Positions 1 to 64,000 of a stretch of DNA of 64,000 nucleotides are shown here, piece after piece (within the stretch, counting starts at the first letter, position 1; each line of letters opens with the position of its first letter). The stretch comes from Bacillota bacterium (GTDB lineage Bacteria; Bacillota; Negativicutes; CTSoil-072): contig JAGFZV010000015.1 of assembly GCA_017889545.1 (NCBI GenBank), positions 1-64,000 of the forward strand, read 5' to 3'. Both the position numbers and the translations under genes were made by a program. The notes under the pieces are model-generated. The model was not told where the DNA came from and ran no database searches. It worked only from the letters and a program-made list of their open reading frames with translations.

Positions 1-15
1 TTTAATTTTACACCG

Positions 16-54
16 AGAGGCAGGTTCTTCGGAACCCGCCTCTTGTATTTTTTT
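16..54 (+). terminator. Intrinsic terminator of a gene left of the window
   Basis: A hairpin with arms AGAGGC.GGTTC and GAACC.GCCTCT around a TTCG tetraloop is followed by TGTATTTTTTT. It reads as a + strand terminator for a gene that ended before the window. Confidence 0.75.
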
Positions 55-56
55 AC

Positions 57-98
57 AAAAAAAAGAAACTGTCCCAATTTTTCTTATTGAGACAGCCC
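57..98 (-). terminator. Second terminator-like hairpin
   Basis: On the minus strand CTGTCTCAAT and ATTGGGACAG pair over 10 bp (one G-U) and are followed by TTTCTTTTTTTT. No minus-strand gene ends here in the window, so its role is unclear; it may act as a back-up bidirectional terminator. Confidence 0.45.
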
Positions 99-283
99 CC
101 TTCTTGTCATGCCAAAATGTTAAGATATTTCACTCTTCTTTTCGTCTTTAAACCCTTTTCGACTATTTTTTTGATATACTTTCATTAAGAAGTTCTTTAC
201 CAGAAACGTCTATCAACTTTGATTAACTTTATCACGCAAAAAAAGATCCGCAATAGGATTGTTTCTCCGCTAAGGAATACGAA

Positions 284-1474
284 ATGGGGGGATGTACTTT
301 GATGGCCTGGCTGACAAACCGAAAACAATCGATCGGAATCATTTGTATCTTGGCAATAGTTGCTGGCGCTGGTTGGTTCCTCTTTACCAAAGGACCACTT
401 GGACCAACAAAAGTGACAGTGACCAAAGCCCATAACGAAAACCTAAAACCCAGTGTTTTCGGCATTGGCACGGTAGAAGCGCGTCTGTCTTATGCTATCG
501 GTCCTACACAGGCCGGGCGAGTATTAACCGTTTTGGCTGATCAGGGGGATACAGTACAAGCTGGTCAAATTCTCGGCGAAATTGATCCGGTCGATCTTGA
601 CCAACGTCTGCTAAGCGCGTCTGCCGCAGTCGCAAAGGCCCAAAGTGCGATGGCAGCCAGCGAGGCGCAAGTACGGGATGCATATAGCCGTAACAATCTG
701 GCCCAGACGAATGCCAAACGGTACAGCGATTTGTTATCCGCACAAGCAATCAGCCAAGAACTGGCCGACACGAAACAAAATGAAGCGAGTGCCTCGCAGG
801 CTGCACTGGATGCCGCACAAGCATCACTAGCCACAGCCCGGGAGGAAATTTCGCGATCCATATCAGACCGCGATGCGATTATGATCCTGCGAACCAATTT
901 TCAGCTTATCAGTCCGGCGCAGGGAATTATTGTATCGCGCGATGCTGAACCAGGGACTACCGTAGTTGCCGGCCAATCTGTCTTTCATTTAATTGATCCG
1001 CAAACGCTTTGGGTGCGAACACGAATTGACCAATCCCGTTTTTACGGCATTGCTGTCGGACAATCTGCTGCCATCGTCTTGCGTTCCCGCCCGGACGCGC
1101 CGATTTCCGGCCGGGTTACTCGGCTGGAAGTCCAGGGAGACAACGTGACCGAAGAACGCTTTGTCAACGTAAGCTTTAATGAACTGCCGAGCATTATCCC
1201 TCTTGGTGAATTGGCAGAAGTCACCATTGATCTGCCGCCTGTTAATAATGCTTTAGTGGTGCCCACTGCTGCCGTCAAGCGCCTAAATAAACAAGACGGC
1301 GTCTGGATAGCAGACAATGGAAGGCTCAAGTTCCAGCCAATAACCATCGGCGCACAGTCTTTGGATGGAAAAACCCAGATTATCGCTGGCTTGAGCACTG
1401 ATGACGCCGTGGTAGTATATAACCCCAAACCACTTACTGACGGGATGAAAGTTCGGGTGGAAAAACAGCCATGA
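284..1474 (+). CDS. HlyD-family periplasmic adaptor of an ABC exporter
   Basis: A 396-residue membrane-fusion protein. An N-terminal membrane anchor (about residues 15-32) is followed by a biotinyl-lipoyl-like half, a long coiled-coil hairpin rich in Ala/Gln (about 100-205), the second lipoyl half, and a beta-barrel domain. It should link an inner-membrane transporter to the periplasm or outer membrane, which fits a diderm host. The gene overlaps the downstream permease by ATGA, and an ATPase follows, the order of DevB-DevC-DevA or MacA/MacB-like exporters. Two starts are possible: ATG at 284 has AAGGA 7 nt upstream, and ATG at 302 has a G-rich stretch upstream. The substrate is unknown. Confidence 0.9.
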   Translation: MGGCTLMAWLTNRKQSIGIICILAIVAGAGWFLFTKGPLGPTKVTVTKAHNENLKPSVFGIGTVEARLSYAIGPTQAGRVLTVLADQGDTVQAGQILGEIDPVDLDQRLLSASAAVAKAQSAMAASEAQVRDAYSRNNLAQTNAKRYSDLLSAQAISQELADTKQNEASASQAALDAAQASLATAREEISRSISDRDAIMILRTNFQLISPAQGIIVSRDAEPGTTVVAGQSVFHLIDPQTLWVRTRIDQSRFYGIAVGQSAAIVLRSRPDAPISGRVTRLEVQGDNVTEERFVNVSFNELPSIIPLGELAEVTIDLPPVNNALVVPTAAVKRLNKQDGVWIADNGRLKFQPITIGAQSLDGKTQIIAGLSTDDAVVVYNPKPLTDGMKVRVEKQP

Positions 1475-2664
1475 TTAACCTTGCTGTCAAAGAAATTGCC
1501 TACAGTTGGTTTCGCTACGTGCTGACCGCCTTCGGATTAGGACTATTAATCGGAGTTACACTGACCATGACCGGTTTGGTGCGAGGTATGATGGATGATG
1601 CGATTTCTCTCATCCAAGGTACCCACGCCGATTTATGGGTGGTACAGGATGATACCATGGGTCCGTATGCCGAATCTTCCACTCTGTATGATGACCTGTA
1701 TCGCAGCATTGCCGGCCTGCCTGGCGTAGCTGAAGTCAGCAATGTCGCTTACCTCACAGTGCAGGCGCGGTATGGCGGTACGGACATACGCGTCTTAGTT
1801 GCCGGATTTAATCATGATCGGCCTGGTGAACCACCCTACCTAGTGGCCGGTCGACCTATCACCAAGTCTCATTATGAAGCCATTGCCGATACCAAGACCG
1901 GTTTAAAAGTTGGCGACAAAATCGGCATCCGGCGGGATGAATATACTATTGTCGGTTTGACTAATCGCATGGTTTCATCGGGTGGCGATCCAGTCGTGTT
2001 TATTACCATGCAAGATGCTCAGATCGTGCAATTCCAAAAAGATAATACTTCCATCTACAATGACCGTAATCGTCTGGCTTCCAATCCTCAGCTTAACCGG
2101 CCGGGTATACCAGGGCTCTTGCAGGCAGTCACCGTTTCGCAACTGTCCAATAATAAAATTAATGCAGTACTGGTCCGCGTTTCTCCCGGCTACGACCCAT
2201 CTGGAGTAGCCGATAATATTCGGCGTTGGAAGCATTTTAAAGTATATACCTATGAGCAAATGACAAAAATTCTGCAAGAAAAAGTCATCGTAAATGCCCT
2301 CCGGCAGTTGGGGATGTTTATGGGCATATTGGCCATTGTCAGCACAGCTATCATTGCCCTGATTATCTATACTATGACCCTCGGAAAAATCAAGGAAATC
2401 GCGGTTTTGAAGCTGGTAGGGGCAAAAAACAGCACGATTGCCGGGATGATCCTTCAAGAAGCATGGGGCCTCGGCCTGCTCGGATTTATTGTGGGTAAAG
2501 TTGCTTCTACACTATGGGCGCCGTTCTTTCCCAAACACATTGAGTTTATTTTTACCGATACAATCGTCGCCTTTCTGCTTACTATGCTTATTTGCACTCT
2601 GTCCAGTATTATTGGCATCCGGGCCGCGCTAAAAGTCCAGCCGTCTTCGGCTCTGGGAGGTTGA
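1471..2664 (+). CDS. ABC transporter permease, FtsX/DevC type
   Basis: A 397-residue membrane protein with one N-terminal membrane helix (about residues 15-37), a large extracytoplasmic domain (about 40-270), and three C-terminal helices (about 280-390). This is the MacB/FtsX-like 1+3 topology. Its start overlaps the adaptor stop, and the ATPase gene follows 8 nt after its own stop, so the three are one transcription unit. It is the membrane subunit of the exporter. Confidence 0.9.
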   Translation: MINLAVKEIAYSWFRYVLTAFGLGLLIGVTLTMTGLVRGMMDDAISLIQGTHADLWVVQDDTMGPYAESSTLYDDLYRSIAGLPGVAEVSNVAYLTVQARYGGTDIRVLVAGFNHDRPGEPPYLVAGRPITKSHYEAIADTKTGLKVGDKIGIRRDEYTIVGLTNRMVSSGGDPVVFITMQDAQIVQFQKDNTSIYNDRNRLASNPQLNRPGIPGLLQAVTVSQLSNNKINAVLVRVSPGYDPSGVADNIRRWKHFKVYTYEQMTKILQEKVIVNALRQLGMFMGILAIVSTAIIALIIYTMTLGKIKEIAVLKLVGAKNSTIAGMILQEAWGLGLLGFIVGKVASTLWAPFFPKHIEFIFTDTIVAFLLTMLICTLSSIIGIRAALKVQPSSALGG

Positions 2665-2672
2665 TCGCATAC

Positions 2673-3419
2673 ATGCAATTGCTTCAAACATCACTAGATG
2701 CCCCGTTCGCCATCCAGATGGAGAATTTGGTTAAAACCTACGGTTCTGGTCCCACCGCTGTTCATGCCATCAGAGGAGTCAACCTTTCTGTCCGTCCTGG
2801 CGAAGTAGTCGGTCTGCTCGGCCCCAGTGGTTCGGGGAAAACAACTCTTTTGCAATGTCTGGGAGCAATCATTGATCCCACGAGTGGACGCATCATCCTT
2901 GACGGTGAGCTGATTTATGACAATGGCTGGCTTATAAAAGACCTCAGAGCACTCCGTCGGGATAAAATTGGCTTTGTTTTTCAGGCACCCTACCTTATCC
3001 CTTTTATATCGGTATTGGATAATGTTGCTCTTTTACCGATGCTGGCCGGCCAATCAAACAGCAACGCCCGCCAGCGCGCATTGGAATTATTAACAGTTCT
3101 GGAAGTAAGCCACCGAGCCCACGCTAAACCATTTGAGTTATCCGGCGGCGAACAACAGCGAGTAGCCATCGCACGCGCCTTGGCGAATAAACCGCCCTTC
3201 ATCTTGGCAGACGAACCGACTGCGCCTCTTGATAGCGACCGCTCACTCATTGTCATGAATCTGCTAGCCCGTCTAGCTGCACAATATAATACTGCCATCA
3301 TCGTCATCACCCATGATGATGTCATTATACCCCGGTTTAAAAGGTTATATCGACTGCGGGACGGAATTGCCACTGAAGAACAAGGAGAAGGACTTCCTTT
3401 CCCGGATCAGCCTGCTTAA
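2673..3419 (+). CDS. ABC transporter ATP-binding protein, LolD/DevA type
   Basis: A 248-residue ATPase with Walker A (GPSGSGKTT), the signature LSGGEQQRVAIARAL and Walker B followed by DEPTAPLDSD. The usual Asn/Gly of the D-loop region is Pro here. Start ATG 2673 is chosen because GGGAGG lies 12 nt upstream, overlapping the end of the permease gene; an in-frame extension to 2592 would lie inside that gene. It energises the HlyD/FtsX-type exporter encoded just upstream. Confidence 0.9.
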   Translation: MQLLQTSLDAPFAIQMENLVKTYGSGPTAVHAIRGVNLSVRPGEVVGLLGPSGSGKTTLLQCLGAIIDPTSGRIILDGELIYDNGWLIKDLRALRRDKIGFVFQAPYLIPFISVLDNVALLPMLAGQSNSNARQRALELLTVLEVSHRAHAKPFELSGGEQQRVAIARALANKPPFILADEPTAPLDSDRSLIVMNLLARLAAQYNTAIIVITHDDVIIPRFKRLYRLRDGIATEEQGEGLPFPDQPA

Positions 3420-3448
3420 CAAATACATGAAAAAACATCCCATAAAAA

Positions 3449-3479
3449 TAAAGGAATAGCCACTTTGGCTATTCCTTTA
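3449..3479. terminator. Shared terminator between convergent genes
   Basis: A 14-bp perfect stem (arm TAAAGGAATAGCCA) with a 3-nt loop lies between the exporter ATPase (+) and the FMN-binding protein (-). It overlaps the last codons of the minus-strand gene. Confidence 0.75.
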
Positions 3480-4035
3480 TTTTACCCGTTTTCAAAACTT
3501 CTGCAGCATTCGCAACGGCTTTTGTAATGCCATAGGAAGAATTAGTAGCGCCCGATATCGCATCAATGCCTTTGCCAAGAACAAAACCGGCATCGATATT
3601 TTTACCGATAAATTGAGACAAAAAATTGTTTTTATAAATTTTTTCAAACACGTTTGGTGTGTCGTGCTGTTCAACAATACTAATATTAGTAATTTTGTGC
3701 TCTATATTGATAATAACCAATACGGATATTTCCGATTGATGCCCCATGGCTTTTCCTACCGTTGCATATTCACTTGAACCGTCTTTATTGGTTATTTTAA
3801 TAATCAAAGGATCTTGTTGTAATTGCTCTAACTTGGTTTCCGCCGGAAGTAATTTTTCAACTGCCGGATTAGAATACAAAACCAGAGAAGGCTTAACTTC
3901 CTGGACCATTACAGGAACGGAAGGCGAAATTTGAGGCGGCTCAGAAATAGCTTTATGGATAAAGAATGATACCATAAAAAATATGGCTGCCAACATGATA
4001 TAAGATAAAATATCTAAAAATGATCTCTTATTCAT
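3469..4035 (-). CDS. Membrane-anchored FMN-binding domain protein
   Basis: A 188-residue protein with one N-terminal membrane helix (about residues 10-28) and a C-terminal FMN-binding domain like those of RnfG, NqrC and NosR/PceC relatives. The flavinylation motif is seen near the C-terminus as DAISGATNSS, where the Thr of the GAT motif is the usual covalent FMN site after ApbE action. It should be an extracytoplasmic flavin electron carrier. It stands alone, without other Rnf or Nqr genes, so its redox partner cannot be inferred. Confidence 0.85.
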   Translation of the reverse strand: MNKRSFLDILSYIMLAAIFFMVSFFIHKAISEPPQISPSVPVMVQEVKPSLVLYSNPAVEKLLPAETKLEQLQQDPLIIKITNKDGSSEYATVGKAMGHQSEISVLVIINIEHKITNISIVEQHDTPNVFEKIYKNNFLSQFIGKNIDAGFVLGKGIDAISGATNSSYGITKAVANAAEVLKTGKIKE

Positions 4036-4150
4036 AATTTAACCGCCTTATTGTTCAATATGATTTATCCCATTCTTATTATACACTCAACCTCTAATTT
4101 AACGCCATTCGAGTAATAAATTAATGGGGGTGCAGCGAATGATAAACTCA

Positions 4151-5341
4151 CTAATACCGGCACGCCTTGCCTTCATTAACAAAAATAAGGTATTTACAAA
4201 GCATCGCGTGCTGAAAAAAACGACACGGCTCTAATCCCACTACCTCTTTTAATTTCGCCAGTCGGAATTTCAGCGTGTTTCGGTGTATAAATAAAGCGTT
4301 CGCCGTATCAGAAATACTAAGATTGTTATCCAACAAGGTTCTTAACGTTTTTTGCATGTCATACTTTACTTGAATTTTGTCTAAAATCTGTCCAAGTTCC
4401 ATTAACGCCAAGCATGAGTTATACTGAACGTCTCTCTTAATAAATAAGTAATTCAATAATATCTCAAATTCGCTGATCGAGCGAACCATCGATGGGTCGG
4501 CATAATCCAAGGCAAAAACCGCTTCATGATAAGAGTGCCGTAATTGGGACTCTGTCAATGCACGGCTGCCAACTCCAATTCGAATTTCCAATCGAGGCTC
4601 AACAGATCTAAGGATACTCGCAATGCCTGCTACAAAAACACGGATCAGCTTTGCATCGGTTTTTTTCGGCAATGCCTTCAGGATGACTAAATTCTTTTTA
4701 TAAAAAAGGCTCATATCGTCAGAAGTAACGTGATCACTTTCCTTTAACAAATTGGAAACACTTTCCCGCATGCGGTCGGAAAACAAATTTTGGAGGCCAT
4801 CGTAAGCATAATTCGCATCGATCTGAGACTCCAGTTTGGCTACTAAGACCAACCGCGGGATATTTAATGTATAATGCAGCATTCCGGCCAAAGTGTGGAT
4901 ATCATCCAGAACTGTATTTTGATTATCTTCGAACAATAAATTCACTAATTGTTCTTTCATCCGATTTTCCGATCCATAATCTGCCAAAAACATCTCCCGT
5001 TCAAGAATCAGCTCGGTAACAGTCTTCACCAATTTAGCAGTATTCCGAACCTCATTAGGTTCTCCTGTCACCCCAACTACGCCTACAGTCTTGTTTTTCA
5101 AGTCAATTGGCCACATCACTCCGGATACAGCGCCAGGATAAAGGTGTTCCTCTTCCGGGAAGATTTCCACAACATGATGTTCCGCGGCAGCCAGCATGCC
5201 GCCTTGATGAAAAGTGTCTATCCTTCCGGATTGTCCGGAAGCAATAATGATCCCGCTGCAATCCATTATGTTGACATTACGCTGTACGATTACCATAAGA
5301 TGGTCAACAATTTTTTGCGCCAACTCTCTTGAAATAATCAC
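4151..5341 (-). CDS. CdaR-family sugar-diacid-type transcriptional regulator
   Basis: About 396 residues. The N-terminal third matches the putative sugar-diacid recognition domain, the middle is a degenerate GGDEF-like region, and the C-terminus is a PucR-type helix-turn-helix (SISDTANALFIHRNTLKFRL, about residues 345-370). The start chosen is GTG at 5341, because GGGAGGG sits 10 nt upstream and the protein then begins V-I-I-S-R-E-L-A, as CdaR relatives do. It lies downstream of, and on the same strand as, the UxaA/LarA-like genes and is a likely regulator of them in response to a hydroxy acid. Confidence 0.85.
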   Translation of the reverse strand: MIISRELAQKIVDHLMVIVQRNVNIMDCSGIIIASGQSGRIDTFHQGGMLAAAEHHVVEIFPEEEHLYPGAVSGVMWPIDLKNKTVGVVGVTGEPNEVRNTAKLVKTVTELILEREMFLADYGSENRMKEQLVNLLFEDNQNTVLDDIHTLAGMLHYTLNIPRLVLVAKLESQIDANYAYDGLQNLFSDRMRESVSNLLKESDHVTSDDMSLFYKKNLVILKALPKKTDAKLIRVFVAGIASILRSVEPRLEIRIGVGSRALTESQLRHSYHEAVFALDYADPSMVRSISEFEILLNYLFIKRDVQYNSCLALMELGQILDKIQVKYDMQKTLRTLLDNNLSISDTANALFIHRNTLKFRLAKLKEVVGLEPCRFFQHAMLCKYLIFVNEGKACRY

Positions 5342-5510
5342 AAGTTGCAATCCCTCCCATTCATATTGGCAAACGATGTTATTAACAAAAACCGAATTTT
5401 CGAAGTCGCAAGGTCCATTGTATAATTCTGCCAAACTTAAGCAAATTCCTACTTAATGCGGCAAAACGTTCTTATATACAACAACTCAGCAATACCGGCT
5501 TACAAAAAAT

Positions 5511-5543
5511 CATGGTCTGCAGCCCTATAAGCTGCAGACCATG
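5511..5543 (-). terminator. Terminator after the UxaA-like operon
   Basis: A 12-bp perfect stem (CATGGTCTGCAG and CTGCAGACCATG) is followed on the minus strand by ATTTTTTG. It ends transcription of the LarA/UxaA operon before the CdaR-type gene. Confidence 0.85.
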
Positions 5544-5583
5544 CAAACTGTGAAAAAGCACTTCCCAAGTTCTTTTCGTTTAC

Positions 5584-6744
5584 CTAAATAACAGGCCCCC
5601 ACATGTAGATATCCATTGCATTTGAATAGCCGGATATTTCAGCCTTTGTCATACCGCCTGAAGCAATCCGAACCAGTTCTTCGAGAATTCGCTGCCCAGC
5701 GTCAGGAATTGTATCAGTTCCCTCAATTACTCCGCTCAAATTCATATCGATATGATCACTCATTTTTTCGGCCGCAGTACGGCTGCCGGTAATTTTAAGA
5801 ACCGGCACAAAGGGAAATCCTTGAGGCGCCCCCCGTCCAGTGGCAAAGGCGATGACATTTGCTCCGGCAGCAGCCAATCCGGTAAGAATTTCCGGTTCGC
5901 GCCCAGGCGAATCCATAACAACCAACCCTCTTACCGTCGGTCGCACGCCATATTCGTAAACTGCCTGAATAGGCGCGGTACCCGCCTTGGCAATGGCGCC
6001 AAGCGATTTTTCTTCAATAGTGGTTAGTCCACCCTTGATGTTGCCTCCGGTAGGCTGTCCACCCCGAATATCTTCCCCAACTGCCATCGCCCTCTTCTCC
6101 ATGCGATCCACCAAGCTGATAATCCCTTGGGCTACCGTTTCATTCACGGCATGGCGAGCCAAAATATGCTCAGCACCGATGAATTCGGTTACTTCACCCA
6201 ATATGGAAACTCCGCCGGCTGCCACAAGGAGATCGGAAGCCACACCGATGGCCGGGTTCGGTACCAAGCCCGAGGTCGTATCCGAACTGCCGCATTTCAT
6301 ACCCATCACCAACTCACTGATCGGAAACGGTTCACGTTGCTGCAAGGAAGCTTCCCGTACCATTTCCTGCGCCAACAATATTCCTTCTGCCGCAGTGCGT
6401 GTCGCTCCGCCTATTTCCTGCACAACAAGATGTTCCACTCTTTTGCCGCTGGCCTGAATACCGGCGATTACACCTGCAAGATCAGTGCTTTCACACCCTA
6501 AACTTACGACAATCACCGAATGAAGATTCGGATTGCGACCTAAGCCAATTAACGCATGGTTCACTTTGCCAATATCAAGAGGCGTTTGGCAACAGCCTTG
6601 ATGATGAGTAAACCGCGCCGTTCCCTGTACTTGACGGACAATATTCTCCACTACTTCGTTAACACACACAACAGCCGATAAAATGCCCACATAATTTCTT
6701 GTTCCTACCGTACCATCTGCGCGCCGATATCCCATAAATTCCAT
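5584..6744 (-). CDS. UxaA family hydro-lyase, large (C-terminal) part
   Basis: A 386-residue protein matching the large domain of altronate/galactarate dehydratases (UxaA/GarD), beginning MEFMGYRRADGTVGTRNYVG. Conserved elements include the HHQGCCQT stretch near residue 50, MKCGSSDTTSG near 165, and GRGAPQGFPFVPVLKITG near 310. The start at 6744 has AAGGAGGG 6 nt upstream. It sits 1 nt after the stop of the small SAF-domain gene, so the two probably form one heteromeric iron-dependent dehydratase acting on a sugar acid or other hydroxy acid. The substrate is not known. Confidence 0.88.
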   Translation of the reverse strand: MEFMGYRRADGTVGTRNYVGILSAVVCVNEVVENIVRQVQGTARFTHHQGCCQTPLDIGKVNHALIGLGRNPNLHSVIVVSLGCESTDLAGVIAGIQASGKRVEHLVVQEIGGATRTAAEGILLAQEMVREASLQQREPFPISELVMGMKCGSSDTTSGLVPNPAIGVASDLLVAAGGVSILGEVTEFIGAEHILARHAVNETVAQGIISLVDRMEKRAMAVGEDIRGGQPTGGNIKGGLTTIEEKSLGAIAKAGTAPIQAVYEYGVRPTVRGLVVMDSPGREPEILTGLAAAGANVIAFATGRGAPQGFPFVPVLKITGSRTAAEKMSDHIDMNLSGVIEGTDTIPDAGQRILEELVRIASGGMTKAEISGYSNAMDIYMWGPVI

Positions 6745-6745
6745 A

Positions 6746-7045
6746 TTAACCCTCCTTTTGCAGATCACCGCGTCCGCGCAGACTCTCAATATTTTGCACA
6801 TGCGCGTGACAACCGGATTGAATATCCACCGTAGCCCGTCCAATCACTTCGCCGTATTTAAGGATTTCTTCGCCTTTTGGAATGAACCGTACAGCAAACT
6901 TGTGACCATAGGGAATCTCCTCATTGATAACAAGCTGATGCAAGTCCCGGTCAAGACGAACCATCGCCACCTGACCTGGCACAAGATCTTGAACTGCAGT
7001 CGCGACATTATCAGATGGTCGAAGGGAAATTGCGTCAACAATCAA
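6746..7045 (-). CDS. UxaA family SAF-domain small subunit
   Basis: About 99 residues matching the N-terminal SAF domain of altronate dehydratase, with the motif PYGHKFAV near the middle and YGEVIGRAT after it. In many species this domain is fused to the large part; here the two are separate adjacent genes. An ATG at 7054 directly abuts the ribosome site AAGGAG and leaves no spacing, so TTG at 7045, 9 nt after AAGGAG, is the more likely start. Confidence 0.85.
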   Translation of the reverse strand: MIVDAISLRPSDNVATAVQDLVPGQVAMVRLDRDLHQLVINEEIPYGHKFAVRFIPKGEEILKYGEVIGRATVDIQSGCHAHVQNIESLRGRGDLQKEG

Positions 7046-7128
7046 AATACTCATCTCCTTATTTCTTTTTCAAAGTCCGGTTCTTAATCTTTTATGCAAC
7101 CTCCTTCCCATTGCACTATTTCAAATCA

Positions 7129-8394
7129 TCAACGTACAATTACTGCAACACCGTCAGGAATAATGGTTACTTTCGCCTTGGATCCAACAATTTCCTCCGC
7201 TTTTTGCATGGCTTCCTCCAGAGTTAAAGCAACTTGAAATCCCATATCTTTAATTATTTGATGGTCTCGATCGGTAACAAAAATAATTGAATGTTTTAAT
7301 TGAATTCGAGCCATAATTTGCGTTGCCCATTGATCCGGGATGGTCGATTCCCGATCGATTTTCATGATTTTATCCATAGCTTCCTGTGCCCCGCCCCGCA
7401 GCCATTCATACATATCCGCACTTCCATGTCCATCTCCCAGGGCAGCGGGAACAATAATGACTCCGCCAGCCTTACAGGTAGCTTCCGCTGACGACAATGC
7501 TTTCACATGCTGATAAATATTCTGATCAAGAGGGTAACCGCCATTAGTGGTAATGACAATATCTGCCGGCTTGGCTTCTACAGCAGCAAGATCGTTGGCA
7601 AAACTACATCCTGCCAGATGAGCCTCTTCCAAATCACCGGCAAAAGCTTGAATAATTTTTTTATTGGCATCAATCACAACATTAAGAATAAACGCTAATT
7701 TGGCTTGTTTCGCTGCATACAACATATCCGTATGAAGCGGGTTGCCATCCAAAATCCCCGCCCTTGCGTTTTCATGCGCAATAAATTCAGAACAATGATT
7801 GGCCAGTACAGTAACATCACTGACAATGCCAGGCAGTACGCTTTTTCGGCCGCCGGAAAAGCCGGCAAATAAATGTGGTTCGATAAATCCTTCTGCAATT
7901 AATAGATCGGCTTCCATGGCAAGTTTATTAATGATTAAATTGCCTCCGGACGGCAATTTACCCGCATTGACCATTGTTTCTTTGTCCCAGCAATTATGTA
8001 CGACAATCTTTTCGTTTTGCGCCATTTCTTCGCCAAATTTATTTACAATTTCTTCTTCCGTAGTAGCACGATGAAATCCGGTAGCAATCAGGAAGGTGAT
8101 TTCCGCCTCCGGATTGACGCTGCGTATTTCCGCCAACATCAACGGAGCAATAATCTTCGTAGGTACCGGCCGGGTATGATCGCTGGTGACAATTACAATT
8201 TTTTTGTGATCTTTGGCCAATTCGCTCAATCGCAAAGATCCAACCGGATTGATCAAGGCAGACTTAACGAGGTCTTCTTCCCCCGCTTCCGGCCGATATT
8301 GGTGAGCACGGGATTCCAAAACACCCTCCACTCGTTCCTCAGGCAGTTGAAGTTCCAGGTAAGTCTTTCCAAAAGGAATTTCCACTATGATCAT
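7129..8394 (-). CDS. LarA-like nickel-pincer racemase/epimerase homolog
   Basis: A 421-residue member of the LarA/DUF2088 family. Family-typical motifs are visible: SDHTRPVP (about residue 70), TGFHR (about 105), and EPHLFAGFSGGRKSVLPGI (about 170-190), which holds the His and Lys positions that carry the nickel-pincer cofactor in lactate racemase, then NHCSEF. Known homologs racemise or epimerise alpha-hydroxy acids (lactate, malate, phenyllactate, gluconate). The next genes encode a UxaA-type dehydratase, so the pair may convert an epimeric acid and then dehydrate it. Cofactor genes larB, larC and larE are not in this window. Confidence 0.85.
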   Translation of the reverse strand: MIIVEIPFGKTYLELQLPEERVEGVLESRAHQYRPEAGEEDLVKSALINPVGSLRLSELAKDHKKIVIVTSDHTRPVPTKIIAPLMLAEIRSVNPEAEITFLIATGFHRATTEEEIVNKFGEEMAQNEKIVVHNCWDKETMVNAGKLPSGGNLIINKLAMEADLLIAEGFIEPHLFAGFSGGRKSVLPGIVSDVTVLANHCSEFIAHENARAGILDGNPLHTDMLYAAKQAKLAFILNVVIDANKKIIQAFAGDLEEAHLAGCSFANDLAAVEAKPADIVITTNGGYPLDQNIYQHVKALSSAEATCKAGGVIIVPAALGDGHGSADMYEWLRGGAQEAMDKIMKIDRESTIPDQWATQIMARIQLKHSIIFVTDRDHQIIKDMGFQVALTLEEAMQKAEEIVGSKAKVTIIPDGVAVIVR

Positions 8395-8431
8395 AGTATT
8401 CTTCGCTCCTCTACCAGTATTTATCCTTCAC

Positions 8432-8607
8432 ACAGCCTGTAAGACCCCGCCCTTTTAGGTCGGGAGCCTGTACCCGGAGGGTGAAACAGGCTGTAGATCG
8501 AAGTAAATTCGACTAAACTTCAGGTGGAATTGCCTGTACCATACGAGTTCCTGTGCCCTTTGGGTACCTGTGCCCGGAGGGTGAAACTCCACCTGAAGTA
8601 AGTCTAC
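8432..8607 (+). repeat. Structured repeat, copy A
   Basis: This copy lies in the 342-nt gap between the LarA-like gene and the next ORF. It has hairpin 1 closed by ACAGCCTGT and ACAGGCTGT, a linker GATCGAAGTAAATTCGACTAA, hairpin 2 closed by CTTCAGGTGGA and TCCACCTGAAG, then TAAGTCTAC. Both hairpin interiors contain nearly the same stretch (CCTGTrCCCGGAGGGTGAAAC), which suggests internal duplication. GTAGA before the linker can pair with TCTAC at the end. Two diverged copies lie near 50.6 kb. It could be a miniature mobile element or a remnant of a transposon-associated RNA; I do not recognise the family. Confidence 0.65.
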
Positions 8608-8736
8608 ATTCATGATTTTAACTTCTCTTTCTTTCACGAGCATGGCTGCTTCAAATATTCGCTTCTATTTATCTAAATATTCCATTAACTAAAATTTATT
8701 TCCTTTGTATGTCACAGACAATAATTACAGCTGTCC

Positions 8737-8958
8737 ATGGCTCGCCATTGTCCATCATGCACATGTCCAAACTGTGTAGAAGGTAAATTAGTTAAGATCG
8801 GGACTGTTGAAAAACTAATAAACGAGAGCCAAATAAAAAACGCAATCCAGTTTAAAGTAGATAATGACATCTCTTTCTTAAAAGAAACACTAGAAAAACA
8901 GCTTGCCGTAGATGTCGATGTGATTGACAGCAATACTGTGCGAATTTATTTTGTGTAA
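8737..8958 (+). CDS. Small Cys-rich hypothetical protein
   Basis: A possible 73-residue protein with an N-terminal CPSCTCPNC cluster that could bind a metal, followed by a mixed alpha/beta-like region. No convincing ribosome site precedes the ATG, so it may be unexpressed or a domain remnant. A hairpin lies about 40 nt after the stop. No function is assigned. Confidence 0.4.
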   Translation: MARHCPSCTCPNCVEGKLVKIGTVEKLINESQIKNAIQFKVDNDISFLKETLEKQLAVDVDVIDSNTVRIYFV

Positions 8959-8996
8959 AATAACTTTGTCCTCCCCCTCATTTTGAAAAATAGAAA

Positions 8997-9035
8997 CCAG
9001 GAAGCTTCCCCTTCACGAGGAAAAAGCCTTCCTGG
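8997..9035. terminator. Hairpin between convergent genes
   Basis: CCAGGAAG pairs with CTTCCTGG, with further pairing inside. It lies between the small Cys-rich ORF (+) and the ModA-like gene (-). There is no strong T-run, so termination is probable but not certain. Confidence 0.45.
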
Positions 9036-9165
9036 CATCATTCACGATATACGATTGTCTGTCATTCCAATATAACCTTCAGGTTATGTTAGCGAGCAGC
9101 TTATGCCCATTGTCGAGAAGTAATATATATTCTCCTTTTTTTTAAAAATTTCTGCCTATGTCATT

Positions 9166-10077
9166 TCATTTCTTTACCCACTCTTTAGGCAAAATATATT
9201 CTCCACCAACTGGGCGATCTTCGCCAATATAGCTCATTGCTTCGGCAGGAGTCATAAAATATTGATACTTTTTAAAGATGTTTTTCCCTTCTTCCGATTG
9301 CAAAAAATCAATAAACTGCTGTGCCAATTGCCGGTTTCCCGTGTATTTGGAAATCGCAATAGGAATATAGCCAATCCGCATTGTTTCGGATGGTTTCAGT
9401 TTAATGGTTTCAATTTTTCCCGGATCCCAATACTGGAATACGCTCCATCCAATGACGGCATCCACCGTATTAAAAGATACGGCGGTTGCCGTCTTTTCAC
9501 AACTTTCTGCATAATTGAGCGTATTATTTCGAAAAGCTTGTTTTTCCTCTGGGGTAAAGGTTTTTTCAATAATCTCAACGGTATACAACCCGACACAAAC
9601 ACATTCAGGGTTTGCAATGACCACCTTTATTCCCGGTTTCGTCAAATCTTGCAGTGTTTGAATATTCTTAGGATTTCCTTTTTTTACATTAATGGAATTC
9701 ACCAGGTAGACGATTTTTTGTTCGGTTTCCGGATAGACCACACCATCCCGTTTAGCAATTTCCATAAAGTCAGATGACCCAGGAAAATACAAATCACCTT
9801 TTTTGTCCAATTTCATTTGCGACAATACATATCCAGAGCCGCCGAATACAGTGTCTACTTTAACGCCGGTTTTTTGTTCAAATGCTTTCGCGGCTAATTC
9901 CATCGGCGGTTGGCTAGCCGAACCAGCGAACACCATCAGATGTTTTCCGGTAAGCGTTCCACTACCAGGCATGGCGCTATACGATTTTTGTCCACTAGAA
10001 CATCCACACACTAATAAAAGCGCCGTACTCATCACTACTACAACGATCATCATCCAACATTTTTTTAGCCTGAACAC
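9166..10077 (-). CDS. ModA-like substrate-binding lipoprotein
   Basis: About 303 residues with a lipoprotein signal (hydrophobic stretch ending LLLVCGCSS) and a periplasmic type II binding fold like the molybdate/tungstate protein ModA/WtpA: FAGSASQPPMELAAKAFEQKTG near residue 50, then GGSGYVLSQM. It would deliver an oxyanion or similar ligand to an ABC permease. No permease or ATPase lies next to it, so it is an orphan here and the ligand is open. ATG at 10086 directly follows GGGAG; GTG at 10077, 9 nt downstream, is the likelier start. Confidence 0.8.
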   Translation of the reverse strand: MFRLKKCWMMIVVVVMSTALLLVCGCSSGQKSYSAMPGSGTLTGKHLMVFAGSASQPPMELAAKAFEQKTGVKVDTVFGGSGYVLSQMKLDKKGDLYFPGSSDFMEIAKRDGVVYPETEQKIVYLVNSINVKKGNPKNIQTLQDLTKPGIKVVIANPECVCVGLYTVEIIEKTFTPEEKQAFRNNTLNYAESCEKTATAVSFNTVDAVIGWSVFQYWDPGKIETIKLKPSETMRIGYIPIAISKYTGNRQLAQQFIDFLQSEEGKNIFKKYQYFMTPAEAMSYIGEDRPVGGEYILPKEWVKK

Positions 10078-10355
10078 ATTTCTCATCTCCCTTCAGTATT
10101 ATTATGGATAAAATTCATCATCGCTTTACTGAATAAACCGCTTGCCCGTTCTTAAGGGATAAGTTGTATACAAAATCCTAGACATACGGTTTAATATCAA
10201 ATAAAGGAGTGCTTATCCACAATATCCATACCCTTAAAATGAAACCATTTGGAGATAAGGCTAATAATTTCTTCGTTTATTATAATTAAATTTGAAGGGG
10301 GGTAGATCCCCCATAAATACACTAAAATAATTTTTTGCATATCTAGCAGCCATTG

Positions 10356-10502
10356 CTATTCTGTTGTTTCAGCCAACTGCGTATATAAATGGATTGTTTC
10401 ATATTCCGCAGCAATCATAATTCTAATCGCTCTAATCAATTCCTGTTCAGTAATCTTGCGGTCTTTTACAAGGCCAGAAATGGGATTGCCAAAACTCGAC
10501 AT
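10356..10502 (-). pseudogene. Truncated ferritin-like/rubrerythrin-type gene
   Basis: A 48-codon ORF with a good ribosome site (GGAGGGAG) starts 36 nt after the peroxiredoxin stop on the same strand. The product resembles, from memory of the family, the first helix of ferritin-like proteins: MSSFGNPISGLVKDRKITEQ near the start, then EYETIHLYTQLAE with its EYE..H.Y metal-site pattern. It stops with TAG where the family normally continues through three more helices. No continuation is seen downstream. It is either a decayed gene or a residual short peptide. Confidence 0.6.
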
Positions 10503-10538
10503 AATATCTCCCTCCTTAGTTTTACAAATAATATGCGG

Positions 10539-11216
10539 TTATTTTTTTTCCCTTTTAAAACACATAAACCAGTCTAGACAATATGTATCATCACTTGTGC
10601 TTTCCATTCTCTCTTTTGCAGTACCACAAGAGCCTGCAGTGGGCACTATGCAGTCATCTCCTGGCTTCCAGTTGGCCGGCGTTGCAACTCCGTCTTTATC
10701 GGCTTTTTGCAATGCAAGGATGATACGCTTAATTTCATCAAAATTTCTACCGGTTGAAAGGGGATAATAGAGAATAGTACGTATCTTTCCAGCAGGATCA
10801 ATAATAAAAACAGCCCTTACTGCCTGGGTATTAGATTGTCCCGGCTGGATCATTCCGTACTTATTAGCCACTTCCATGCGAATATCCTCAATAAGCGGAA
10901 ATTTTACCTCAACTTGCTTCATACCTTTCCATTCCAGCTCTTGGATTTTCCTAAGCCATGCAATATGAGCATAAAGAGAATCAACAGATAATCCAACCAA
11001 CTCTGTGTTCATGGCTTTGAATTCTTCTGCCATTGTAGCAAAAGTCATAAATTCAGTAGTGCATACAGGTGTAAAATCTGCCGGATGTGAAAAAAGAATA
11101 ACCCATTTTCCATTGTAGTCTTCCGGGAAGTTAATTTCTCCTTGTGTGGTTATGGCCTTAAAAGATGGAGCTTTGTCACCAATCAAAGGCATTCTGCTTA
11201 CGTTCATTTCTTCCAT
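10539..11216 (-). CDS. Peroxiredoxin (Prx6/AhpC-TSA type)
   Basis: A 225-residue thiol peroxidase with the peroxidatic motif PADFTPVCTTE near residue 50 and the C-terminal extension typical of the Prx6-like group. Extra Cys residues near the C-terminus (DDCIVPTAGSC and YCLDWFMC) could act as resolving thiols. It reduces hydrogen peroxide or organic peroxides in the cytoplasm. A strong ribosome site (GGAGGAGGG) precedes the ATG. Two identical palindrome-containing sites lie upstream and probably regulate it. Confidence 0.92.
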   Translation of the reverse strand: MEEMNVSRMPLIGDKAPSFKAITTQGEINFPEDYNGKWVILFSHPADFTPVCTTEFMTFATMAEEFKAMNTELVGLSVDSLYAHIAWLRKIQELEWKGMKQVEVKFPLIEDIRMEVANKYGMIQPGQSNTQAVRAVFIIDPAGKIRTILYYPLSTGRNFDEIKRIILALQKADKDGVATPANWKPGDDCIVPTAGSCGTAKERMESTSDDTYCLDWFMCFKREKK

Positions 11217-11351
11217 TCTTCATCCCTCCTCCATTTTTCTCTTATCTCTTTATTTTCAGCTTTCAGTAACTTTTTTAGCAAATAATCTTCCAATTTCTCT
11301 CCAACAACCATAATTTAATCTTAATCATTCATCTTTAATATCATCATATAA

Positions 11352-11405
11352 TTTCAGACATATGTCATTTATAATTTAATTATATACCGTTTCAGACATA
11401 TGTCA
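11352..11405. promoter_or_regulatory. Twin operator upstream of the peroxiredoxin gene
   Basis: The 16-mer TTTCAGACATATGTCA occurs at 11352-11367 and again at 11390-11405, 38 bp apart. Each holds the palindrome GACATATGTC. They lie in the divergent region 11217-11627, about 135-190 bp upstream of the peroxiredoxin start, and look like paired sites for one regulator. The regulator is not identifiable. Confidence 0.6.
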
Positions 11406-11543
11406 AAAATAATTTTTATACGAATTCAGCAAAACGAGCAATTTATTTGCCTTGTTTTTCCATAGTACACATAGTTTAAACTAATTGTAAAAATTAATTT
11501 GATCGGCTCTCAGGAGAGTCATGTAAAGGGAAAAATATAAGGC

Positions 11544-11604
11544 GTTACAATATTAGCGAATATTTAGATATTTCTTGCTATAAATTGTAACCGCATAGTA
11601 TAAT
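11544..11604 (+). promoter_or_regulatory. Promoter with inverted repeat for the NifX-like gene
   Basis: TTGCTA (11575-11580), an 18-nt spacer and TATAAT (11599-11604) form a good promoter. Inverted arms GTTACAAT (11544-11551) and ATTGTAAC (11584-11591) flank the -35 and enter the spacer, so a regulator bound there could block transcription. Confidence 0.55.
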
Positions 11605-11627
11605 GAAATCAAAAAGGAGGGAGAAAA

Positions 11628-11990
11628 ATGAAGATCGCAGTATCTTGCAAGGGAACCACACCAGAGGCTACAGTAGATCAACATTTCGGAAGATCTGTTC
11701 ACTTTCTATTGTATGATACAGACAGTGGTATTTGGGAATACCGTTCCAAAGATCGAGAAAACAGCTCCCTTAAAACAGCAGTAATTAAAGAGGCGCGGTT
11801 TGTCCAGCAATTAGGCGCATCCATTATAATTTCCGGCCATGTAGGTTTAAAAGGATGCAGAGAACTCCATAAAGAAAACATTCGCTACTATACAACCCCT
11901 GACCAAAGCGCGCTAAATGCCGTTGAAGCCTTTTCAAGAGGCGAACTAGCGGAGATACCTCCTTTTGACTTGGAGGAAAAATGGAAGTAA
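11628..11990 (+). CDS. NifX/NifB-type cofactor-binding domain protein
   Basis: A 120-residue protein of the dinitrogenase iron-molybdenum cofactor-binding family (NifX, NafY, orange-protein fold). It starts MKIAVSCKGTTPEATVDQHF and contains the ASIIISGHVGLKG loop common in this family. AAGGAGGG precedes the ATG. Members bind Fe-S or Fe-Mo type clusters. It lies beside, and convergent with, the operon encoding an Mrp-NifX fusion and MinD-ferredoxin ATPases, so a role in metal-cluster handling is likely rather than nitrogen fixation as such. Confidence 0.85.
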   Translation: MKIAVSCKGTTPEATVDQHFGRSVHFLLYDTDSGIWEYRSKDRENSSLKTAVIKEARFVQQLGASIIISGHVGLKGCRELHKENIRYYTTPDQSALNAVEAFSRGELAEIPPFDLEEKWK

Positions 11991-12016
11991 TTAATAATAC
12001 TATAACGGTTAAAGAA

Positions 12017-12057
12017 AAATCGCTCGCTTAAAATTTTTCGTTTTAGGCGGGCGATTT
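12017..12057. terminator. Bidirectional terminator
   Basis: A 17-bp stem (left arm AAATCGCTCGCTTAAAA, one wobble) with a 7-nt loop sits between the NifX-like gene (+) and the Mrp-fusion gene (-). A/T-rich flanks on both sides fit termination in both directions. Confidence 0.75.
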
Positions 12058-12087
12058 CTATTGTGTTTTTATAAGGCCTTTTCTATC

Positions 12088-13296
12088 TTAATGGCTGCCG
12101 CACGCATGTCCTTCATGATCGTGATCGCAAGAATTTCCTACATTAACCATTTCTCCACGCACATAAAGTGCAACAAGATTTTCCGGAGTGTCTATGGGAG
12201 CGCCACAAGTTACTTTTATACCGCGTGTCATGAAAATCGACTGCGCAGCCTCGCCCATACCTCCAACAACGATATCCGTGCAACCCTGATCCGCTACCCA
12301 ATTAGGGATTACGCCAGGCGCATGCGGGGGAGGAGTCAACATTTCCTGGTTTGTAATTTTACCATCCTTTACAGTCATTATCGCGAACTGTTCGCAATGG
12401 CCAAAATGAGCACAAAGTTTTCCTGATACCAACGGAATAGCAATTTTCATAATCGAACCATCCTTTATCTGTTTTTTGGGCAATTCCTGAACTAATCGAT
12501 CAACAATCTCCTGCATAGTTTCTTTTGTACGACTTGTTAAACTGTCAATCCCTTGACCGGCATCACCAGCAATAACCACTGCAGGATCGATCGGCAACCG
12601 GCCCAAGAAAGGAATATTAGCATCAGCAGCGGTTTTTTCTCCACCACCACTTTTGAAGATCTCATGCGTGACGCCACAAGACGGACAAACAAAGCCACTC
12701 ATATTTTCTATAATACCCAAAACCGGCATATTCACTGCCTGGCAAAATTGAATGGATTTACGCACATCTGCCAAAGCAATTTCTTGAGGCGTAGTAACAA
12801 TGACCGCACGACAACCTGTCACGGTCTGAGCCACTGTCAGCGGTTCATCTCCAGTTCCAGGCGGACTATCAATAATCAGAAAATCCAAAGGTCCCCAATT
12901 CACATCTGCTAAAAACTGTCTTATAATGCCAATTTTTACCGGGCCTCGCCAAATAAGCGGCGAATCTGGGTGGTCAAGTAATCCTTGAATAGATAAGACC
13001 TTTAAATTTTCCGTGTAAAAATAAGGCTGAATCTGGTCCCCGGTGGTAATAAGTTTGAGACCGGTAAGACCGAAGAGACCGGAAATACTCGGACCATGAA
13101 CATCCACATCAAGCAGGCCGACTTTGTATCCTTGATTACTTAAAAACACAGCTAAATTTGCAGCTACTGTACTTTTCCCAACGCCGCCCTTACCGCTCAT
13201 TACAACAATCTTATGGTCAACTTTTTGCAAAAGCTGATTAATTTTTTGGCTTTGTTCATCAAACTGCGGATCATTTACTTTCTCACTACAAGACAT
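12088..13296 (-). CDS. Mrp/NBP35 P-loop ATPase fused to a NifX-like domain (MrpORP type)
   Basis: A 402-residue fusion. Residues about 25-275 form an Mrp/ApbC ATPase with the deviant Walker A MSGKGGVGKST and the CxxC pair in GFVCPSCG that bridges a 4Fe-4S cluster between subunits. Residues about 287-390 form a NifX-like cofactor domain (MKIAIPLVSGKLCAHFGHCE). The tail is His/Cys rich (CDHDHEGHACGSH). This layout matches MrpORP of sulfate reducers, part of the orange-protein complex. It is the last gene of the DUF5320/MinD/MinD/NifX/Mrp operon. Confidence 0.9.
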   Translation of the reverse strand: MSCSEKVNDPQFDEQSQKINQLLQKVDHKIVVMSGKGGVGKSTVAANLAVFLSNQGYKVGLLDVDVHGPSISGLFGLTGLKLITTGDQIQPYFYTENLKVLSIQGLLDHPDSPLIWRGPVKIGIIRQFLADVNWGPLDFLIIDSPPGTGDEPLTVAQTVTGCRAVIVTTPQEIALADVRKSIQFCQAVNMPVLGIIENMSGFVCPSCGVTHEIFKSGGGEKTAADANIPFLGRLPIDPAVVIAGDAGQGIDSLTSRTKETMQEIVDRLVQELPKKQIKDGSIMKIAIPLVSGKLCAHFGHCEQFAIMTVKDGKITNQEMLTPPPHAPGVIPNWVADQGCTDIVVGGMGEAAQSIFMTRGIKVTCGAPIDTPENLVALYVRGEMVNVGNSCDHDHEGHACGSH

Positions 13297-13334
13297 TCAG
13301 AAATCCATCTCCTTTATTTCTAAAAAAATTTACA

Positions 13335-13703
13335 TCATTTCCCAACACCAATACCACTGGGAATATCAATGCTTTTGAGTTCACCAGCCAACATGGCTTT
13401 CAGTACTTCTTCCACAGTTCCATTGCTATCACCAAATGAAAACATGGAAATTTTTTCTGCAGCTAAAACTTTAAACGCCTTTGGTCCGACATGACCGGTA
13501 ACAAGAATACCGGCACCAGATTTCGCTAATGTTTGTCCTGCCTGGATACCTGCCCCGTGTGCCGCTTCTACGTTTTGCGTGTTAGGGATAGCTTTCCAAC
13601 TTTCTTTTTCTGTGTCATACAGCATGAAATAATCAGCCCGCCCAAACCGGGAATCAACTTCTGCATGGCAATCATCACCATGCGCCGTAATGGCAATTTT
13701 CAT
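13335..13703 (-). CDS. NifX/orange-protein-like cofactor-binding protein
   Basis: A 122-residue NifX-like single-domain protein (MKIAITAHGDDCHAEVDSRF at the start, GAGILVTGHVGPKA in the middle). The start at 13703 has AGGAG 7 nt upstream. It lies between the second MinD-ferredoxin ATPase and the Mrp fusion and is probably the cofactor-carrying partner of these ATPases, as ORP is in sulfate reducers. Confidence 0.88.
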   Translation of the reverse strand: MKIAITAHGDDCHAEVDSRFGRADYFMLYDTEKESWKAIPNTQNVEAAHGAGIQAGQTLAKSGAGILVTGHVGPKAFKVLAAEKISMFSFGDSNGTVEEVLKAMLAGELKSIDIPSGIGVGK

Positions 13704-13722
13704 CGTTTTCTCCTCATTTCCC

Positions 13723-14646
13723 TCAGTTTTTACTAAAAAATTTAAATTTTTGAAAAAAACTAATCTCATTACGCTCCAAAGGAACACCTAACATTTTTGC
13801 AATATTGTGCCAAAGTTCTGCTATTTGTTCCTTAACATCTTGGTTATCCGGGATTTCCATCACCGTTGTTCCGGCTTTGATTGCACTTCGGAACACTTCA
13901 CTATAAGGGATCTGGCCTACAACCGGAATATTTTTGCTATTGCACCAAGTGATAATCTGTCTGGTATTTTCCGGATGCAGCGTACTTTTATTAATACATA
14001 CTGCGGTTGATAAATTGAAACATGATGTCAATTCCACCAACCGCTTCAAATCATGGATACTCGACAACGACGGTTCGACAACAGCAAGCGCCAAACTTGT
14101 TCCCGATAAGGCTGCAATGGCCGGACAGCCAATTCCAGGCGGACCATCGATAAGAACGAGCGGCAAATGATCGGCCTGCGCTATTTTTTTCGCCGTTTGT
14201 CGCACCTGGCTGACCAATTTGCCGGAGTTCTCAATCGCCAGCCCAAGTTCAGCATGGATTAAGCGGCCAAATCGGGTATCTGACACGAACCAGTTTCCGG
14301 CATGCTTATCTTTCATGGAGATCGCATGTTCTGGGCAATGAAAAGCACATACGCCACAACCTTCACAATCCAACGGGGAAGTAATCACACCTGCACTTAT
14401 TGCGGAAAACCGGCATAATTCGCTGCATTTTCCACAACGAGTGCAGACCTGTTCATCAATCGACGGTTCAAAGCCGGCTTGGAAATCATGACATTCCCGA
14501 ACCACAGCACCGCTGATCAAATGGAAGTTTGCAGCATCAACGTCACAATCTACCAGGACTTTCTGAGGCGCTAAAAAAGCGAGTGCAGCACTGATACTTG
14601 TTTTACCTGTTCCGCCTTTGCCACTGACAATAACAAGTTCCTTCAT
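13723..14646 (-). CDS. MinD-like ATPase with 2[4Fe-4S] ferredoxin insert (2)
   Basis: A 307-residue P-loop ATPase: Walker A SGKGGTGKTS near residue 8, a ferredoxin insert at about 60-115 with two CxxCxxCxxxC clusters (CTRCGKCSELC and CEGCGVCAFHC), then LIDGPPGIGCP. Proteins of this kind travel as pairs next to NifX/ORP genes and are thought to load or transfer metal clusters using ATP. Its start overlaps the stop of the preceding paralog by ATGA, so equal synthesis and a heterodimer are plausible. Confidence 0.9.
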   Translation of the reverse strand: MKELVIVSGKGGTGKTSISAALAFLAPQKVLVDCDVDAANFHLISGAVVRECHDFQAGFEPSIDEQVCTRCGKCSELCRFSAISAGVITSPLDCEGCGVCAFHCPEHAISMKDKHAGNWFVSDTRFGRLIHAELGLAIENSGKLVSQVRQTAKKIAQADHLPLVLIDGPPGIGCPAIAALSGTSLALAVVEPSLSSIHDLKRLVELTSCFNLSTAVCINKSTLHPENTRQIITWCNSKNIPVVGQIPYSEVFRSAIKAGTTVMEIPDNQDVKEQIAELWHNIAKMLGVPLERNEISFFQKFKFFSKN

Positions 14647-15494
14647 CCTTTCCCGCCCCTTTCCGAATCAATTTGGCGCCAAATATCGGCAGCAACAGAC
14701 CGAAATTCATCAGGAATTATTCCGGAAGCATATTGCCGGGCAAAGGAAATGCTATGAGGAATTTTCGCCAATACAGGAACGTTGCGACTGTCACATAAAG
14801 ACTGAATACTTTCATCAGAAAGGTCACCATCGCTTTTATTGATTACAACGCCTGTAGATATTTTCAGCAGGCTGGTGATATTCATCGCCAATTCCAAATC
14901 ATGACGGCCAAAAGAATTTGGTTCTGTCACTAACAAACAATAATCACTGTTTTTAATTGCTGTTACCATGGAGCAGGAAGTCCCCGGCGGACAATCAAGT
15001 AAAGCTTCTCCGGAAAGTCCGGCAACTTCTTTTTTCATTATTTTAATCAACGGTACCGCACTGGGGGTACCGATATTCAGCGTTCCATTAAGTAAGCGAA
15101 CATCACTAAGCGTTGAAGCCATTCCTGTATTAACAACGCCAATCGGTTTTTCCACTTCGCTGATCGCACCCTGCTGGCAGGCGAGAAGGCAACCGCCACA
15201 ACTATGACACAGCTCATCAAAGAACAATGCGGATTTGCCGGCAATCGCAATGGCATTAAAAAGGCACACCGCAGAGCAAGCGCCGCATCCATTGCACAAA
15301 TCCTGATGAACGTGGGGAATCATAACTGAGATCTCCCTGCCGGAATCTTGCCATTTTGGTTGCAAGAACAAGTGGCAATTCGGCTCTTCCACATCGCAAT
15401 CAACCAAAGTAATATTCTGTCGTGTCGCAGCGAGCAGCAAAGCTAGAGTAGTTTTACCCGTTCCCCCTTTGCCGCTGGCAATACTGATAATCAC
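14643..15494 (-). CDS. MinD-like ATPase with 2[4Fe-4S] ferredoxin insert (1)
   Basis: A 283-residue paralog of the next gene: Walker A ASGKGGTGKTT, a two-cluster ferredoxin insert at about 60-105 (CNGCGACSAVC and CHSCGGCLLAC), and LLDCPPGTSCSM. AAGGAGGAA precedes the ATG. With its overlapping neighbour it forms the ATPase pair of an orange-protein-like cluster-handling system. Confidence 0.9.
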   Translation of the reverse strand: MIISIASGKGGTGKTTLALLLAATRQNITLVDCDVEEPNCHLFLQPKWQDSGREISVMIPHVHQDLCNGCGACSAVCLFNAIAIAGKSALFFDELCHSCGGCLLACQQGAISEVEKPIGVVNTGMASTLSDVRLLNGTLNIGTPSAVPLIKIMKKEVAGLSGEALLDCPPGTSCSMVTAIKNSDYCLLVTEPNSFGRHDLELAMNITSLLKISTGVVINKSDGDLSDESIQSLCDSRNVPVLAKIPHSISFARQYASGIIPDEFRSVAADIWRQIDSERGGKG

Positions 15495-15527
15495 AGAATT
15501 TCCTCCTTTTAGATAGACAAATTGACT

Positions 15528-15594
15528 GGTTCTTTGTTATAGAAGCAAACGGAAACGGCAAATTGGCAACCTCTAACTTCTACAACAAAGAACC
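15528..15594 (-). other. Large intercistronic hairpin
   Basis: An 18-bp stem (15528-15545 with 15577-15594) closes a 31-nt loop between the DUF5320 gene and the first MinD-like gene. The single irregular pair is a G-U wobble on the minus-strand transcript, so the RNA of this operon is the better folder. No T-run follows. It may stabilise or process the mRNA and set the ratio of the small protein to the ATPases. Confidence 0.55.
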
Positions 15595-15607
15595 ATTTTC
15601 ATGGTGG

Positions 15608-15841
15608 CTATTCGGTTACACGGTTTTTTTTCGCTAAGTTGCGCAGATTAGCAGCCTGTTCTTCTAAACGTTTGGCTTGTATTTCCAATGTCTCTGCCGT
15701 TGGAACGGTGTTATCGGCAAAACCGAAACCGCCCCGCATTCCGCGACCGCCTCCAGCACCAAATCCCATCCCTTGACAACCGCCACGGCCGCGGCCAATC
15801 GCCCCAGTACCCCAAGGTCCTGTTCCATCTCCTCTTGGCAT
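15608..15841 (-). CDS. DUF5320 small Gly/Arg-rich protein
   Basis: A 77-residue protein starting MPRGDGTGPWGTGAIGRGRG, the hallmark of DUF5320, then a Gly/Met-rich stretch and a C-terminal helix (about 45-75). The start at 15841 has AAGGGAAG 8 nt upstream; the in-frame GTG at 15850 overlaps that site and is unlikely. The family has no established function but commonly sits next to NifX and MinD-ferredoxin genes. It is the first gene of the operon and has palindromic operators upstream. Confidence 0.85.
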   Translation of the reverse strand: MPRGDGTGPWGTGAIGRGRGGCQGMGFGAGGGRGMRGGFGFADNTVPTAETLEIQAKRLEEQAANLRNLAKKNRVTE

Positions 15842-15865
15842 AGAAAACACTTCCCTTCATTGTTT

Positions 15866-15884
15866 CGCAATATATTTCATAATT
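15866..15884. promoter_or_regulatory. Operator half-copy upstream of DUF5320
   Basis: CGCAATATATTTCATAATT is a diverged copy of the palindrome at 15945-15968, lying 25 bp upstream of the DUF5320 start. Confidence 0.45.
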
Positions 15885-15944
15885 TAGCAAAAAAATTTTG
15901 TTCCCATAAAATCACTTCATTTATTTGTATCACAAAAAACATTT

Positions 15945-15968
15945 AATTACGAAATATATTTCATAATT
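15945..15968. promoter_or_regulatory. Near-perfect palindromic operator
   Basis: A 24-bp palindrome with arms AATTACGAAATA and TATTTCATAATT (one mismatched pair) lies about 105 bp upstream of the DUF5320/MinD operon. A related copy lies at 17086-17107 upstream of the IscU-like gene, so the two operons probably share one regulator. Confidence 0.6.
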
Positions 15969-16040
15969 AAAAAATACACCTTTTCTGCTTCCTTGTCAAC
16001 AAGTTTTTTTATTGTGATTACTATGAATGGCATATTTTTA

Positions 16041-16631
16041 CTATTTTTCGTCTGTTAACCCAAGACGCTTATTGCGCCAATAACCTGCATACACTGCTCC
16101 TAACGGATTATGAGCAAGCAAGCGATCCTTGGCCACAAGTGTTGAAACCGGGGCAACAGAATGACGATTAAAAATCATATCGTGACCTACACACAGGCCA
16201 ACGGCAAAATTCAATTCGGTTTTGGCATCGTTCAGGACTTTCGCCTGCACGGCCGGGTTGCACATCGCTTCAAACTGATCGGCTTCAATTTGTTCCAAAT
16301 TAAAATGGTGTTTATCGAGACCACAAACTTTGCAGCATACGGAATGTACTGTGAAAAATTTTTGGAAATACTGCACGATATACTGTGCTTCCTGGGCCAA
16401 TCCAAGGCAAAAGGCAACACCAACCGTCGTACAGCCCATTTCCTGGGCAAATTTTGCACTTTCTTCCAAACGCGAAAGCTGCATATAATAGCGGCCCTCA
16501 ATTTTGGCCGCCACTGTCATTAACTGTCGGTCAATTTCATCATACTCAGCTTCAATTTGATCATTCTGCAGCCCAGGACAATTCTGCCCCTTATAACATT
16601 TCTTGTTTTTACATAATGCACATTGCATCAT
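16041..16631 (-). CDS. DUF1847 Cys-rich metal-binding-like protein
   Basis: A 196-residue DUF1847 protein. The N-terminus has CALCKNKKCYKGQNCPG, and further Cys lie at SVCCKVCGLDKHH (about residue 100), MCNP and GLCVGHD. The pattern suggests metal or cluster binding, but no activity is established. It follows the IscU-like scaffold gene by 35 nt on the same strand, which hints at a link with Fe-S or sulfur chemistry. Confidence 0.85.
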   Translation of the reverse strand: MMQCALCKNKKCYKGQNCPGLQNDQIEAEYDEIDRQLMTVAAKIEGRYYMQLSRLEESAKFAQEMGCTTVGVAFCLGLAQEAQYIVQYFQKFFTVHSVCCKVCGLDKHHFNLEQIEADQFEAMCNPAVQAKVLNDAKTELNFAVGLCVGHDMIFNRHSVAPVSTLVAKDRLLAHNPLGAVYAGYWRNKRLGLTDEK

Positions 16632-16666
16632 ATCATCTCCCCCGAAATAATTTATCCCTGTTTTTC

Positions 16667-17041
16667 TTACCGGGTCTCCTGTTTGGCAAAATAATTTTCA
16701 ATCGCCTTACGTAAAGCAGCTACACCCAAATTGGAACAATGCTGTTTTGCCTCCGGAAGGCCTTCCAAGGCATCAACAACATCCTGCTCCATAATCCGCA
16801 ACGCGTCTTCAATACTTTTCTCCTTTGCCAAAACCGTAGTCATACTGCCGCATGCAACAGCAGCCGCACAGCCAAAAATCAAAAAACTAATTTCTTCAAT
16901 ACAATCTTTATGAACTTTAATAAACATCTGGCAATAATCTCCGCAGTCAGGGTCTCCAATTTCTCCTATGCCATTTGCCTGGGGCATAGTACCGACGTTG
17001 TACGGTGACATAAAATGCTCTATCACTTTATCGGAATACAT
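16667..17041 (-). CDS. IscU/NifU-type Fe-S cluster scaffold
   Basis: A 124-residue scaffold protein with three Cys positions of the family: GDPDCGD near residue 33, CAAAVACGS near 60, and KQHCSNLG near 104. It would assemble Fe-S clusters from cysteine-derived sulfur and iron. The N-terminal motif YSDKVIEHFMSPYNVG is typical. It leads a two-gene operon with DUF1847 and has a copy of the palindromic operator 45 bp upstream. Confidence 0.9.
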   Translation of the reverse strand: MYSDKVIEHFMSPYNVGTMPQANGIGEIGDPDCGDYCQMFIKVHKDCIEEISFLIFGCAAAVACGSMTTVLAKEKSIEDALRIMEQDVVDALEGLPEAKQHCSNLGVAALRKAIENYFAKQETR

Positions 17042-17085
17042 ATTTCCCTCCCGTCCATTCCTTCCATCTCTTTTCGCCGCAGCTA

Positions 17086-17107
17086 TATGGAATATATTTC
17101 GTAATTA
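17086..17107. promoter_or_regulatory. Operator copy upstream of the IscU-like gene
   Basis: ATATGGAATATATTTCGTAATT matches the palindrome at 15945-15968. Both are followed by AAAATACAC, so the similarity extends beyond the palindrome. Confidence 0.55.
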
Positions 17108-17181
17108 AAATACACTTTTTTTATTTTTCTGTCAATAGATATTTCGATAATTCAAAATTTCTATTCCTCCTAATCGACCAT

Positions 17182-17820
17182 TCAAGTGCCTTTTTTCAAA
17201 CGTTTGTACCAAATACTATGACGATGTTTTACATATTCTTCGTCTACTTTTCCATGAAACATGGATGGCAGCAGCTTTCGGTTAGCAGCAGGAATAAATG
17301 CCGCCAAATGGGCTATAATACCGAATAAAAGCAGGACGGATCCCAAATTGTGCATTTGAGTCGACCAAAACAACAGGCTGTCGTTCAAATTGAAGCCCAA
17401 ATTTTTGATGACTTTGACAACTCCCGTAACAATTAGCAGACCTACCGTAAAGGCAATATAAGCATAAGCGAGTCGCTGTTCGGCCAAATATTTATCGGAA
17501 GGCGGTTCTTTCCCGCCCGTAATCATCGCTTTGATAATTTGAACTGATTCCTGGAGATCGCCTGAACGGGGAAGAAGCCCCGTTTCCTTGCGAATTCCAT
17601 GGAATACCGCATGCCAGCCGACAGCAGTCATTAGTACAACGGCTCCCAAATAATGAAGATAGAGAGTCAGCCAATAGTCTCCCGTCCAAGGCACAATATC
17701 AGTCAGCATATACCGTTTATAAAGCGGCATCTGACCAAATCCGCTGAAGAATAATAAAAAGATCGACAACGCAATACTCCAATGAATCATTCTGACAGCC
17801 TTGGTATGCCGAAGTATCAT
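17182..17820 (-). CDS. Cytochrome b-type membrane subunit
   Basis: A 212-residue membrane protein resembling the gamma subunits of formate dehydrogenase and thiosulfate reductase cytochrome b: MILRHTKAVRMIHWS at the start (His ligand region) and four predicted helices with His residues at YLHYLG, GWHAVFHG and MHNLG. It should bind b-type haem and pass electrons between quinone and a periplasmic partner. The start at 17820 has AGGGGG 7 nt upstream and follows the ferredoxin subunit by 11 nt. No catalytic molybdopterin subunit is encoded nearby. Confidence 0.85.
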   Translation of the reverse strand: MILRHTKAVRMIHWSIALSIFLLFFSGFGQMPLYKRYMLTDIVPWTGDYWLTLYLHYLGAVVLMTAVGWHAVFHGIRKETGLLPRSGDLQESVQIIKAMITGGKEPPSDKYLAEQRLAYAYIAFTVGLLIVTGVVKVIKNLGFNLNDSLLFWSTQMHNLGSVLLLFGIIAHLAAFIPAANRKLLPSMFHGKVDEEYVKHRHSIWYKRLKKGT

Positions 17821-17831
17821 ACATTTTCCCC

Positions 17832-18809
17832 CTATTCCTTGCCTTCCTTCTTCATCGTCCTCCATGCAGACCATCCTGCGGCAAACATTCCTGCTATCGG
17901 TGCTACCAGCATGGCCGCTGACAAGTTTCTGAATTCGTCCATTTTGCTCGCCACCGGAGGCATACCGGCACGGCCTGGTTTGCCATCAACTTCTCCTGTT
18001 GCCTGGAGAGCCGAATGAATATCCGCAAAAGGTACCGGCGAAATATAGTATGTGGCTGTACCGCCATTTTCTGTCAGACCATACAGATAGCCATTCACAG
18101 ATTGCGTGCGCTCGTTAGCCAGCCTTTTCATGGCTGCTTTCAATCCAAAAGTCATTGCTTGCCGTGGGCAAACATTCACACAAACCGGCTGCTGTCCATT
18201 TTCCACCAAGTCATGACACATATCGCACTTGTACATGACTCCGCCGCCGCCATAAGTAGGCGCCAGTTTCATGTACACTCCCACTCCAGCCTGTCTGGCC
18301 GGGATGCCCCATGGGCACACATCACGACACTTCGCTCCACCAAAGCAAACATCCGGATCAATGGTGACAGAACTATCTTTGTAAACCGTGAAAGCGCTGA
18401 AAGGACACAACTTGGCGCATGGCGGATTTTCGCAGTGCATGCATCGTCGCGGAATGTATACTGTTTTGCCATTTACGGTTACCTTCTGAACATAAAGCCA
18501 ATTATAAGGAGTCAGTCTATTGGTCAGCTGCTGTTTATCCGACCAGTCTTCATAACCCTTGCGCGGCCAATAGTCCAAAATAGGTTTCTTCGGTTGGGGA
18601 TAACGGCTTTGATTTTTATTTTTACATTCTAAAACACAGCTTGGAACCGGTTCTCCTTTACATCCATCGCATTTGGTCAAGTCGATGACTGTCGCCATGG
18701 GTTCGACTGCCGCCTGAGCCGTTTCATTCACTCCGGTCAAAGTTGCCACACCAACCATGGAAGCCAATGCAGTCCGCTTGAGAAATTGCCGTCGCGAAAT
18801 CGTTTTCAC
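17832..18809 (-). CDS. Tat-exported four-cluster ferredoxin subunit (HybA/FdhB-like)
   Basis: A 325-residue electron-transfer protein. It begins with a twin-arginine signal (SRRQFLKRTALA) and carries four Cys clusters: CDGCKGEPVPSC (about residue 47), CMHCENPPCAKLC, CFGGAKCRDVC and CDMCHDLVENGQQPVC. A C-terminal membrane helix (about 297-315) anchors it. The layout matches HybA and FdhB-like subunits facing the periplasm. With the next gene it forms an FeS/cytochrome b pair lacking its catalytic subunit; the adjacent YeeE genes suggest a link to thiosulfate or another sulfur compound. Confidence 0.88.
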   Translation of the reverse strand: MKTISRRQFLKRTALASMVGVATLTGVNETAQAAVEPMATVIDLTKCDGCKGEPVPSCVLECKNKNQSRYPQPKKPILDYWPRKGYEDWSDKQQLTNRLTPYNWLYVQKVTVNGKTVYIPRRCMHCENPPCAKLCPFSAFTVYKDSSVTIDPDVCFGGAKCRDVCPWGIPARQAGVGVYMKLAPTYGGGGVMYKCDMCHDLVENGQQPVCVNVCPRQAMTFGLKAAMKRLANERTQSVNGYLYGLTENGGTATYYISPVPFADIHSALQATGEVDGKPGRAGMPPVASKMDEFRNLSAAMLVAPIAGMFAAGWSAWRTMKKEGKE

Positions 18810-18861
18810 CGCTAAATCCTCCCTTATACCGTTCCATCAGAAACAGCATAAATAAATTGCT

Positions 18862-18882
18862 GGCGCACCAAAACGGTGCGCC
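18862..18882 (-). terminator. Hairpin after the YeeE pair
   Basis: An 8-bp GC-rich stem (GGCGCACC and GGTGCGCC) with a 5-nt loop lies after the second YeeE-like gene and before the ferredoxin subunit gene. The minus-strand tail is A/T-rich but has no clean T-run, so read-through into the ferredoxin gene is possible. Confidence 0.5.
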
Positions 18883-18884
18883 GT

Positions 18885-18898
18885 CCATCGTACGATGA
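18885..18898. other. Palindrome CCATCGTACGATGA
   Basis: The 12-bp palindrome CATCGTACGATG lies just after the stop of the second YeeE-like gene. A 14-bp version, CCATCGTACGATGG, lies at 44086-44099 after glgA. Function unknown. Confidence 0.35.
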
Positions 18899-18902
18899 TT
18901 CT

Positions 18903-19430
18903 TTATAATCCTTTTTTTTCAAACCATCGAAACAGAAGCAGCGTCAGTATAATAAACGGAATAATCACGAACCAATGATTGATTCCCAACACCTGCGGAA
19001 TAGTAATCTTGCCGTAGTTTCCCCATGTTAAAACCGTTTTTTGCAGATAAGGATATGCTTCCGCATACAAACCTGCTCCGACCAGCATTCCCATGATCCC
19101 CCAGATAGAATCCCAGCGACCTTCGCCTAATGCCCCCAATGAAGTTCCCGGGCAATAACCCAAAAGTCCCCATCCCAGTCCAAACAATAATCCGCCAAGA
19201 ACAACCCCGCCTAAAATTGTCGGTTTCAACGATAATTTAACCAGACCCATATCATACAGAAAATACACACCAATCATCGCGACCGCAATGTGAGACAGCA
19301 TGAACTTCAAAATTGTCATGTCTTGCAGCCGAAGGGCGGCGATTTGTTTATCATAACGGATGACCCTGCCTTTTTGCAGCAAAAAGCCAAACAATATTCC
19401 AGTGATCAAACCATACATTAATTGCATCAC
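18903..19430 (-). CDS. YeeE/YedE-type sulfur transport half-protein (2)
   Basis: A 175-residue membrane protein with about four to five helices and the motif GYCPGTSLGALGEG near residue 95, which carries a conserved Cys of the YeeE/YedE family. YeeE (TsuA) imports thiosulfate; full-length members hold two such halves. Here two separate genes, overlapping by 4 nt, encode the halves, so they probably assemble as a heteromer. Confidence 0.85.
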   Translation of the reverse strand: MMQLMYGLITGILFGFLLQKGRVIRYDKQIAALRLQDMTILKFMLSHIAVAMIGVYFLYDMGLVKLSLKPTILGGVVLGGLLFGLGWGLLGYCPGTSLGALGEGRWDSIWGIMGMLVGAGLYAEAYPYLQKTVLTWGNYGKITIPQVLGINHWFVIIPFIILTLLLFRWFEKKGL

Positions 19431-19942
19431 TTGCCACCGCCTTTATAAAGCCAATTGGCCGTAATCAGACCGCCAATAAAGAAACAAGCCAAAGCGATAA
19501 AACCGCTGGCTGCCAATTGCAAGGAACCGCTTAATCCGTGGCCACTCGGGCAGCCATCAGCCAATCTGGCGCCGAACATCGCAAGAATCCCGCCAACAAA
19601 AGCAATCCTGGCCCGATAACCAACCGATGGGCCAAAAGCATTACGCCACATGTCCGGTACACCCTGCCACCGGAAACTGCCGGAAGAAACCGCGGCAACA
19701 AACGCTCCGATTGCAATCCCGAGAACAAACATCGACTGCCAATCAATGATCGGCGCTTCTTTCAGAAAATAAGGCATTTTGGCAACCCGTTCCGGCGAAA
19801 ATATGCTTTCCAGCATACCTGTTGTACGGACAAACGTTGTTGACGCGCCAAGATACTTGCCCACAAACCAGACCGAACCGATCGACACCAGGCCGCTGAG
19901 GGCTCCAGCCAGATAAGGACTCCAGCCACGATCATTGTTCAT
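19427..19942 (-). CDS. YeeE/YedE-type sulfur transport half-protein (1)
   Basis: A 171-residue membrane protein with the conserved GARLADGCPSGHGLSG motif near residue 130, including the Cys used for sulfur relay in this family. The start at 19942 has GGAGGG 7 nt upstream; an ATG at 19957 lies before that site. It forms the first half of a split thiosulfate/sulfur transporter with the overlapping next gene. Confidence 0.88.
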   Translation of the reverse strand: MNNDRGWSPYLAGALSGLVSIGSVWFVGKYLGASTTFVRTTGMLESIFSPERVAKMPYFLKEAPIIDWQSMFVLGIAIGAFVAAVSSGSFRWQGVPDMWRNAFGPSVGYRARIAFVGGILAMFGARLADGCPSGHGLSGSLQLAASGFIALACFFIGGLITANWLYKGGGK

Positions 19943-20108
19943 TTTACATCCCTCCATTCACCTGCATTAAGTAAACTTGCGAGAAATCCAGCTTATACTA
20001 TATTTTATCATGGGAATAAGATGCATATCCAGCATAATATAGAAAAACATCATTTATGCTTAAAAGCCAACGCCTTTTTGGCGCGTCGCCTAGTATAATA
20101 ATGAACCC

Positions 20109-20178
20109 AACACTGAATTGCAAATAAAAACTCCCACGCGCTTCACAGCTTGGGAGTTTTTATTTGCAATTCAGTGTT
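20109..20178 (-). terminator. Terminator with a 28-bp perfect stem
   Basis: Arms 20109-20136 and 20151-20178 pair perfectly over 28 bp with a 14-nt loop. The stem includes the last two codons and stop of the coiled-coil protein gene at 20171. Each arm contains an A/T-rich stretch, so it could terminate from either side. Confidence 0.75.
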
Positions 20179-20404
20179 TGCGCGGATCGCTGGGATCTGC
20201 GACATCTTTAAAATGCTCCGGATGCTTTAGACAATCCGCAAGACTTTGCTGCAACCCGGGAAGCTCATGGTCGATTTCTGCTATCCGGGCAAGAATTGAC
20301 GCCTTTTCTTCATCCCCGACAGTTTTAAGTTGCTCCTCAAGATCTTTTCGTTCCGCCTGCAGGCCGGCAATTTCGTTGCTATACGGTTCGCACACATACC
20401 TCAT
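20171..20404 (-). CDS. Small coiled-coil hypothetical protein
   Basis: A 77-residue, highly charged protein. Residues about 8-60 form a likely helical hairpin or coiled coil (heptad-like EIAGLQAERKDLEEQL). AAAAGGAGG precedes the ATG, so it is probably translated. It is a single-gene unit between the YeeE pair and the ABC exporter. No function is assigned. Confidence 0.75.
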   Translation of the reverse strand: MRYVCEPYSNEIAGLQAERKDLEEQLKTVGDEEKASILARIAEIDHELPGLQQSLADCLKHPEHFKDVADPSDPRKH

Positions 20405-20710
20405 GATCTAAACCTCCTTTTCGACATCAAAAACAACCGCTCCCTATATCTCCATGCTAAAGCATTTTCCGTAAGATAGCAACGACTGTTGCACATAGAA
20501 ATACGGCGATAAATGACTAAAAAGAAAGTAAACCATGCTTTTTATCGCAAAATTACTTATTTGAATTTTCAGAATATAGTATAACTATTTTACCGTTTCG
20601 TTTCTCTATTATTGTTTCAGTTGGTACCCATGTGGTTTGTGCAGGAAAATCATTGACAAGAGGCGAACGATGGGCAATAGCATTCATCTTTGGGAGGAGC
20701 GGAACTTATC
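20405..20710. other. 306-nt gap without a recognised feature
   Basis: This divergent region between the coiled-coil protein (-) and the ABC exporter (+) is A/T-rich. TTGACA occurs at 20654-20659, but no good -10 follows at the right distance. I see no hairpin, repeat or ORF worth naming. Confidence 0.5.
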
Positions 20711-22495
20711 ATGTCAAATAAAAGTCCGGATTGGACGTTCTCGCTGGGTCTTATCTGGAGTTTTCTCCGTAGACACCCCATACGCTTAAGCATCGGTCTT
20801 GCCGCGTTGCTGATTGCATCAGGAAGTCTGCTCTCCATACCAAAGGTTCTGGGATATTTCATTGATCAGAATTTTGCGGAAGGAAACTCGGGTTCCTTAC
20901 ATCTTGCAGCAGGAATTATGGTGGCGGTCATCACCCTCTATGCTGTAACTGCGGCCCTTCGGATTTACATGCTGTCTTGGGTCGGCGAACGGTTGGTGGC
21001 GGATATCCGCTCCCACGTCTACAACCGGCTTTTGGGTCTGCCGGTTGAATTCTTTGAAACTCATCCAATCGGCGATTTATTATCCAGGCTTTCTTCCGAT
21101 GTTGCTTTATTGGAAACCATGGTCAGCATCGTCATCCCCATCGGTCTGCGCTCAACCATCCAACTAATCGGCGCTTTCTTGTTAATGGCTTCTATCGATT
21201 GGCAGCTGACGGGAATCATTCTTTTCGTCGGACCATTCTTGGCATGGGTAGCCTTGATTTTGGGTCGAAAAGTGCGCACAACAGCCCGTTTTTCCCGCGA
21301 AGGCGAAGCGAAGGTGGTCACGCAGATTGAAGCGACACTGAACGCGATAACCACAGTCAAATCCTTCTCAGCGGAAAAAAATGAAGCGGATCGTTTTACA
21401 ACAGTAAGCGAAGCGAATTTTAACGCCGGCGAAAAACTGATGCGGGCCAGAGCTCTCTTCACATTCATCGTCTTTTTTTTCGCCCTGAACGTCGCCGTAT
21501 TGGTTCTTTATTTCGGCGGTCGCAAGGTTCTGGACAATACAATAAGTTGGAGTATGGTGACCCAGTTTATCATCTATGTATCGGTCGCGGCATTCAGTTT
21601 CGCCGGACTCTCGGAAATCTTCAGCGAAATAAAAAAGACACTCGGCGCCACCGAACGTCTTTTCCAAATTCTTGGCCAGCCGCTGGAAAGCGGAAGAACT
21701 GTCCCGCCGCTACCAATTCCCCCGGGGAAAGGATCCGTTGTTTTTGATACGGTTAATTTTTCCTATCCTGCCCGGCCACTGCAGCCGGCGTTACGCGATT
21801 TTCACCTGTCAATACAACCGGGAGAAATGATCGCATTGGTCGGTCCTTCCGGCGCGGGTAAAACCACCGTGCTTCGATTGCTGCTTCGGCTATATGACCC
21901 GCAAACAGGCTGTATCACTTTGGACGGTGTAGATTTACGCGATTTGGAGCCTAGCGATCTCCGCCGCCAGATTGCGATCGTCAGCCAGGAACCAGCAATC
22001 TTTTCCGGAACAATTCGGGATAATATTCTCTACGGCAACCCTGAAGCGACCGAAAAACAGCTTCTTGAGGCTTCCCGACTGGCTCAAGCCCATGAATTTA
22101 TTATCAGACTGCCTTTGGGGTATGATACCCCTCTCGGCGAAAAAGGGCAGCTGCTTTCCACCGGACAGCGTCAACGGCTGGCAATCGCCCGTGCTTTGGT
22201 TCGTCAGCCCCGGATGCTGCTCTTGGACGAGGCCACTTCCGCCATGGATTCAGAAAACGAAATGCTGCTGCGAAAGACCTTCACTCAGCATCTCCGCGGA
22301 CGAACCATGATCATCGTTGCTCATCGACTGGCAACGGTGCAATCCGCTGATCGGGTAGTGGTAATCGATGACGGCCATATCGAAGGACAGGGATCTCATT
22401 TTAACCTTCTTGAAACCTGCCCGCTTTATGCTCGGCTCGTCGCCATGGAATTTGACCAAATCAGTTCCGCCGCTCATTCAATTAACGCCATTTAG
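20711..22495 (+). CDS. ABC exporter, fused permease-ATPase (MsbA/MdlB type)
   Basis: A 594-residue half-transporter with six helices in the first 320 residues and a C-terminal ATPase: Walker A GPSGAGKTT (about residue 382), signature LSTGQRQRLAIARAL, Walker B LLLDEATSAMDSE and H-loop VAHRLAT. GGGAGGAG precedes the ATG. It works as a homodimer to export lipids, drugs or peptides. Its stop overlaps by 14 nt the end of the convergent ATP-grasp ligase gene, so it may export that ligase's product, but this rests only on position. Confidence 0.92.
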   Translation: MSNKSPDWTFSLGLIWSFLRRHPIRLSIGLAALLIASGSLLSIPKVLGYFIDQNFAEGNSGSLHLAAGIMVAVITLYAVTAALRIYMLSWVGERLVADIRSHVYNRLLGLPVEFFETHPIGDLLSRLSSDVALLETMVSIVIPIGLRSTIQLIGAFLLMASIDWQLTGIILFVGPFLAWVALILGRKVRTTARFSREGEAKVVTQIEATLNAITTVKSFSAEKNEADRFTTVSEANFNAGEKLMRARALFTFIVFFFALNVAVLVLYFGGRKVLDNTISWSMVTQFIIYVSVAAFSFAGLSEIFSEIKKTLGATERLFQILGQPLESGRTVPPLPIPPGKGSVVFDTVNFSYPARPLQPALRDFHLSIQPGEMIALVGPSGAGKTTVLRLLLRLYDPQTGCITLDGVDLRDLEPSDLRRQIAIVSQEPAIFSGTIRDNILYGNPEATEKQLLEASRLAQAHEFIIRLPLGYDTPLGEKGQLLSTGQRQRLAIARALVRQPRMLLLDEATSAMDSENEMLLRKTFTQHLRGRTMIIVAHRLATVQSADRVVVIDDGHIEGQGSHFNLLETCPLYARLVAMEFDQISSAAHSINAI

Positions 22496-23444
22496 GACGC
22501 GGACAGCTCATTACCGGAGTTCGCGGGTCGATTTCATAAAGAATTTTGGCCATCAGCCCATTTTTGTTGTCCGGATCAAGCCAGCCCCACTCGCCGGAAA
22601 AGTTTGCCTCAAGGAATGTATAGTGAGAATCTTTCTTCAGAAAATCCAGCCGCGCATAATGCACCCCTACCTCAGCGGCGAAAGAAAAAATCGCCTTTTC
22701 CATTTCTGCTGGCAACTTTACAGGCTTCCAGCCCCGGTGGGCATGCGCAGAGGGAGCTTTGCGCCAATCAATCGTTTCATTAATGAATGCTTGGCGATCA
22801 AGTGAAAAAGCAAAGAGCTCATCCCTTACCAGAGCTACAGTGACATCTTCATCAGCGTCAATATAATCAGTAAGGAACCACGGATGGGAAGGATCCAAAC
22901 TGCCCTCATCCACTTTGCGCGCGTAAAAGCCAATCCCGTCTGCGTACTTGAAGGTAAAACTTTTGGCAACGGACTGAATTCCAGGTCGAAAAAACCTCTC
23001 ACTCCCTACCGCGAAGCGGAAAGGGGTAACGTCGAAAAATTTAGCAGCGAGTCTCATCTGCTGCATCTTGCACGAACGAGTGGTTGCAAAAGGCTGACTG
23101 AGCACGACTTTGCCCTGTTCCCAATAAATATTCAAAATATCATTCAACGCCATCCAGACCTCTTCTTCAGCGTATCGGTCGGCATTATCCAACTGCATAG
23201 AAGGAAAGATATTGGAAGCGCGCATGGAGGAACGCCGGAATACCTTGACGAGGTCGTTCTCAGTTACACGCCTGCCGATGGGATCTTCGATCTCGATCGT
23301 CTGATCTGAAACCAAAAGTTTGTAATCCTTCCACAAATCCGTATTATAACGGAAGATATTCTCCGACCCCAAATTTTTAACCAGCAAATCAGCAACATAG
23401 TCGATTGAATTCGTTAACAATAGTGTAACGCCTTGCTTACTCAA
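22482..23444 (-). CDS. ATP-grasp ligase, graspetide-maturase-like
   Basis: About 320 residues. The N-terminus (GVTLLLTNSIDYVADLLVKN, then YNTD) resembles peptide-modifying ATP-grasp ligases of the MvdC/MvdD/PsnB kind. The C-terminal half has the ATP-grasp metal site: YARLDF, then FLEANFSGEWGWLD (Asp, Glu and Asn ligands). Such enzymes make ester or amide links between acidic and Ser/Thr/Lys side chains of a precursor peptide. TTG at 23444, 9 nt after GGGGAGG, is the best start, because longer frames begin inside the upstream terminator. A short acidic peptide gene precedes it. A YheC/D-like coat protein is the main alternative. Confidence 0.75.
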   Translation of the reverse strand: MSKQGVTLLLTNSIDYVADLLVKNLGSENIFRYNTDLWKDYKLLVSDQTIEIEDPIGRRVTENDLVKVFRRSSMRASNIFPSMQLDNADRYAEEEVWMALNDILNIYWEQGKVVLSQPFATTRSCKMQQMRLAAKFFDVTPFRFAVGSERFFRPGIQSVAKSFTFKYADGIGFYARKVDEGSLDPSHPWFLTDYIDADEDVTVALVRDELFAFSLDRQAFINETIDWRKAPSAHAHRGWKPVKLPAEMEKAIFSFAAEVGVHYARLDFLKKDSHYTFLEANFSGEWGWLDPDNKNGLMAKILYEIDPRTPVMSCPRPKWR

Positions 23445-23492
23445 TTTTAGAAGCCTCCCCTGTCTCTCTTTACAAACTTGACCAGTCGATAA

Positions 23493-23534
23493 AAAACCCA
23501 TCTTGTGGCATATTTATGCCTTAAGATGGGTTTT
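23493..23534 (-). terminator. Hairpin between peptide and ATP-grasp genes
   Basis: A 12-bp stem (AAAACCCATCTT and AAGATGGGTTTT) with an inner GGCAT/ATGCC hairpin is followed by TTTTTTA on the minus strand. Placed between a short peptide gene and its putative modifying enzyme, it would let peptide mRNA exceed enzyme mRNA. Confidence 0.8.
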
Positions 23535-23548
23535 GCAACCGTTATTGG

Positions 23549-23779
23549 CTATTCGTCTTTTTCACCATCAAATTGTGTGCTGCTAGTCGGTGCACCTGTG
23601 CTCATGAGCATATCATAGATTGTTTCACTCTCATCCCAATGCCGCACTTGGTTCACATAATCATACCGGCAGTTGCCCATCTCCTGTCGCCACAAACAAG
23701 CCTCATCCGGTTTTGAAGCGACTAGATCGGCCGGAGTGATTTTGGGTCCTGGAGATTGTGTAATGCTTTCAGTCAACAT
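23549..23779 (-). CDS. Short acidic peptide, candidate ATP-grasp substrate
   Basis: About 76 residues from ATG 23779; an ATG at 23815 (88 residues) is also possible, and both have weak ribosome sites. The start at 23872 is unlikely because it lies at or before the predicted transcript start. The C-terminus is Ser/Thr- and Asp/Glu-rich (MSTGAPTSSTQFDGEKDE), which suits ester-forming graspetide chemistry. The middle has two Cys (DEACLWRQEMGNCRYDY). No known leader motif was recognised. The case rests on position, a dedicated promoter and the attenuator-like hairpin before the ligase gene. Confidence 0.6.
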   Translation of the reverse strand: MLTESITQSPGPKITPADLVASKPDEACLWRQEMGNCRYDYVNQVRHWDESETIYDMLMSTGAPTSSTQFDGEKDE

Positions 23780-23862
23780 ACGCTCTCTGCCGCCCTTCTT
23801 AAAATTTTTGCGCATCAATAAATTGACTCTTATTTGAATATACTCTACCACTATTTTCGTTA

Positions 23863-23891
23863 AGATTAGCATACAAAAATTTCTATGTCAA
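23863..23891 (-). promoter_or_regulatory. Strong promoter of the peptide/ATP-grasp unit
   Basis: On the minus strand TTGACA (23891-23886), a 17-nt spacer and TAATCT (23868-23863) form a near-consensus promoter. Transcription would begin near 23856, so the peptide and ligase can be expressed apart from the radical SAM unit upstream. Confidence 0.7.
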
Positions 23892-23901
23892 GGTGATCAC
23901 T

Positions 23902-24045
23902 TCAGTTTTTGCAGAAAATTACAAACATTAACCCTGCAATTGCCAATACCAAACAAAGCGCTGTTATTCCCCACCGGATCATCCAATTCGGTTTTTTCGC
24001 CAAAATCTTGGCAAGTTCTGCTCTCGTTGCATCTTCACTCATCAT
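23902..24045 (-). CDS. 47-residue membrane stub resembling an HlyD-adaptor N-terminus
   Basis: A short gene starting with ATG at 24045, overlapping the stop of the C39 ABC exporter, with AGGGAG upstream. The product begins MMSEDATRAELAKILAKKPN, then WMIRWGITAL and one membrane helix, ending FCKN. It recalls the N-terminal anchor of HlyD-type adaptors that follow bacteriocin ABC genes (charged stretch, P-x-W, RWGI, helix). A normal adaptor has about 350 further residues, absent here: a promoter begins within 20 nt. It may be a decayed adaptor or a small accessory protein. Confidence 0.65.
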   Translation of the reverse strand: MMSEDATRAELAKILAKKPNWMIRWGITALCLVLAIAGLMFVIFCKN

Positions 24046-26231
24046 TCGCTCCCTAATTCCAATTGGTTTTTCACCAAATTGAAATACACGCCTTTTTTTG
24101 TGATTAATCCGGCGTGCGTTCCGGTTTCAACGACAACCCCTTCATCCAGGACAACAATTTGGTCAGCATTTCTCACCGTACTTAAGCGGTGAGCGACAAT
24201 AACAACGGTTCGATTCTTAAAAAACAAATCTAAATTTTTCATAATCATCGCTTCGTTGCATGCATCTAATGAATTGGTGGCTTCATCAAAAAACAAATAT
24301 TCCGGATTTTTATACACTGCTCTTGCAATCAGGATCCGTTGCTTTTGCCCTTGACTTAATCCCTGTCCGTCTGAACCAATCAGTGTTTGATAACCCAAGG
24401 GCAAAGAATTAATAAATTCAGCAATGTTGGCAACTTGGGCTGCCTGCTTCAACCGGTTCTCATCAATCATTTCATCTTTTAATGCAATGTTTCCGGCAAT
24501 CGTATCCGAAAAAATATACCCGTCCTGCATGACTAACCCGCATTTGTTTCGCCATGAACTGCGCAAAATGTCTGTCATAGGGATGTTGCCGATCCATAAA
24601 TCACCGCCAGTAGGCCGGTAAACTCCCAGCAAGAGCTTAAGAAGCGTTGTTTTCCCACTCCCGCTAGTGCCTACAATTGCTGTTATTTTTTTATTGGGCA
24701 ACACAATAGACACGTTTTTTATAACCTCTGGGGAATACGGACCGCCATATTGAAACGATACATTAGAAATAACAATGTCCGCTTCTTTCGGTATATCCGT
24801 CTTCTTTATTTCACCGGCATGTTCTTCCTCTTGCATAGCATGAATTTCTTCAATCCGTTCGAAACTAATCTTAGCATCCTGCGCACCAGCGACAAAATGC
24901 ACCAATTGTTCAATCGGGCCGTTTAGTTGCCCGAGAATAAACAAGATGGCAAGCATCATTCCCAAAGTAATATCGCCTTCAATAACAGAACGGGCTGCAA
25001 AATACGTAATCACAATATTTTGCGTTTCCTGTAATAAGAAACATCCTGCCTGTTGGTTTTGTGTCAGCGACAAGTATTTTTTGCTGATCGAGAACAAATC
25101 ATCCTGTATTTTTACCCAATCGGTGATTTTTTTCTTTTCACAGTTGTGGAGCCGAATTTCCTGCATTCCCATAATTAACTGGATAATCATGTTTTGATTT
25201 TTGCCAAGTTGTCTAAATTTGGCAAAATCGATTTCTCTTCGTTTGGCAAGAAACAATTGGATCCAGCACAAATACAAAATCGTCCCGGCGCAAAAAATCA
25301 AAAATATTGGAAAACTATAAGCAACAAGTACAATGCCAAAAATAATGAAGTTAATCAACGTGAGAAGAATACTCAAAACCGTATCGGTGATAAAAGTTTC
25401 TACCCGTCGATGATCATTGATGCGCTGCAAGGTATCACCAATCATTTTTACATCAAAAAAGCCCAGGGGGAGCTTCATTAATTTGAGTAAAAAATCATAG
25501 ACAAGAGTAATATTTACCGGCGTGCTGATGTAAAACAAGATCCAGCCTCTGATAAAGCTGACAAACGTCCGGCTGGCAATCAACAAAAACTGTCCGAGTA
25601 AGACCATTTGCAAAAGTCCGATATCTTTCCCATTGATCCCTTTGTCCACAATGATCTGGGTAAGAAATGGCAAAATCAGTTGAAGCAACCCGCCAAGCAG
25701 CATGGCCAATACAAGCTGAATAAATAATTGTTTGTATGACTTTAAATAGGAGAATAAAATAAAGAAACTTTTCGGAGAAGTTCCGTCTTCTTGTTGTGTA
25801 TCAAATTCATCGGCAGGCTCCAGCAAAAGAGCATACCCCTCATCGCCTGAAACTGCCCAATGCGATAAAAAGGTTTCTCTTTGATACCTTCTTTTGCCGC
25901 AAGCAGGATCAGCTAGATAAATCTGATCGTTTTTAATCTTATAAACAACGACAAAATGGCTATTGTCCCAATGAACGATACAAGGTAATTTCGCCCCGGC
26001 TTCCAGGTAGTTCATCGACACCAAGGCACACTTGGCCCGCATGCCGGCTGAAACAGCAGCATCACGCAAGCCAAGCAATGAGGCGCCTTCTCTTGAAACA
26101 TAACTTCTTTCACGAAAATATTGCAGCGAATACGATTTCCCATAGTGTTTTGTTATCATGCGCAAGCAGGCCGGACCGCAATCCATCGCATCGTGTTGTT
26201 TATAAATAGGGAAATCGCTTTTAAAAATCAT
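24042..26231 (-). CDS. C39-peptidase ABC exporter (leader-cleaving bacteriocin type)
   Basis: A 729-residue transporter. The N-terminal C39 Cys protease (about residues 1-135) has the catalytic Cys in HDAMDCGPACLRM, the His in HFVVVYKI and Asp in DPACG; it cuts leaders after Gly-Gly. Six membrane helices follow, then an ATPase with Walker A GTSGSGKTT, signature LSQGQKQRILIARAV and FFDEATNSLD. It overlaps the end of the radical SAM gene by 11 nt. It should cleave and export the peptide encoded at 27930-28103, whose leader ends IKGG. Confidence 0.93.
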   Translation of the reverse strand: MIFKSDFPIYKQHDAMDCGPACLRMITKHYGKSYSLQYFRERSYVSREGASLLGLRDAAVSAGMRAKCALVSMNYLEAGAKLPCIVHWDNSHFVVVYKIKNDQIYLADPACGKRRYQRETFLSHWAVSGDEGYALLLEPADEFDTQQEDGTSPKSFFILFSYLKSYKQLFIQLVLAMLLGGLLQLILPFLTQIIVDKGINGKDIGLLQMVLLGQFLLIASRTFVSFIRGWILFYISTPVNITLVYDFLLKLMKLPLGFFDVKMIGDTLQRINDHRRVETFITDTVLSILLTLINFIIFGIVLVAYSFPIFLIFCAGTILYLCWIQLFLAKRREIDFAKFRQLGKNQNMIIQLIMGMQEIRLHNCEKKKITDWVKIQDDLFSISKKYLSLTQNQQAGCFLLQETQNIVITYFAARSVIEGDITLGMMLAILFILGQLNGPIEQLVHFVAGAQDAKISFERIEEIHAMQEEEHAGEIKKTDIPKEADIVISNVSFQYGGPYSPEVIKNVSIVLPNKKITAIVGTSGSGKTTLLKLLLGVYRPTGGDLWIGNIPMTDILRSSWRNKCGLVMQDGYIFSDTIAGNIALKDEMIDENRLKQAAQVANIAEFINSLPLGYQTLIGSDGQGLSQGQKQRILIARAVYKNPEYLFFDEATNSLDACNEAMIMKNLDLFFKNRTVVIVAHRLSTVRNADQIVVLDEGVVVETGTHAGLITKKGVYFNLVKNQLELGSE

Positions 26232-27837
26232 TGATATCAATTATTCCAATATATTTTTCCGGATCATTCCGATGGGCAAAAATCTTCTTCAGCAGGTCCG
26301 GATGTTCTAAAGAAAAATGAATAAAACATAAGAAATCATAAGTTGTGCGTAAGCGGAATAAATCGCATTCCTGTTTTGCCGGATTGAAAAAATGATGATC
26401 CGCCATCCTACTGGCGGCACAAACGCTGCAAAAATTTACATTCCAGCAGTTCTTGCATTCATCATTATTAATGGATTGATTATATTGCTGATTCAAATCA
26501 ATTAACTTTTCATAATCCAAGCCTGAATCGCAGTCACCGATCGGCATCGAACCATCAACTTTATGACAAATCAAAAAATCGCCATTGGCGGCAAGCATCA
26601 AATTATCGAATCCCATAGGACAAGTAAGCAAAATCTGTAATGCATCCTTCCCTGCCGGATGATCGTAATTGAGTTTGGCAAACGAAAATAGATTGGCAAA
26701 ATCTTCTATTTTGATGCTCTGATCCTGAGCTGCTTCGAAAGCCTTTTTTTTGAAATTCGCCAGCCTTTTGTTCATCGAATTACGATAATCATAAACTGTT
26801 TCTTGTGAATTAGCGACAAACGTCCCTGTGTATTCCGCAGGAAAATGCTGACACAGGAGAGCGCCGATATTGCGGGTAAAATCCGTACATTTGTCATAAT
26901 CATGTTGATTTGTGTATACACCAAAAATAGAAACCTGTTCTTTGAAATACGTTTCATTGAACTCTTTGATTTTTAACAAATTATGATATGCAGTGTGAAA
27001 GGTGCCTTCGCCATTTGCAAAAACCCTGCATTTATCATGTTCTTCTGCCGGTCCGTCCAGGCTGGCAAATAAAAATACCCGGTTATCTACCAAAAAATTC
27101 AGTATCTCATCGTTCATGATCGACAAATTTGTGTTGGAAGTAAACTTCAGATTACTTTCGTTTATGGAATATCGATCCCAAGGCAGGTTTTTAAAATAGT
27201 TTGTACTTTTTTTGATCAGCTCAAAATTCAAAAATGGTTCGCCGCCATACCACGAAAGGCTTGGAGGAACGATTTTCAACAATAACTTCTTTTTTTCTGC
27301 GGATAATTTTTCAAAAAACGCAATATATTTATTGAAATAATAATGAATTCCTTTATATGCATTTTCTTCGCTTAATTTGTGCTTCGCGTGGCTATTTGCA
27401 ATGGTCCTTTTGCAATATGTACACCTGTAATTGCAATCTTCGGTAACTTCCATGCAAAATTTTCGCAATAAAATATTTTCATCATAGTACATTAACTGGT
27501 TCTTTATTACGTTTCTGTCTATAGGTGATATCTCCTTAACCGGTCCCTTAATAAACACCCCTGAAGATTTTAACGCTTCGAATTTGTCTAGCAAGAGCGT
27601 AATGGTCTTTTCAGCAAACGAAACAGCATGTATTTCTAAAATTTCCTCTTTGGGTTTTCCGCTTAAAAAATCAACGAGCACTTCCATCTCTTCATTCGAT
27701 AAAATAAAAACAAAATGCGGTTTTGCATCATAAACAAGAAGCTCATTTCCGTATGGAAATAGCTTAATCAACGGGTATTCTTTCTCGAAGAAAGCGACAA
27801 CATTCTTTTTTATCCTATGACCATTCGCAGAATCCAT
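26221..27837 (-). CDS. Radical SAM/SPASM peptide maturase
   Basis: A 538-residue enzyme. An N-terminal region of about 125 residues may bind the leader. The radical SAM cluster motif is CNYRCTYC (about residue 135), followed by SWYGGEPFLNFEL. The C-terminal SPASM domain has Cys at CPMGFDNLML, CHKVD, CKNCWNVNFCSVCAAS and a late Cys in KQECDLF, enough for two auxiliary 4Fe-4S clusters. Enzymes of this architecture form thioether (sactionine/ranthionine) or C-C links in Cys-rich peptides. It resembles maturases of Cys-rich Clostridial peptides, but the subfamily is not verified. Confidence 0.92.
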   Translation of the reverse strand: MDSANGHRIKKNVVAFFEKEYPLIKLFPYGNELLVYDAKPHFVFILSNEEMEVLVDFLSGKPKEEILEIHAVSFAEKTITLLLDKFEALKSSGVFIKGPVKEISPIDRNVIKNQLMYYDENILLRKFCMEVTEDCNYRCTYCKRTIANSHAKHKLSEENAYKGIHYYFNKYIAFFEKLSAEKKKLLLKIVPPSLSWYGGEPFLNFELIKKSTNYFKNLPWDRYSINESNLKFTSNTNLSIMNDEILNFLVDNRVFLFASLDGPAEEHDKCRVFANGEGTFHTAYHNLLKIKEFNETYFKEQVSIFGVYTNQHDYDKCTDFTRNIGALLCQHFPAEYTGTFVANSQETVYDYRNSMNKRLANFKKKAFEAAQDQSIKIEDFANLFSFAKLNYDHPAGKDALQILLTCPMGFDNLMLAANGDFLICHKVDGSMPIGDCDSGLDYEKLIDLNQQYNQSINNDECKNCWNVNFCSVCAASRMADHHFFNPAKQECDLFRLRTTYDFLCFIHFSLEHPDLLKKIFAHRNDPEKYIGIIDINDF

Positions 27838-27880
27838 TGGAAAAACTCCTTGCTTGCTTATGAATTAGTGAAGAAAAACA

Positions 27881-27924
27881 TTCTCATACCTATATCCATC
27901 CCATGTAAAATATAGGTATGAGAA
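27881..27924 (-). terminator. Attenuator hairpin after the Cys-rich precursor gene
   Basis: Arms TTCTCATACCTATA and TATAGGTATGAGAA pair over 14 bp with a 16-nt loop, followed on the minus strand by TGTTTTT. It separates the precursor gene from the radical SAM gene and would favour short precursor transcripts. Confidence 0.75.
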
Positions 27925-27929
27925 AAAAA

Positions 27930-28103
27930 TCAATGGCCAACAAACGTATTCAAAGTTGTTGAATCTTTTTCACTGGTCGAAGTGGCCGACGACGTGTTTG
28001 ATTGGGCGCAGGAACAGGAACAAGAACAGCTGCAAGATTTTCCTCCTTTGATTGAATTTGCATTTTCCGTGCTAATCTCAATAACCCGCTTTAGTTTATC
28101 CAT
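27930..28103 (-). CDS. RiPP precursor peptide with Ser-Cys repeat core
   Basis: A 57-residue precursor. ATG at 28103 has AGGAGG 8 nt upstream. The leader (about 21 residues, MDKLKRVIEI then ENANSIKGG) ends in a Gly-Gly site for the C39 exporter. The core starts KSCSCSCSCSCAQS, five Cys alternating with Ser, then a Ser/Thr-rich tail ending NTFVGH. The neighbouring radical SAM/SPASM enzyme probably links the Cys sulfurs to carbon centres. The strictly alternating CS block is unlike the spaced Cys of common sactipeptides or SCIFF peptides. Confidence 0.88.
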   Translation of the reverse strand: MDKLKRVIEISTENANSIKGGKSCSCSCSCSCAQSNTSSATSTSEKDSTTLNTFVGH

Positions 28104-28149
28104 TATTTTCACCTCCTCTATCTATCGCAATCACATATTATTTTCTAAA

Positions 28150-28178
28150 TTATTAACTAACTTTCATTCGAGTTTCAA
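28150..28178 (-). promoter_or_regulatory. Probable promoter of the Cys-rich RiPP operon
   Basis: On the minus strand TTGAAA (28178-28173), 17 nt and TAATAA (28155-28150) lie about 45 bp upstream of the precursor start, after the terminator of the preceding operon. Confidence 0.5.
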
Positions 28179-28217
28179 CAAGGAAAATCCTGCAAATCAA
28201 AACGAGGATAAAGAAAA

Positions 28218-28240
28218 CACACGGCAATCAATGCCGTGTG
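28218..28240 (-). terminator. Terminator of the C4-acyl-CoA operon
   Basis: A 9-bp stem (CACACGGCA and TGCCGTGTG) with a 5-nt loop and TTTTC on the minus strand lies after the SDR gene. Confidence 0.8.
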
Positions 28241-28266
28241 CCAAAACAGAAGCGTGAAGCTCACCG

Positions 28267-29007
28267 TCAAATGGTCATTGCCCCGTCGATACTAAGTACT
28301 GCGCCATTGATGAACTGAGCATCGTCGGAAGCCAAAAAAGCATACGCAGCCGCAATTTCTTCCGGCTTGCCCAAACGTCCGGCCGGCACTTTAATCAACA
28401 ATTTTTCTTTAAGCACTTGTTCTGGTATTTTCATGACCATTTCAGTAGCAATAACACCAGGAGCCACACAATTAAAACGCAGCCCATCCTTGGCCATTTC
28501 CTTGGCCCAGGTTTTCGTCATGCCAATGACGGCCCACTTCGTAGCTGCATAGTTTGTCTGACCCATGTTTCCATATATTCCGGCAATAGAAGATGCGGTC
28601 AATACTACGCCGGCTTTGCGGCCCAACATGTGCGGCAGCACGGCGGATGTACAATTAAATACCCCGTTCATATTAACATTGATAACAGCATCGAAAACTT
28701 CTTTAGTCATTTTTTTCATCATCGCGTCTTTGGTAATACCGGCGTTATTGATCAGGACATCGATCTGGCCGAATTTTTCAAGCGTTTTTGCGATCATTGC
28801 CTGTACACTTTCCGGCTGAGTAACATCGACCGGTAAATAAACAGCTTCGGCGCCAATGCTCGCAAGTTCGCTTACTGTAGTTGATCCATCAACAAAATCA
28901 GCCACAACAACTTTCGCGCCTTCCTCAGCAAAACGGATAGCCGTCGCCCGGCCAATTCCATTAGCGCCGCCAGTAACAATAACGACTTTGTCTTTTAATC
29001 CACGCAT
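28267..29007 (-). CDS. SDR oxidoreductase (FabG/PhaB/BdhA-like)
   Basis: A 246-residue short-chain dehydrogenase: cofactor motif TGGANGIG (about residue 12), NNAG near 87, catalytic Ser in TASSIAG (about 140) and YAATK (about 153-157). The start at 29007 has AAGGGGGA upstream. As the last gene of an operon with CoA-transferases, thiolase and Hbd, it may reduce acetoacetyl-CoA or oxidise D-3-hydroxybutyrate or its CoA ester, complementing Hbd, which normally handles the L-isomer. Confidence 0.88.
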   Translation of the reverse strand: MRGLKDKVVIVTGGANGIGRATAIRFAEEGAKVVVADFVDGSTTVSELASIGAEAVYLPVDVTQPESVQAMIAKTLEKFGQIDVLINNAGITKDAMMKKMTKEVFDAVINVNMNGVFNCTSAVLPHMLGRKAGVVLTASSIAGIYGNMGQTNYAATKWAVIGMTKTWAKEMAKDGLRFNCVAPGVIATEMVMKIPEQVLKEKLLIKVPAGRLGKPEEIAAAYAFLASDDAQFINGAVLSIDGAMTI

Positions 29008-29029
29008 CAAAATTCCCCCTTTAATCGTA

Positions 29030-30595
29030 TTAGGAAGCAGAGCTAATCATCTTGCTTAAGCCGCCCCATATTTCTCTAAAAATACCCGGATCCATCAGTT
29101 TTACATTCGTTGTAATCGGTTTAAATTCCATGTGCTGCAAAATATCTTTTTCAATATCAATCCCTGGCGCAATTTCAGTCAGTTCAATACCCTCCTTGGT
29201 TAATTTGAAAACAGCGCGCTCAGTGACATATAAAACTGGTTGCCCAATCTGTGCAGCATATTTACCGCTAAACGTGATTTGTTCTACATCTTGCAGGAAC
29301 TTTTTGTTCCTGCCTTCTTGTTCGATGATCAACTTTTCCTCAGCAACCTTGATCTTAAGCCCGCCGGCTGTAAATGTCCCGCAATACACAACTTTTTTGG
29401 CATTCTGTGTAATATTAATGAAACCACCACAGCCAGCCGTCTTAGGCCCAAACTTACTGACATTAATATTCCCAAAACGATCCATTTGAGCAAGTCCTAA
29501 AAACGCAACATCAATTCCACCGCCATCATAAAAGTCAAATTGATATGGTTGATCAATGACTGCTTCCGCATTTACAGCGTGGCCGAAATCAAGACCTCCA
29601 GCCGGTATTCCGCCAATAACTCCTGCCTCCGTAGTTAATGTCATAAGATGCGCAATGTTTTCTTCTGCCGCTATATTGGCAACCCCTTCAGGCATGCCAA
29701 TGCCAAGATTAACCGCGGCGTTTGGCACAAGTTCCATTGCCGCCCTGCGGGCAATAATTTTTCGTTCATCCATTTCTAATGGTTTAATTGAAGCAGTAGG
29801 AATTTTTATATCGCCGGCAAATGCAGGGTTGAAATATGTGCCCATGGTCTGATAGTGATTTTCCGGCTTCGCTACCATCAAATAATCAATTACCAATCCA
29901 GGTACCTTTACGTTTTTGGGATGTAAGGTATCCGCTTTTACAATCTGCTCAACCTGCGCAATCACAATCCCGCCGCATGCTTTTGCCGCCTGGGCGACAG
30001 AGATTGTTTCCAGTAATACACCCTCTCGATGAAGAGTCATATTGCCCTTTTCATCCGCAACAGAGCCGCGAATAATGGCCACATCGATCTTGGGAGCCTT
30101 AAAATACAACCATTCTTCTCCGTCAAACTCCACAACTTTTACAAGATCTTCCGTCGTTTTCGTTGTAATCTTCCCACCCTCTATTCGCGGATCAACGAAT
30201 GTTCCAATTCCTACCTTTGTTATTAATGCCGGCCGATTTCCAGCGATATTTCTTGGCATGAGCGCCAATACACCCTGCGGGAAATTATAGGCTTCAATTT
30301 TATTTTCCATGATTAAGCGATTGATATCCGGCCCGCCAACCCCAAAGTGACCTCCAACAACGCGCTTAAGCAACCCTTCTTGAGCAAAGTGATGTATTCC
30401 CCGATCTTTCGTATTGCCAATGCCAGCAGCATAGTACACGGAAAGATTGCTGGGATGACCTGTTGTAAGAAAGCTTTCTTTAATGGCCATGGCTACTTCA
30501 TCCGGGTACCCGGCAAGTCCGAAACCGCATGTGTAAATGGTGGCTCCATCTTGAATTAGATTTCCAACTTCATGAGACTTTATTTCCTTAATCAT
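29030..30595 (-). CDS. Fused acyl-CoA:acetate/3-ketoacid CoA-transferase (2)
   Basis: A 521-residue family I CoA-transferase with alpha and beta parts in one chain. The catalytic Glu lies in TTEAGVIGGIPAGG (about residue 342); GIGMPEGVANIAAEE precedes it. It moves CoA between short-chain acids such as acetate, propionate, butyrate or acetoacetate. The neighbour 36 nt upstream is a close paralog of similar length. Two such enzymes in tandem suggest different acid pairs, or recent duplication. Confidence 0.92.
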   Translation of the reverse strand: MIKEIKSHEVGNLIQDGATIYTCGFGLAGYPDEVAMAIKESFLTTGHPSNLSVYYAAGIGNTKDRGIHHFAQEGLLKRVVGGHFGVGGPDINRLIMENKIEAYNFPQGVLALMPRNIAGNRPALITKVGIGTFVDPRIEGGKITTKTTEDLVKVVEFDGEEWLYFKAPKIDVAIIRGSVADEKGNMTLHREGVLLETISVAQAAKACGGIVIAQVEQIVKADTLHPKNVKVPGLVIDYLMVAKPENHYQTMGTYFNPAFAGDIKIPTASIKPLEMDERKIIARRAAMELVPNAAVNLGIGMPEGVANIAAEENIAHLMTLTTEAGVIGGIPAGGLDFGHAVNAEAVIDQPYQFDFYDGGGIDVAFLGLAQMDRFGNINVSKFGPKTAGCGGFINITQNAKKVVYCGTFTAGGLKIKVAEEKLIIEQEGRNKKFLQDVEQITFSGKYAAQIGQPVLYVTERAVFKLTKEGIELTEIAPGIDIEKDILQHMEFKPITTNVKLMDPGIFREIWGGLSKMISSAS

Positions 30596-30630
30596 CCTTT
30601 TACCTCCCCCAAATCATCTCCATAAAGGTC

Positions 30631-32193
30631 TCATTTATTCCCAATTAATTTTGCCAGTTCTGCCCATGTTTTTTGGAAGATAGCCGCAGACATCATTTTT
30701 ACGTCCTTCATAATCGGTTTGAATTCCATATGGCTCAAAATATCTCTTTCAATATCGATACCGGGGGCAACTTCGATCAGCTCCAGACCTTCCCCTGTCA
30801 GCTCAAAAACAGCCCGTTCTGTTACATACAATACCGGCTGACCGATTTGGGCGGCATATTTGCCGCTAAAGGTGATTTGCTCCACTTGTTGAATAAACTT
30901 GTTGTTCTTGCCTTCCTGGATAATTTGTATTTTTCCATCGGCTACCGCTACTTTCAATCCCCCGGCAGTAAAGGTTCCGCAGAAAACTACTTTCTTAGCA
31001 CTATTGGTAATATTGATAAAGCCGCCACAACCGACCGGCTTGCCGCCGAACTTACTGACGTTAACGTTTCCTAATGGATCTGTTTGAGCGAGTCCCAAAA
31101 AAGTCACGTCTATTCCGCCGCCATCGTAAAAATCAAACTGATATGGCTGTTCAATCACTGCCTCAGCATTAACCGAGTGTCCAAAATCAAGTCCCCCAGC
31201 GGGAACACCACCGATAACGCCGCCTTCAGTGGTCAAATTCAAGAGTTGGTCAACTTTCTCTTCCGCTGCAACCGCTGCCACGCCTTCCGGCATGCCGATA
31301 CCGAGGTTGATGACTGCACTTGGCACCAATTCCATCGCTGCCCTGCGGCAAATCACCTTTCTCTCATCGAGTTCCAACGGTTCAAGAGAATGCACAGGAA
31401 TTTTAATATCGCCGGCAAAGGCTGGGTTAAAGTAAGTGCCCATCGTCTGGTAATGATTTTCCGGCTTAGCAACCATAATATAATCAATCGTGATACCCGG
31501 AACTTTTACATCCTTGGGATGCAAAGTACCCGCTTTGACAATATGCTCTACCTGTGCAATCACAATGCCGCCGCAAGCCTTGGCAGCCTGGGCAACCGAT
31601 GTGGTTTCAACGATAATTCCTTCCCTATGCAGCGTTATATTTCCATGTTCATCAGCCACCGAACCACGAATAATTGATACATCCACTTTAGGAGCCTTAT
31701 AATACAGCCATTCTTCACCACTCAACTGAATCACTTCAACAAGGTCTTCCTTTGTTATAGAATTAAGTTTTCCGCCCTCAATACGCGGATCAACGAACGT
31801 TCCCAGACCCACTTTACTGATAAACCCAGGCCGATGTCCGGCAATATTCCGCGGAAGCAGAGCTAATGCTCCCTGTGGAAGATTATAGGCCTCTATACGA
31901 TTCTCTACGGCCAGCTTAGTCATGGCGGGCCCCGCTACAGCATAATGCCCGCCAACATATCTTTTCAGTAAACCTTCATGGGCATAGTGATGCAGGCCTT
32001 TATCCTTAAAATTCCCAACTCCGGTGGAACAATATACCGTTAAATCTCTCGGATGACCGGTATCAAGAAAGCTCTGCTCGATCGCCATAGTTACTTCTTC
32101 AGCAAAGCCTGCCAAACCAAAACCACAGGTGTAAATCGTAGCCCCATCCTTGATAAGACTGCCGACCTCTTCAGGCTTAATTATTTTGACCAT
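30631..32193 (-). CDS. Fused acyl-CoA:acetate/3-ketoacid CoA-transferase (1)
   Basis: A 520-residue paralog of the next gene, highly similar throughout, with catalytic Glu in TTEGGVIGGVPAGG. AGGAGAGG precedes the ATG. It sits in the middle of the permease-Hbd-thiolase-transferase-SDR operon. Activation of an imported hydroxy or keto acid to its CoA ester is the likely role. Confidence 0.92.
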   Translation of the reverse strand: MVKIIKPEEVGSLIKDGATIYTCGFGLAGFAEEVTMAIEQSFLDTGHPRDLTVYCSTGVGNFKDKGLHHYAHEGLLKRYVGGHYAVAGPAMTKLAVENRIEAYNLPQGALALLPRNIAGHRPGFISKVGLGTFVDPRIEGGKLNSITKEDLVEVIQLSGEEWLYYKAPKVDVSIIRGSVADEHGNITLHREGIIVETTSVAQAAKACGGIVIAQVEHIVKAGTLHPKDVKVPGITIDYIMVAKPENHYQTMGTYFNPAFAGDIKIPVHSLEPLELDERKVICRRAAMELVPSAVINLGIGMPEGVAAVAAEEKVDQLLNLTTEGGVIGGVPAGGLDFGHSVNAEAVIEQPYQFDFYDGGGIDVTFLGLAQTDPLGNVNVSKFGGKPVGCGGFINITNSAKKVVFCGTFTAGGLKVAVADGKIQIIQEGKNNKFIQQVEQITFSGKYAAQIGQPVLYVTERAVFELTGEGLELIEVAPGIDIERDILSHMEFKPIMKDVKMMSAAIFQKTWAELAKLIGNK

Positions 32194-32245
32194 ATTATCC
32201 TCTCCTAGTAAATTCTCAATAATTGAGCCGTTTCACTCAGTTTCC

Positions 32246-32283
32246 GGAGGCAACGTCCCGTCAACCGCCGGTTCGTTACCTCC
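32246..32283 (-). other. Intercistronic hairpin
   Basis: GGAGGTAACG and CGTTGCCTCC (minus strand) form a 10-bp stem with a wobble, plus inner pairing, in the 120-nt gap between thiolase and the first CoA-transferase. There is no T-run. It probably affects mRNA stability or translation rather than ending transcription. Confidence 0.45.
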
Positions 32284-32313
32284 CATTGTTATTCAAATGC
32301 TTTTCATGTCCTA

Positions 32314-33525
32314 TTAAACTTCTCTCTCAATCAATACGGCAATACCTTGCCCTCCCCCAATACAGGCACTGGCAATACCATAACGAGCCTGTCGATGCTG
32401 CAATTCATAAGCAATCGTTTCCACCAGCCTCGCACCGCTCATACCCAATGGGTGTCCCATCGACACAGCGCCGCCGTTTACATTCAATCTTTCATACATA
32501 GGAGTACCGATGTACATGCCCAGTTCCTTGAGGCAACCAAGCGTCTGGCCTGCAAATGCCTCATTGATTTCTATAAGGTCTATATCCTCTAATTTTAACC
32601 CGGTTTTCTTAAGCACCTTTTGAATAGCGCTTACCGGCCCTAGACCCATGACCATAGGATCAAGCGCGGTAATAGCGTAATCCACTACGGCGGCCATCGG
32701 TTTCAATCCCAAAGCTTTGCACTTTTCTTCCGACATAATGACGATAGCAGCCGCGGCGTCATTCATGCCCGAAGCATTGCCCGCAGTTACCGAACCGTCT
32801 TTCTTAAATGCCGGTTTCAGCTTCGCCAAGCCTTCCAGCGTGGTATCCGGCCGGGGATGCTCATCCGTATCAAACATTATTGTCCCTTTTTTCGTTTCGA
32901 TAGGCACAGGAACAATTTCTTCGGCAAACCTGCCGCTCTCCATCGCGGCCTTCGCTTTCATCTGGCTATGAAAGGCGAACAGGTCTTGATCTTCACGAGA
33001 AATCTTGTAACGCTCAACCACATTTTCGGCAGTAATTCCCATATGTACTGGCGGATATAGGGAATTGGGCTGTGCGGCAAGATGAGCCATTTCATTGGCG
33101 CAAAAAATTGTTTTGCTTCCATTGCGGAACGGTTGATAACGCACGGACAGCGGCAGATAATAAGGAACGCGGGACAAGCTCTCTGCGCCACCGGCTACGA
33201 CAATTTCAGCGCCACCGGTATGGATTTCCTGCGCAGCTGATATCACTGCTTGGATACCTGAGCCGCACAAACGGTTCAGCGTAAGACCCGGAGTCGCTTC
33301 AAGGCCCGCAAGAAGAGCAACCGTCCTAGCCAGATTGGGTGCGTCAGCCGAAGATATCACGTGGCCCAAAATAACCTCATCCACTTCTGTTCCAGATAAA
33401 TTTGATCGTTTCAGCGCCTCTTTCAACGCAGTAACAGCCAAAACTTCTACAGGTATTTCTTTTAAGCCGCCCAGATAAGCACCTACAGGTGTCCTGGCTG
33501 CGCTCGTAATTACACACTTTTTCAT
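32314..33525 (-). CDS. Acetyl-CoA acetyltransferase (thiolase)
   Basis: A 403-residue thiolase with all family signatures: active Cys in NRLCGSGIQAV (about residue 88), NEAFAGQ, GGAVSMGHPLGMSGAR (His, about 350-365) and the second Cys in SACIGGGQG near the C-terminus. It condenses two acetyl-CoA or cleaves acetoacetyl-CoA. Between Hbd and CoA-transferases it fits a pathway splitting C4 units to acetyl-CoA. Confidence 0.95.
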   Translation of the reverse strand: MKKCVITSAARTPVGAYLGGLKEIPVEVLAVTALKEALKRSNLSGTEVDEVILGHVISSADAPNLARTVALLAGLEATPGLTLNRLCGSGIQAVISAAQEIHTGGAEIVVAGGAESLSRVPYYLPLSVRYQPFRNGSKTIFCANEMAHLAAQPNSLYPPVHMGITAENVVERYKISREDQDLFAFHSQMKAKAAMESGRFAEEIVPVPIETKKGTIMFDTDEHPRPDTTLEGLAKLKPAFKKDGSVTAGNASGMNDAAAAIVIMSEEKCKALGLKPMAAVVDYAITALDPMVMGLGPVSAIQKVLKKTGLKLEDIDLIEINEAFAGQTLGCLKELGMYIGTPMYERLNVNGGAVSMGHPLGMSGARLVETIAYELQHRQARYGIASACIGGGQGIAVLIEREV

Positions 33526-33546
33526 TCTACAAGCCTCCTAATATAA

Positions 33547-34401
33547 TTATTTACTATAATCGTACCATCCTTGACCGCTTTTCTTACCTAACCTACCCGC
33601 TTGAACCATCTGTTTCAGGAGCAGCGGCGGCAAATACGCATCTCCCATTTCCCGTCGGTAATAATCAAGAACATGATAATGGATATCGATCCCGGTAAAA
33701 TCCATCAGAGTGAACGGTCCCATCGGATGGTTAAGGCCCAGCTTCATTGCCGTATCAATATCTTCAATGGAAGCGATCCCTTCCTCTAAAATTTTTACCG
33801 CTTCTCTCATTTGCGGCAAAAAGAGCCGGTTTACAATAAACCCAGGAGTATCCCGTTTCACTTCAACAGGTACTTTTCCCATCTTTACAGATAAATCTTT
33901 AAGAGTGTTTATTGTTTCATCAGAACTATTGAGCCCACGGATTACTTCGACAAGTTTCATGACTTGTGCGGGATTAAAGAAATGCATACCGGCAAACTTA
34001 TCTGGTCTCTTAGTCGCCGCTGCTATAGCGGTAATAGACATAGACGAAGTATTTGTGGCAATAATTGCATTCGCCGGCAATATTACATCCAATTGTTTAT
34101 GCAATGCGATTTTAGCATCAAATATTTCAATGATCGCTTCAATGATTAAATCCCGGTCCGACATTTCTTGCAAAGAATCTACGTACTGCAGACGACTCAG
34201 CATCTGTTGGCGTTCCTCATTAGTTTGCTTGCCTTTTTCCACCGCCGAAGAACTAAGTTTTTGAATTGTGGCCAAGCTTTTCTCTTTGGCCGGTGCAAAT
34301 TCATCAAACACCTTAACGTCAAACCCGCTCTGCGCGGCGACGTGGGCAATCCCGGTTCCCATAGCGCCTGCTCCTACAATACCTATCTTTTGAATAGACA
34401 T
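33547..34401 (-). CDS. hbd: 3-hydroxybutyryl-CoA dehydrogenase
   Basis: A 284-residue enzyme: NAD motif GAGAMGTGIAH at the start, NTSSMSI, the catalytic His-Glu region HFFNPAQVMKLVEVIRG (about residues 140-155), and the C-terminal domain KRDTPGFIVNRL. It interconverts L-3-hydroxybutyryl-CoA and acetoacetyl-CoA. It follows the permease gene and precedes thiolase with short gaps, the core of the C4 operon. Confidence 0.94.
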   Translation of the reverse strand: MSIQKIGIVGAGAMGTGIAHVAAQSGFDVKVFDEFAPAKEKSLATIQKLSSSAVEKGKQTNEERQQMLSRLQYVDSLQEMSDRDLIIEAIIEIFDAKIALHKQLDVILPANAIIATNTSSMSITAIAAATKRPDKFAGMHFFNPAQVMKLVEVIRGLNSSDETINTLKDLSVKMGKVPVEVKRDTPGFIVNRLFLPQMREAVKILEEGIASIEDIDTAMKLGLNHPMGPFTLMDFTGIDIHYHVLDYYRREMGDAYLPPLLLKQMVQAGRLGKKSGQGWYDYSK

Positions 34402-34441
34402 ACAAATCCTCTCCTCTCATCTGTGAAAATTTATTTGGCTT

Positions 34442-35746
34442 TTAATATAAAAGCATACCAAGGGCAATTACGATAAACATACTCAGGAAAGCCGCTATAC
34501 AATGGCCCCACCAAACATGCCGGTATGCCTGTTTGTGGGTCAGCCCTGCAACTGCCAATGTGGTGATAATAACGCCATTATGCGGCAATGCGTCAAATGC
34601 ACCGGCGGCAATCGCCACGGCTCTATGGATAAATTCCGGATTAACTCCCATGGCTACATATTGTTTGACCAATGTTTCCAGAACGATCCCTAATCCGCCT
34701 GAAGCCGAACCGGTTATCCCTGTCATTAAAAAGGTTGCCAGTGATAACGAAACGACCGGATGACCAGGAATGGACATCAGAAAATCGGTAATAACCTTAA
34801 ACCCGGCGCTGGCCGCAACGGCCATGCCATAACCTACGTCTGCGCATGTATTAATAACCGGAATAGCGGTGTTGAAAGCTCCTGCATTAAGAGTGGTCAA
34901 GTGATTTTTGACATATTTGAAGAACAAGAGTGCTGCTGTCGCACAGCCGATTACGAGCGAATAAACAATGTCTATTTTGAACGCATTAAGAGCAACGATG
35001 ACAACGATGGAAGGAATGATACTGATTATAAAACTAGGTAATTCTTTTTCCTCGTCAACCCCAGCCGAAGAAGCGCTTAGTTTCGTTTCGTCCACATCAT
35101 ACCCTTCGCCGCGTGCCGCACATTTTTTCAATTGACTGTTCATGTACCAAACGTTAAAACATGCAACAAAAATGGAAGCGACAATACCAAGTAAAGGAGC
35201 TGCAGCTGCGGTTGTTCCCAAATATTTCATCGGCATGATATTCAGGATAGAAGGCGTTCCAGGCATCATGGTCATAGAAATAGAGCCAATACCGAAAATA
35301 AACGCTGCGATAAATAAATGCCACGGGATGTTCAACTGCTTGAATAACGGCCGTGCAATCGGCATGACCGCAAAGATTACCACAAACAGACTTACGCCAC
35401 CCAAAGTCAAGCACAGTGTAATTACTGCAACAGCCAATAAAACATACAGCGGCTTTTCGTGGCCAATGACTCCAAGGATGCTTCTAGCGATTGATTTAGC
35501 AGCACCGCTATCGTCCATATACTTGCCAAAAACAGAAGCAAACAAGAAGACTAAATAAAATTTACCAGCATAATTAATGAATCCTTTCATATACGGGCCC
35601 ATCAATGTATCCAGTACACCCATCCCAGAAAACAACGATACGATAACCACAGCCAACGGGGCTATCAGCATAATCCCCACGCCACGCAGCGCAAGAATCA
35701 CGATAGCAGCCAGAGACACTAAAATACCGATAACACTTAAAGTCAT
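34442..35746 (-). CDS. GntP-family permease
   Basis: A 434-residue membrane protein with about 12 helices and GntP-family features such as GVSLFVVIFAVMPIARPLF, MMPGTPSILNIMP and LPHNGVIIT near the C-terminus. Members import gluconate, D-serine, glycerate or 3-hydroxybutyrate by proton symport. As the first gene of a C4-acyl-CoA operon driven by a sigma-54 promoter, it most likely imports a short-chain hydroxy or keto acid such as 3-hydroxybutyrate. Confidence 0.9.
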   Translation of the reverse strand: MTLSVIGILVSLAAIVILALRGVGIMLIAPLAVVIVSLFSGMGVLDTLMGPYMKGFINYAGKFYLVFLFASVFGKYMDDSGAAKSIARSILGVIGHEKPLYVLLAVAVITLCLTLGGVSLFVVIFAVMPIARPLFKQLNIPWHLFIAAFIFGIGSISMTMMPGTPSILNIMPMKYLGTTAAAAPLLGIVASIFVACFNVWYMNSQLKKCAARGEGYDVDETKLSASSAGVDEEKELPSFIISIIPSIVVIVALNAFKIDIVYSLVIGCATAALLFFKYVKNHLTTLNAGAFNTAIPVINTCADVGYGMAVAASAGFKVITDFLMSIPGHPVVSLSLATFLMTGITGSASGGLGIVLETLVKQYVAMGVNPEFIHRAVAIAAGAFDALPHNGVIITTLAVAGLTHKQAYRHVWWGHCIAAFLSMFIVIALGMLLY

Positions 35747-35790
35747 ACCCGCTCCCCCTTTTTTGAATTTTCAGGCTCCGCTATTATTTA

Positions 35791-35808
35791 ATGCAATTGC
35801 TGTGCCAA
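35791..35808 (-). promoter_or_regulatory. Sigma-54 (-24/-12) promoter of the C4-acyl-CoA operon
   Basis: The minus strand reads TTGGCACAGCAATTGCAT, matching TGGCAC-N5-TTGC exactly. It lies about 45 bp upstream of the permease start, and the adjacent upstream gene encodes a sigma-54 activator. Confidence 0.85.
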
Positions 35809-35847
35809 AACCATGGCTATAGCTATTTAATCTTTCTCCAACAACAA

Positions 35848-35891
35848 AAAACCGCTAGTTGGTTCAATTCTTTGAACCAACTAGCGGTTTT
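35848..35891 (-). terminator. Terminator of the sigma-54 activator gene
   Basis: A 20-bp perfect stem (AAAACCGCTAGTTGGTTCAA arm) with a 4-nt loop ends in TTTTTTG on the minus strand. It lies between the activator gene and the sigma-54 promoter. Confidence 0.85.
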
Positions 35892-35934
35892 GCATCTAAA
35901 ATAAAATTTTAGAAAAAACAAAATATTTTGATAT

Positions 35935-35975
35935 CGTAGCATTTTATCTACATTTTTTGTAGTATTTTGTCTACA
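35935..35975. promoter_or_regulatory. Candidate upstream activator sites
   Basis: CTACA-N5-TGTAG (35948-35962) is a perfect inverted repeat; a further CTACA lies at 35971-35975 and GTAG at 35936-35939. They sit 130-170 bp upstream of the -24 element, the usual place for sigma-54 enhancer sites. Confidence 0.55.
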
Positions 35976-35981
35976 TTTTAA

Positions 35982-37439
35982 CTATTTTGCGATCCACGTT
36001 TTACAACTTGCCTGATAAATCTTTCTATAAAGCAAAGTTCGATGAATCCCTAATCGTTGCGCTGCTTCTCCCACGCGCCCATGGCATTCATCAAGGACCT
36101 TGTTAATGTATTCTCTTTCTACCGTCTTTAAAACATCTTTAAGACATCCACTATAATTGTTAATGACCGGGGAGCTTACCTCTTTACTTTCACTATTTCT
36201 ATTTCCAGTGAAAGGATCCAATTCAAATACAAGTTCATCATCAACCGAAGTGATTGTCAGTCTTTCGACCACATTACGTAATTCCCGTACGTTACCAGGC
36301 CATGAATAATTCAAAAACGTCTGCAAAGTCGTTGCCGAAAATGTTTTTTTCAAGGCGTATTTCCTATTATATTCATCGAGAAATTTCTGTGCAAGTGCAA
36401 TAATGTCTTCTGGTCTTTCTCGCAACGGGGGCAAATGGATAGGGATAACATTCAACCGATAATATAAATCTTCTCGAAACAATTTATCGCTAACCATCTT
36501 TTTTAGATCTTTATTTGTTGCAGCAATTAATCTTACATTCGTTTTATGAATCGCCGTATCTCCTAGTCTTTGCACTTCACCCGTTTCTAGCACTCGTAAT
36601 AACTTGGACTGGATTGAAAGGGGCAATTCACCCAGCTCATCCAAAAACAATGTTCCATTGCTTGCTATTTCAAAAATTCCTGGTTTGCCGCGTGGGTTCG
36701 CTCCGGTAAATGCACCGCGCACATAGCCAAAAAACTCAGCTTCCAATAATTCACGCGGAATAGCTGCGCAGTTTATTGGGATAAATAGTTCTTGATTTCT
36801 CGGACTCTTCCGATGAATAAACCGTGCGACTACTTCCTTGCCCGATCCTGTTTCGCCGGAAAGCAAAACTGTACTGTCCACTTTTGCAATAATAGCAACA
36901 GTGGACATGGTTTTACACATCACCGGACTTTCAAAAGTTGGCAGTTTACTATCTGCGTCTATATCACTCAAATACTCTACCGCAGTTTTATACCGATCGG
37001 ATTTGGCTCGTTCCTCTTCTAAAGCGGCTATGTACTTTTCGACCAAATCTTTTTCGCGCGTGTTGGTGATGACCATGGCGACCTCGCCATCTTCACCGAT
37101 CAACGGCATACTGGTAGACATCAATATTAAGCCTTGCGCCGTTTTAACCAAGCCGGTTACCACAGAACGCTTTGTAGCCGCTTCCAGGGCAGTTGATCTA
37201 TGATATATTCCCTCGTGCACTAGATCTTTGACATTCGACCCAATCAGTTTGTCTAACTTGACGTTCAATAATCGTGCCGTAGTTGCATTAGCTAAAAGTA
37301 CATTACCCAATTTATCCGTAACAAAAATGGAATCGTATGAATTTTCAATAATTTGATCAAATTTTATGTTCTTACAAGTTTTATCCAGATCACAAGCAGT
37401 TGGTGACAGATTACCTATCTGGTCTGCATCAGACGACAT
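35982..37439 (-). CDS. PAS-domain sigma-54-dependent transcriptional activator
   Basis: A 485-residue activator: PAS sensor (about residues 30-140), AAA+ domain with Walker A GETGSGKE, the sigma-54 contact loop GAFTGA and Walker B LFLDELGELP, then a C-terminal Fis-type helix-turn-helix (GRVGEAAQRLGIHRTLLYRK). The start at 37439 is chosen for AAGGTGG 8 nt upstream. The PAS domain may sense the acid or a redox ligand. The -24/-12 promoter and inverted repeats immediately downstream point to the C4-acyl-CoA operon as its target. Confidence 0.92.
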   Translation of the reverse strand: MSSDADQIGNLSPTACDLDKTCKNIKFDQIIENSYDSIFVTDKLGNVLLANATTARLLNVKLDKLIGSNVKDLVHEGIYHRSTALEAATKRSVVTGLVKTAQGLILMSTSMPLIGEDGEVAMVITNTREKDLVEKYIAALEEERAKSDRYKTAVEYLSDIDADSKLPTFESPVMCKTMSTVAIIAKVDSTVLLSGETGSGKEVVARFIHRKSPRNQELFIPINCAAIPRELLEAEFFGYVRGAFTGANPRGKPGIFEIASNGTLFLDELGELPLSIQSKLLRVLETGEVQRLGDTAIHKTNVRLIAATNKDLKKMVSDKLFREDLYYRLNVIPIHLPPLRERPEDIIALAQKFLDEYNRKYALKKTFSATTLQTFLNYSWPGNVRELRNVVERLTITSVDDELVFELDPFTGNRNSESKEVSSPVINNYSGCLKDVLKTVEREYINKVLDECHGRVGEAAQRLGIHRTLLYRKIYQASCKTWIAK

Positions 37440-37576
37440 AGTTACACCACCTTCAATGGACTTCAATTCAATAATACCTTTTTGGATAGTTGATTTCAAT
37501 GCAATTTTTTTACTGATATAACAAAATAATTTTCCGTTTCGCAAAGAATCCCACTAAACCACCTTTGTTGAATGAA

Positions 37577-37600
37577 AAAAACCGCCTAAATAGACGGTCT
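37577..37600 (-). terminator. Terminator after small ORFs
   Basis: On the minus strand ACCGTC and GGCGGT pair around TATTTA and are followed by TTTTTTT. It supports a real transcript from the small genes just upstream. Confidence 0.7.
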
Positions 37601-37690
37601 TCATTCTGCCAGTAAATCAACAATGATATGCGACAGATAATACAGCGCAATCATGCAGACTACAACCACGAAATATAATATATATTCCAA
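37601..37690 (-). CDS. Possible 29-residue membrane peptide
   Basis: A TTG-initiated ORF with AAAGG 11 nt upstream encodes a single hydrophobic helix (EYILYFVVVVCMIALYYL). It lies between a 49-residue ORF and a terminator on the same strand. Small size and a non-ATG start keep confidence low. Confidence 0.35.
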   Translation of the reverse strand: MEYILYFVVVVCMIALYYLSHIIVDLLAE

Positions 37691-37710
37691 AATTACTGCA
37701 TCCTTTACGT

Positions 37711-37860
37711 TTATTTCTCACTATTCCGCCGTTCCTCGCCGCCCTGCCAATCTTTCCATATTGCCTGCCAACTCTCGTCATCCAAAATGATCTGCCAATC
37801 TTCGTTGGACTTGTCGTTATAGCTGTCATGCCGTTTGCGCGAACCCTCTGCTATTTTCAC
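37711..37860 (-). CDS. Small Trp-rich hypothetical protein
   Basis: A 49-residue ORF starting with GTG at 37860, preceded by GAGGAGTGG. The product is charged and carries repeated DWQ/SWQ-like units (EDWQIILDDESWQAIWKDWQ). The good ribosome site and the terminator downstream suggest expression. No family recognised. Confidence 0.5.
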   Translation of the reverse strand: MKIAEGSRKRHDSYNDKSNEDWQIILDDESWQAIWKDWQGGEERRNSEK

Positions 37861-37987
37861 AACTACCACTCCTCAGTTCGATTTATTAATTCAACTATAT
37901 CGTAAAAGATGTAGTTTTGTGAAATAGGTATTTAAATTGTCAGACATCTTTCACGGCGATAATGAATTCGGTAAGACAATCAAATAA

Positions 37988-38009
37988 CCCGGCAGCCTAA
38001 GCTGCCGGG
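37988..38009 (-). terminator. Terminator after a 37-residue ORF
   Basis: A 9-bp GC-rich stem (CCCGGCAGC and GCTGCCGGG) with a 4-nt loop, followed by TTATTTG on the minus strand. Confidence 0.65.
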
Positions 38010-38023
38010 CATAAAACAATGAT

Positions 38024-38137
38024 TCACTTCATCAAATCTCCATATACCAATTCAGCAAACACCACAATGGCTAGCCACAAGATAAAAAACACAATGGGTT
38101 TTATCATCTTTGATTTTGTCATCTTTGATTTTGTCAT
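38024..38137 (-). CDS. Small single-helix membrane protein
   Basis: A 37-residue ORF with AGGAGG 12 nt upstream and its own terminator. A 15-nt tandem duplication at the 5' end gives MTKSKMTKSKMIKP, then one membrane helix (IVFFILWLAIVVFAELVY). No family recognised. Confidence 0.5.
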   Translation of the reverse strand: MTKSKMTKSKMIKPIVFFILWLAIVVFAELVYGDLMK

Positions 38138-38237
38138 ACAGATTAATGCCTCCTAATATTCCTACAACGTATTAATTATAAACTAAATATAGTATTTTTG
38201 CCAGGATAAAAATAACTCCTGCCTCATTCAATAAACT

Positions 38238-38999
38238 TTACCCGCCCAGCGCCGCCAAACGTTCTTTGGCGAATATGACATCTTTTTCAGAACTGACGGG
38301 AGCAATTTCAATAAATTTACGATATGCGTCAGCAGCTTCCCGATTACGGCCAATTTTTTCGCAAGCATGAGCTTTGTTGAAGTAAACGTATGCATGATTA
38401 GGGTTTAAAGCAATGGCTTGGTTGTAATCGTCAATCGCCCGGTCGAATTGCCATTTGATGGCATAAATATTGCCGCGGTTAATATATGCGTCTGCAAAAA
38501 GAGGATCTATCTCCAGGGCTTTCGTGTAGTCAGCAATCGCCTGGTCGTATTTGCCCCTGAACACGTAAGCATTGCCGCGGTTGTTATACGCCCCCGCATT
38601 CCGGGGATCGATATTCAATGCTTTTGTGCAGTCAGCGATCGCTTGATCATACTTTTCTTTCGCGTTATAGGCGGCCCCACGGTTACTGTACGCCGCAGCA
38701 AACCTGGGGTCGATTTTCAACGCCTTCGTATAATCAGCGATTGCCAGGTCATACTGCCCATTGGCATGATACGCTAAAGCGCGGTTATTGTACACTCCGG
38801 CATTTTGGGGATTAATTTCCAACGCCTTCGCATATGATGCAATAGCAGCATCATACTCATTTTTTTGGAAATAACTATCGCCCTGTACTATCCACTGTTC
38901 TTCTGTCATCCCTTCCTCTGCGTAAGCAACATCCGCAAAAAAGCCAACTATCATCATTATAGCCAGACATATTGCCATTATCCATCGATGTGAAGCCAT
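38238..38999 (-). CDS. Exported TPR-repeat protein
   Basis: A 253-residue protein with a signal peptide (about residues 1-27, ending FADVAYA) and six consecutive TPR units of 34 residues. Units two to five are very alike (AxAYNNRGxAYxxxGxYDQAI), which suggests recent internal duplication. The start at 38999 has AAAGGGG 8 nt upstream. TPR arrays bind protein partners; this one should act outside the cytoplasm. It stands as a single gene. Confidence 0.88.
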   Translation of the reverse strand: MASHRWIMAICLAIMMIVGFFADVAYAEEGMTEEQWIVQGDSYFQKNEYDAAIASYAKALEINPQNAGVYNNRALAYHANGQYDLAIADYTKALKIDPRFAAAYSNRGAAYNAKEKYDQAIADCTKALNIDPRNAGAYNNRGNAYVFRGKYDQAIADYTKALEIDPLFADAYINRGNIYAIKWQFDRAIDDYNQAIALNPNHAYVYFNKAHACEKIGRNREAADAYRKFIEIAPVSSEKDVIFAKERLAALGG

Positions 39000-39207
39000 A
39001 TCCAACACCCCTTTCGTACCTATTTGGGTTTACGGATCACTGCATACTTCCATCTAATTATATTTTATCAGAAAATTCCATTAATATTTATATTTATTTT
39101 TCGCACGTCATAGGCTGCTGATGGACCAAAAAAGCTCCCGATTGCTCGGAAGCCCTGAATTGATTACCAAAGCAGGTATAAGGAAATACACTTTTTCACA
39201 GATACCA

Positions 39208-39384
39208 TTATTCATCCTTACTTTTATCCCGTTTCACCAATGTAACCTCATACCACTTCGCCCCACGTTCAGTGGGACCCAGTATGTGTTTGATCTCAAT
39301 TTCATAGTCAGGCCACCGGTGCATCATCATGCGGGCGACGTCTTGTTCATCTCTGGCCGTTACTTGTAGCTTCCTTATCTCCAC
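39208..39384 (-). CDS. Small hypothetical protein
   Basis: A 58-residue protein from GTG 39384, preceded by GGAGGT 6 nt upstream. It is mixed alpha/beta in appearance (EIRKLQVTARDEQDVARMMM, then WPDYEIEIKHILG and KWYEVTLVKR). No family recognised. Confidence 0.55.
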   Translation of the reverse strand: MEIRKLQVTARDEQDVARMMMHRWPDYEIEIKHILGPTERGAKWYEVTLVKRDKSKDE

Positions 39385-39585
39385 GCTCCACCTCCTGGCT
39401 TTGACGTCCCTAGGCTCCGCGTTGCTGGTCTTATTGGATGAGCTACTTCTTGATGAATGATAGTATAATTTTAACATTATTCCTTTCTTGTTGCTATCAA
39501 TAATTCAAATTTATATAATTAGTAATCGCATTATGCTGTTCGGCGATAGAAACGATTAAATATACCGTTCGTCGAAGTGGAGGTG

Positions 39586-39828
39586 CTAATATCTGCGAAC
39601 AACAATCCAGCCTTCACCATCGCACCGATCACACGCTTTGCCCATAACGCTTCCCGTTCCATCACAGGCAAAACACCTTTCCCAATCATCTTCGCGGAGA
39701 GCACTTCTAAATAAACCTTCGCATTTTTCCCCATTTTTCGTTCGAGTATGGCGTTGATTAATCACAGCGGAATCATGCGAATATTCATTGCAAGCATTAC
39801 AAAACGCGACAGGTCTATCTTTTAGCAT
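39586..39828 (-). CDS. Small zinc-finger-like protein
   Basis: An 80-residue protein from ATG 39828, with GGGGGAG 8 nt upstream. The C-terminus has a DnaJ-type CxxCxGxG pair (CFACDGTGSVMGKACDRCDGEG), expected to bind zinc; an earlier CNAC may add to it. It could assist protein folding or act as a small metal-binding adaptor. Confidence 0.6.
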   Translation of the reverse strand: MLKDRPVAFCNACNEYSHDSAVINQRHTRTKNGEKCEGLFRSALREDDWERCFACDGTGSVMGKACDRCDGEGWIVVRRY

Positions 39829-39967
39829 CTTACACACTCCCCCTCTTTCCAATATTATTTTCCATTTTAAACATGCTTTTCCTGCATGCAAATTAGAAAA
39901 CTCTGCTTGCACTAAAAAGATATTATAGGCTGTGTGGCTGTGTGACCGATAAATATAGTGATCCATC

Positions 39968-39998
39968 AAAAAGACCGCCCCGACGGACGGCCTTTGAC
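39968..39998 (-). terminator. Terminator after the ferritin-like gene
   Basis: On the minus strand AAAGGCCGTCC and GGGGCGGTCTTT pair (with wobbles) and are followed by TTTTTG. Confidence 0.7.
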
Positions 39999-40025
39999 TT
40001 TTTCCGGCTGCAAAGTTCGGGAGCT

Positions 40026-40547
40026 TTAAAATGGAGCAAAGCCCATATCGCTCCACAAGCTTTGTTTCGTTTCGTCATAGTGAGATTCTATGATCTTGCG
40101 ATGATTCAATTCCCATTCCGCCAGCATTTCAAAAATCTTCTCTCCTTCCGGATCAGACGTATTTTTGGCAGCATTTTTATAAAAAGTGTATAGATCAATT
40201 TCAATGAATAGCGCTAGTCTTAATGCCGTCAAATCACTAGTGTCCGCGTCGATAGTGCCGGTCGGTTCAAGGCCTTGGCCACTACTACGCCGATAAAAAG
40301 CAGACCACTTCAAGTTTTCTTGGCTATATTTACTGATATCGATATTATTCGCCCACTTTCCATTCGCCAAGAGAGAATCATAGTGTTGTTGCAAAAATTC
40401 CTGGTGTGTTTTTTCCCACTGTGAAAGTTCTAAAAACATTTGTCTGGCCTCTTCATTTTTTACTTGTTCAGCAGCTCCTGCAAAAAAATCTTCTCCTTCT
40501 TTTTCCATACTAAGAGCAAACTTGATCACTGCCAAAGAATTTTCCAT
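40026..40547 (-). CDS. Ferritin-like/rubrerythrin-fold protein
   Basis: A 173-residue helical protein. Metal-ligand motifs of the ferritin-like fold are seen in EKEGEDFF and QWEKTHQEF (N-terminal pair), then EIDLYTFY and EWELNHRKI (C-terminal pair), consistent with a di-iron four-helix bundle. Such proteins scavenge peroxide or store iron in anaerobes. No rubredoxin domain is present. AAGGAGGG precedes the ATG. Confidence 0.85.
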   Translation of the reverse strand: MENSLAVIKFALSMEKEGEDFFAGAAEQVKNEEARQMFLELSQWEKTHQEFLQQHYDSLLANGKWANNIDISKYSQENLKWSAFYRRSSGQGLEPTGTIDADTSDLTALRLALFIEIDLYTFYKNAAKNTSDPEGEKIFEMLAEWELNHRKIIESHYDETKQSLWSDMGFAPF

Positions 40548-40859
40548 AATATACCCTCCTTATTATATTGAGATTTCATGAAAAAGTAAGTTTACTACAA
40601 ATCATTCTATTTGCTCTGACCCGCCATTTATCCATCCTAACCATAAAAAATATTTAAAAAATTAAAGAATCATCATCAGAAAAATAAAAACTGCCGGATC
40701 CAACCAGATAAATCCGGTGCGGCCTGGGATACTCACTGCTCTACTCTTATTTTAGCAGATAATTATGAATTTTTCGATATTTTTTATTCCGATAAAGTAT
40801 TTTCACTCACTCCAAGCTTTAATAAATAATTGCAAGTCAAGTTTTTCCTGGCAAACGCT

Positions 40860-40916
40860 TGACTTTTTTTCAGCATCAATATATCATTATATCGTAATAT
40901 ATAAATATATTGATGT
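40860..40916 (+). promoter_or_regulatory. Promoter and ArsR-type operator
   Basis: TTGACT (40860-40865), 17 nt and TATCAT (40883-40888) form a promoter. Inverted arms CATCAATATAT (40875-40885) and ATATATTGATG (40906-40916) overlap the -10 and start region, as ArsR/SmtB operators do. It lies just upstream of the ArsR gene, so autoregulation is likely. The rest of the 387-nt gap (40548-40934) shows only AAGTCAAG/CTTGACTT arms (40835-40866) overlapping the -35. Confidence 0.65.
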
Positions 40917-40934
40917 TAGAAGGTGTAAATAAGT

Positions 40935-41219
40935 ATGGACATGGATTTAAAAATACATACGGAATTGGCCGAACTTCTCAAGGCCCTGGCACATCCGGTA
41001 CGACTCTGTATTGTCCGCGGCCTGGTTGAAAACGGCGGATGCAACGTTAGCCATATGCAATCCTGCTTGGATGCGCCCCAGTCTACAATCTCCCAGCACT
41101 TGCAAAAGCTGCGGGCCGCCGGCATCGTCAGCGGTATCCGCAATGGGCTGGAAATCAACTACCATGTCTGCGATCCGAGAGTAATTCAATTGGTTCGCTC
41201 TTTATTTGCAGAACATTAG
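40935..41219 (+). CDS. ArsR-family transcriptional repressor
   Basis: A 94-residue winged-helix regulator: LAHPVRLCIVRGLVENGGCNV, then the recognition helix region SQHLQKLRAAGIV. Cys residues at about positions 31, 38, 44 and 74 could sense metals, sulfide or persulfide, as in sulfur-responsive ArsR proteins (SqrR/BigR). It is immediately upstream of the CoA-disulfide reductase fusion, its likely target. Confidence 0.9.
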   Translation: MDMDLKIHTELAELLKALAHPVRLCIVRGLVENGGCNVSHMQSCLDAPQSTISQHLQKLRAAGIVSGIRNGLEINYHVCDPRVIQLVRSLFAEH

Positions 41220-41241
41220 AAAAACTAGGAGGAACTACATC

Positions 41242-43695
41242 ATGGGAAAAAAAGTATTAATTGTTGGCGGTGTCGCCGGTGGAGCTTCCGCTGCCGCAAG
41301 GTTGCGTCGCTTGGATGAGCATGCTGAAATCATTCTGTTAGAGCGGGATGAATATATTTCCTTCGCCAATTGCGGCCTTCCCTATTATATTGGTGAAACC
41401 ATAAAGGATCGGGATAAGCTGGTGGTACAAACGCCGCAAGCTATGAACGCCCGCTTTGCCATTGATGTTCGGATCAACAATGAAGTCACGGCTGTTCATC
41501 CTGAAAGAAAAACGGTCACGATCCAGAGCAAAGACCGAGGTATTTATGAAGAAAGTTACGATTCCCTCCTCCTTTCTCCGGGAGCTAAGCCTCTTCGTCC
41601 AAATATTCCTGGCATCGACAGCGACCGCATCTTCACTCTCCGCAACATTCCGGATACCGACCGGATCAAAAGTTTTGTCGATAGGAAAAATAGCCAACGA
41701 GCTGTAATCATTGGCGGTGGTTTCATCGGGATCGAGATGGCGGAAAACCTGCGAGAACGCGGCCTTGAAGTCAGCATAGCAGAAGCCGCCCCTCATATTC
41801 TGGCGCCATTTGACAGCGACATGGTTATTCTGGCAGAAAAAGAATTGCAGGAAAACGGTGTCCGTTTGTATCTTGGAGATGGAGTGACCAGCTTTCAGGA
41901 TAACGGGGACAACATTACTGTCAACCTGCAGAGCGGCGCTGCTATTACCGCGGATCTTGTCATCCTCGCTATCGGCGTAGCACCGGATACCACTTTTCTG
42001 AAAGACAGTGGCATTTCCTTAGGTAGGCGCGGCCACATCCTGGTCGATGAACATTTAGCCACCAGTCAACCAGACATTTATGCTGTTGGCGATGCAATTG
42101 AAGTCAAAGATTTTATTAGCGGTCAGCAAACTGCCATTCCTTTGGCGGGTCCGGCCAACAAACAAGGGCGGATTGCCGCTGATAACATTGCCGGCATTCC
42201 CAGTCGCTACAAGGGCAGTCAAGGTACTTCCATTTTGAAGATATTTTCGCTCGCCGCCGCTGCTACCGGCAACAATGAACGAATGTTAAAGCGAATGGAG
42301 CTCCCTTATCATAGTATTTATGTACATCCCAACTCTCACGCTTCCTATTATCCTGATGCTCTGCCCATAACCATAAAGCTATTATTTGACGACAGCGGGC
42401 GTGTATTGGGATCTCAAGCGATAGGGCCTGTCGGCATCGACAAAGAAATAGACATTATTGCCACCGTCATCCGCTTGAAAGGTACAGTGACAGATCTGAC
42501 AGAGTTGGAGCTTTCTTATGCCCCTCCATTCTCTTCAGCCAAAGCCCCACTGAACATGGCTGGCTTTGCAGCCGAAAATGTCCTTACAGGTCGTGCCGAT
42601 GTCTTTACCTATGAACAACTATCCTCTTACGATCCAAAAGAAATAATTTTGTTGGACGTGCGTACTGAACTGGAATTTTCCACCGGTGCTCTGCCGGGCG
42701 CCATCAATATTCCTACCGACAGCTTACGCAACCGACTTGGCGAATTAGATAAGAATAAGTTAATTCTAATCTATTGCAAAATTGGTTTGCAGAGCTACAT
42801 TGCGTCAAGGATCCTTAACCAAAATGGCTTCCGGGCAAAAAGCATGACCGGCGGTTACAAGTCGGCATATGCCCAAATTCAGTCCACACAAAAATATGTT
42901 GTTGACAATCCTATCAACAATGCTGCCAATACTGCCCCTGGCAAAGACCAGCAAGTGGCCGCGACCGCCGTTACTGCTCATCATTTCTTGGATGCTTGTG
43001 GCTTAAGTTGTCCCGGACCATTAATGAAGGTTAAGGCAAGTTTGGATGAAATGGCCCAAGGTGAAGCGATACAAATAACCGCATCCGACCCCGGTTTTTT
43101 CGAAGACATTAAATCTTGGTCGCTGCAGACGGGAAATCGGTTAATCAATGTAAAAAAAGAAAATAATCGCATCATTGCTCTTGTCCAAAAAGGTGGCATT
43201 GTTCAAGAAACAAACGCAAACCCGAAAGACAATAAAACCATCGTAGTTTTCAGTGGCGATTTGGACAAGGCTCTGGCTTCCTTTGTTATAGCCAACGGTG
43301 CTGCATCCATGGGGAAAAAGGTAACCATGTTCTTCACTTTCTGGGGACTTAACGTTCTTCGCAAAGCGGAAGCGGTTCCGGTTAAAAAAGGGTTGATTGA
43401 TCGCATGTTTGGGTGGATGATGCCACGGGGCAGCACGGCCCTAAAACTATCGAACATGAATATGTTGGGTATGGGTACCAAAATGATGCGTATGGTCATG
43501 AAAAATAAAAATATTGCTTCTCTTGAAGATCTGATCCGTGAAGCGCAGAAAGCCGGCATTGAAATCATAGCCTGCCAAATGTCCATGGATGTAATGGGCT
43601 TGCAAAAAGAAGAATTACTCGACGGAGTCAAAATCGGCGGTGTCGGCTATTATCTCGGCGAAGCGGAAAATGCCAATGTAAACCTATTCATTTAA
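41242..43695 (+). CDS. CoA-disulfide reductase-rhodanese-TusA-DsrE fusion
   Basis: An 817-residue four-domain protein. Residues about 1-450 are a CoA-disulfide/persulfide reductase with FAD motif GGVAGGASAAARLRR and active Cys44 in SFANCGLPYYIG. A rhodanese domain follows (about 460-555, active Cys in IYCKIGLQS, near 512). Then come a TusA domain (about 575-650, CPGP in ACGLSCPGPLMKVK) and a DsrE/F-like domain to the end. Together these can accept, pass and reduce sulfane sulfur. AGGAGG precedes the ATG. The ArsR regulator upstream probably controls it. Confidence 0.95.
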   Translation: MGKKVLIVGGVAGGASAAARLRRLDEHAEIILLERDEYISFANCGLPYYIGETIKDRDKLVVQTPQAMNARFAIDVRINNEVTAVHPERKTVTIQSKDRGIYEESYDSLLLSPGAKPLRPNIPGIDSDRIFTLRNIPDTDRIKSFVDRKNSQRAVIIGGGFIGIEMAENLRERGLEVSIAEAAPHILAPFDSDMVILAEKELQENGVRLYLGDGVTSFQDNGDNITVNLQSGAAITADLVILAIGVAPDTTFLKDSGISLGRRGHILVDEHLATSQPDIYAVGDAIEVKDFISGQQTAIPLAGPANKQGRIAADNIAGIPSRYKGSQGTSILKIFSLAAAATGNNERMLKRMELPYHSIYVHPNSHASYYPDALPITIKLLFDDSGRVLGSQAIGPVGIDKEIDIIATVIRLKGTVTDLTELELSYAPPFSSAKAPLNMAGFAAENVLTGRADVFTYEQLSSYDPKEIILLDVRTELEFSTGALPGAINIPTDSLRNRLGELDKNKLILIYCKIGLQSYIASRILNQNGFRAKSMTGGYKSAYAQIQSTQKYVVDNPINNAANTAPGKDQQVAATAVTAHHFLDACGLSCPGPLMKVKASLDEMAQGEAIQITASDPGFFEDIKSWSLQTGNRLINVKKENNRIIALVQKGGIVQETNANPKDNKTIVVFSGDLDKALASFVIANGAASMGKKVTMFFTFWGLNVLRKAEAVPVKKGLIDRMFGWMMPRGSTALKLSNMNMLGMGTKMMRMVMKNKNIASLEDLIREAQKAGIEIIACQMSMDVMGLQKEELLDGVKIGGVGYYLGEAENANVNLFI

Positions 43696-43717
43696 ATTAA
43701 AAGGAGTTGCTTATACT

Positions 43718-43954
43718 ATGGAACGTTATATCCCTCAGGGCGTCTGCCCCAGTGAAATTCAATTTGATATCGATAATGGAATTATAAAAAATGTAAATTT
43801 CGTTGGCGGCTGCCCTGGTAATCTTAAGGCTATCAGCCGTCTCATCGATGGAATGGCTGTAGATAAAGTTATCGAGACCTTTAAAGGCAATATTTGCCAA
43901 AATCAAACTTCTTGTGTTGATCAACTGGCGCGCGCATTGGAAAACACAAAGTGA
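43718..43954 (+). CDS. TSCPD-domain protein
   Basis: A 78-residue protein of the short TSCPD family, with FVGGCPGNLKAISRL and a second Cys pair in NICQNQTSCVDQLA. The domain occurs at the end of some ribonucleotide reductases and alone as small metal- or redox-binding proteins. It follows the sulfur-transfer fusion by 22 nt with AAAAGGAG upstream, so it belongs to that operon. Confidence 0.88.
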   Translation: MERYIPQGVCPSEIQFDIDNGIIKNVNFVGGCPGNLKAISRLIDGMAVDKVIETFKGNICQNQTSCVDQLARALENTK

Positions 43955-43960
43955 TATAAA

Positions 43961-44010
43961 ATCAGTAAATACAAGCCTTCCGATGTCTCGGAAGGCTTGT
44001 ATTTACTGAT
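43961..44010. terminator. Terminator with a 23-bp perfect stem
   Basis: Arms 43961-43983 and 43988-44010 are perfectly complementary with a TGTC loop. It lies between the sulfur operon (+) and glgA (-) and probably serves both. Confidence 0.75.
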
Positions 44011-44012
44011 AG

Positions 44013-44080
44013 GGTTAGGCCGACTCGAACTCCGGATTTCTTCGATGCCGTCAAGGATGACTCCATCACATCCGTGTTAG
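44013..44080 (-). other. tRNA 3'-half-like fragment
   Basis: Read on the minus strand, GGCATCGAAGAAATC is followed by CGGAGTTCGAGTCGG, which looks like a variable region and T-arm. A full cloverleaf is not seen, and the T-stem pairs poorly. It resembles the fragment at 53020-53060 and could be an old integration scar. Confidence 0.3.
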
Positions 44081-44085
44081 GAGTT

Positions 44086-44099
44086 CCATCGTACGATGG
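44086..44099. other. Palindrome CCATCGTACGATGG
   Basis: A perfect 14-bp palindrome just after the glgA stop (minus strand), sharing 13 bases with 18885-18898. Function unknown. Confidence 0.35.
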
Positions 44100-44126
44100 T
44101 GCTTATAATTTGTCATTATCATTTTC

Positions 44127-45566
44127 TTATCTTGTTCCCAAACGCTGATATAAGCCTATGTATTGTATGGCAGAGTGCTGCCAGCCGTAATCACTGGTCA
44201 TCGCATTTCTCACGACCTTCTGCCACAATAGTTTGTCGTGGTAGATCCCCAAGGCCCGCTTAATAGTATAAAGCATGTCATGGGCATTATAATGACTGAA
44301 AGTAAATCCATTGCCTTCGCCAGTGTATTGATTAAAGGGCCGGACGGTATCTTTCAGGCCACCTACTTCCCTAACGATGGGAACTGTCCCGTAGCGCAAA
44401 GCGATCAATTGTCCGATCCCACAGGGTTCATATAAGGATGGCATCAAGAACATATCCGTTCCAGCGTAAATCTGATGAGCTAGCTTGTCGTCGAAAAAAA
44501 TATTCGTCGACAACTTAGCAGGGTATTTCCAGGCAGCATACTGAAATAAGCTTTCATATTTTTCCTCCCCTGTTCCTAACACCACAAACTGCGCATCTTC
44601 ATAGGTAAGCAGTTCATCCAGTACATGGGCGATAAGATCAAGGCCTTTCGGCCCAACTAAGCGAGATACTATGGCAACCATCGGCGTGGTATGCTTGACG
44701 GGCAGGCCCAACAATTCTTGGAGCTGCAGTTTGTTCTCTCTCTTACGGTCAAGGGTATCCAAATCATAGTTGACGAATATCTGCTGATCTGTTGCAGGAT
44801 CATAGACTTCATAGTCTATGCCGTTGATGATCCCTTCCAAATCGAATTGCCGTTCTCGCAGAAGTCCGTCCAAATGTTCGCCAAAGAACGGATATTGTAT
44901 TTCCCGGGCATAAGTCTCACTGACTGTAGACACCAGGTCAGCAGCCACAATGCCTCCCTTCATATAATTAACCTGGTCGTAAAATTCCAGAAAATCGGCC
45001 CGAAAATACTGCCAGCCCAGTCCCAAAACATCCGTCAAAACAGTTTTGGGGAAGATCCCTTGATAGCGCAGATTGTGAATGGTAAAGAGAGTCCGGATAG
45101 TCCTGTACTCGGGCAACCGCTTGTAAAAAGCGCGCAGAAACACATTAACCAATGCAGCGTGCCAATCATGACAATGCAGCACTTGAGGAAAAAATTCGAT
45201 AACCGGCAGCATTTCCAGTACTGCCCGGCAGAAAAAGGCGAAACGTTCGCCATCATCCCAATAGCCGTACAATCTGTCACGTCCAAAGTACTCTTCATTA
45301 TCGATGAAGTAGTAAGTGATATTCTCATGCCGCAAGCGGTAAATGCCGCAATACTTCTTCCTCCAGCTTACGTATACAGTAATGGAAGCGACAAATTCCA
45401 TGGCCGCAGTGTACCGCGCAGGAATGCTCTTATACTTCGGCAAAACTACCCGGACATCCAGTCCATGGCCATTAAGAGTTTTTGGCAAGGAACCAACCAC
45501 ATCAGCCAAACCACCGGTTTTTACGAAGGGTACCGCTTCCGCTGCCACAAATAAAACGTTAGTCAT
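44127..45566 (-). CDS. glgA: Glycogen synthase (ADP-glucose)
   Basis: A 479-residue GT5 glycosyltransferase with the ADP-glucose motif KTGGLADVVGSLPK at the N-terminus, HCHDWHAALV near 135 and the C-terminal EPCGIGQLIALRYGTVP region with the catalytic Glu. It extends alpha-1,4-glucan chains. It follows the branching-enzyme gene by 50 nt on the same strand. Confidence 0.95.
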   Translation of the reverse strand: MTNVLFVAAEAVPFVKTGGLADVVGSLPKTLNGHGLDVRVVLPKYKSIPARYTAAMEFVASITVYVSWRKKYCGIYRLRHENITYYFIDNEEYFGRDRLYGYWDDGERFAFFCRAVLEMLPVIEFFPQVLHCHDWHAALVNVFLRAFYKRLPEYRTIRTLFTIHNLRYQGIFPKTVLTDVLGLGWQYFRADFLEFYDQVNYMKGGIVAADLVSTVSETYAREIQYPFFGEHLDGLLRERQFDLEGIINGIDYEVYDPATDQQIFVNYDLDTLDRKRENKLQLQELLGLPVKHTTPMVAIVSRLVGPKGLDLIAHVLDELLTYEDAQFVVLGTGEEKYESLFQYAAWKYPAKLSTNIFFDDKLAHQIYAGTDMFLMPSLYEPCGIGQLIALRYGTVPIVREVGGLKDTVRPFNQYTGEGNGFTFSHYNAHDMLYTIKRALGIYHDKLLWQKVVRNAMTSDYGWQHSAIQYIGLYQRLGTR

Positions 45567-45616
45567 CTAAATCACCTATCCTTTTATGTGCTTACTTAAG
45601 TAAACTCCATAAATTT

Positions 45617-47629
45617 TTACTTAACTTTTTTCAACACCATCGCAGTACGACTCGGTACGTATATCAAGATACCGGAAAAGTCAGAAAAACCTGAAAGATG
45701 ACCTGCTTCATAGATTGTATTATGCGAGATACGGTTATGTCCTCCAAATCTTTCTTCGTCCGTATCCAATACAACCTGAAAACTGGCAGTTTCGTGGACA
45801 GGAAGTTCAAAGCCATCGTAAGAGTTCGTTGGATGGAAATTGAAGATAAATACGTAATCTTTCTTTCTGAAAGCAATGATCTTCCGGTTCTGATCAATCC
45901 AGAGCACCTGCGGCACTCCGCCCCCCATCAAACCCTCTTCCGACATTAAATGGATCATGGCTCCGTCGAAGCAATTCAAATATCCGTATCGCAATAACGG
46001 ACTATCGGCCAAGCTCCATTGCCTTCTGCAATGCTTAAAACTCCACCCATTGCCTTCACGCGGAAAATCAATCCATTCAGGATGCCCAAACTCATTGCCC
46101 ATAAAGTTCAGATACCCCTCACCGCCAAGTGAAATGGTGATAAAACGAATCATCTTGTGCAATGCAATCGCACGATCAATGATCATGTTTTCACTTTTTT
46201 TATCCATGCACCAGTACATTTCCTTATCTGCCATCCGAAAAATAAGGGTTTTATCGCCCACCAAAGCCTGATCGTGGGATTCTGCATAACCTATGCGTTT
46301 TTCGCCCGGACGGCTGGTGCTTAGTTCGTGCCAAAGCTTGTTCATATCCCAGTCCTCGTCCCGTATCTTCATTGTCTTGACCCATAAGTCCGGCATCCCC
46401 ATTGCCAGTCGGTAATCAAATCCGATCCCGCCATCCGCCACAGGAAGACACATGCCGGGCATGCCGCTCATATCCTCTGCGATGGAAATTGCATCCGGTC
46501 TGATCTCCTTTATTAGATCATTTGCAAACTGAAGATAATTAACGGCTTCGATGTCCGTATTTAAACTGAAGTATTTGCCATAATCGTCGAAAGCGGTTCC
46601 AAGACCATGATCATGGTAAATCATGGAGGTCACACCGTCGAAGCGGAATCCATCAAAATGATACTCCTCCATCCAGAATTTTATATTCGATAGCAAAAAA
46701 TGAATGACTTTATGCTTCCCATAGTTAAATAACTTCGAATCCCAAGCACTGTGTTCGCCACGGCTATTTGCGTGGAAAAATTGATCTACCGTGCCGTCAA
46801 ACTCATTGATGCCTTCGGCAAGATTTTTGACTGCATGGGATTGCACAATATCCATCAGCACAGCGAGACCCATGCTGTGTGCTTTATCAATAAGCGACTT
46901 AAGGTCATCTGGTGTTCCGAACCAGGAAGAAGCCGCGAAATAATTGGAAACATGATAACCGAAAGACGCATAGTACGGGTGCTCCATAATCGCCATAATC
47001 TGTACCGTATTATAGCCTAATGCTTTCACTCTTGGCAGAATATTCGTCTCAAATTCCTTGTAGGTTCCGATTGCCTCTTTTTCTTGTGCCATACCAACAT
47101 GGGTTTCGTAGATGAAAGGAGGCCGTTTCTTGTCTACACAAAATTTCTCATCGGTCCATTTGTAGGGGTCTTCAGGGTTCCAGATTTGGCCGCTGAAATC
47201 ATGGGTAACAGGATCTTGGATAACTCGTCGAATATAAAGGGGGATGCGGTCGCGTTCCATTCCCATCGACTTGACCCGGACCTTAACATGAGCTTTGTGA
47301 ACAAGAGTATCTTTACCAGGCAAGAAGATTTCCCAAATTCCATCTTCTTTCCTTGCAAGCGGATGGGAAGACGGATCCCAATGATTAAAATCTCCTATCA
47401 AGAATAGTGCTTCTGCAGCAGGAGCCCACTCACGATAGTACCAACCATTTTCAACCTGATGAAACCCAAAAAAATTATGACCGTTGGCAAAATCCCGAAA
47501 GTTCCCCTCTTCACCAAGGAGTGATTTTTTTACATCTTTATAACGGTTCATACGCAACATCAAGTCTTTCCTGTAAGGCTGCAGCCACGGGTCGATTGTC
47601 AATATTCTAAGCTCTGCTTTATCCATCAT
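45617..47629 (-). CDS. glgB: 1,4-alpha-glucan branching enzyme (GH13)
   Basis: A 670-residue branching enzyme with an N-terminal CBM48 domain (NGWYYREWAPAAEALFLIGD), a GH13 barrel with nucleophile Asp in GFRFDGVTSM, acid/base Glu in SIAEDMSGMPG and Asp in YAESHDQALVG, and a C-terminal beta domain. The sequence looks closer to the eukaryotic-type branch (MGNEFGHPEWIDFPREGNGW) than to the E. coli GlgB type. The start at 47629 has AGGGG 9 nt upstream. It introduces alpha-1,6 branches. Confidence 0.93.
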   Translation of the reverse strand: MMDKAELRILTIDPWLQPYRKDLMLRMNRYKDVKKSLLGEEGNFRDFANGHNFFGFHQVENGWYYREWAPAAEALFLIGDFNHWDPSSHPLARKEDGIWEIFLPGKDTLVHKAHVKVRVKSMGMERDRIPLYIRRVIQDPVTHDFSGQIWNPEDPYKWTDEKFCVDKKRPPFIYETHVGMAQEKEAIGTYKEFETNILPRVKALGYNTVQIMAIMEHPYYASFGYHVSNYFAASSWFGTPDDLKSLIDKAHSMGLAVLMDIVQSHAVKNLAEGINEFDGTVDQFFHANSRGEHSAWDSKLFNYGKHKVIHFLLSNIKFWMEEYHFDGFRFDGVTSMIYHDHGLGTAFDDYGKYFSLNTDIEAVNYLQFANDLIKEIRPDAISIAEDMSGMPGMCLPVADGGIGFDYRLAMGMPDLWVKTMKIRDEDWDMNKLWHELSTSRPGEKRIGYAESHDQALVGDKTLIFRMADKEMYWCMDKKSENMIIDRAIALHKMIRFITISLGGEGYLNFMGNEFGHPEWIDFPREGNGWSFKHCRRQWSLADSPLLRYGYLNCFDGAMIHLMSEEGLMGGGVPQVLWIDQNRKIIAFRKKDYVFIFNFHPTNSYDGFELPVHETASFQVVLDTDEERFGGHNRISHNTIYEAGHLSGFSDFSGILIYVPSRTAMVLKKVK

Positions 47630-47896
47630 AATACACATCCCCTAAACAACTATCATTTCTTTTCAATTAAACATTTCATGAATAGTCTTTATTATTCCGT
47701 TTCTTTTGCAGATGATCCTTCTTTATCCGCCTTCATTAAAAACAAAAGCTAATAAACTCGCGTTACTAATTAGTAATTTATATTGTTCAGTTGCGTTTTG
47801 CCGTCCTTTTCTGTATGATATAAGCATTATGATACCTCGTTGCGAAGCATGTTAGAGTGCAGAATACACCAATATCGGAGTAAGGGGATTTGCTAA

Positions 47897-50404
47897 ATGG
47901 CGGATAAAATGAAACATGTTTGGCACAAACGGGAAATTCGGGATGCAATCGGTCAAAAGTTGCTGGGGTTATTCGGTGTAAGCATTGGCCATGCAAATAA
48001 AAAACAGATGTACAAAGCGATCTCGTTGGTTGTACGTGACCGGATCATGGAAAAGTGGGCCGAGTCGGAAGGGAAAGTTCACCATGCCAACGGGAAAAAA
48101 CTTTATTATATGTCGATGGAGTTTTTGGTTGGCAGAGCTTTAAGCAACAATTTAGCCAGTATGGCAATGGATAAAACACTAGAAGCTGTATGCAAGGAAT
48201 TGAATGTTGATTTACAAGAAATTAAGGAAGCGGAACCTGATCCCGGCCTGGGAAATGGTGGTCTCGGACGACTTGCGGCCTGTTTTCTTGATTCCTTGGC
48301 AACGTTAAGGCTGGAAGGCCACGGTTGCGGCATCCGCTATGAATATGGTTTGTTTGAACAAAAGATTGTGGATGGCTATCAGGTGGAAGTATGTGATGCC
48401 TGGTTGGAAGATGGGCATGTATGGGAAGTCGAAATACCGGAAGACGCCGAAACAGTCCGCTTTGGAGGCACCGTAAAACGCTGGGACAATAACGGAACAC
48501 CCCGTTTCATACACGAAGGGTATCAGACGGTCAAAGCAGTCCCTTATGATGTGCCGATAGTCGGCAACGAATCACCGGTAATTAATTCACTACGGCTTTG
48601 GGGTGCACGTTCAACCCGGCACCTTGATATGCATCTGTTTAATCGGGGCGAGTATACCCGGGCCTTGGCAGAGAACAATCTAGTTGAAGTCATTTCGCAG
48701 GTATTATATCCGGAAGACTCGCATGAACAAGGAAAAATTCTACGACTCAAACAACAATACTTTTTTGTTTCAGCTGGAATTCAGTCCATAATCAGGGAAC
48801 TCAGACGAACCGGTAATCCCTTGTCAGCTTTTGCTGATAAGATCGTGATTCATATCAACGACACCCATCCATCCATGGCAATTCCGGAATTAATGCGGAT
48901 CTTCCTGGAGGAAGGGATGACCTGGGATGAGGCTTGGAGTATTGTAACGCGAACTTTTGCCTACACGAACCATACCATTATGCACGAAGCGCTGGAAAAA
49001 TGGCCGGTCGCATTATTCAAAAAGGTTTTGCCGCAAATCTATTGTATTATAGAAGAGATCAACGAACGTTTTTGCCGTTCATTGTGGAAACTTTATCCGG
49101 AAGATTGGCACCGGATATCCGAGATGGCAATCATCGCTTATGGTGAAGTTCGGATGGCACACTTGGCAATCGTTGGTTCGTTCAGCGTGAATGGAGTTTC
49201 AACTCTGCATACGGAAATTTTGCAGAACCAGGTTTTTGATAAATTCCATACCGTTTTTCCGGGACGTTTCCGGGCCATTACGAATGGCATTTCCCATCGA
49301 CGGTTTCTCTGTATCGCAAATCCAGAGCTAAGTGAACTGATCACGGCCCATATTGGACCCCAGTGGATAACACACCCCCTGGTGTTAAAGGAATTCTCCA
49401 AGTTTTCCGCCAACAAGGAAGTGCAGAAAGCGCTGCAAGATATCCGTCGCAAAAAGAAGGAACAGCTGGCCGCCTATATTCAAAAACATAACAATATCAC
49501 CGTCGATGTCAACTCGATTTTTGATGTGCAGGTAAAACGATTGCATGAATACAAGCGACAACTGCTTAACGTGCTGCATATTATGTATTTATATAACCAA
49601 TTACGCGACAATCCGGATCAAGAGATGCATCCCAGAACCTTTATCTTTTCCGCCAAAGCAGCGGCAGCTTATCACATGGCCAAACTGATTATAAAACTGA
49701 TTCATGCCGTTGGCAACAAGGTTAATAACGACCCCATTGTTGCCAAAAAACTAAAGGTGGTATTTCTTGCCAACTACCGGGTGTCATTGGCCGAACTGAT
49801 TGTGCCGGCAACAGATGTCAGCGAACAGATCTCAACAGCCGGCAAGGAAGCCTCAGGCACCGGAAATATGAAGTTTATGTTTAACGGAGCATTGACCATT
49901 GGCACGCTGGATGGGGCCAATGTCGAGATGAGCCAGGCCGTTGGCCGTGATAATATCTATATATTTGGCCTGACAGCAGAGGAAGTTAATGAGATTTACC
50001 AACGATGCGACTATCGTCCCTGGACTGTGGCAGAGGCAGATCCCTTGCTAAAGCGTGTGCTGGACCAATTGGTCGACGGAACCTATTCGAAAGACCGTAA
50101 TCTGTTTCGTCCCATATATGACAGCTTGTTATACGGCCATGGTTCGATGGCAGACCCCTACATGCTGCTCAAAGATTTTGACGCATACCGCCGCATGCAT
50201 CAGCAAGTGGAGAAGGATTACCAGAACCCTGAACTTTGGTGGTCCAAGGCAATTAACAACATCTCCTCTGCCGGCGTGTTTTCCAGCGATCGCACCATCG
50301 ACGAGTATAATAAACAGATCTGGAATTTACCCAAGCATGAAGATGAACGATGGCGGGAGCTCGGTTCAAATCCAACTGATATCAAAACCGCTGACAGAAT
50401 GTAG
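47897..50404 (+). CDS. glgP: Glycogen/alpha-glucan phosphorylase
   Basis: An 835-residue GT35 phosphorylase. The N-terminal part has YYMSMEFLVGRALSNNL and EPDPGLGNGGLGRLAACFLDSLATL; the PLP Lys lies in ASGTGNMKFMFNGA (about residue 660). It releases glucose-1-phosphate from glycogen. AAGGGGATTTG precedes the ATG. It is transcribed away from glgB, with a 267-nt divergent gap that must hold both promoters. Confidence 0.96.
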   Translation: MADKMKHVWHKREIRDAIGQKLLGLFGVSIGHANKKQMYKAISLVVRDRIMEKWAESEGKVHHANGKKLYYMSMEFLVGRALSNNLASMAMDKTLEAVCKELNVDLQEIKEAEPDPGLGNGGLGRLAACFLDSLATLRLEGHGCGIRYEYGLFEQKIVDGYQVEVCDAWLEDGHVWEVEIPEDAETVRFGGTVKRWDNNGTPRFIHEGYQTVKAVPYDVPIVGNESPVINSLRLWGARSTRHLDMHLFNRGEYTRALAENNLVEVISQVLYPEDSHEQGKILRLKQQYFFVSAGIQSIIRELRRTGNPLSAFADKIVIHINDTHPSMAIPELMRIFLEEGMTWDEAWSIVTRTFAYTNHTIMHEALEKWPVALFKKVLPQIYCIIEEINERFCRSLWKLYPEDWHRISEMAIIAYGEVRMAHLAIVGSFSVNGVSTLHTEILQNQVFDKFHTVFPGRFRAITNGISHRRFLCIANPELSELITAHIGPQWITHPLVLKEFSKFSANKEVQKALQDIRRKKKEQLAAYIQKHNNITVDVNSIFDVQVKRLHEYKRQLLNVLHIMYLYNQLRDNPDQEMHPRTFIFSAKAAAAYHMAKLIIKLIHAVGNKVNNDPIVAKKLKVVFLANYRVSLAELIVPATDVSEQISTAGKEASGTGNMKFMFNGALTIGTLDGANVEMSQAVGRDNIYIFGLTAEEVNEIYQRCDYRPWTVAEADPLLKRVLDQLVDGTYSKDRNLFRPIYDSLLYGHGSMADPYMLLKDFDAYRRMHQQVEKDYQNPELWWSKAINNISSAGVFSSDRTIDEYNKQIWNLPKHEDERWRELGSNPTDIKTADRM

Positions 50405-50476
50405 CATCAAGAAACGACCGGGTTGACTCTGCCTGCACTTATTTATAAGCGCCAAAAATATATTTTAACCTATCCC

Positions 50477-50508
50477 AAAAGGCACCGTTTACACAAGGTG
50501 CCTTTTTT
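50477..50508 (+). terminator. Terminator of glgP
   Basis: A 10-bp stem (AAAAGGCACC and GGTGCCTTTT) followed by TTTTTT-rich sequence about 70 nt after the glgP stop. Confidence 0.9.
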
Positions 50509-50541
50509 GGTACACCAGAAAGTATAAATTTTCCCCTTCGC

Positions 50542-50640
50542 ACAGACTGTAAGCTCCCTTATTCAGGGATCAACAGTCTGTAGCTCGAAATAAGTGCGAC
50601 TAATCTTCCGATGAATATTTCATCAGAAGAAAGTCTTCTA
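50542..50640 (+). repeat. Structured repeat, copy B
   Basis: Same layout as the copy at 8432: hairpin 1 closed by ACAGACTGT and ACAGTCTGT, linker CTCGAAATAAGTGCGACTAA, hairpin 2 closed by CTTCyGATGA and TCATCAGAAG, then AAGTCTTC. It lies in the 448-nt gap between glgP and glgC. Confidence 0.6.
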
Positions 50641-50689
50641 TATCTGGTGTACATAAGTGCAACCAACGGCTTCCGCCATCGCTATACAA

Positions 50690-50801
50690 GTGAGCCTTGG
50701 TTTCAAAGGGCGTTGTACCCTTTTGAAACCTTAGAGCGAACTTATTTCGAGCTTTACAGCCTGTTGACCCCAACACGGAAGGGTGGGGGTTTATAGGCTG
50801 T
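50690..50801 (-). repeat. Structured repeat, copy C (inverted)
   Basis: The minus strand shows a hairpin closed by ACAGCCT and AGGCTGT, linker CTCGAAATAAGTTCGCTCTAA, then a hairpin GGTTTCAAAAGGG with CCCTTTGAAACC. It faces copy B: the arms CTCGAAATAAGT (50584-50595) and ACTTATTTCGAG (50740-50751) can pair, so B and C together could fold as one 260-nt structure. Confidence 0.6.
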
Positions 50802-50812
50802 TAGCGAGATCA

Positions 50813-50836
50813 AGCTCGGCGCAAGCCGGGTTTTCT
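50813..50836 (+). terminator. GNRA-loop hairpin with T-run
   Basis: CTCGGC-GCAA-GCCGGG followed by TTTTC on the + strand. No + strand protein gene ends here; it could close a transcript spanning the repeat pair. Confidence 0.45.
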
Positions 50837-50852
50837 AATTGTTTTAGATTGC

Positions 50853-52097
50853 CTACATCCGGCAAGAATTGGTTACAACTACGATCCCTGACTCAGTGAC
50901 GGTGCATCCTCTACGCCTGTCCTCTTGATGATCGTACCCGATTTCCACTCCTTCTTTAACCTTAATATTTTCGCTTATAATCGCTTTTTTGATTTTAGCG
51001 TACCTGCCAATCTCAACATTTTCAAAAAGAATCGAGTCTTCTACCGAACTGAAACTATTGATTTTGCAGCGCGGCCCGATAATAGACCGGCTCACTGTAC
51101 CGCCACTGGTAATGCAGCCCCCGCAAACATAAGAGTTAATATTGACTCCGCGGCGGCCATCTTCGTCAAACAATGTTTTCGCCGGCGGCAAATTCCCTTG
51201 TTTGGTCAAAATCGGCCACTTGTAATTGTAGAGGTTTAATTGAGGAACGATATTTACTAAATCCATGTTCGCATCGTAATAGGAATCGATCGTTCCGACA
51301 TCCTTCCAATACCCTCTTTCCTCCGCTCTCATACCGACAACGAGGTTGTCAGAAAAATTGTAGGCAAAAACCCGTTCTCCGCTGTCGATCATCAAAGGGA
51401 CAATATGCTTGCCAAAATCAAGATCCTCATGATATTTTTTACCCTCCTTGAGTATTTCGATCAGCTTTTTAGTTGAAAAAATATAATTCCCCATGGAGGC
51501 AAGACAGACATCACGATCCGGTATCGTCACGGGATTAGCCGGCTTTTCCATAAAATCAGTCACTCTGTAGTCTTCGTCAACTGAAAAAATCCCGAATCTA
51601 CTGGCCTCCGTTACCGGCACTTGCAGGCCGGCTAACGTCATATCCGCCTTATTGAGCACATGATACAACAACATCTGGCTGATATCCATTTTATAAATAT
51701 GATCTCCGCCGAATATTGCTACATAGTCAGCGTCGGAGTTTTCAATAAACTTTATAAACTGCGAAATAGCGTCCGCCGTGCCTTTGAACCATTCTTCCCT
51801 TTCACTGGTAGTCTCCGGCGAGATGGTATCGAAAAAATCACCAAGGCCAGCCCAGCCGGACCACGACTCCTTGATATGCTTATTCAGCGAATAAGCGTGG
51901 AACTGAGTTAAGATATATACCTTCTTTATACCCGAATTGAACAAGTTGCTGAGCACAAAGTCAATTATTTTATATTTGCCGCCAAATGGAAGATAGGGTT
52001 TCGGAGTATACTCTGTAAGCGGACTAAGCCGTTCCCCCTTCCCTCCGGCTAAAACCATTGCGATCGTGTTTCGCGCTGCATTACCAATAAGAAGCAT
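50853..52097 (-). CDS. glgC: Glucose-1-phosphate adenylyltransferase
   Basis: A 414-residue nucleotidyltransferase with MVLAGGKGERLSPLTEYTPK at the N-terminus (ATP site and activator site), GGDHIYKMDISQ and a C-terminal left-handed beta-helix domain. It makes ADP-glucose for GlgA. The start at 52097 has AAAGGG 8 nt upstream. It is separate from glgBA and convergent with glgP. Confidence 0.95.
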   Translation of the reverse strand: MLLIGNAARNTIAMVLAGGKGERLSPLTEYTPKPYLPFGGKYKIIDFVLSNLFNSGIKKVYILTQFHAYSLNKHIKESWSGWAGLGDFFDTISPETTSEREEWFKGTADAISQFIKFIENSDADYVAIFGGDHIYKMDISQMLLYHVLNKADMTLAGLQVPVTEASRFGIFSVDEDYRVTDFMEKPANPVTIPDRDVCLASMGNYIFSTKKLIEILKEGKKYHEDLDFGKHIVPLMIDSGERVFAYNFSDNLVVGMRAEERGYWKDVGTIDSYYDANMDLVNIVPQLNLYNYKWPILTKQGNLPPAKTLFDEDGRRGVNINSYVCGGCITSGGTVSRSIIGPRCKINSFSSVEDSILFENVEIGRYAKIKKAIISENIKVKEGVEIGYDHQEDRRRGCTVTESGIVVVTNSCRM

Positions 52098-52172
52098 TGC
52101 ATTCACCCTTTCGTCAAATTGTCGTCAAACTCCATTTGTACTCTGCTTAATACGACAGCATTGTCAACATGA

Positions 52173-52925
52173 TCACGAAAGCCGCAGTAAGCGAATATAA
52201 TCCTTTTGCGCCTCTAAAACCTGTTCGGCAATGTACTCAGTAAACACTTGGGGACGCTCATGACTTTGTTCCAATGCGCTAATATATTCGTTCTTGAACG
52301 CTGGCGAAATAATTACCGGCGGATAGCCGCGCGAGATCAATGCGTGATTTAACAGCAGTCGTGCTACGCGCCCATTTCCGTCCGCAAAAGGATGAATGAT
52401 GATAAACGCTCTATGAAGCCATGCCGCATATTCTACGGGATGTAATTGATCCTGACGTAATTTGCTTTCTTTAATGAGGTCACTCATATCACTTGCAACC
52501 GTCTCGTGCGCCGACAGCCGATCATTATACTGTGAGCCCGTAATAATGACATTCACACTCCGATACTGGCCGGCAACTTCACCTTCGCTAGGCCGGAAAC
52601 AAAGCAAATGGAGCTTTACAATATCCGCTTCGGTAACTTCTTGTCGTTTTGCTAACTCCCACATAAAATCGAATGCGCGGGCATGGCCTATTGCTTCTAA
52701 ATGATCACGCAATGACTTGCCACCGATCGTAACTCCATCTTCAATAACAACCTTTGTTTCTGATTCGGTAAGAGTGCTGCCTTCCAAGGCATTGGAAGCG
52801 TATGTTAAACCAATCTTAAAATATTCTTTCAAATTTCGGACCTGCTGCTGGTCAAGCGGACGATTCCGATTGATCAATTGCTGTTTGTCATCTATTTGAT
52901 GCAATAGCTGGCTGAGATTGTTCAA
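52173..52925 (-). CDS. Fic-domain protein (probable AMP-transferase)
   Basis: A 250-residue Fic/DOC protein. The catalytic motif HPFADGNGRVARL lies near residue 172. An N-terminal inhibitory-helix motif of the S/T-x-x-x-E-G type is seen in SNALEGSTLTE (about residue 40), so the enzyme is probably self-inhibited (class II). The target hydroxyl protein is unknown. The start is TTG at 52925 with GGAAGG about 10 nt upstream. It opens the accessory region next to glgC. Confidence 0.9.
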   Translation of the reverse strand: MNNLSQLLHQIDDKQQLINRNRPLDQQQVRNLKEYFKIGLTYASNALEGSTLTESETKVVIEDGVTIGGKSLRDHLEAIGHARAFDFMWELAKRQEVTEADIVKLHLLCFRPSEGEVAGQYRSVNVIITGSQYNDRLSAHETVASDMSDLIKESKLRQDQLHPVEYAAWLHRAFIIIHPFADGNGRVARLLLNHALISRGYPPVIISPAFKNEYISALEQSHERPQVFTEYIAEQVLEAQKDYIRLLRLS

Positions 52926-53019
52926 ACCGCATCATCCTTCCTTAGTACACTTTATATGAAAATTATATCATGCAGCCAACAAATACTAAAATAATCCTAT
53001 AGAGCTTACTTATTTTACG

Positions 53020-53062
53020 GGATCGAACCGCTGACCTCTTGAATGCCATTCTTGAAACTCCC
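53020..53062 (-). other. tRNA 3'-half-like fragment, possible attachment scar
   Basis: On the minus strand the sequence AAGAATGGCATTCAAGAGG is followed by TCAGCGGTTCGATCCCG, matching the anticodon-arm end, variable loop and T-arm of a tRNA. No acceptor stem completes it. Translated in one frame it gives FKNGIQEVSGSIP, a peptide often seen where integrase genes run into tRNA att sites. It suggests a past integration at the edge of the accessory region. Confidence 0.4.
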
Positions 53063-53277
53063 GTTTGCGACTGTTTGTGAGAACAACAAAATGGTTGTCT
53101 TTATTGCATTCTAAAGTTTTTCCTTTCGTATCTGTTGGCAAACAATAAGGGACATTTGCCAACCATAAGGGACTAAATAAGGGACAATAAAGCCCATCAC
53201 AAAAACGCATCCCATTCAGCATAGCTGGTGATTCTATACAACAACCAAAATACTTTCGCCATGCCAATATTCATTCT

Positions 53278-53640
53278 CTAATTATTTATCCACACAACTT
53301 TCACATCATAAATGCTGCCGTCTTTTTCATATTTACCATTCAGTCGGCCTTCTTGAATGGCTTCTTCAATGACCTGTTTTACGCTCTCTCCCCAAGTATT
53401 CAGGGTTTCTCTTCGATAATGACTGGATGAAGCAAGCGCTGGAATTCGCGCTATAAGTTCGTGCCAATTACCGTTGTCAAAATGGTGTTTATATTTGTAA
53501 TATGCGTTAGGCCCTTGCAATTCAAAAGGAAATATATCGATTTGCTTCTTTTTACGGCAAAACGAAAAAACATTATTCTCATATTTCCCTGAAGTAATCT
53601 CGTCAACTTCTATAATCCGATTTGTATGTGCTTTATCCAT
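53278..53640 (-). CDS. Hypothetical protein
   Basis: A 120-residue protein with AAGGAAGG upstream of the ATG. It is mixed in character, with a Lys-rich patch (FCRKKKQIDIFPF) and a C-terminal TWGESVKQVIEEAIQEG helix. No family recognised. It lies among tRNA-like and gene fragments between the Fic gene and the large operon. Confidence 0.6.
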   Translation of the reverse strand: MDKAHTNRIIEVDEITSGKYENNVFSFCRKKKQIDIFPFELQGPNAYYKYKHHFDNGNWHELIARIPALASSSHYRRETLNTWGESVKQVIEEAIQEGRLNGKYEKDGSIYDVKVVWINN

Positions 53641-53722
53641 ACTAACCTTCCTTTATGTTGCAATTAATTTTCCCAGCCACACTATGCCGTGCGAAAGAGC
53701 TGCTGCCCATATCTCTTCAATG

Positions 53723-53851
53723 TCACTCTTCAAAAGCTTTCTTAACTTCGTTCAAACTCATTTTATTCGCTCCAACCGTTATGTCCGGTTTTTCTTTTGG
53801 CCAATGATCGCTTTCCTTAATACTTAAAAATCCATCTTCTGCTTTGTTCAC
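53723..53851 (-). pseudogene. Remnant of a small protein gene
   Basis: An open frame gives a soluble-looking stretch ending TVGANKMSLNEVKKAFEE, 42 residues from a GTG at 53851, and continues upstream without a good start (IIYIQDTVEDL). No ribosome site is seen. It is probably the 3' part of a decayed gene. The remainder of 53641-53947 shows nothing else. Confidence 0.35.
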
Positions 53852-53947
53852 AAGATCTTCTACAGTATCCTGAATATAAATAATGGCAGTTCTATTATAA
53901 TCATTTCTATTAATTTAATCATATCAATTCAATAACTATCTATCAAA

Positions 53948-54247
53948 TCAAAACTGAAATTCCATCGTCAATTCATAAGAATATTGTTCATCAAGTATGC
54001 GAGAATAATCCGCCTGAAGATTAACAAATGCGGGAACCTTAAGACGTCCGGCAACATTCATATTGCTTTTTGCATCATTCGAAAGATTAATGATTAATGT
54101 GTCCACCCCATCATAAGCACCGCAAAATTGTTTTGCTCTGCATTCCGCTGCTAACACATAGGTATAAGCAGCAAAATAAAATCTTTTCCTAGATGTAATT
54201 TTTAAGACTTGCCTTCTCTTCAAACTTGCTCTGCAAGAATTCATCAT
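53948..54247 (-). CDS. Small hypothetical protein, last gene of the island operon
   Basis: A 99-residue protein whose ATG overlaps the TAA of the TPR-cold-shock gene (TAATG), so translation is coupled. The N-terminus is basic and Cys-containing (NSCRASLKRRQVLKITSRKR); the rest is mixed (TLIINLSNDAKSNMNVAGRL). No family recognised. Confidence 0.6.
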   Translation of the reverse strand: MMNSCRASLKRRQVLKITSRKRFYFAAYTYVLAAECRAKQFCGAYDGVDTLIINLSNDAKSNMNVAGRLKVPAFVNLQADYSRILDEQYSYELTMEFQF

Positions 54248-55563
54248 TACAGAACTTTAATATGCACTGCATTCATTACAGGTATATTTTTCTTTCTGTC
54301 AAATCCTGGTTCAAGATAAAAACTGACCTTTACCCCTTCTTTTATCTTGTTTCGATCGCTCACTATCGAACTTACGTTAAAATAGAAGCTTTCGCCATTA
54401 TCTTGGCAAATAAAACCCTTTCTCCCTTCCGCAATCAATTTGATAACTTTTCCATATTTACAATTTTCCTTGGGATAAATATAATCCGACCATAACGGCT
54501 TAAGTTCTCGTATCATAGATGCCAAAGAAGAAGCTTCGTCAAGAGAATCACCTGCTGTTTCTATAAGACTAATCAACTCCGGTTTGATCACTCGACCACT
54601 ATCGCGATAAATTATGCAAACTAATTTAGCATGCCGAATAGCGGCTTCCTTTTCTTCTATTTTAAGCAAAATTTTTATCATCAATTCATACATATGAATT
54701 TTTTTGTCTGGTTCACCAAAAGCCAATGCACCCGAAGCACAATACAAAAGTGACTGTTCAAATTGTTGCTGTTGAAACAAAATTTCAGCAATTTCTTTAT
54801 AAATAAACCAGTCTTTTTTTATTAATAACAATTGATTGAGTATTTCTATTGCTTCGTCAAATCGATTCAATCCATGGAGAGTTTTTGCCCGATACCAACG
54901 CAGCCAAAAATCCCTATCATTATGAAAATCTGTAATTACAGAAAAAGCTTCACTAATTTGATTGCAGCATGATTGATACTGTTCCAATTCATAAAGACAT
55001 TTGACAATCATACTATAATATCTTTCCAATTCAGATCCTACTGTTTTTGACGTTCCATCCTCAGCCTTCCAAAAATATGCTTCTTTATTTAAAAGATCAA
55101 TATTTAGCCGATCAGCCCACTCTAATGCTTGCTTAAAATTTCCGCTCGGTTGAGTGATTAATAATTTCATTATCTGTAAAACAGCCTTGCTGTAAGGCGA
55201 ATATTTTCCTTGTTCACATATATTAATTATTTTGGTCGCGGCGCTTAAAATAGAATTTGAAACTTTTTCACTTGATTTTATATGGACATCATATAAACTC
55301 CACGCAAACTCGTTGCGAACATACTGATCCATATCTTTATTTTTTTCAAATGACTCAAAAAATGCGACAGCCTCAGATGCTTGTCCTGTTTTACGTAAAA
55401 CCTTTCCATAACTTCTTGCCTGGAACGAACTAAACATTTGTTCGATTTCTTTGTTTTCACTCAAATACTCATGGTATTTTTTCATTGCCTCTTCATACTT
55501 TTGCGTTTTCTCTAGTTCTACCGCTTCTTGCAATACTCTGGTTATATCTTGATCACCCATCAT
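54247..55563 (-). CDS. TPR-repeat protein with C-terminal cold-shock-like domain
   Basis: A 438-residue protein. Residues about 1-360 form helical TPR-like repeats (ELEKTQKYEEAMKKYHEYL, then LNRFDEAIEILNQLL). The last 70 residues look like a cold-shock/OB nucleic-acid domain: YGKVIKLIAEGRKGFICQ, then ESFYFNVSSI, matching the usual G-x-x-K-G-F-I and F-F-H-x-S-x-I pattern except that Asn replaces the typical His. It probably binds RNA or single-stranded DNA and a protein partner. It overlaps the upstream stop (TGATG). Confidence 0.78.
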   Translation of the reverse strand: MMGDQDITRVLQEAVELEKTQKYEEAMKKYHEYLSENKEIEQMFSSFQARSYGKVLRKTGQASEAVAFFESFEKNKDMDQYVRNEFAWSLYDVHIKSSEKVSNSILSAATKIINICEQGKYSPYSKAVLQIMKLLITQPSGNFKQALEWADRLNIDLLNKEAYFWKAEDGTSKTVGSELERYYSMIVKCLYELEQYQSCCNQISEAFSVITDFHNDRDFWLRWYRAKTLHGLNRFDEAIEILNQLLLIKKDWFIYKEIAEILFQQQQFEQSLLYCASGALAFGEPDKKIHMYELMIKILLKIEEKEAAIRHAKLVCIIYRDSGRVIKPELISLIETAGDSLDEASSLASMIRELKPLWSDYIYPKENCKYGKVIKLIAEGRKGFICQDNGESFYFNVSSIVSDRNKIKEGVKVSFYLEPGFDRKKNIPVMNAVHIKVL

Positions 55564-56978
55564 CAAGCCTCCTCAAAAATCTTCATCATATCTGACAAAA
55601 TATGCTCTGAAGTGCTCATTCCAAGTTGACCAATCCTTCTAGTTGGTCGGCCAAGTCCGTTAAAATATTGATCAACAACACCTGTATTATGTTTTGAGTC
55701 GCGAATTATATATCGTTGCATGTATGGAAACCTTCTAATTTCTTCAATAGTAAAATTCATTCGTTTTGCTCTCTCTTGAAATTCCGGATCAATTAATGGA
55801 GCATTTACTGGTGCTGATTCGTGAATACATTTACCAATTAAATTCTCCCTCAACCCATTAATATCCGAGAATATATTACCTTGATCCAACGTTTTCACAT
55901 TAGATACTAAACCATTTTTTTTATAAAAAACATCGATACGTTCAATATGATTATTACTGAAAACTGTGTATCGATTACAATATTGTAATGACTCTAACGA
56001 TCTTATTACTATTGGCCAATTCGTACTTTGCTGCCTCATGAATTTTGTCACCCAATCTTCTCGTTGACAAATGATAAACTTACTTTTGGTTTTATTTTTT
56101 TGCATCAAATGATCACTGCCATCGAAAATAGAGTTTAATATTGTGGGATATACAAAGTTTGGTCTATATTCAAAGCGTTCTTCTATGCTTTTCAATAATA
56201 CAGTCCCAAGCTCAGTTCCTTCGACAATAGATACACACTCACGCAACGCTTCATTTGTCTTTGAATAATCCAAGTCGCAAAGAAGAAACAATGCTCCAAA
56301 TCGCAAAGATTTAAAAATTTCGGCAAAAGAAAATGATGCTTTACTACCTCGTCGGTCACGCTCGCCGATGATATCCGAAATACAATTTTGCATAACTACT
56401 AAATCAGCTTCACCCAAAACTTGTTTACATACTTTCTCTTGACATATTTCACAAGAAAGAAAGTCACAATGATGTTCTGATAACATCATTTTTATGTTTC
56501 CGTATTTTTCCAATAATTTTACTGTGCAACCGTGACGATATTTTTTCCAAACGTTGTCATTAATATCAAAAACGCTCACCTTTAATTTTTCTACTCTTGG
56601 ATAACGCTTTTTGACATGGCTTGCAATACCTAATAATTCAGGCATTGGCCCGCCACCAAGTATGACTATGTTCATTATGTTGTCTTCCCGCAGAATCGGC
56701 AGTGACTTTAATTCTGCTAATTCTTCAAGCAAATGATAAAGAGTTTCAACATAATACGGAAAATAAGCTAACATATAAGCTTTAGCATTATCATTCTCAT
56801 AATCCGTTCGAGGTACGTTCTGGGAATAATCCTGTCGTAAAGATCTCACTAATTCTCGATCTTGCGTTAAATACTTTTGATAATCGTTGTCTGTCACATC
56901 AGGATACAGAAATGGAATAATAATGCGATAAGGATCGTGTATTGAAAAATCCGACAAATTGTCCAGCCCCCTTGCCAT
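55563..56978 (-). CDS. Rossmann/methyltransferase-like protein of unknown role
   Basis: A 471-residue protein. Around residues 100-150 is a Rossmann-like nucleotide site (NIVILGGGPMPELLGIASHV, then VSVFDINDNVW) like class I SAM-dependent methyltransferases. A Cys/His-rich stretch follows (HHCDFLSCEICQEKVCKQ, about 168-190) that could bind zinc, then VVMQNCISDI. The C-terminal 200 residues are unrecognised. It starts 1 nt after the DUF1848 stop. Substrate unknown. Confidence 0.6.
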   Translation of the reverse strand: MARGLDNLSDFSIHDPYRIIIPFLYPDVTDNDYQKYLTQDRELVRSLRQDYSQNVPRTDYENDNAKAYMLAYFPYYVETLYHLLEELAELKSLPILREDNIMNIVILGGGPMPELLGIASHVKKRYPRVEKLKVSVFDINDNVWKKYRHGCTVKLLEKYGNIKMMLSEHHCDFLSCEICQEKVCKQVLGEADLVVMQNCISDIIGERDRRGSKASFSFAEIFKSLRFGALFLLCDLDYSKTNEALRECVSIVEGTELGTVLLKSIEERFEYRPNFVYPTILNSIFDGSDHLMQKNKTKSKFIICQREDWVTKFMRQQSTNWPIVIRSLESLQYCNRYTVFSNNHIERIDVFYKKNGLVSNVKTLDQGNIFSDINGLRENLIGKCIHESAPVNAPLIDPEFQERAKRMNFTIEEIRRFPYMQRYIIRDSKHNTGVVDQYFNGLGRPTRRIGQLGMSTSEHILSDMMKIFEEA

Positions 56979-56979
56979 A

Positions 56980-57939
56980 TTAGAAAAGTGTTCCTTGGTT
57001 TATTTGTTTCGAAAGTTTTTTCTTTTTTTTCGTTTCAGTTGACGGGACTGCATCGAAATATCCTAACAATGACGGTGATTCGGGATTATGCAGTTGCATA
57101 TTTTTAATTCCGCATGGCAAAGTACCTGCATAGCAGTATGCACAGCCATGCTGACAGGTATCATAATGTCCAATATCCTTACTTTTGATACAACCACACT
57201 CAATTCGTTGCGTATTATCCTTTTTTTCATTAATGACTATACCGAAATGCTTCTGAATATAGTCATCATCAATACATTTTCCATGTTGCACACCACAGTC
57301 CATCAAATCAAACGGTTCAGCACAACTGAAAATTTCCATACTATTTTCCCGTGCTATTTCTGCTATATTTTTGATCAAAAAACCAATTGCCGCAGCATCA
57401 ACAATATTTTCAACGTATATTCCTTGTTCTTTTAACCTTTTAAAATGTGCACTTGCTTTTCGATAATCGTCAACGAGACTGATAATATTTCGTTCGGTAT
57501 ACCCCTTAAGTGTTGCAGCAATTTCTGCATAACGTTTCAAATGATATGCTTCATCGGTTCTATTGCTGATGATTATTGGATCATATCGCCATACAACCAA
57601 ACCAGATGGCAACGCCTCTGACAATTTTTGAAAGGTTTCACATGAACGCTCCCAATTTGGCAGATTTGGTTCAAACCATCTGTCATAACCTGTAAGAGTA
57701 TACTGAAAATAGAATTTAAAGCCTCTATCATTCAATTCATTCAAATGCGGCATCAACGGCTTTGGGTTTTTTGTCCAAAATACAATAATATCTACATCTT
57801 CTGGCTTCAAGGATATATAGGAAACTTGTTTGCGGTTAAATGGATTAACTGCAGTACAATATCCGGCACGAATGCGATTCATGAACCATTCGCTAAAAAA
57901 TGCAGGTATATCTGTTCTACGGCTTGCACTAATAATCAA
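56980..57939 (-). CDS. DUF1848 radical-SAM-like protein
   Basis: A 319-residue DUF1848 protein: ISASRRTDIPAFFSEWF at the start, NPFNRKQVSYISL, IVFWTKNPKPL and RYDPI. Near the C-terminus CGCIKSKDIGHYDTCQHGCAY carries the Cys pattern thought to bind a 4Fe-4S cluster, a permuted radical SAM arrangement. The start is TTG at 57939, with GAGGTG 6 nt upstream. Its place in an operon with a large ATPase suggests a modification step in that system; the substrate is unknown. Confidence 0.85.
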   Translation of the reverse strand: MIISASRRTDIPAFFSEWFMNRIRAGYCTAVNPFNRKQVSYISLKPEDVDIIVFWTKNPKPLMPHLNELNDRGFKFYFQYTLTGYDRWFEPNLPNWERSCETFQKLSEALPSGLVVWRYDPIIISNRTDEAYHLKRYAEIAATLKGYTERNIISLVDDYRKASAHFKRLKEQGIYVENIVDAAAIGFLIKNIAEIARENSMEIFSCAEPFDLMDCGVQHGKCIDDDYIQKHFGIVINEKKDNTQRIECGCIKSKDIGHYDTCQHGCAYCYAGTLPCGIKNMQLHNPESPSLLGYFDAVPSTETKKKKKLSKQINQGTLF

Positions 57940-58025
57940 TATTCACACCTCGCTTTCAGCCACTATATTAACTAATTGCAAATATAATTCATACGCGATT
58001 TATTAATTTACCGCTTCAATATACG

Positions 58026-59324
58026 TTATAGTAGCAATCGTGCTTTGGCTTGATATTCCTTAATAAATTTAGCATATATAAAATAATCAATCGTTTGATA
58101 ATGCGCCAACTTATTGCGGATTGATCTCGCCTGCATGATTAAAGAAAGCAACGAATTTTGTTTCCGGAATGCGTGGACAGTCTTGAATATGTATTCCAAA
58201 TACCCCCATTCACAAGCTAAGGGACTTTCTTGCAATTCTGTCGTTTGTATGTTAGATGGAGTGCAATATCGTGTATGCCAATTATCACCATATTCAGAAG
58301 TCATTTTTTCACATATGTGAATCCGCAATGAGTCAATTACCGGCAGGAGTAATTTTGCTTGCTCGCGCCAAAATCTATGGCGAATTTCATTTTTCCATCC
58401 CAATACAGCAATTGCTGCCAAATGAATCTCTGCACCGTTTTCTGGCGTCCATGATACAATCCCTTTACTCCAAAGTTCCCGCAATTTAGGAGGAGGCATA
58501 AGTGGCGAAATCGAATCGGTCGCTATCGTTTTTATACTTCGACAAAACGTTTCATCTATGCCCCACTTTTTCAATATTTCTTCTTTCCATGACCTTTTAT
58601 GAGCATATTCAATCAAACGAGTTTCAATCGCCTCCATAGGCTCATACAGAGCTTCCAAAATAAAGCTTCCAAAATCGACATCATTACCAATAATACCCGG
58701 TACAATACTCTCAACCCATTGAGCTTGTAATTTTCCTTCAGTTGCACCATTTTCAATACATGCTCTGCATAAACATTGCGTCTCGAGTGTTGAAGGGATC
58801 CCCCACCACCAGCGCAATGAAAGTGATGGTCCTGGATTGGGAATGTTCTGAAAAAAACGCATCGCCGGAATAGCGGTAAAAAACAGCGTTGATCGAGCTC
58901 CCGCATCATGTGACGTTTTAATCTGCTGCACCCACTGATCAAGCATCTTTATCCAGTTTCGAGCAATGCCGTCTTCTAATGTCTCCAACCCTTCCAAAAT
59001 AATTACTTCAGGCAAGCCGTCACTATTCAGCAAATTGCCTATTGTTCGTTCTTTTCCTTGCTCCCATGTAATTTGCAATCTTTGTCCAAGAGCATCTGCT
59101 AAAGACAGTGATTCTTCAATTTCTGACACATCTACCTTTTCAACAATAAACTCCTTACGATACAACGCATTAAAAACATGAGAAGAAATATGCATGCGAT
59201 CTATTTCTTCTGTTAACAACAAAAAAACGTTACGACCGTCACAAATATCTTCAATAACGGAATCAATAATTTTATGTACCGATGCCGATCCGTAGAACAA
59301 AGAGAGAATACTTACTGTATTCAT
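58026..59324 (-). CDS. ATPase-like partner of the giant ATPase
   Basis: A 432-residue protein. The first 160 residues look like an NTPase fold (NVFLLLTEEIDRM, VIILEGLETLEDG as a Walker-B-like strand, then STLFFTAIP) but lack a Walker A loop, so ATP turnover is doubtful. A CLCRAC motif lies near 190; the C-terminal half is helical. Its ATG overlaps the stop of the giant ATPase gene (ATGA), which points to a stoichiometric complex. No family recognised. Confidence 0.55.
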   Translation of the reverse strand: MNTVSILSLFYGSASVHKIIDSVIEDICDGRNVFLLLTEEIDRMHISSHVFNALYRKEFIVEKVDVSEIEESLSLADALGQRLQITWEQGKERTIGNLLNSDGLPEVIILEGLETLEDGIARNWIKMLDQWVQQIKTSHDAGARSTLFFTAIPAMRFFQNIPNPGPSLSLRWWWGIPSTLETQCLCRACIENGATEGKLQAQWVESIVPGIIGNDVDFGSFILEALYEPMEAIETRLIEYAHKRSWKEEILKKWGIDETFCRSIKTIATDSISPLMPPPKLRELWSKGIVSWTPENGAEIHLAAIAVLGWKNEIRHRFWREQAKLLLPVIDSLRIHICEKMTSEYGDNWHTRYCTPSNIQTTELQESPLACEWGYLEYIFKTVHAFRKQNSLLSLIMQARSIRNKLAHYQTIDYFIYAKFIKEYQAKARLLL

Positions 59325-62300
59325 GGCACCCATAACCTGCCTAATATAGGATCAAGACAAATAGTTCCATCAAGATTATCTTCTACTATGTTCATGATCC
59401 GTAAATATTGCATCGCATTGTCTACTTCTACTGCTGTTAATGCCGGTTGTCCGAGAAATTCACTAAAGTCTTCCTCCGTTAACAAATCCGCAGGCACGAA
59501 ATGTTCCTCATTAAAAAATTTAATTAATCTTTCTATTCTCTGATCCTCGCACGCATGCATTTGACAAAACTTCAACTTATCTTCTGCATTGGCAAAAAGT
59601 TGCGTTGCCAATGGACGCAAATCATCCTGCTTCCTGCCTTGATTAAATAAATGCTCTAATAGAATTGTCCAACCGTTTGTAGCGTCCAATATTTTCTTAC
59701 ACACATCTTCCGAATGTAGTTTGTTTTGTTGATTGAGCCGCTCTTGTACGGCAAATTTACTCCACCGTCTGAGTGATACAATTGCTGAAACTCTATTCTC
59801 TAATCCTTCGCGGCGATATTTGGGTATTTGCAACCATTTCCATACAGCCAATGGTTGCAAAGTGAAAATAATCCTTGTTGACTGCCGTTTTCTACGATAT
59901 GCCTGTAAAAGATCACAAGCAGCCTCAACTAGTTTCGTTGGAGAATCTTCAATTCCATCCAATTCTTTGTAAATAATGACTCTCTCATACTGGTCATGTT
60001 TTTTCAAATAATCTTCAAGCCAGCGTGAAAATTTAGAAGCTGAAATAATTGTCTTGGGAACACTTTTAAATACGCCGAGTCTTTCTTTAAGCAATGTATC
60101 TGGCAGCATTCGTTTTACGGCATCTTCAACCATTGAGACTCCCAGCGCAGGTGACCCAAATATTAATTGAACACCAAAAGGATTTTGATTAATCAATCGT
60201 TCTTGCGCTTGGGTAAAAGGACTATACTGTTTCCCAACGCAATCAACAGGAGCATGAAGTCCATCGGCACTCAGGTAATCATTTTGCAACTTTAATGAAT
60301 CGAGTTCCAATAAGCGCAGTTCGATATCGTCCTTTTTGCCCATCATACGAACAACATTGGGACTTCTCAAACGATAATAGCCATCACTGTTTTTCAGCAA
60401 GACTCCCAGTCCGCACATCTCGTCCATAAGGCCTCGGAATTCATCAATCGGTACACTTTCAAAAGCAGACCGCCACCAGTACCGGACTAACCCCAAAACT
60501 TGAGCTGTTGAATACGTGTTGGCAAAATTGGCACCCGATTCAAATTGATCATGGATCATGCTCCAAGCAATAGCCTGGTACCTTTTGTCCAATGCTAATG
60601 TCCAATCAAACCGTTCCTTAAATCGTTCTCTTAACTCCGGCACCCTGTACACTGCTTCGACTTCTAAACGATCAATTACATAAGGTGGCTCATCTTTGCC
60701 CAACCGTGAGCTATTCATCCGTTTCAACAATTGCTGGCAAAATAATTGGATTAATCCCGGATGATAATTCGTATACGAAAGGATATTTAAAATAACAGAA
60801 GGATCCTTAAAGCAAAACCCTAAACTTTCAAAGGGTTTTTTGATCAATTGCTGTGCCGCATCTGGTTCTAATGGTCCAACACAAATCGGCGCTCCAAAAT
60901 GGGCTAAAGGCTGATTGCCATCGCTTTGGAAACGTTGAACACTATGCAACCCAGCAAAAACAACTTTGAAACGATGTCCCATTTCTTGCGTCAAAATACG
61001 TAATTGATCTACCACTTTGTAATTAGATCGACGATCAGCATCAAGAAAATTATCTGCCTCATCAAACAACAATAGAATTCTGGCATTGCGGGCGTTATCC
61101 ATTCTAGCACGAATCGTATTGATCAATTCTTCGATGTTGCTCGGACGCATATTCGTAGTTTCCAGCAATTCAAAACGCACAAAAGAATCCCATATTTTGA
61201 CCCAAAGCAACTCTGTGTCCAAGTTGGTTTTGGGGTCTCCAAGCAACTTTATATCCTCCACATAGGCATACTGCTCCATGCCGGGACTATGAAATTCACG
61301 TTGAACATGTCTAAGCAGCGCCGATTTTCCTAATTGGCGTCCACCATACAATAGGCAACTTCCTTCAGGCCGTTGTAAGCTTTTGGCCATTTCTCTACGC
61401 CCAAAAAACATCTCTGGCGGGACATCTCCAGCTTGAAAAGGAGTATACGGGTTTAACGTCGCAAAAGGCAGAGTACAACGGAAGAATTGAGACAATCGAT
61501 TTCTTTTATCCAATAGAAACGCTAACAAACTTTCGTCTAATACCGCAATTGCCAAGCTTCTTTCCCGACTCGCGTGGCGTAATTGACCACGAGCTCTAAT
61601 TTTGAGTCGTCCCAGATAAAAGACTATTACATTATGATTGTCAAGGCGCAGATCTCTCAACCATCCCGTAATAGTATCGGCACTCGGTCTTTCCCATAAA
61701 CAAATAACATCAACATATTCCTTTTGATAAGTACCGAATTGGGGAACAGGCGAATGGCCTCCTGCTGACATTTTGACTTGTGTGTGCAGCCAATGATCGC
61801 CTTTTTGAACGGTACTGACTATTTCCTTATCCTCTCCTGGCAAAACATTAAATCCCAAATAACTTACAATATCCCGGATCAACCGGTTCGTATTTCGACC
61901 TCCAACACCATCGCCCTTGAGAATTCGCCATGATTCTATGCCCCGCAACGCTCCATCCCTAAGGGGTTTTGGTATTTGAGAAAAATTCATGCCTAGCCAA
62001 CTGCGTTCTTGGCGAATTGCGCTGATTAATTTAGAAAAGCCACTAGTACTCAGTTCCTCAGTAATCAGACCTAATTGGTCAAGAAAATCTTTCAAGGTAA
62101 CGTCATCGGGTTCATGCAAAAAAGAGAAACTCGTTTCATCTATTTCTTTGCCCGTTTCAATCAATTCTGTTAATCGATCAAAACATTCCTGCACAGTCCT
62201 TGTATCTCGACGCTTTAAAGAGTTTTCTACAAAATCCACAATTCGCTTTTGTAAGTTAATTCCCATTTGCAAATTGTCAATTTGTAACTTTAAACTGATC

Positions 62301-64000
62301 CATTCCCCATTTAATTCGTTAATTCGTCGATTTCTGTCTGCTTCTAAACAATCCTTTACCTTTCGCAACTCAGACATAGCTTTCGCAAAATTAAGGTTGC
62401 TGGATTCCCGGTGCGCTTCCACAATCGCAAAATAGTCATTACGTTCTTCACTAATGATCCCATCAACCGTGGCTTGTTCAATATCTTGTTCAGTCGATGT
62501 AACTTCAGCCAATAAGAGCGCATTACATCCGGCTTTACGAGCTTCAACCTGTGTCACTATCTCAGCATCTTCCGGAATAAGTCGTAATAAGGAATCAATA
62601 AAACGAAAATCTTTGCTATCCATCCACCCAATTATAGCTTCTTGTACATTTCTGTTTGAGTTGGCTAAAATGATGGAAGCAATTTTCTTATTTTGCTCTA
62701 ACGATGCCTCTCCTTGATCATTCAGGTCTAATTCATATAAATAATATAGCCGCTGACGCAATTCGCTGAACAAATCCTCTGTTGTGTTGCTGGCATCCAC
62801 TGAAAAAAAAGCATCTGAGTTGACATTTTTCATTCCAAGCATCCTGCAGCATGAAGCAATAGACATTTGCAAGCACTCGGTTGCTTGTGTTAACCCTTGC
62901 TCCCCACCGTCAACAACTTCTTTCAATGAATTTAATATATCTGGCGCCTTTGCTTCAAAATCTTTTCGCAATTCACTGATCTGTTCAACCACCCAATCAC
63001 GGCCTGTTTCAAGCCTTTTTTGTTCTCTCTCCACCAAATCGCACCAGTGTTCAATTCGCATGATTGCTTCACGAATCGTCCTCAGCAACTGTTCTCTCGG
63101 TTTCCCCATTATAAGCGACCGCTTTTTAAAACTTTTCTTTGCATCAATTGCATCCACAATTGCATCCACATGATGGGCTTCTTTCCATAGCGAAATTTCT
63201 CGACGCACATCTGGAATAGATGACCTATCATCCATAATAGCTTTGTTTAATAATACCTGTAATTTGCCTTGATGACCAAGCAATTCACTCCACACGTCAC
63301 TACAACGTTTTATGGCCAATTTTTTTGAATGTGACTGTTCCAGCCAAGCCTGTATATCCTTCACAATATCTTTTATGACCATATCTTGTTCACCAATGCC
63401 AGCAGCGCCAAGAAAATCTTCTTCACGCAAACCTCGGACTCTTGAAGCAAAATTTTTAATGGTTTGGACCAAATCATGTGTAAACGGTAACAAGCTGGGT
63501 GTTTGAATCCACGCCAACATTCCAGACTCAGGCGCAATTAATGAGCAACGGATGGCAACTGCTAACATCAGGATTTCTTGATATTCATTTGCATCGGTTG
63601 TTGAAGTGCGGTGTGTAATGTCTAATAGATCATGAACTAATCCTTGGTTTTGTTGCGTTAAAATGCCAGATCCATATAGAGCGGCGACTACCAACGGGTC
63701 AACTGAACGATCGATATAATTTGTTTTCAAAGAAAGAGATAACCAATAGGCCACGGCAAAATCTTGCTTTTGTATTAATTGCCAAAACAGATCTTCCATT
63801 TTTTCTAAATTTAAGTTTTCTTCTTGCTTTGCAATTTCCTGTGTATTAATTGGGTTAGTCCCCGAAACTTCTGTTTCATCGAACGCGATTTTATTTTCTT
63901 CCTCTTGCATCTTTTTAGGGGTGAGCACAATTTCGCCTAACAATTCTTCTTCAAGCGGCTGATCTAAATCATTAGATTCGCTTTGGTCAATGATATTTTC
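59321..64000 (-). CDS. Giant STAND/AAA-like ATPase, 5' end outside the window
   Basis: At least 1,559 residues; the frame stays open to the window edge. Counting from the edge, the first 650 residues are helical. A region at about 710-820 (VSYLGFNVLPGEDKEI, then HTQVKMS) has a nuclease-like look. The ATPase follows, with Walker A GGRQLGKSA near 887 and Walker B LLLFDEADNFLD near 975, then a winged-helix-like part. At about 1,320-1,480 lies a second, degenerate NTPase unit (LIFGSPALGVSMV, RVIIYKELDG). The layout recalls signal-transducing ATPases of bacterial conflict systems. Exact family not recognised. Confidence 0.7.
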   Translation of the reverse strand, partial: ENIIDQSESNDLDQPLEEELLGEIVLTPKKMQEEENKIAFDETEVSGTNPINTQEIAKQEENLNLEKMEDLFWQLIQKQDFAVAYWLSLSLKTNYIDRSVDPLVVAALYGSGILTQQNQGLVHDLLDITHRTSTTDANEYQEILMLAVAIRCSLIAPESGMLAWIQTPSLLPFTHDLVQTIKNFASRVRGLREEDFLGAAGIGEQDMVIKDIVKDIQAWLEQSHSKKLAIKRCSDVWSELLGHQGKLQVLLNKAIMDDRSSIPDVRREISLWKEAHHVDAIVDAIDAKKSFKKRSLIMGKPREQLLRTIREAIMRIEHWCDLVEREQKRLETGRDWVVEQISELRKDFEAKAPDILNSLKEVVDGGEQGLTQATECLQMSIASCCRMLGMKNVNSDAFFSVDASNTTEDLFSELRQRLYYLYELDLNDQGEASLEQNKKIASIILANSNRNVQEAIIGWMDSKDFRFIDSLLRLIPEDAEIVTQVEARKAGCNALLLAEVTSTEQDIEQATVDGIISEERNDYFAIVEAHRESSNLNFAKAMSELRKVKDCLEADRNRRINELNGEWISLKLQIDNLQMGINLQKRIVDFVENSLKRRDTRTVQECFDRLTELIETGKEIDETSFSFLHEPDDVTLKDFLDQLGLITEELSTSGFSKLISAIRQERSWLGMNFSQIPKPLRDGALRGIESWRILKGDGVGGRNTNRLIRDIVSYLGFNVLPGEDKEIVSTVQKGDHWLHTQVKMSAGGHSPVPQFGTYQKEYVDVICLWERPSADTITGWLRDLRLDNHNVIVFYLGRLKIRARGQLRHASRERSLAIAVLDESLLAFLLDKRNRLSQFFRCTLPFATLNPYTPFQAGDVPPEMFFGRREMAKSLQRPEGSCLLYGGRQLGKSALLRHVQREFHSPGMEQYAYVEDIKLLGDPKTNLDTELLWVKIWDSFVRFELLETTNMRPSNIEELINTIRARMDNARNARILLLFDEADNFLDADRRSNYKVVDQLRILTQEMGHRFKVVFAGLHSVQRFQSDGNQPLAHFGAPICVGPLEPDAAQQLIKKPFESLGFCFKDPSVILNILSYTNYHPGLIQLFCQQLLKRMNSSRLGKDEPPYVIDRLEVEAVYRVPELRERFKERFDWTLALDKRYQAIAWSMIHDQFESGANFANTYSTAQVLGLVRYWWRSAFESVPIDEFRGLMDEMCGLGVLLKNSDGYYRLRSPNVVRMMGKKDDIELRLLELDSLKLQNDYLSADGLHAPVDCVGKQYSPFTQAQERLINQNPFGVQLIFGSPALGVSMVEDAVKRMLPDTLLKERLGVFKSVPKTIISASKFSRWLEDYLKKHDQYERVIIYKELDGIEDSPTKLVEAACDLLQAYRRKRQSTRIIFTLQPLAVWKWLQIPKYRREGLENRVSAIVSLRRWSKFAVQERLNQQNKLHSEDVCKKILDATNGWTILLEHLFNQGRKQDDLRPLATQLFANAEDKLKFCQMHACEDQRIERLIKFFNEEHFVPADLLTEEDFSEFLGQPALTAVEVDNAMQYLRIMNIVEDNLDGTICLDPILGRLWVP

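Follow-up and report, generated by a model that had tools for sequence, protein, structure and literature searches.

Within the 64,000-nucleotide stretch of DNA that we analysed (the window), a small gene cluster on the minus strand probably encodes a secreted thioether RiPP in which a strand of cysteines is cross-linked to a polar tail as a nested hairpin. Judged from sequence, the cluster is best read as the representative of a new family of thioether RiPPs. The family is defined by a run of cysteines at every second position of the core peptide, and is found next to a radical SAM/SPASM maturase in distantly related anaerobic bacteria. We infer the thioether chemistry from gene order, homology, motifs and conservation; the register of the links and the carbon to which each sulfur would be joined are put forward as hypotheses.

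Results

The precursor and its alternating cysteines

The peptide part of the cluster comprises the following features.

27930..28103, minus strand: precursor peptide, 57 aa, composed of the leader MDKLKRVIEISTENANSIKGG and the core KSCSCSCSCSCAQSNTSSATSTSEKDSTTLNTFVGH; 14 other genomes have a homolog
28008..28037, minus strand: (Ser-Cys)5 block with strict alternation, spanning residues 2-11 of the core; cysteine at every second position kept in all relatives
27933..28007, minus strand: tail rich in Ser, Thr and Asp (core residues 12-36), whose C-terminal end is LNTFVG-like and conserved; proposed acceptor strand

The first-pass annotation had described a precursor reading frame with a Gly-Gly leader and five cysteines alternating with serine, followed by a Ser/Thr tail, and both are present in the window as claimed, the tail being rich in aspartate as well. 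The reading frame starts with the ATG at 28103, which is preceded by AGGAGGTG. A six-frame translation of the window contains the pattern CxCxCxCxC a single time, and none of 60 shuffles of the window contains it. The codons of the block are mixed (Ser: TCT, AGC, TCT, TCC, TCC; Cys: TGC, TGT, TGT, TGT, TGC), which, together with the conservation of the block in other genomes, rules out an artefact of repeat slippage. An AlphaFold prediction for the precursor (pLDDT 52) is uninformative.

The maturase, the exporter and associated elements

Downstream of the precursor gene lie four further features.

27881..27924, minus strand: intercistronic hairpin in the gap between precursor and maturase genes; stem CTCATACCTATAT/ATATAGGTATGAG in the window
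26221..27837, minus strand: radical SAM/SPASM maturase, 538 aa; RRE-like N-terminus (residues ~20-92), CX3CX2C motif, SPASM cysteines
24042..26240, minus strand: peptidase C39-ABC exporter, 732 aa; Peptidase_C39, ABC membrane and ABC ATPase domains
23902..24045, minus strand: 47-aa protein with a single transmembrane segment, AKKPNWMIRWGITALCLVLAIAGLMFVIF; some family members keep it after the exporter gene

The maturase has the CX3CX2C motif (C135, C139 and C142) and seven SPASM cysteines (C406, C424, C461, C464, C470, C473 and C491), all of which are invariant among nine aligned maturase sequences. The spacing of the SPASM cysteines agrees with that of RumMC2 (PMC8188230). In the structure model, which is poor in the SPASM region, the N-terminus adopts the β3-α3 arrangement typical of an RRE, and a 75-column stretch aligns with the leader-binding domain of TbiB1 (5v1u); the maturase is thus predicted to carry a leader-binding RRE-like domain. 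CteB is the best match of the maturase both in a sequence search of the PDB and in a fold search with the model (E 3e-15), where it is followed by anSME, TigE and ChlB.

The best NCBIfam matches of the maturase are thioether maturases, namely CcpM, RumMC, lachnocin and SCIFF. All scores fall far below the curated cut-offs: 171.3 of 500 bits for the top match, CcpM (TIGR04068), 121.8 of 720 for RumMC (NF035951), 101.6 of 425 for the SCIFF maturase (TIGR03974) and 99.8 of 300 for the model of the TIGR04148/TIGR04149 systems. Assignment to a known family was also considered and rejected, since no entry of NCBIfam, Pfam or the PDB gives a closer placement than the general enzyme class.

The exporter and maturase genes overlap by 20 bases, and an exporter homolog lies directly 3' of the maturase in every locus whose contig extends that far. 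As read from its protein family, the exporter would cleave the precursor after GG and export the core. The earlier description of the locus as a radical SAM RiPP cluster with a Gly-Gly leader, a SPASM maturase and a C39 exporter is supported by gene order, domains and intact cluster ligands. The 47-aa membrane protein recurs in at least five relatives (L013, L015, L017, L020 and L021) and is absent from L016, L018 and L019. A strong hairpin between the precursor and maturase genes, differing in sequence from locus to locus, is present in all 12 loci folded (the window and 11 others), which fits a partial terminator; it may alternatively act as an mRNA stabiliser.

Relatives and their hosts

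A homologous precursor lies directly 5' of a homologous maturase in 14 other genomes; in a fifteenth, L012, the contig stops within the maturase. Wherever a locus extends over all three genes, they stand in the order precursor-maturase-exporter. The maturase is rare in the window's class, where 5 of 380 genomes encode it. It is also present in 6 of the 183 genomes in the class of a second host (G382) and at 10 loci of a GTDB contig collection, and a draw of 297 genomes around the phylum of a third host (G380) contains it solely in G380 itself. The relatives, most of which are metagenome-assembled genomes with host labels that are doubtful in some cases, are labelled Bacillota, Clostridia, Synergistota (Synergistaceae), 'Deltaproteobacteria', Chlorobi (Chlorobiaceae) and Acholeplasmataceae. 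The last label is doubtful because the contigs in question appear to encode SLH-type outer-membrane proteins.

The tree intermixes hosts of differing labels, and the maturase and exporter genes of the window have a G+C content of 36-39%, against 42-51% for the genes around them. Both observations fit spread of the cluster by horizontal transfer. An origin from a mobile plasmid or phage was considered and set aside: the matches listed contain just general relatives, ~22-29% identical. In two Synergistota genomes the maturase is just 37% and the exporter just 25% identical, yet the core, KTCDCECECTCSMDSVTDDTMTSTRDSNMLSTFAS, is recognisably the same peptide.

Conservation of the core peptide

Without exception in the family, GG is followed by two residues, or by three in the case of L017 and L021, and these by cysteine at every second position, with three to five cysteines per core and an insertion in L021. 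The residues between the cysteines are S, D, N, T or E, as in CDCSCDCTC, CDCECECTC, CNCSCSCSC and CTCSC. Because a homologous precursor stands beside the maturase in the 14 other genomes, the block is conserved, and the alternating cysteines proposed from the window alone hold throughout; the interleaved serines hold in part of the family, so serine is not the defining partner that the first-pass annotation took it to be. The family rule is cysteine at every second position, and alternation with serine is one version of this wider rule.

In all 18 pairs compared, conservation is higher in the core (with its tail) than in the leader, and synonymous divergence is high in most of them. The opposite is seen in many bacteriocins, whose leader is better conserved than the core. 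The strong conservation of the core suggests a steady role, such as a signal, metal or surface function, over that of a diversifying bacteriocin.

The polar tail ends in LNTF, LNVF, LSTY or ASTF, followed in most members by A or V and G or S. Its length rises with the number of cysteines (16 residues for three, 19 for four, 24-34 for five; Spearman 0.74 over 15 related rows, of which just two have four cysteines and one has three). Apart from L021, all members with five cysteines have an aromatic residue at position 33 of the core, and positions 20, 22, 24, 26 and 28 are always S, T, N, D or E in the seven cores checked. This alternating polar register is recovered in 1.5% of per-sequence shuffles and in 20% of column-preserving shuffles.

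A neighbouring ATP-grasp module

Next to the cluster lies a set of genes that is a candidate graspetide module by its sequences.

23549..23779, minus strand: second candidate precursor, 76 aa, C-terminus STGAPTSSTQFDGEKDE / TSSTQFDGEKDE; putatively graspetide-like
22482..23501, minus strand: MdnB/MdnC-type ATP-grasp ligase of 339 aa; in the same place in L012 (77% identical) and L013 (39-40%)
20690..22495, plus strand: MsbA-like ABC exporter, convergent with the ATP-grasp gene; in the same place in L012 (61%)

The 76-aa peptide, called a precursor by position and motif, has a counterpart in L012 that is 78% identical and a weaker one, with a TxFDxE motif, in L013. The ligase resembles MdnB and CdnC with scores under the NCBIfam cut-offs. 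In Bacteroides, loci that combine ATP-grasp with SPASM enzymes are known (PMC8939145).

It is possible, if somewhat unlikely, that the radical SAM and ATP-grasp enzymes share one pathway to a two-peptide or doubly modified product, which would be compatible with a thioether hairpin. Such sharing would account for an ATP-grasp gene and a small partner adjoining the cluster in the window, L012 (77%) and L013 (39%), and for the co-occurrence of two enzymes that are rare in the class (found in 5 and 3 of 380 genomes, respectively, and together in two). Most relatives, however, have no ATP-grasp gene within the available sequence around the cluster, and the ATP-grasp gene has a candidate precursor of its own, so the radical SAM product needs no ATP-grasp enzyme. 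The ATP-grasp gene is optional beside the alternating-Cys cluster.

Discussion

Proposed maturation and alternatives

Thioether formation is the most likely chemistry because of what is known of SPASM thioether enzymes, the nearest named relatives of the maturase and the Cys-rich core. In the proposed mechanism, the RRE-like domain of the maturase would bind the leader, LKRVxEI...IKGG; the enzyme would abstract hydrogen from acceptor residues and join these to the sulfurs of the cysteine strand, and the C39 exporter would then cut the core from the leader after GG and export it. In an extended strand, cysteines spaced two residues apart all point to one face; for this reason we propose that each is linked to an acceptor of the polar tail, which would give a nested hairpin. 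The rise of tail length with cysteine number, the aromatic residue at position 33 and the polar residues at 20-28 together suggest nested links from C11-20 to C3-28. For five cysteines the hypothetical register would be C11-20, C9-22, C7-24, C5-26 and C3-28, with T20, T22, E24, D26 and T28 as acceptors in the window; the sequences argue for it weakly, and a link to the α, β or γ carbon may be envisaged in each case.

Instead of being cross-linked, the cysteines might stay free as thiolates that bind soft metals (Cu, Zn, Cd or Hg) in the manner of a small metallothionein, with the radical SAM enzyme modifying the tail alone or one or two cysteines. CxCxC with S, D, T or E in between resembles thiolate metal sites, and the core is conserved, not diversifying. 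We nevertheless think this unlikely, since no metal transporter or regulator recurs beside the cluster in the neighbourhoods of the relatives, and since the nearest named relatives of the enzyme are thioether maturases. A different placing of the thioethers, joining each cysteine to an adjoining or nearby residue within the block, would find suitable partners in the interleaved S, D, N, T and E, which are acceptor kinds used by known maturases, and streptosactin shows that small unnested rings are possible (PMC8172795). This placing nonetheless needs neither the conservation of the tail nor a tail length that tracks cysteine number, both of which are seen; in the Synergistota, moreover, the interleaved residues vary and the tail is fixed, and links between adjacent residues would probably be strained. 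We therefore judge it very unlikely. Between the partners initially suggested for the cysteine sulfurs, the tail is favoured by its conservation and the adjacent serine is the less likely.

The nested hairpin may be taken further. Up to five thioether rungs to alternating tail residues would make the peptide a covalent β-ladder and a new RiPP architecture. It would be a conserved extracellular factor, hardly altered between distant anaerobes and co-produced with a graspetide in some of the genomes; we hold this extended proposal to be rather doubtful. If true, the ladder would be the densest thioether hairpin known to us, and precursor, maturase and exporter would form a genetically simple system for the study of multiple in-register links made by one radical SAM enzyme. 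A core fixed across distantly related hosts would also point to a conserved function, not to bacteriocin warfare.

Comparison with known systems

As the first-pass annotation had advised, precursor and maturase were searched against RiPP family models, and both score below all curated cut-offs tested. The precursor family is conserved beside the maturase, with no match to a characterised peptide. The literature searched on alternating-Cys radical SAM RiPPs, to which most subscription papers do not belong, contains no matching product, and an earlier description is possible.

The CcpM/CLI_3235 (SacP23) system shares with the window a Cys-rich core and the maturase model that is the top NCBIfam match (TIGR04068); the precursor model of CLI_3235, which the part of the literature seen traces to SacP23, is matched by no precursor of the alternating-Cys family. 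The TIGR04148/TIGR04149 systems of Bacteroidetes have a GG leader and a radical SAM enzyme in common with the cluster. TIGR04149 is weakly matched by 10 of 13 precursors (best E 4.8e-5), with 15.9 bits for that of the window, under the cut-off of 25 bits.

CteB and the SCIFF ranthipeptides are similar in having a SPASM maturase with an RRE and two auxiliary clusters, and a small Cys-rich precursor. SCIFF precursors, in contrast, space their cysteines more widely, and the window's cluster has a linked C39 exporter. The same genome has a separate SCIFF pair at another locus, L002 (TGGCGECQTSCQSACKTSCTVGNQACQK), whose maturase is ~25% identical to that of the window; we count this identity against the thioether-hairpin reading. 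Sactipeptides are defined by a link from cysteine sulfur to an α-carbon, and ranthipeptides, including SCIFF, by a link to a β- or γ-carbon. Because the defining carbon is not readable from genes, we place the product as a radical SAM RiPP, neither sactipeptide nor ranthipeptide.

Sactipeptides of the thurincin H type are antibacterial nested hairpins whose donor cysteines, unlike those of the window's family, are not at every second position. They resemble the proposed product in linking a run of donor cysteines of the N-terminal half to acceptors of the C-terminal half (PMC8172795). Ruminococcin C, a sactipeptide made by RumMC, likewise consists of nested hairpins in which a CxC pair donates the thioether sulfurs, and its maturase has the same SPASM Cys spacing (PMC8188230, PMC8172795). 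The initial statement that known peptides space their cysteines more widely was too strong, because ruminococcin C contains Cys22-x-Cys24 (PMC8172795). Ruminococcin C has two cysteines per hairpin, whereas the window's family has up to five in one run, and the unusual feature of the family is this run of three to five cysteines at every second position.

Precursor variation in related loci

Two precursors of the family carry four Cys residues at every second position, as compared with five in the window:

L014 1040-1240, four-Cys precursor
L017 1929-2126, four-Cys precursor

The leader is longer in both, and in the L014 precursor a leader segment is present twice (VTEICEESAESVKD and VTEISEKTADAIRGG). 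In two Synergistota loci, L040 (genome G557) and L041 (genome G556), the maturase is 37% identical and the exporter 25% identical. Despite this divergence, the precursor tail is nearly unchanged; Asp or Glu separates the Cys residues. In L012, a close relative (genome G316, contig 141), the maturase is cut by the contig end, so that the precursor is not visible. The exporter reading frame of L012 is in pieces, perhaps because of an assembly error.

Neighbouring genes and single-TM protein

20690-23779, candidate graspetide module (76-aa peptide, MdnB/C-like ATP-grasp ligase, MsbA-like exporter)
54247-63943, gene group including a TBP-TOTE domain protein, DUF1848, a DUF7017/TPR protein, and a 1540-aa AAA ATPase
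23902-24045, minus strand, stand-alone single-TM protein
L013 11781-11951, stand-alone single-TM protein

The candidate graspetide module adjoins the radical SAM cluster, and an ATP-grasp ligase likewise adjoins the cluster in L012 and L013. The group at 54247-63943 resembles an island of conflict or defence genes. The TBP-TOTE domain is associated with TOTE conflict systems. Elsewhere in the same genome, contig 40 carries a canonical SCIFF precursor and maturase (L002 1450-3101), separate from the radical SAM cluster, which provide a useful internal control.

The single-TM protein is also located behind the exporter in L015, L017, L020, and L021. These proteins are 47-56 aa long and share the motif P-x-x-x(I/V)RWG; they resemble the N-terminal segment by which HlyD-type adaptors are anchored in the membrane, lacking the remainder of the adaptor.

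Follow-up and report, generated by a model that had tools for sequence, protein, structure and literature searches.

The gene cluster at positions 53948-64000 of the window is a patchwork defense island, the core of which is an uncatalogued two-gene unit composed of a giant ATPase and an adjoining partner protein. Here, the window is the whole 64,000-nucleotide stretch of DNA that was analyzed, from a Bacillota bacterium (contig JAGFZV010000015.1). We consider it reasonably probable that the giant acts as a sensor ATPase and the partner as a HEPN RNase, forming an abortive unit that either operates by itself or backs up DNA restriction.

Organization of the locus

As reported in a preliminary description of this locus, the cluster contains six coupled ORFs; all six are present at this place, on the minus strand (coordinates below are window positions on that strand unless noted). 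Most junctions are tight: the giant and partner genes overlap by 13 nt, the DUF1848 and methyltransferase genes are spaced by 1 nt, the methyltransferase and tetratricopeptide repeat (TPR)-cold-shock genes overlap by 4 nt, and the TPR-cold-shock gene and the final small ORF overlap by 1 nt. The sole loose junction is the 86-nt gap between the partner and DUF1848 genes, where GC content falls from 0.40 to 0.34-0.36. The same-strand gene run extends upstream past the window end. The small ORF (53948..54247, 99 aa), which overlaps the TPR-cold-shock stop, is putative; PADLOC, Pfam, and relative searches found neither a family match nor a relative for it.

The giant ATPase

The window includes the C-terminal 1,559 of the 1,957 aa of the giant (at 59321..64000); the remainder lies beyond the window end, and the complete ORF (contig 59321-65194) has no internal stop. 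The ATPase of >1,550 residues in the preliminary description is thus the larger part of this protein, and its AAA domain carries both Walker motifs. AAA+ module 1, together with a winged-helix region (60275..61456, aa ~1247-1640), gave an AAA_22 match above the Pfam cutoff and structure matches to Orc1/Cdc6, TnsC, and MuB (Z 12-14), with 2qen also among the matches. Walker A (GGRQLGKS, 61322..61345, aa 1284-1291) has core residues that are at least 90% conserved among relatives, as are D1378, E1379, and D1381 of Walker B (LLLFDEAD, 61052..61075, aa 1374-1381). From sequence and model, module 1 is predicted to be an active ATPase of the Orc1/Cdc6/STAND type. The second NTPase module (59327..60247, aa ~1650-1956) is degenerate, with an NB-ARC/STAND fold that lacks Walker motifs; its structure matches were CED-4, RPP1, and Sso1545 (Z 12.8-14.0, rmsd 4.8, ~270 residues).

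A further region (61535..61897, aa ~1100-1220) displays in the model the order alpha-beta-beta-beta-alpha-beta, which is PD-(D/E)xK-like and from which we infer an REase-like assignment. No D..(E/D)xK set was found among the columns conserved at ≥90% in relatives, and the region is apparently inactive by this measure. The nuclease-like region proposed previously therefore survives as a strand order but not as a conserved catalytic D/E/K set, and an active nuclease in the giant is not supported. The model of the giant has a pTM of 0.44, with an uncertain inter-domain arrangement. A profile search of PDB sequences returned only chance-level matches.

The partner protein

The partner (58026..59333, 435 aa) consists of a Walker-less AAA+/STAND-like module followed by a C-terminal HEPN-like domain. 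In its structure model (pLDDT 93), the N-terminal fold matches STAND, Orc/Cdc6, Avs5, and plant NLR modules. The model thus bears out the preliminary reading of an ATPase-like partner without Walker A; the HEPN RNase-like domain was missed by that reading.

The HEPN-like domain (58029..58394, aa 314-435) is a helical bundle with a weak Pfam match (PF18731, HEPN_Swt1; E 0.005, 17.6 bits, below the cutoff of 27.5). The HEPN catalytic signature is RX4-6H with a polar residue after R (PMC3710099), and the partner has such a motif, R-N-K-L-A-H (RX4H with N after R; 58101..58118, aa 406-411). Its R and H are kept in 35/36 aligned relatives (pattern R-N-x3-H), near invariance against a mean column identity of 27% in the aligned partners. 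In the model, the C-terminal helices are of high confidence, and the motif terminates the last but one of the long helices. Neither Foldseek nor VIA-align, whose lists are taken up by the N-terminal domain, listed a HEPN structure for the C-terminal bundle. Based on the motif, the helical bundle, and the subthreshold Pfam match, the partner is predicted to be an RNase. The partners on Azospirillum and Agrobacterium plasmids carry an additional P-loop kinase-like region, which is AAA_33 in the latter.

Pairing and distribution

Scanning genome contigs with the window protein as a single sequence retrieved nothing, while a profile scan retrieved 510 loci with relatives of the giant. Relatives are patchily distributed and occur on plasmids, among other places; within the phylum, the giant is present in 12/398 genomes. 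Together, these observations rule out a housekeeping gene, the outcome that the preliminary description had named as counting against it.

The partner adjoins the giant, with order kept, in all 10 near-full-length copies of the phylum sample. Elsewhere, the two are adjacent in 52/68 informative loci spread over many phyla; the genes usually overlap by 4 nt, and the pair is often free-standing. The two proteins co-diverge, their distances correlating strongly in a mirror-tree comparison (r = 0.877, permutation maximum 0.139, 51 pairs), to which species history also contributes. Because 16 loci, many of them cyanobacterial, contain the giant without the partner (several beside an SNF2 helicase), the partner RNase is not universal. 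No match was found in phage records; IMG/VR yielded one clear giant-partner locus (L147), which is putatively viral.

No family in Pfam, NCBIfam, or PADLOC describes the pair, nor did a search of the openly accessible literature find a description of it. For this core pair, the earlier view of a STAND-like giant in a defense setting that matches no named system is supported.

Neighboring genes and the scaffold alternative

The pair often adjoins known anti-phage helicase systems, and defense neighbors of the giant in other loci include DruE3, DruE1 with a DruK-like protein, a DrmD/DpdE-like protein with DrmMI, and HKD-SNF2. One relative is fused to pPIWI_RE, with an REase and a WYL-regulator as neighbors, and another (G002) adjoins a HerA ATPase. 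SNF2- or YprA-type relatives lie near the giant in 21/80 loci, and in cyanobacteria lacking the partner, the HKD-SNF2 helicase gene overlaps that of the giant by 3-4 nt.

The overlap and the pPIWI_RE fusion favor an alternative that we regard as unlikely: the giant is a DNA-loading or -translocating scaffold (cf. BrxC, SspC, and TnsC), and its partner serves as an inactive STAND adaptor (cf. BrxB), so that together they bring helicase-nucleases (SNF2, YprA, PLD, and pPIWI_RE) to invader DNA, leaving the HEPN-like bundle a secondary role. BREX offers a parallel in pairing BrxC (Orc/Cdc6) with BrxB (inactive STAND) (PMC12839542). The resemblance of AAA+ module 1 to the DNA-loading ATPases Orc1, TnsC, and MuB, which are among its best matches, likewise favors this alternative and counts against the main reading. 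However, 59/80 loci have no such helicase within the flanks, a near-invariant RX4H is hard to account for in a mere adaptor, and the C-terminal module of the giant matches NLR/CED-4 rather than loaders. We retain the sensor ATPase-RNase reading.

A TOTE-like module and a damaged helicase block

Downstream of the pair, the preliminary DUF1848 call (56980..57939) was confirmed by PF08902 (E 6e-100); by inspection, the protein is radical-SAM-like, with a Cys-rich C-terminus (CxxxCxxCY). The next protein (55563..56978), previously described as methyltransferase-like, deserves this name for its N-terminal Rossmann domain, with GxGPxPE and D motifs that are conserved in A4, but its C-terminal part is a TBP-TOTE domain (PF22721, E 2e-14, above the cutoff). 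The TPR-cold-shock (OB) fusion (54247..55566) was correctly recognized and is of the TOTE/TALON type (PADLOC PDLC01170, E 1e-73, with CSD and TPR matches). Both TPR-cold-shock and TBP have been described as components of TOTE/TALON-class systems (PMC12458937). DUF1848 and methyltransferase genes are paired in G224, G318, and L141 and are found also without the giant. Judged by sequence, the three genes are a TOTE-like module of lower GC content that was acquired separately.

The cluster is a mosaic in which two or more modules adjoin a further one, and not one conserved system. The preliminary description had treated the six genes as a single system and suggested analysis of their co-occurrence; regular co-occurrence elsewhere extends to the giant and partner but not to the remaining genes. 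A single functional system, in which the modification enzymes mark self and the ATPase/RNase is the effector, would fit the shared strand, the close junctions save one, and a second locus (G273/L042) where a TPR-cold-shock protein, a YprA-type helicase, and the giant and partner are co-located. We nonetheless find it improbable: that locus is the only other one with TPR-cold-shock beside the giant, the DUF1848-methyltransferase and TPR-cold-shock modules exist without the giant, and the GC step falls at the partner/DUF1848 gap.

Outside the window, the upstream genes encode a PLD nuclease, a YprA-like helicase (861 aa; no Pfam match to RNase H, by sequence profile alone), a broken DrmD-like SNF2 helicase, and a Tiamat-like protein. 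The preliminary description recognized the defense setting but missed this block. The pair here is thus flanked on one side by a DISARM-like helicase block that is damaged and on the other by the separately acquired TOTE-like module. An island in decay and nonfunctional in this strain is very improbable: the DrmD-like SNF2 gene is broken (in-frame TAG, ~380 N-terminal residues missing), but the genes of the giant, the partner, and the TOTE-like module are undamaged and retain every key motif, and the pair often stands alone elsewhere.

Comparison with known systems

One close comparison is with the DUF499-centered, BREX-related Hma systems, which feature a HEPN-ATPase (PMC12839542; HEPN survey, PMC3710099). 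In these, an Orc/Cdc6-type ATPase is coupled to a Swt1-like HEPN RNase, in the context of DNA restriction and together with an SNF2 helicase and a methyltransferase, a plan that the pair would share if its partner is a HEPN RNase as predicted. The HEPN of Hma has been proposed as a back-up effector, the same idea put forward here for the partner. In contrast to Hma, the HEPN-like domain here is carried by a second protein, the Walker-less STAND partner. The giant is ~1,000 residues longer at its N-terminus, contains two NTPase modules, and has no DUF499 match in Pfam at E ≤ 1; the helicase and methyltransferase are inconstant companions.

The pair resembles Avs and other STAND NTPase immune proteins in its STAND modules, large size, and proposed sensor-to-nuclease activation, and Avs3, Avs4, and Avs5 were among the structure matches. 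It differs in placing the effector on a second gene and in having three NTPase-like modules, of which one is predicted to be active; neither protein matched the PADLOC Avs models by sequence.

TOTE/TALON systems (TPR, OB, TBP, and effector; PMC12458937) share with this locus the TPR-cold-shock fusion, the TBP-TOTE domain, and a nearby YprA-like helicase. Here, however, PLD replaces the NERD nuclease characteristic of TALON (no NERD match in any gene scanned), TBP is fused to a methyltransferase-like domain, and DUF1848 and the giant-partner pair are added. TOTE systems tie an effector nuclease or helicase to the TPR-OB and TBP genes; at this locus, the helicase and PLD genes are found upstream, with the giant and partner between them and the TPR-cold-shock and TBP genes. 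The YprA helicase of TALON ends in an inactive RNase H domain, a kind of domain that could escape the Pfam profiles used for the helicase here. The DrmD-like remnant, PLD, and YprA-like helicase recall the YprA-helicase systems DISARM, Druantia, and ARMADA, and relatives of the giant have DruE or DrmD-like neighbors. The pair is absent from the listed components of these systems. DISARM is defined by a drmA, drmB, and drmC core plus a methyltransferase, and the DISARM-type genes here are limited to a DrmC-like PLD and the DrmD-like remnant, with no DrmB (MZB), DrmMI, or DrmMII match among the genes scanned.

Orc/CDC6-iREase-HerA capture systems also join an Orc/Cdc6 ATPase to an inactive REase, and the giant of G002 lies beside HerA. 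Their iREase is located between the AAA core and the wHTH (PMC10853773), whereas in the giant the REase-like region comes ahead of the AAA core, and the partner has a HEPN-like domain. PbeABCD was rejected, as PbeB is a 66-aa protein with a chance-like match spanning 25 residues, and no PbeC (CxC ABC-ATPase) or PbeD (DndE-like) match was found at the locus.

Proposed mechanism and implications

For the pair, we infer RNase activity, sensing, activation, an abortive outcome, and an anti-phage role as follows. The N-terminal ~1,000 residues of the giant and its REase-like region would sense an invader signal, which may be an invader protein, abnormal DNA, or a restriction intermediate. Binding of ATP to the one AAA+ site that is intact would then drive formation of an assembly that includes the degenerate STAND modules from both giant and partner, and this assembly would activate the HEPN RNase. 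The activated RNase would cut cellular RNA and cause abortive infection. The pair may act alone or back up adjoining helicase-nuclease restriction systems.

More tentatively, the pair could be a new modular immune class: a multi-module STAND/Orc-type machine with a detachable HEPN RNase that occurs in many phyla, plugs into unrelated DNA-targeting systems (Druantia, DISARM-like, HKD-SNF2, and pPIWI_RE argonaute), and responds to failed DNA restriction by cleaving RNA and shutting down the cell. If so, a very large, widespread family, mostly annotated as "hypothetical" or "ATP-binding protein" in plasmid records, would become a testable immune machine. One sensor-ATPase/RNase unit would be a common back-up for unrelated restriction systems, including prokaryotic argonaute, and immunity could use heteromeric STAND assemblies with one active site, comparable to ORC and plant NLR pairs.

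Layout of the locus

All six ORFs of the operon outlined in the preliminary description were confirmed on the minus strand by an ORF check. The contig, from an incomplete genome, measures 78,244 bp, of which the window covers the first 64 kb; the giant ATPase ORF runs beyond the window end and is intact on the contig (59321-65194; 1,957 aa). Four of the five junctions overlap or show a 1-nt gap, as claimed, but 86 nt separate the partner from the DUF1848 gene. In a promoter/terminator scan of 53600-59500, promoter-like sites were no more frequent than in shuffles.

Further genes continue upstream of the giant on the same strand, outside the window. This block includes a DrmC-like PLD nuclease (E 5e-10), an 861-aa YprA-type DEAD helicase (DECH_helic, E 3e-39; DruE/DpdJ-like by PADLOC), and, on the giant's strand, the remnant of a DrmD-like SNF2 helicase (contig 68531-70726; L003:8531-10726), which carries an in-frame TAG and lacks its N-terminal ~380 residues. 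The adjoining helicase and PLD ORFs are intact. Model matches on the same strand also identify a 1,599-aa sacsin-type ATPase and SF1 helicase (L003:11769-16568; contig 71769-76568), with its C-terminus matching the MkoA (Mokosh) model and its N-terminus that of TmtA (Tiamat).

The GC content is 0.34 to 0.36 in the half encoding DUF1848, the methyltransferase-like protein, and the TPR-cold-shock fusion (TPR-CSD), 0.40 in giant plus partner, 0.43 in helicase plus PLD, and 0.44 in window positions 1-53000. The locus as a whole is a defense island, and mosaic acquisition of modules is its simplest reading. Elsewhere in the window (22482-27837), a radical-SAM protein with a Cys-rich C-terminus, a peptidase-type ABC transporter, and an ATP-grasp-like protein likely form a peptide-natural-product cluster, judging by sequence.

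The giant and its partner as a conserved unit

The conserved unit of the locus is the giant and its partner. The giant occurs in 12 of 398 genomes of the phylum (its own included), with the partner directly following in all 10 copies that reach the C-terminus (the window's own and nine relatives). Other neighbors of the phylum copies differ. Next to Fe-alcohol dehydrogenase, penicillin-binding protein, aldehyde ferredoxin oxidoreductase, or multicopper oxidase genes, the pair apparently stands on its own; elsewhere the neighbors include helicases, HerA, and a methyltransferase. A profile scan of genome contigs retrieved 510 loci encoding giant relatives. The best 80, some on the same contigs as the phylum set, span Bacillota, Cyanobacteria, Chloroflexota, Myxococcota, Acidobacteriota, and others; 52 encode the partner (usually with a 4-nt overlap), 16 do not, and 12 end too early. 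Giant and partner distances correlate (r = 0.877, 51 pairs; permutation maximum, 0.139), which shows co-inheritance rather than contact, because shared species history adds to such a correlation. The six genes are not one conserved set: only giant and partner co-occur with regularity elsewhere, and the other half occurs without the giant. One pair was also seen on an IMG/VR contig classed there as viral (L147).

Helicases of SNF2 or YprA type, related to those of this locus, flank 21 of the 80 loci (~790 kb of flank in all), with the cyanobacterial ones related to each other and hence representing fewer independent events. PADLOC detected in the flanks DruE3 (L056), DruE1 with a DruK-like nuclease (L103), a DpdE/DrmD-like protein with DrmMI (L091), a BrxH/DrmD-like protein (L055), and HKD+Snf2 (L076 and L094). 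In several cyanobacterial loci (L075 to L086), the giant lacks the HEPN partner and instead shares a few nucleotides with an HKD+Snf2 helicase gene, possibly an effector swap. An Azospirillum oryzae plasmid encodes a fusion of the giant to a complete, argonaute-like pPIWI_RE (3,256 aa; L114:4702-14472), downstream of pPIWI_RE_Y-REase, pPIWI_RE_Z, and a WYL-domain regulator. Other plasmid copies adjoin CRISPR, ThiF and patatin, or PLD and helicase genes.

The DUF1848, methyltransferase, and TPR-CSD half

DUF1848 and the methyltransferase-like gene are paired in two genomes (G224 and G318), next to conserved divergent genes (WYL type in G224), and a Planktothrix plasmid carries the same pair. 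On two other plasmids, pSYSA and one of Picosynechococcus, an AlkB gene precedes the methyltransferase, and the Picosynechococcus copy lies inside a DUF1156-DUF499 cluster. The conserved methyltransferase-like gene with DUF1848 and/or AlkB (L131, L132, L140, L141, and L151) is a candidate nucleic-acid modification module. The window methyltransferase carries a C-terminal TBP-TOTE domain, and TPR-CSD occurs in 8 of 398 phylum genomes, accompanying the giant only in this locus and in G273. The TOTE class is defined by the combination of TPR-CSD and TBP, to which TALON adds a YprA helicase and a NERD nuclease (PMC12458937). The genome that holds the window has a further DUF1848 gene (L001; G000:C4:1910-2719), which adjoins a 295-aa protein of unknown family.

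Domains and predicted function

Giant residues 1070-1956 were modeled with AlphaFold (pLDDT 78, pTM 0.44) and submitted to structure comparison. The AAA+ module, in which both Walker motifs are intact (A, GGRQLGKS; B, DEAD), resembles Orc1/Cdc6, TnsC, and MuB; a second module without Walker motifs matches CED-4, plant NLR RPP1, and Sso1545 (Z 12.8 to 14, rmsd 4.8, ~270 aa). These matches bear out the STAND-like ATPase of the preliminary description, but its nuclease-like region corresponds to a modeled REase-like alpha/beta region in which no catalytic residues are conserved. Within the first ~1,000 residues, the scanned stretches matched no family.

The partner was likewise anticipated correctly as ATPase-like without Walker A: residues 1-315 of its AlphaFold model (36 relatives aligned, mean identity 27%; pLDDT 93) match the AAA+/STAND modules of Orc, 2qen, Avs5, NRC4, and WRR4A. 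Its C-terminal helical domain carries R-N-x-x-x-H; R and H are retained in 35 of the 36 relatives, and the remaining one is a truncated ORF. This agrees with the published catalytic signature of HEPN domains, metal-independent RNases with R, a polar residue, and H at 4 to 6 (PMC3710099). The HEPN assignment is strong on the motif and not closed, since the Pfam match (Swt1-HEPN) is weak and the fold search listed no HEPN structure for this domain. Two plasmid homologues (L114:14565-16142 and L118:16382-17971) have an extra P-loop kinase-like C-terminus, which in the Agrobacterium one of the two matches Pfam AAA_33. Kinase plus RNase would fit an RNA end-processing pair, by analogy with Las1-Grc3.

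On balance, we favor a predicted role for the giant as a STAND/Orc-type sensor-ATPase that activates a HEPN RNase partner, leading to abortive infection. An invader signal would cause the giant to assemble with the partner, assembly would switch on the RNase, and the unit may act alone or back up DNA restriction. The back-up role is plausible because HEPN back-up effectors have been proposed in Dnd, BREX, and DUF499 restriction loci (PMC10853773, PMC12839542). The main alternative, which we consider less likely, is a BrxC-like DNA-loading scaffold with the partner as a BrxB-like inactive STAND adaptor.

No model in Pfam (2025), NCBIfam (2026), or PADLOC (2023) describes the giant, and the partner has no above-cutoff match in them; the preliminary failure to match a named system holds for the pair. 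The literature searched contains no description of it, the defense catalogues compared reaching 2023. The component parts are of known kinds, and the interest of the pair lies in the breadth of its distribution and its plug-in behavior.
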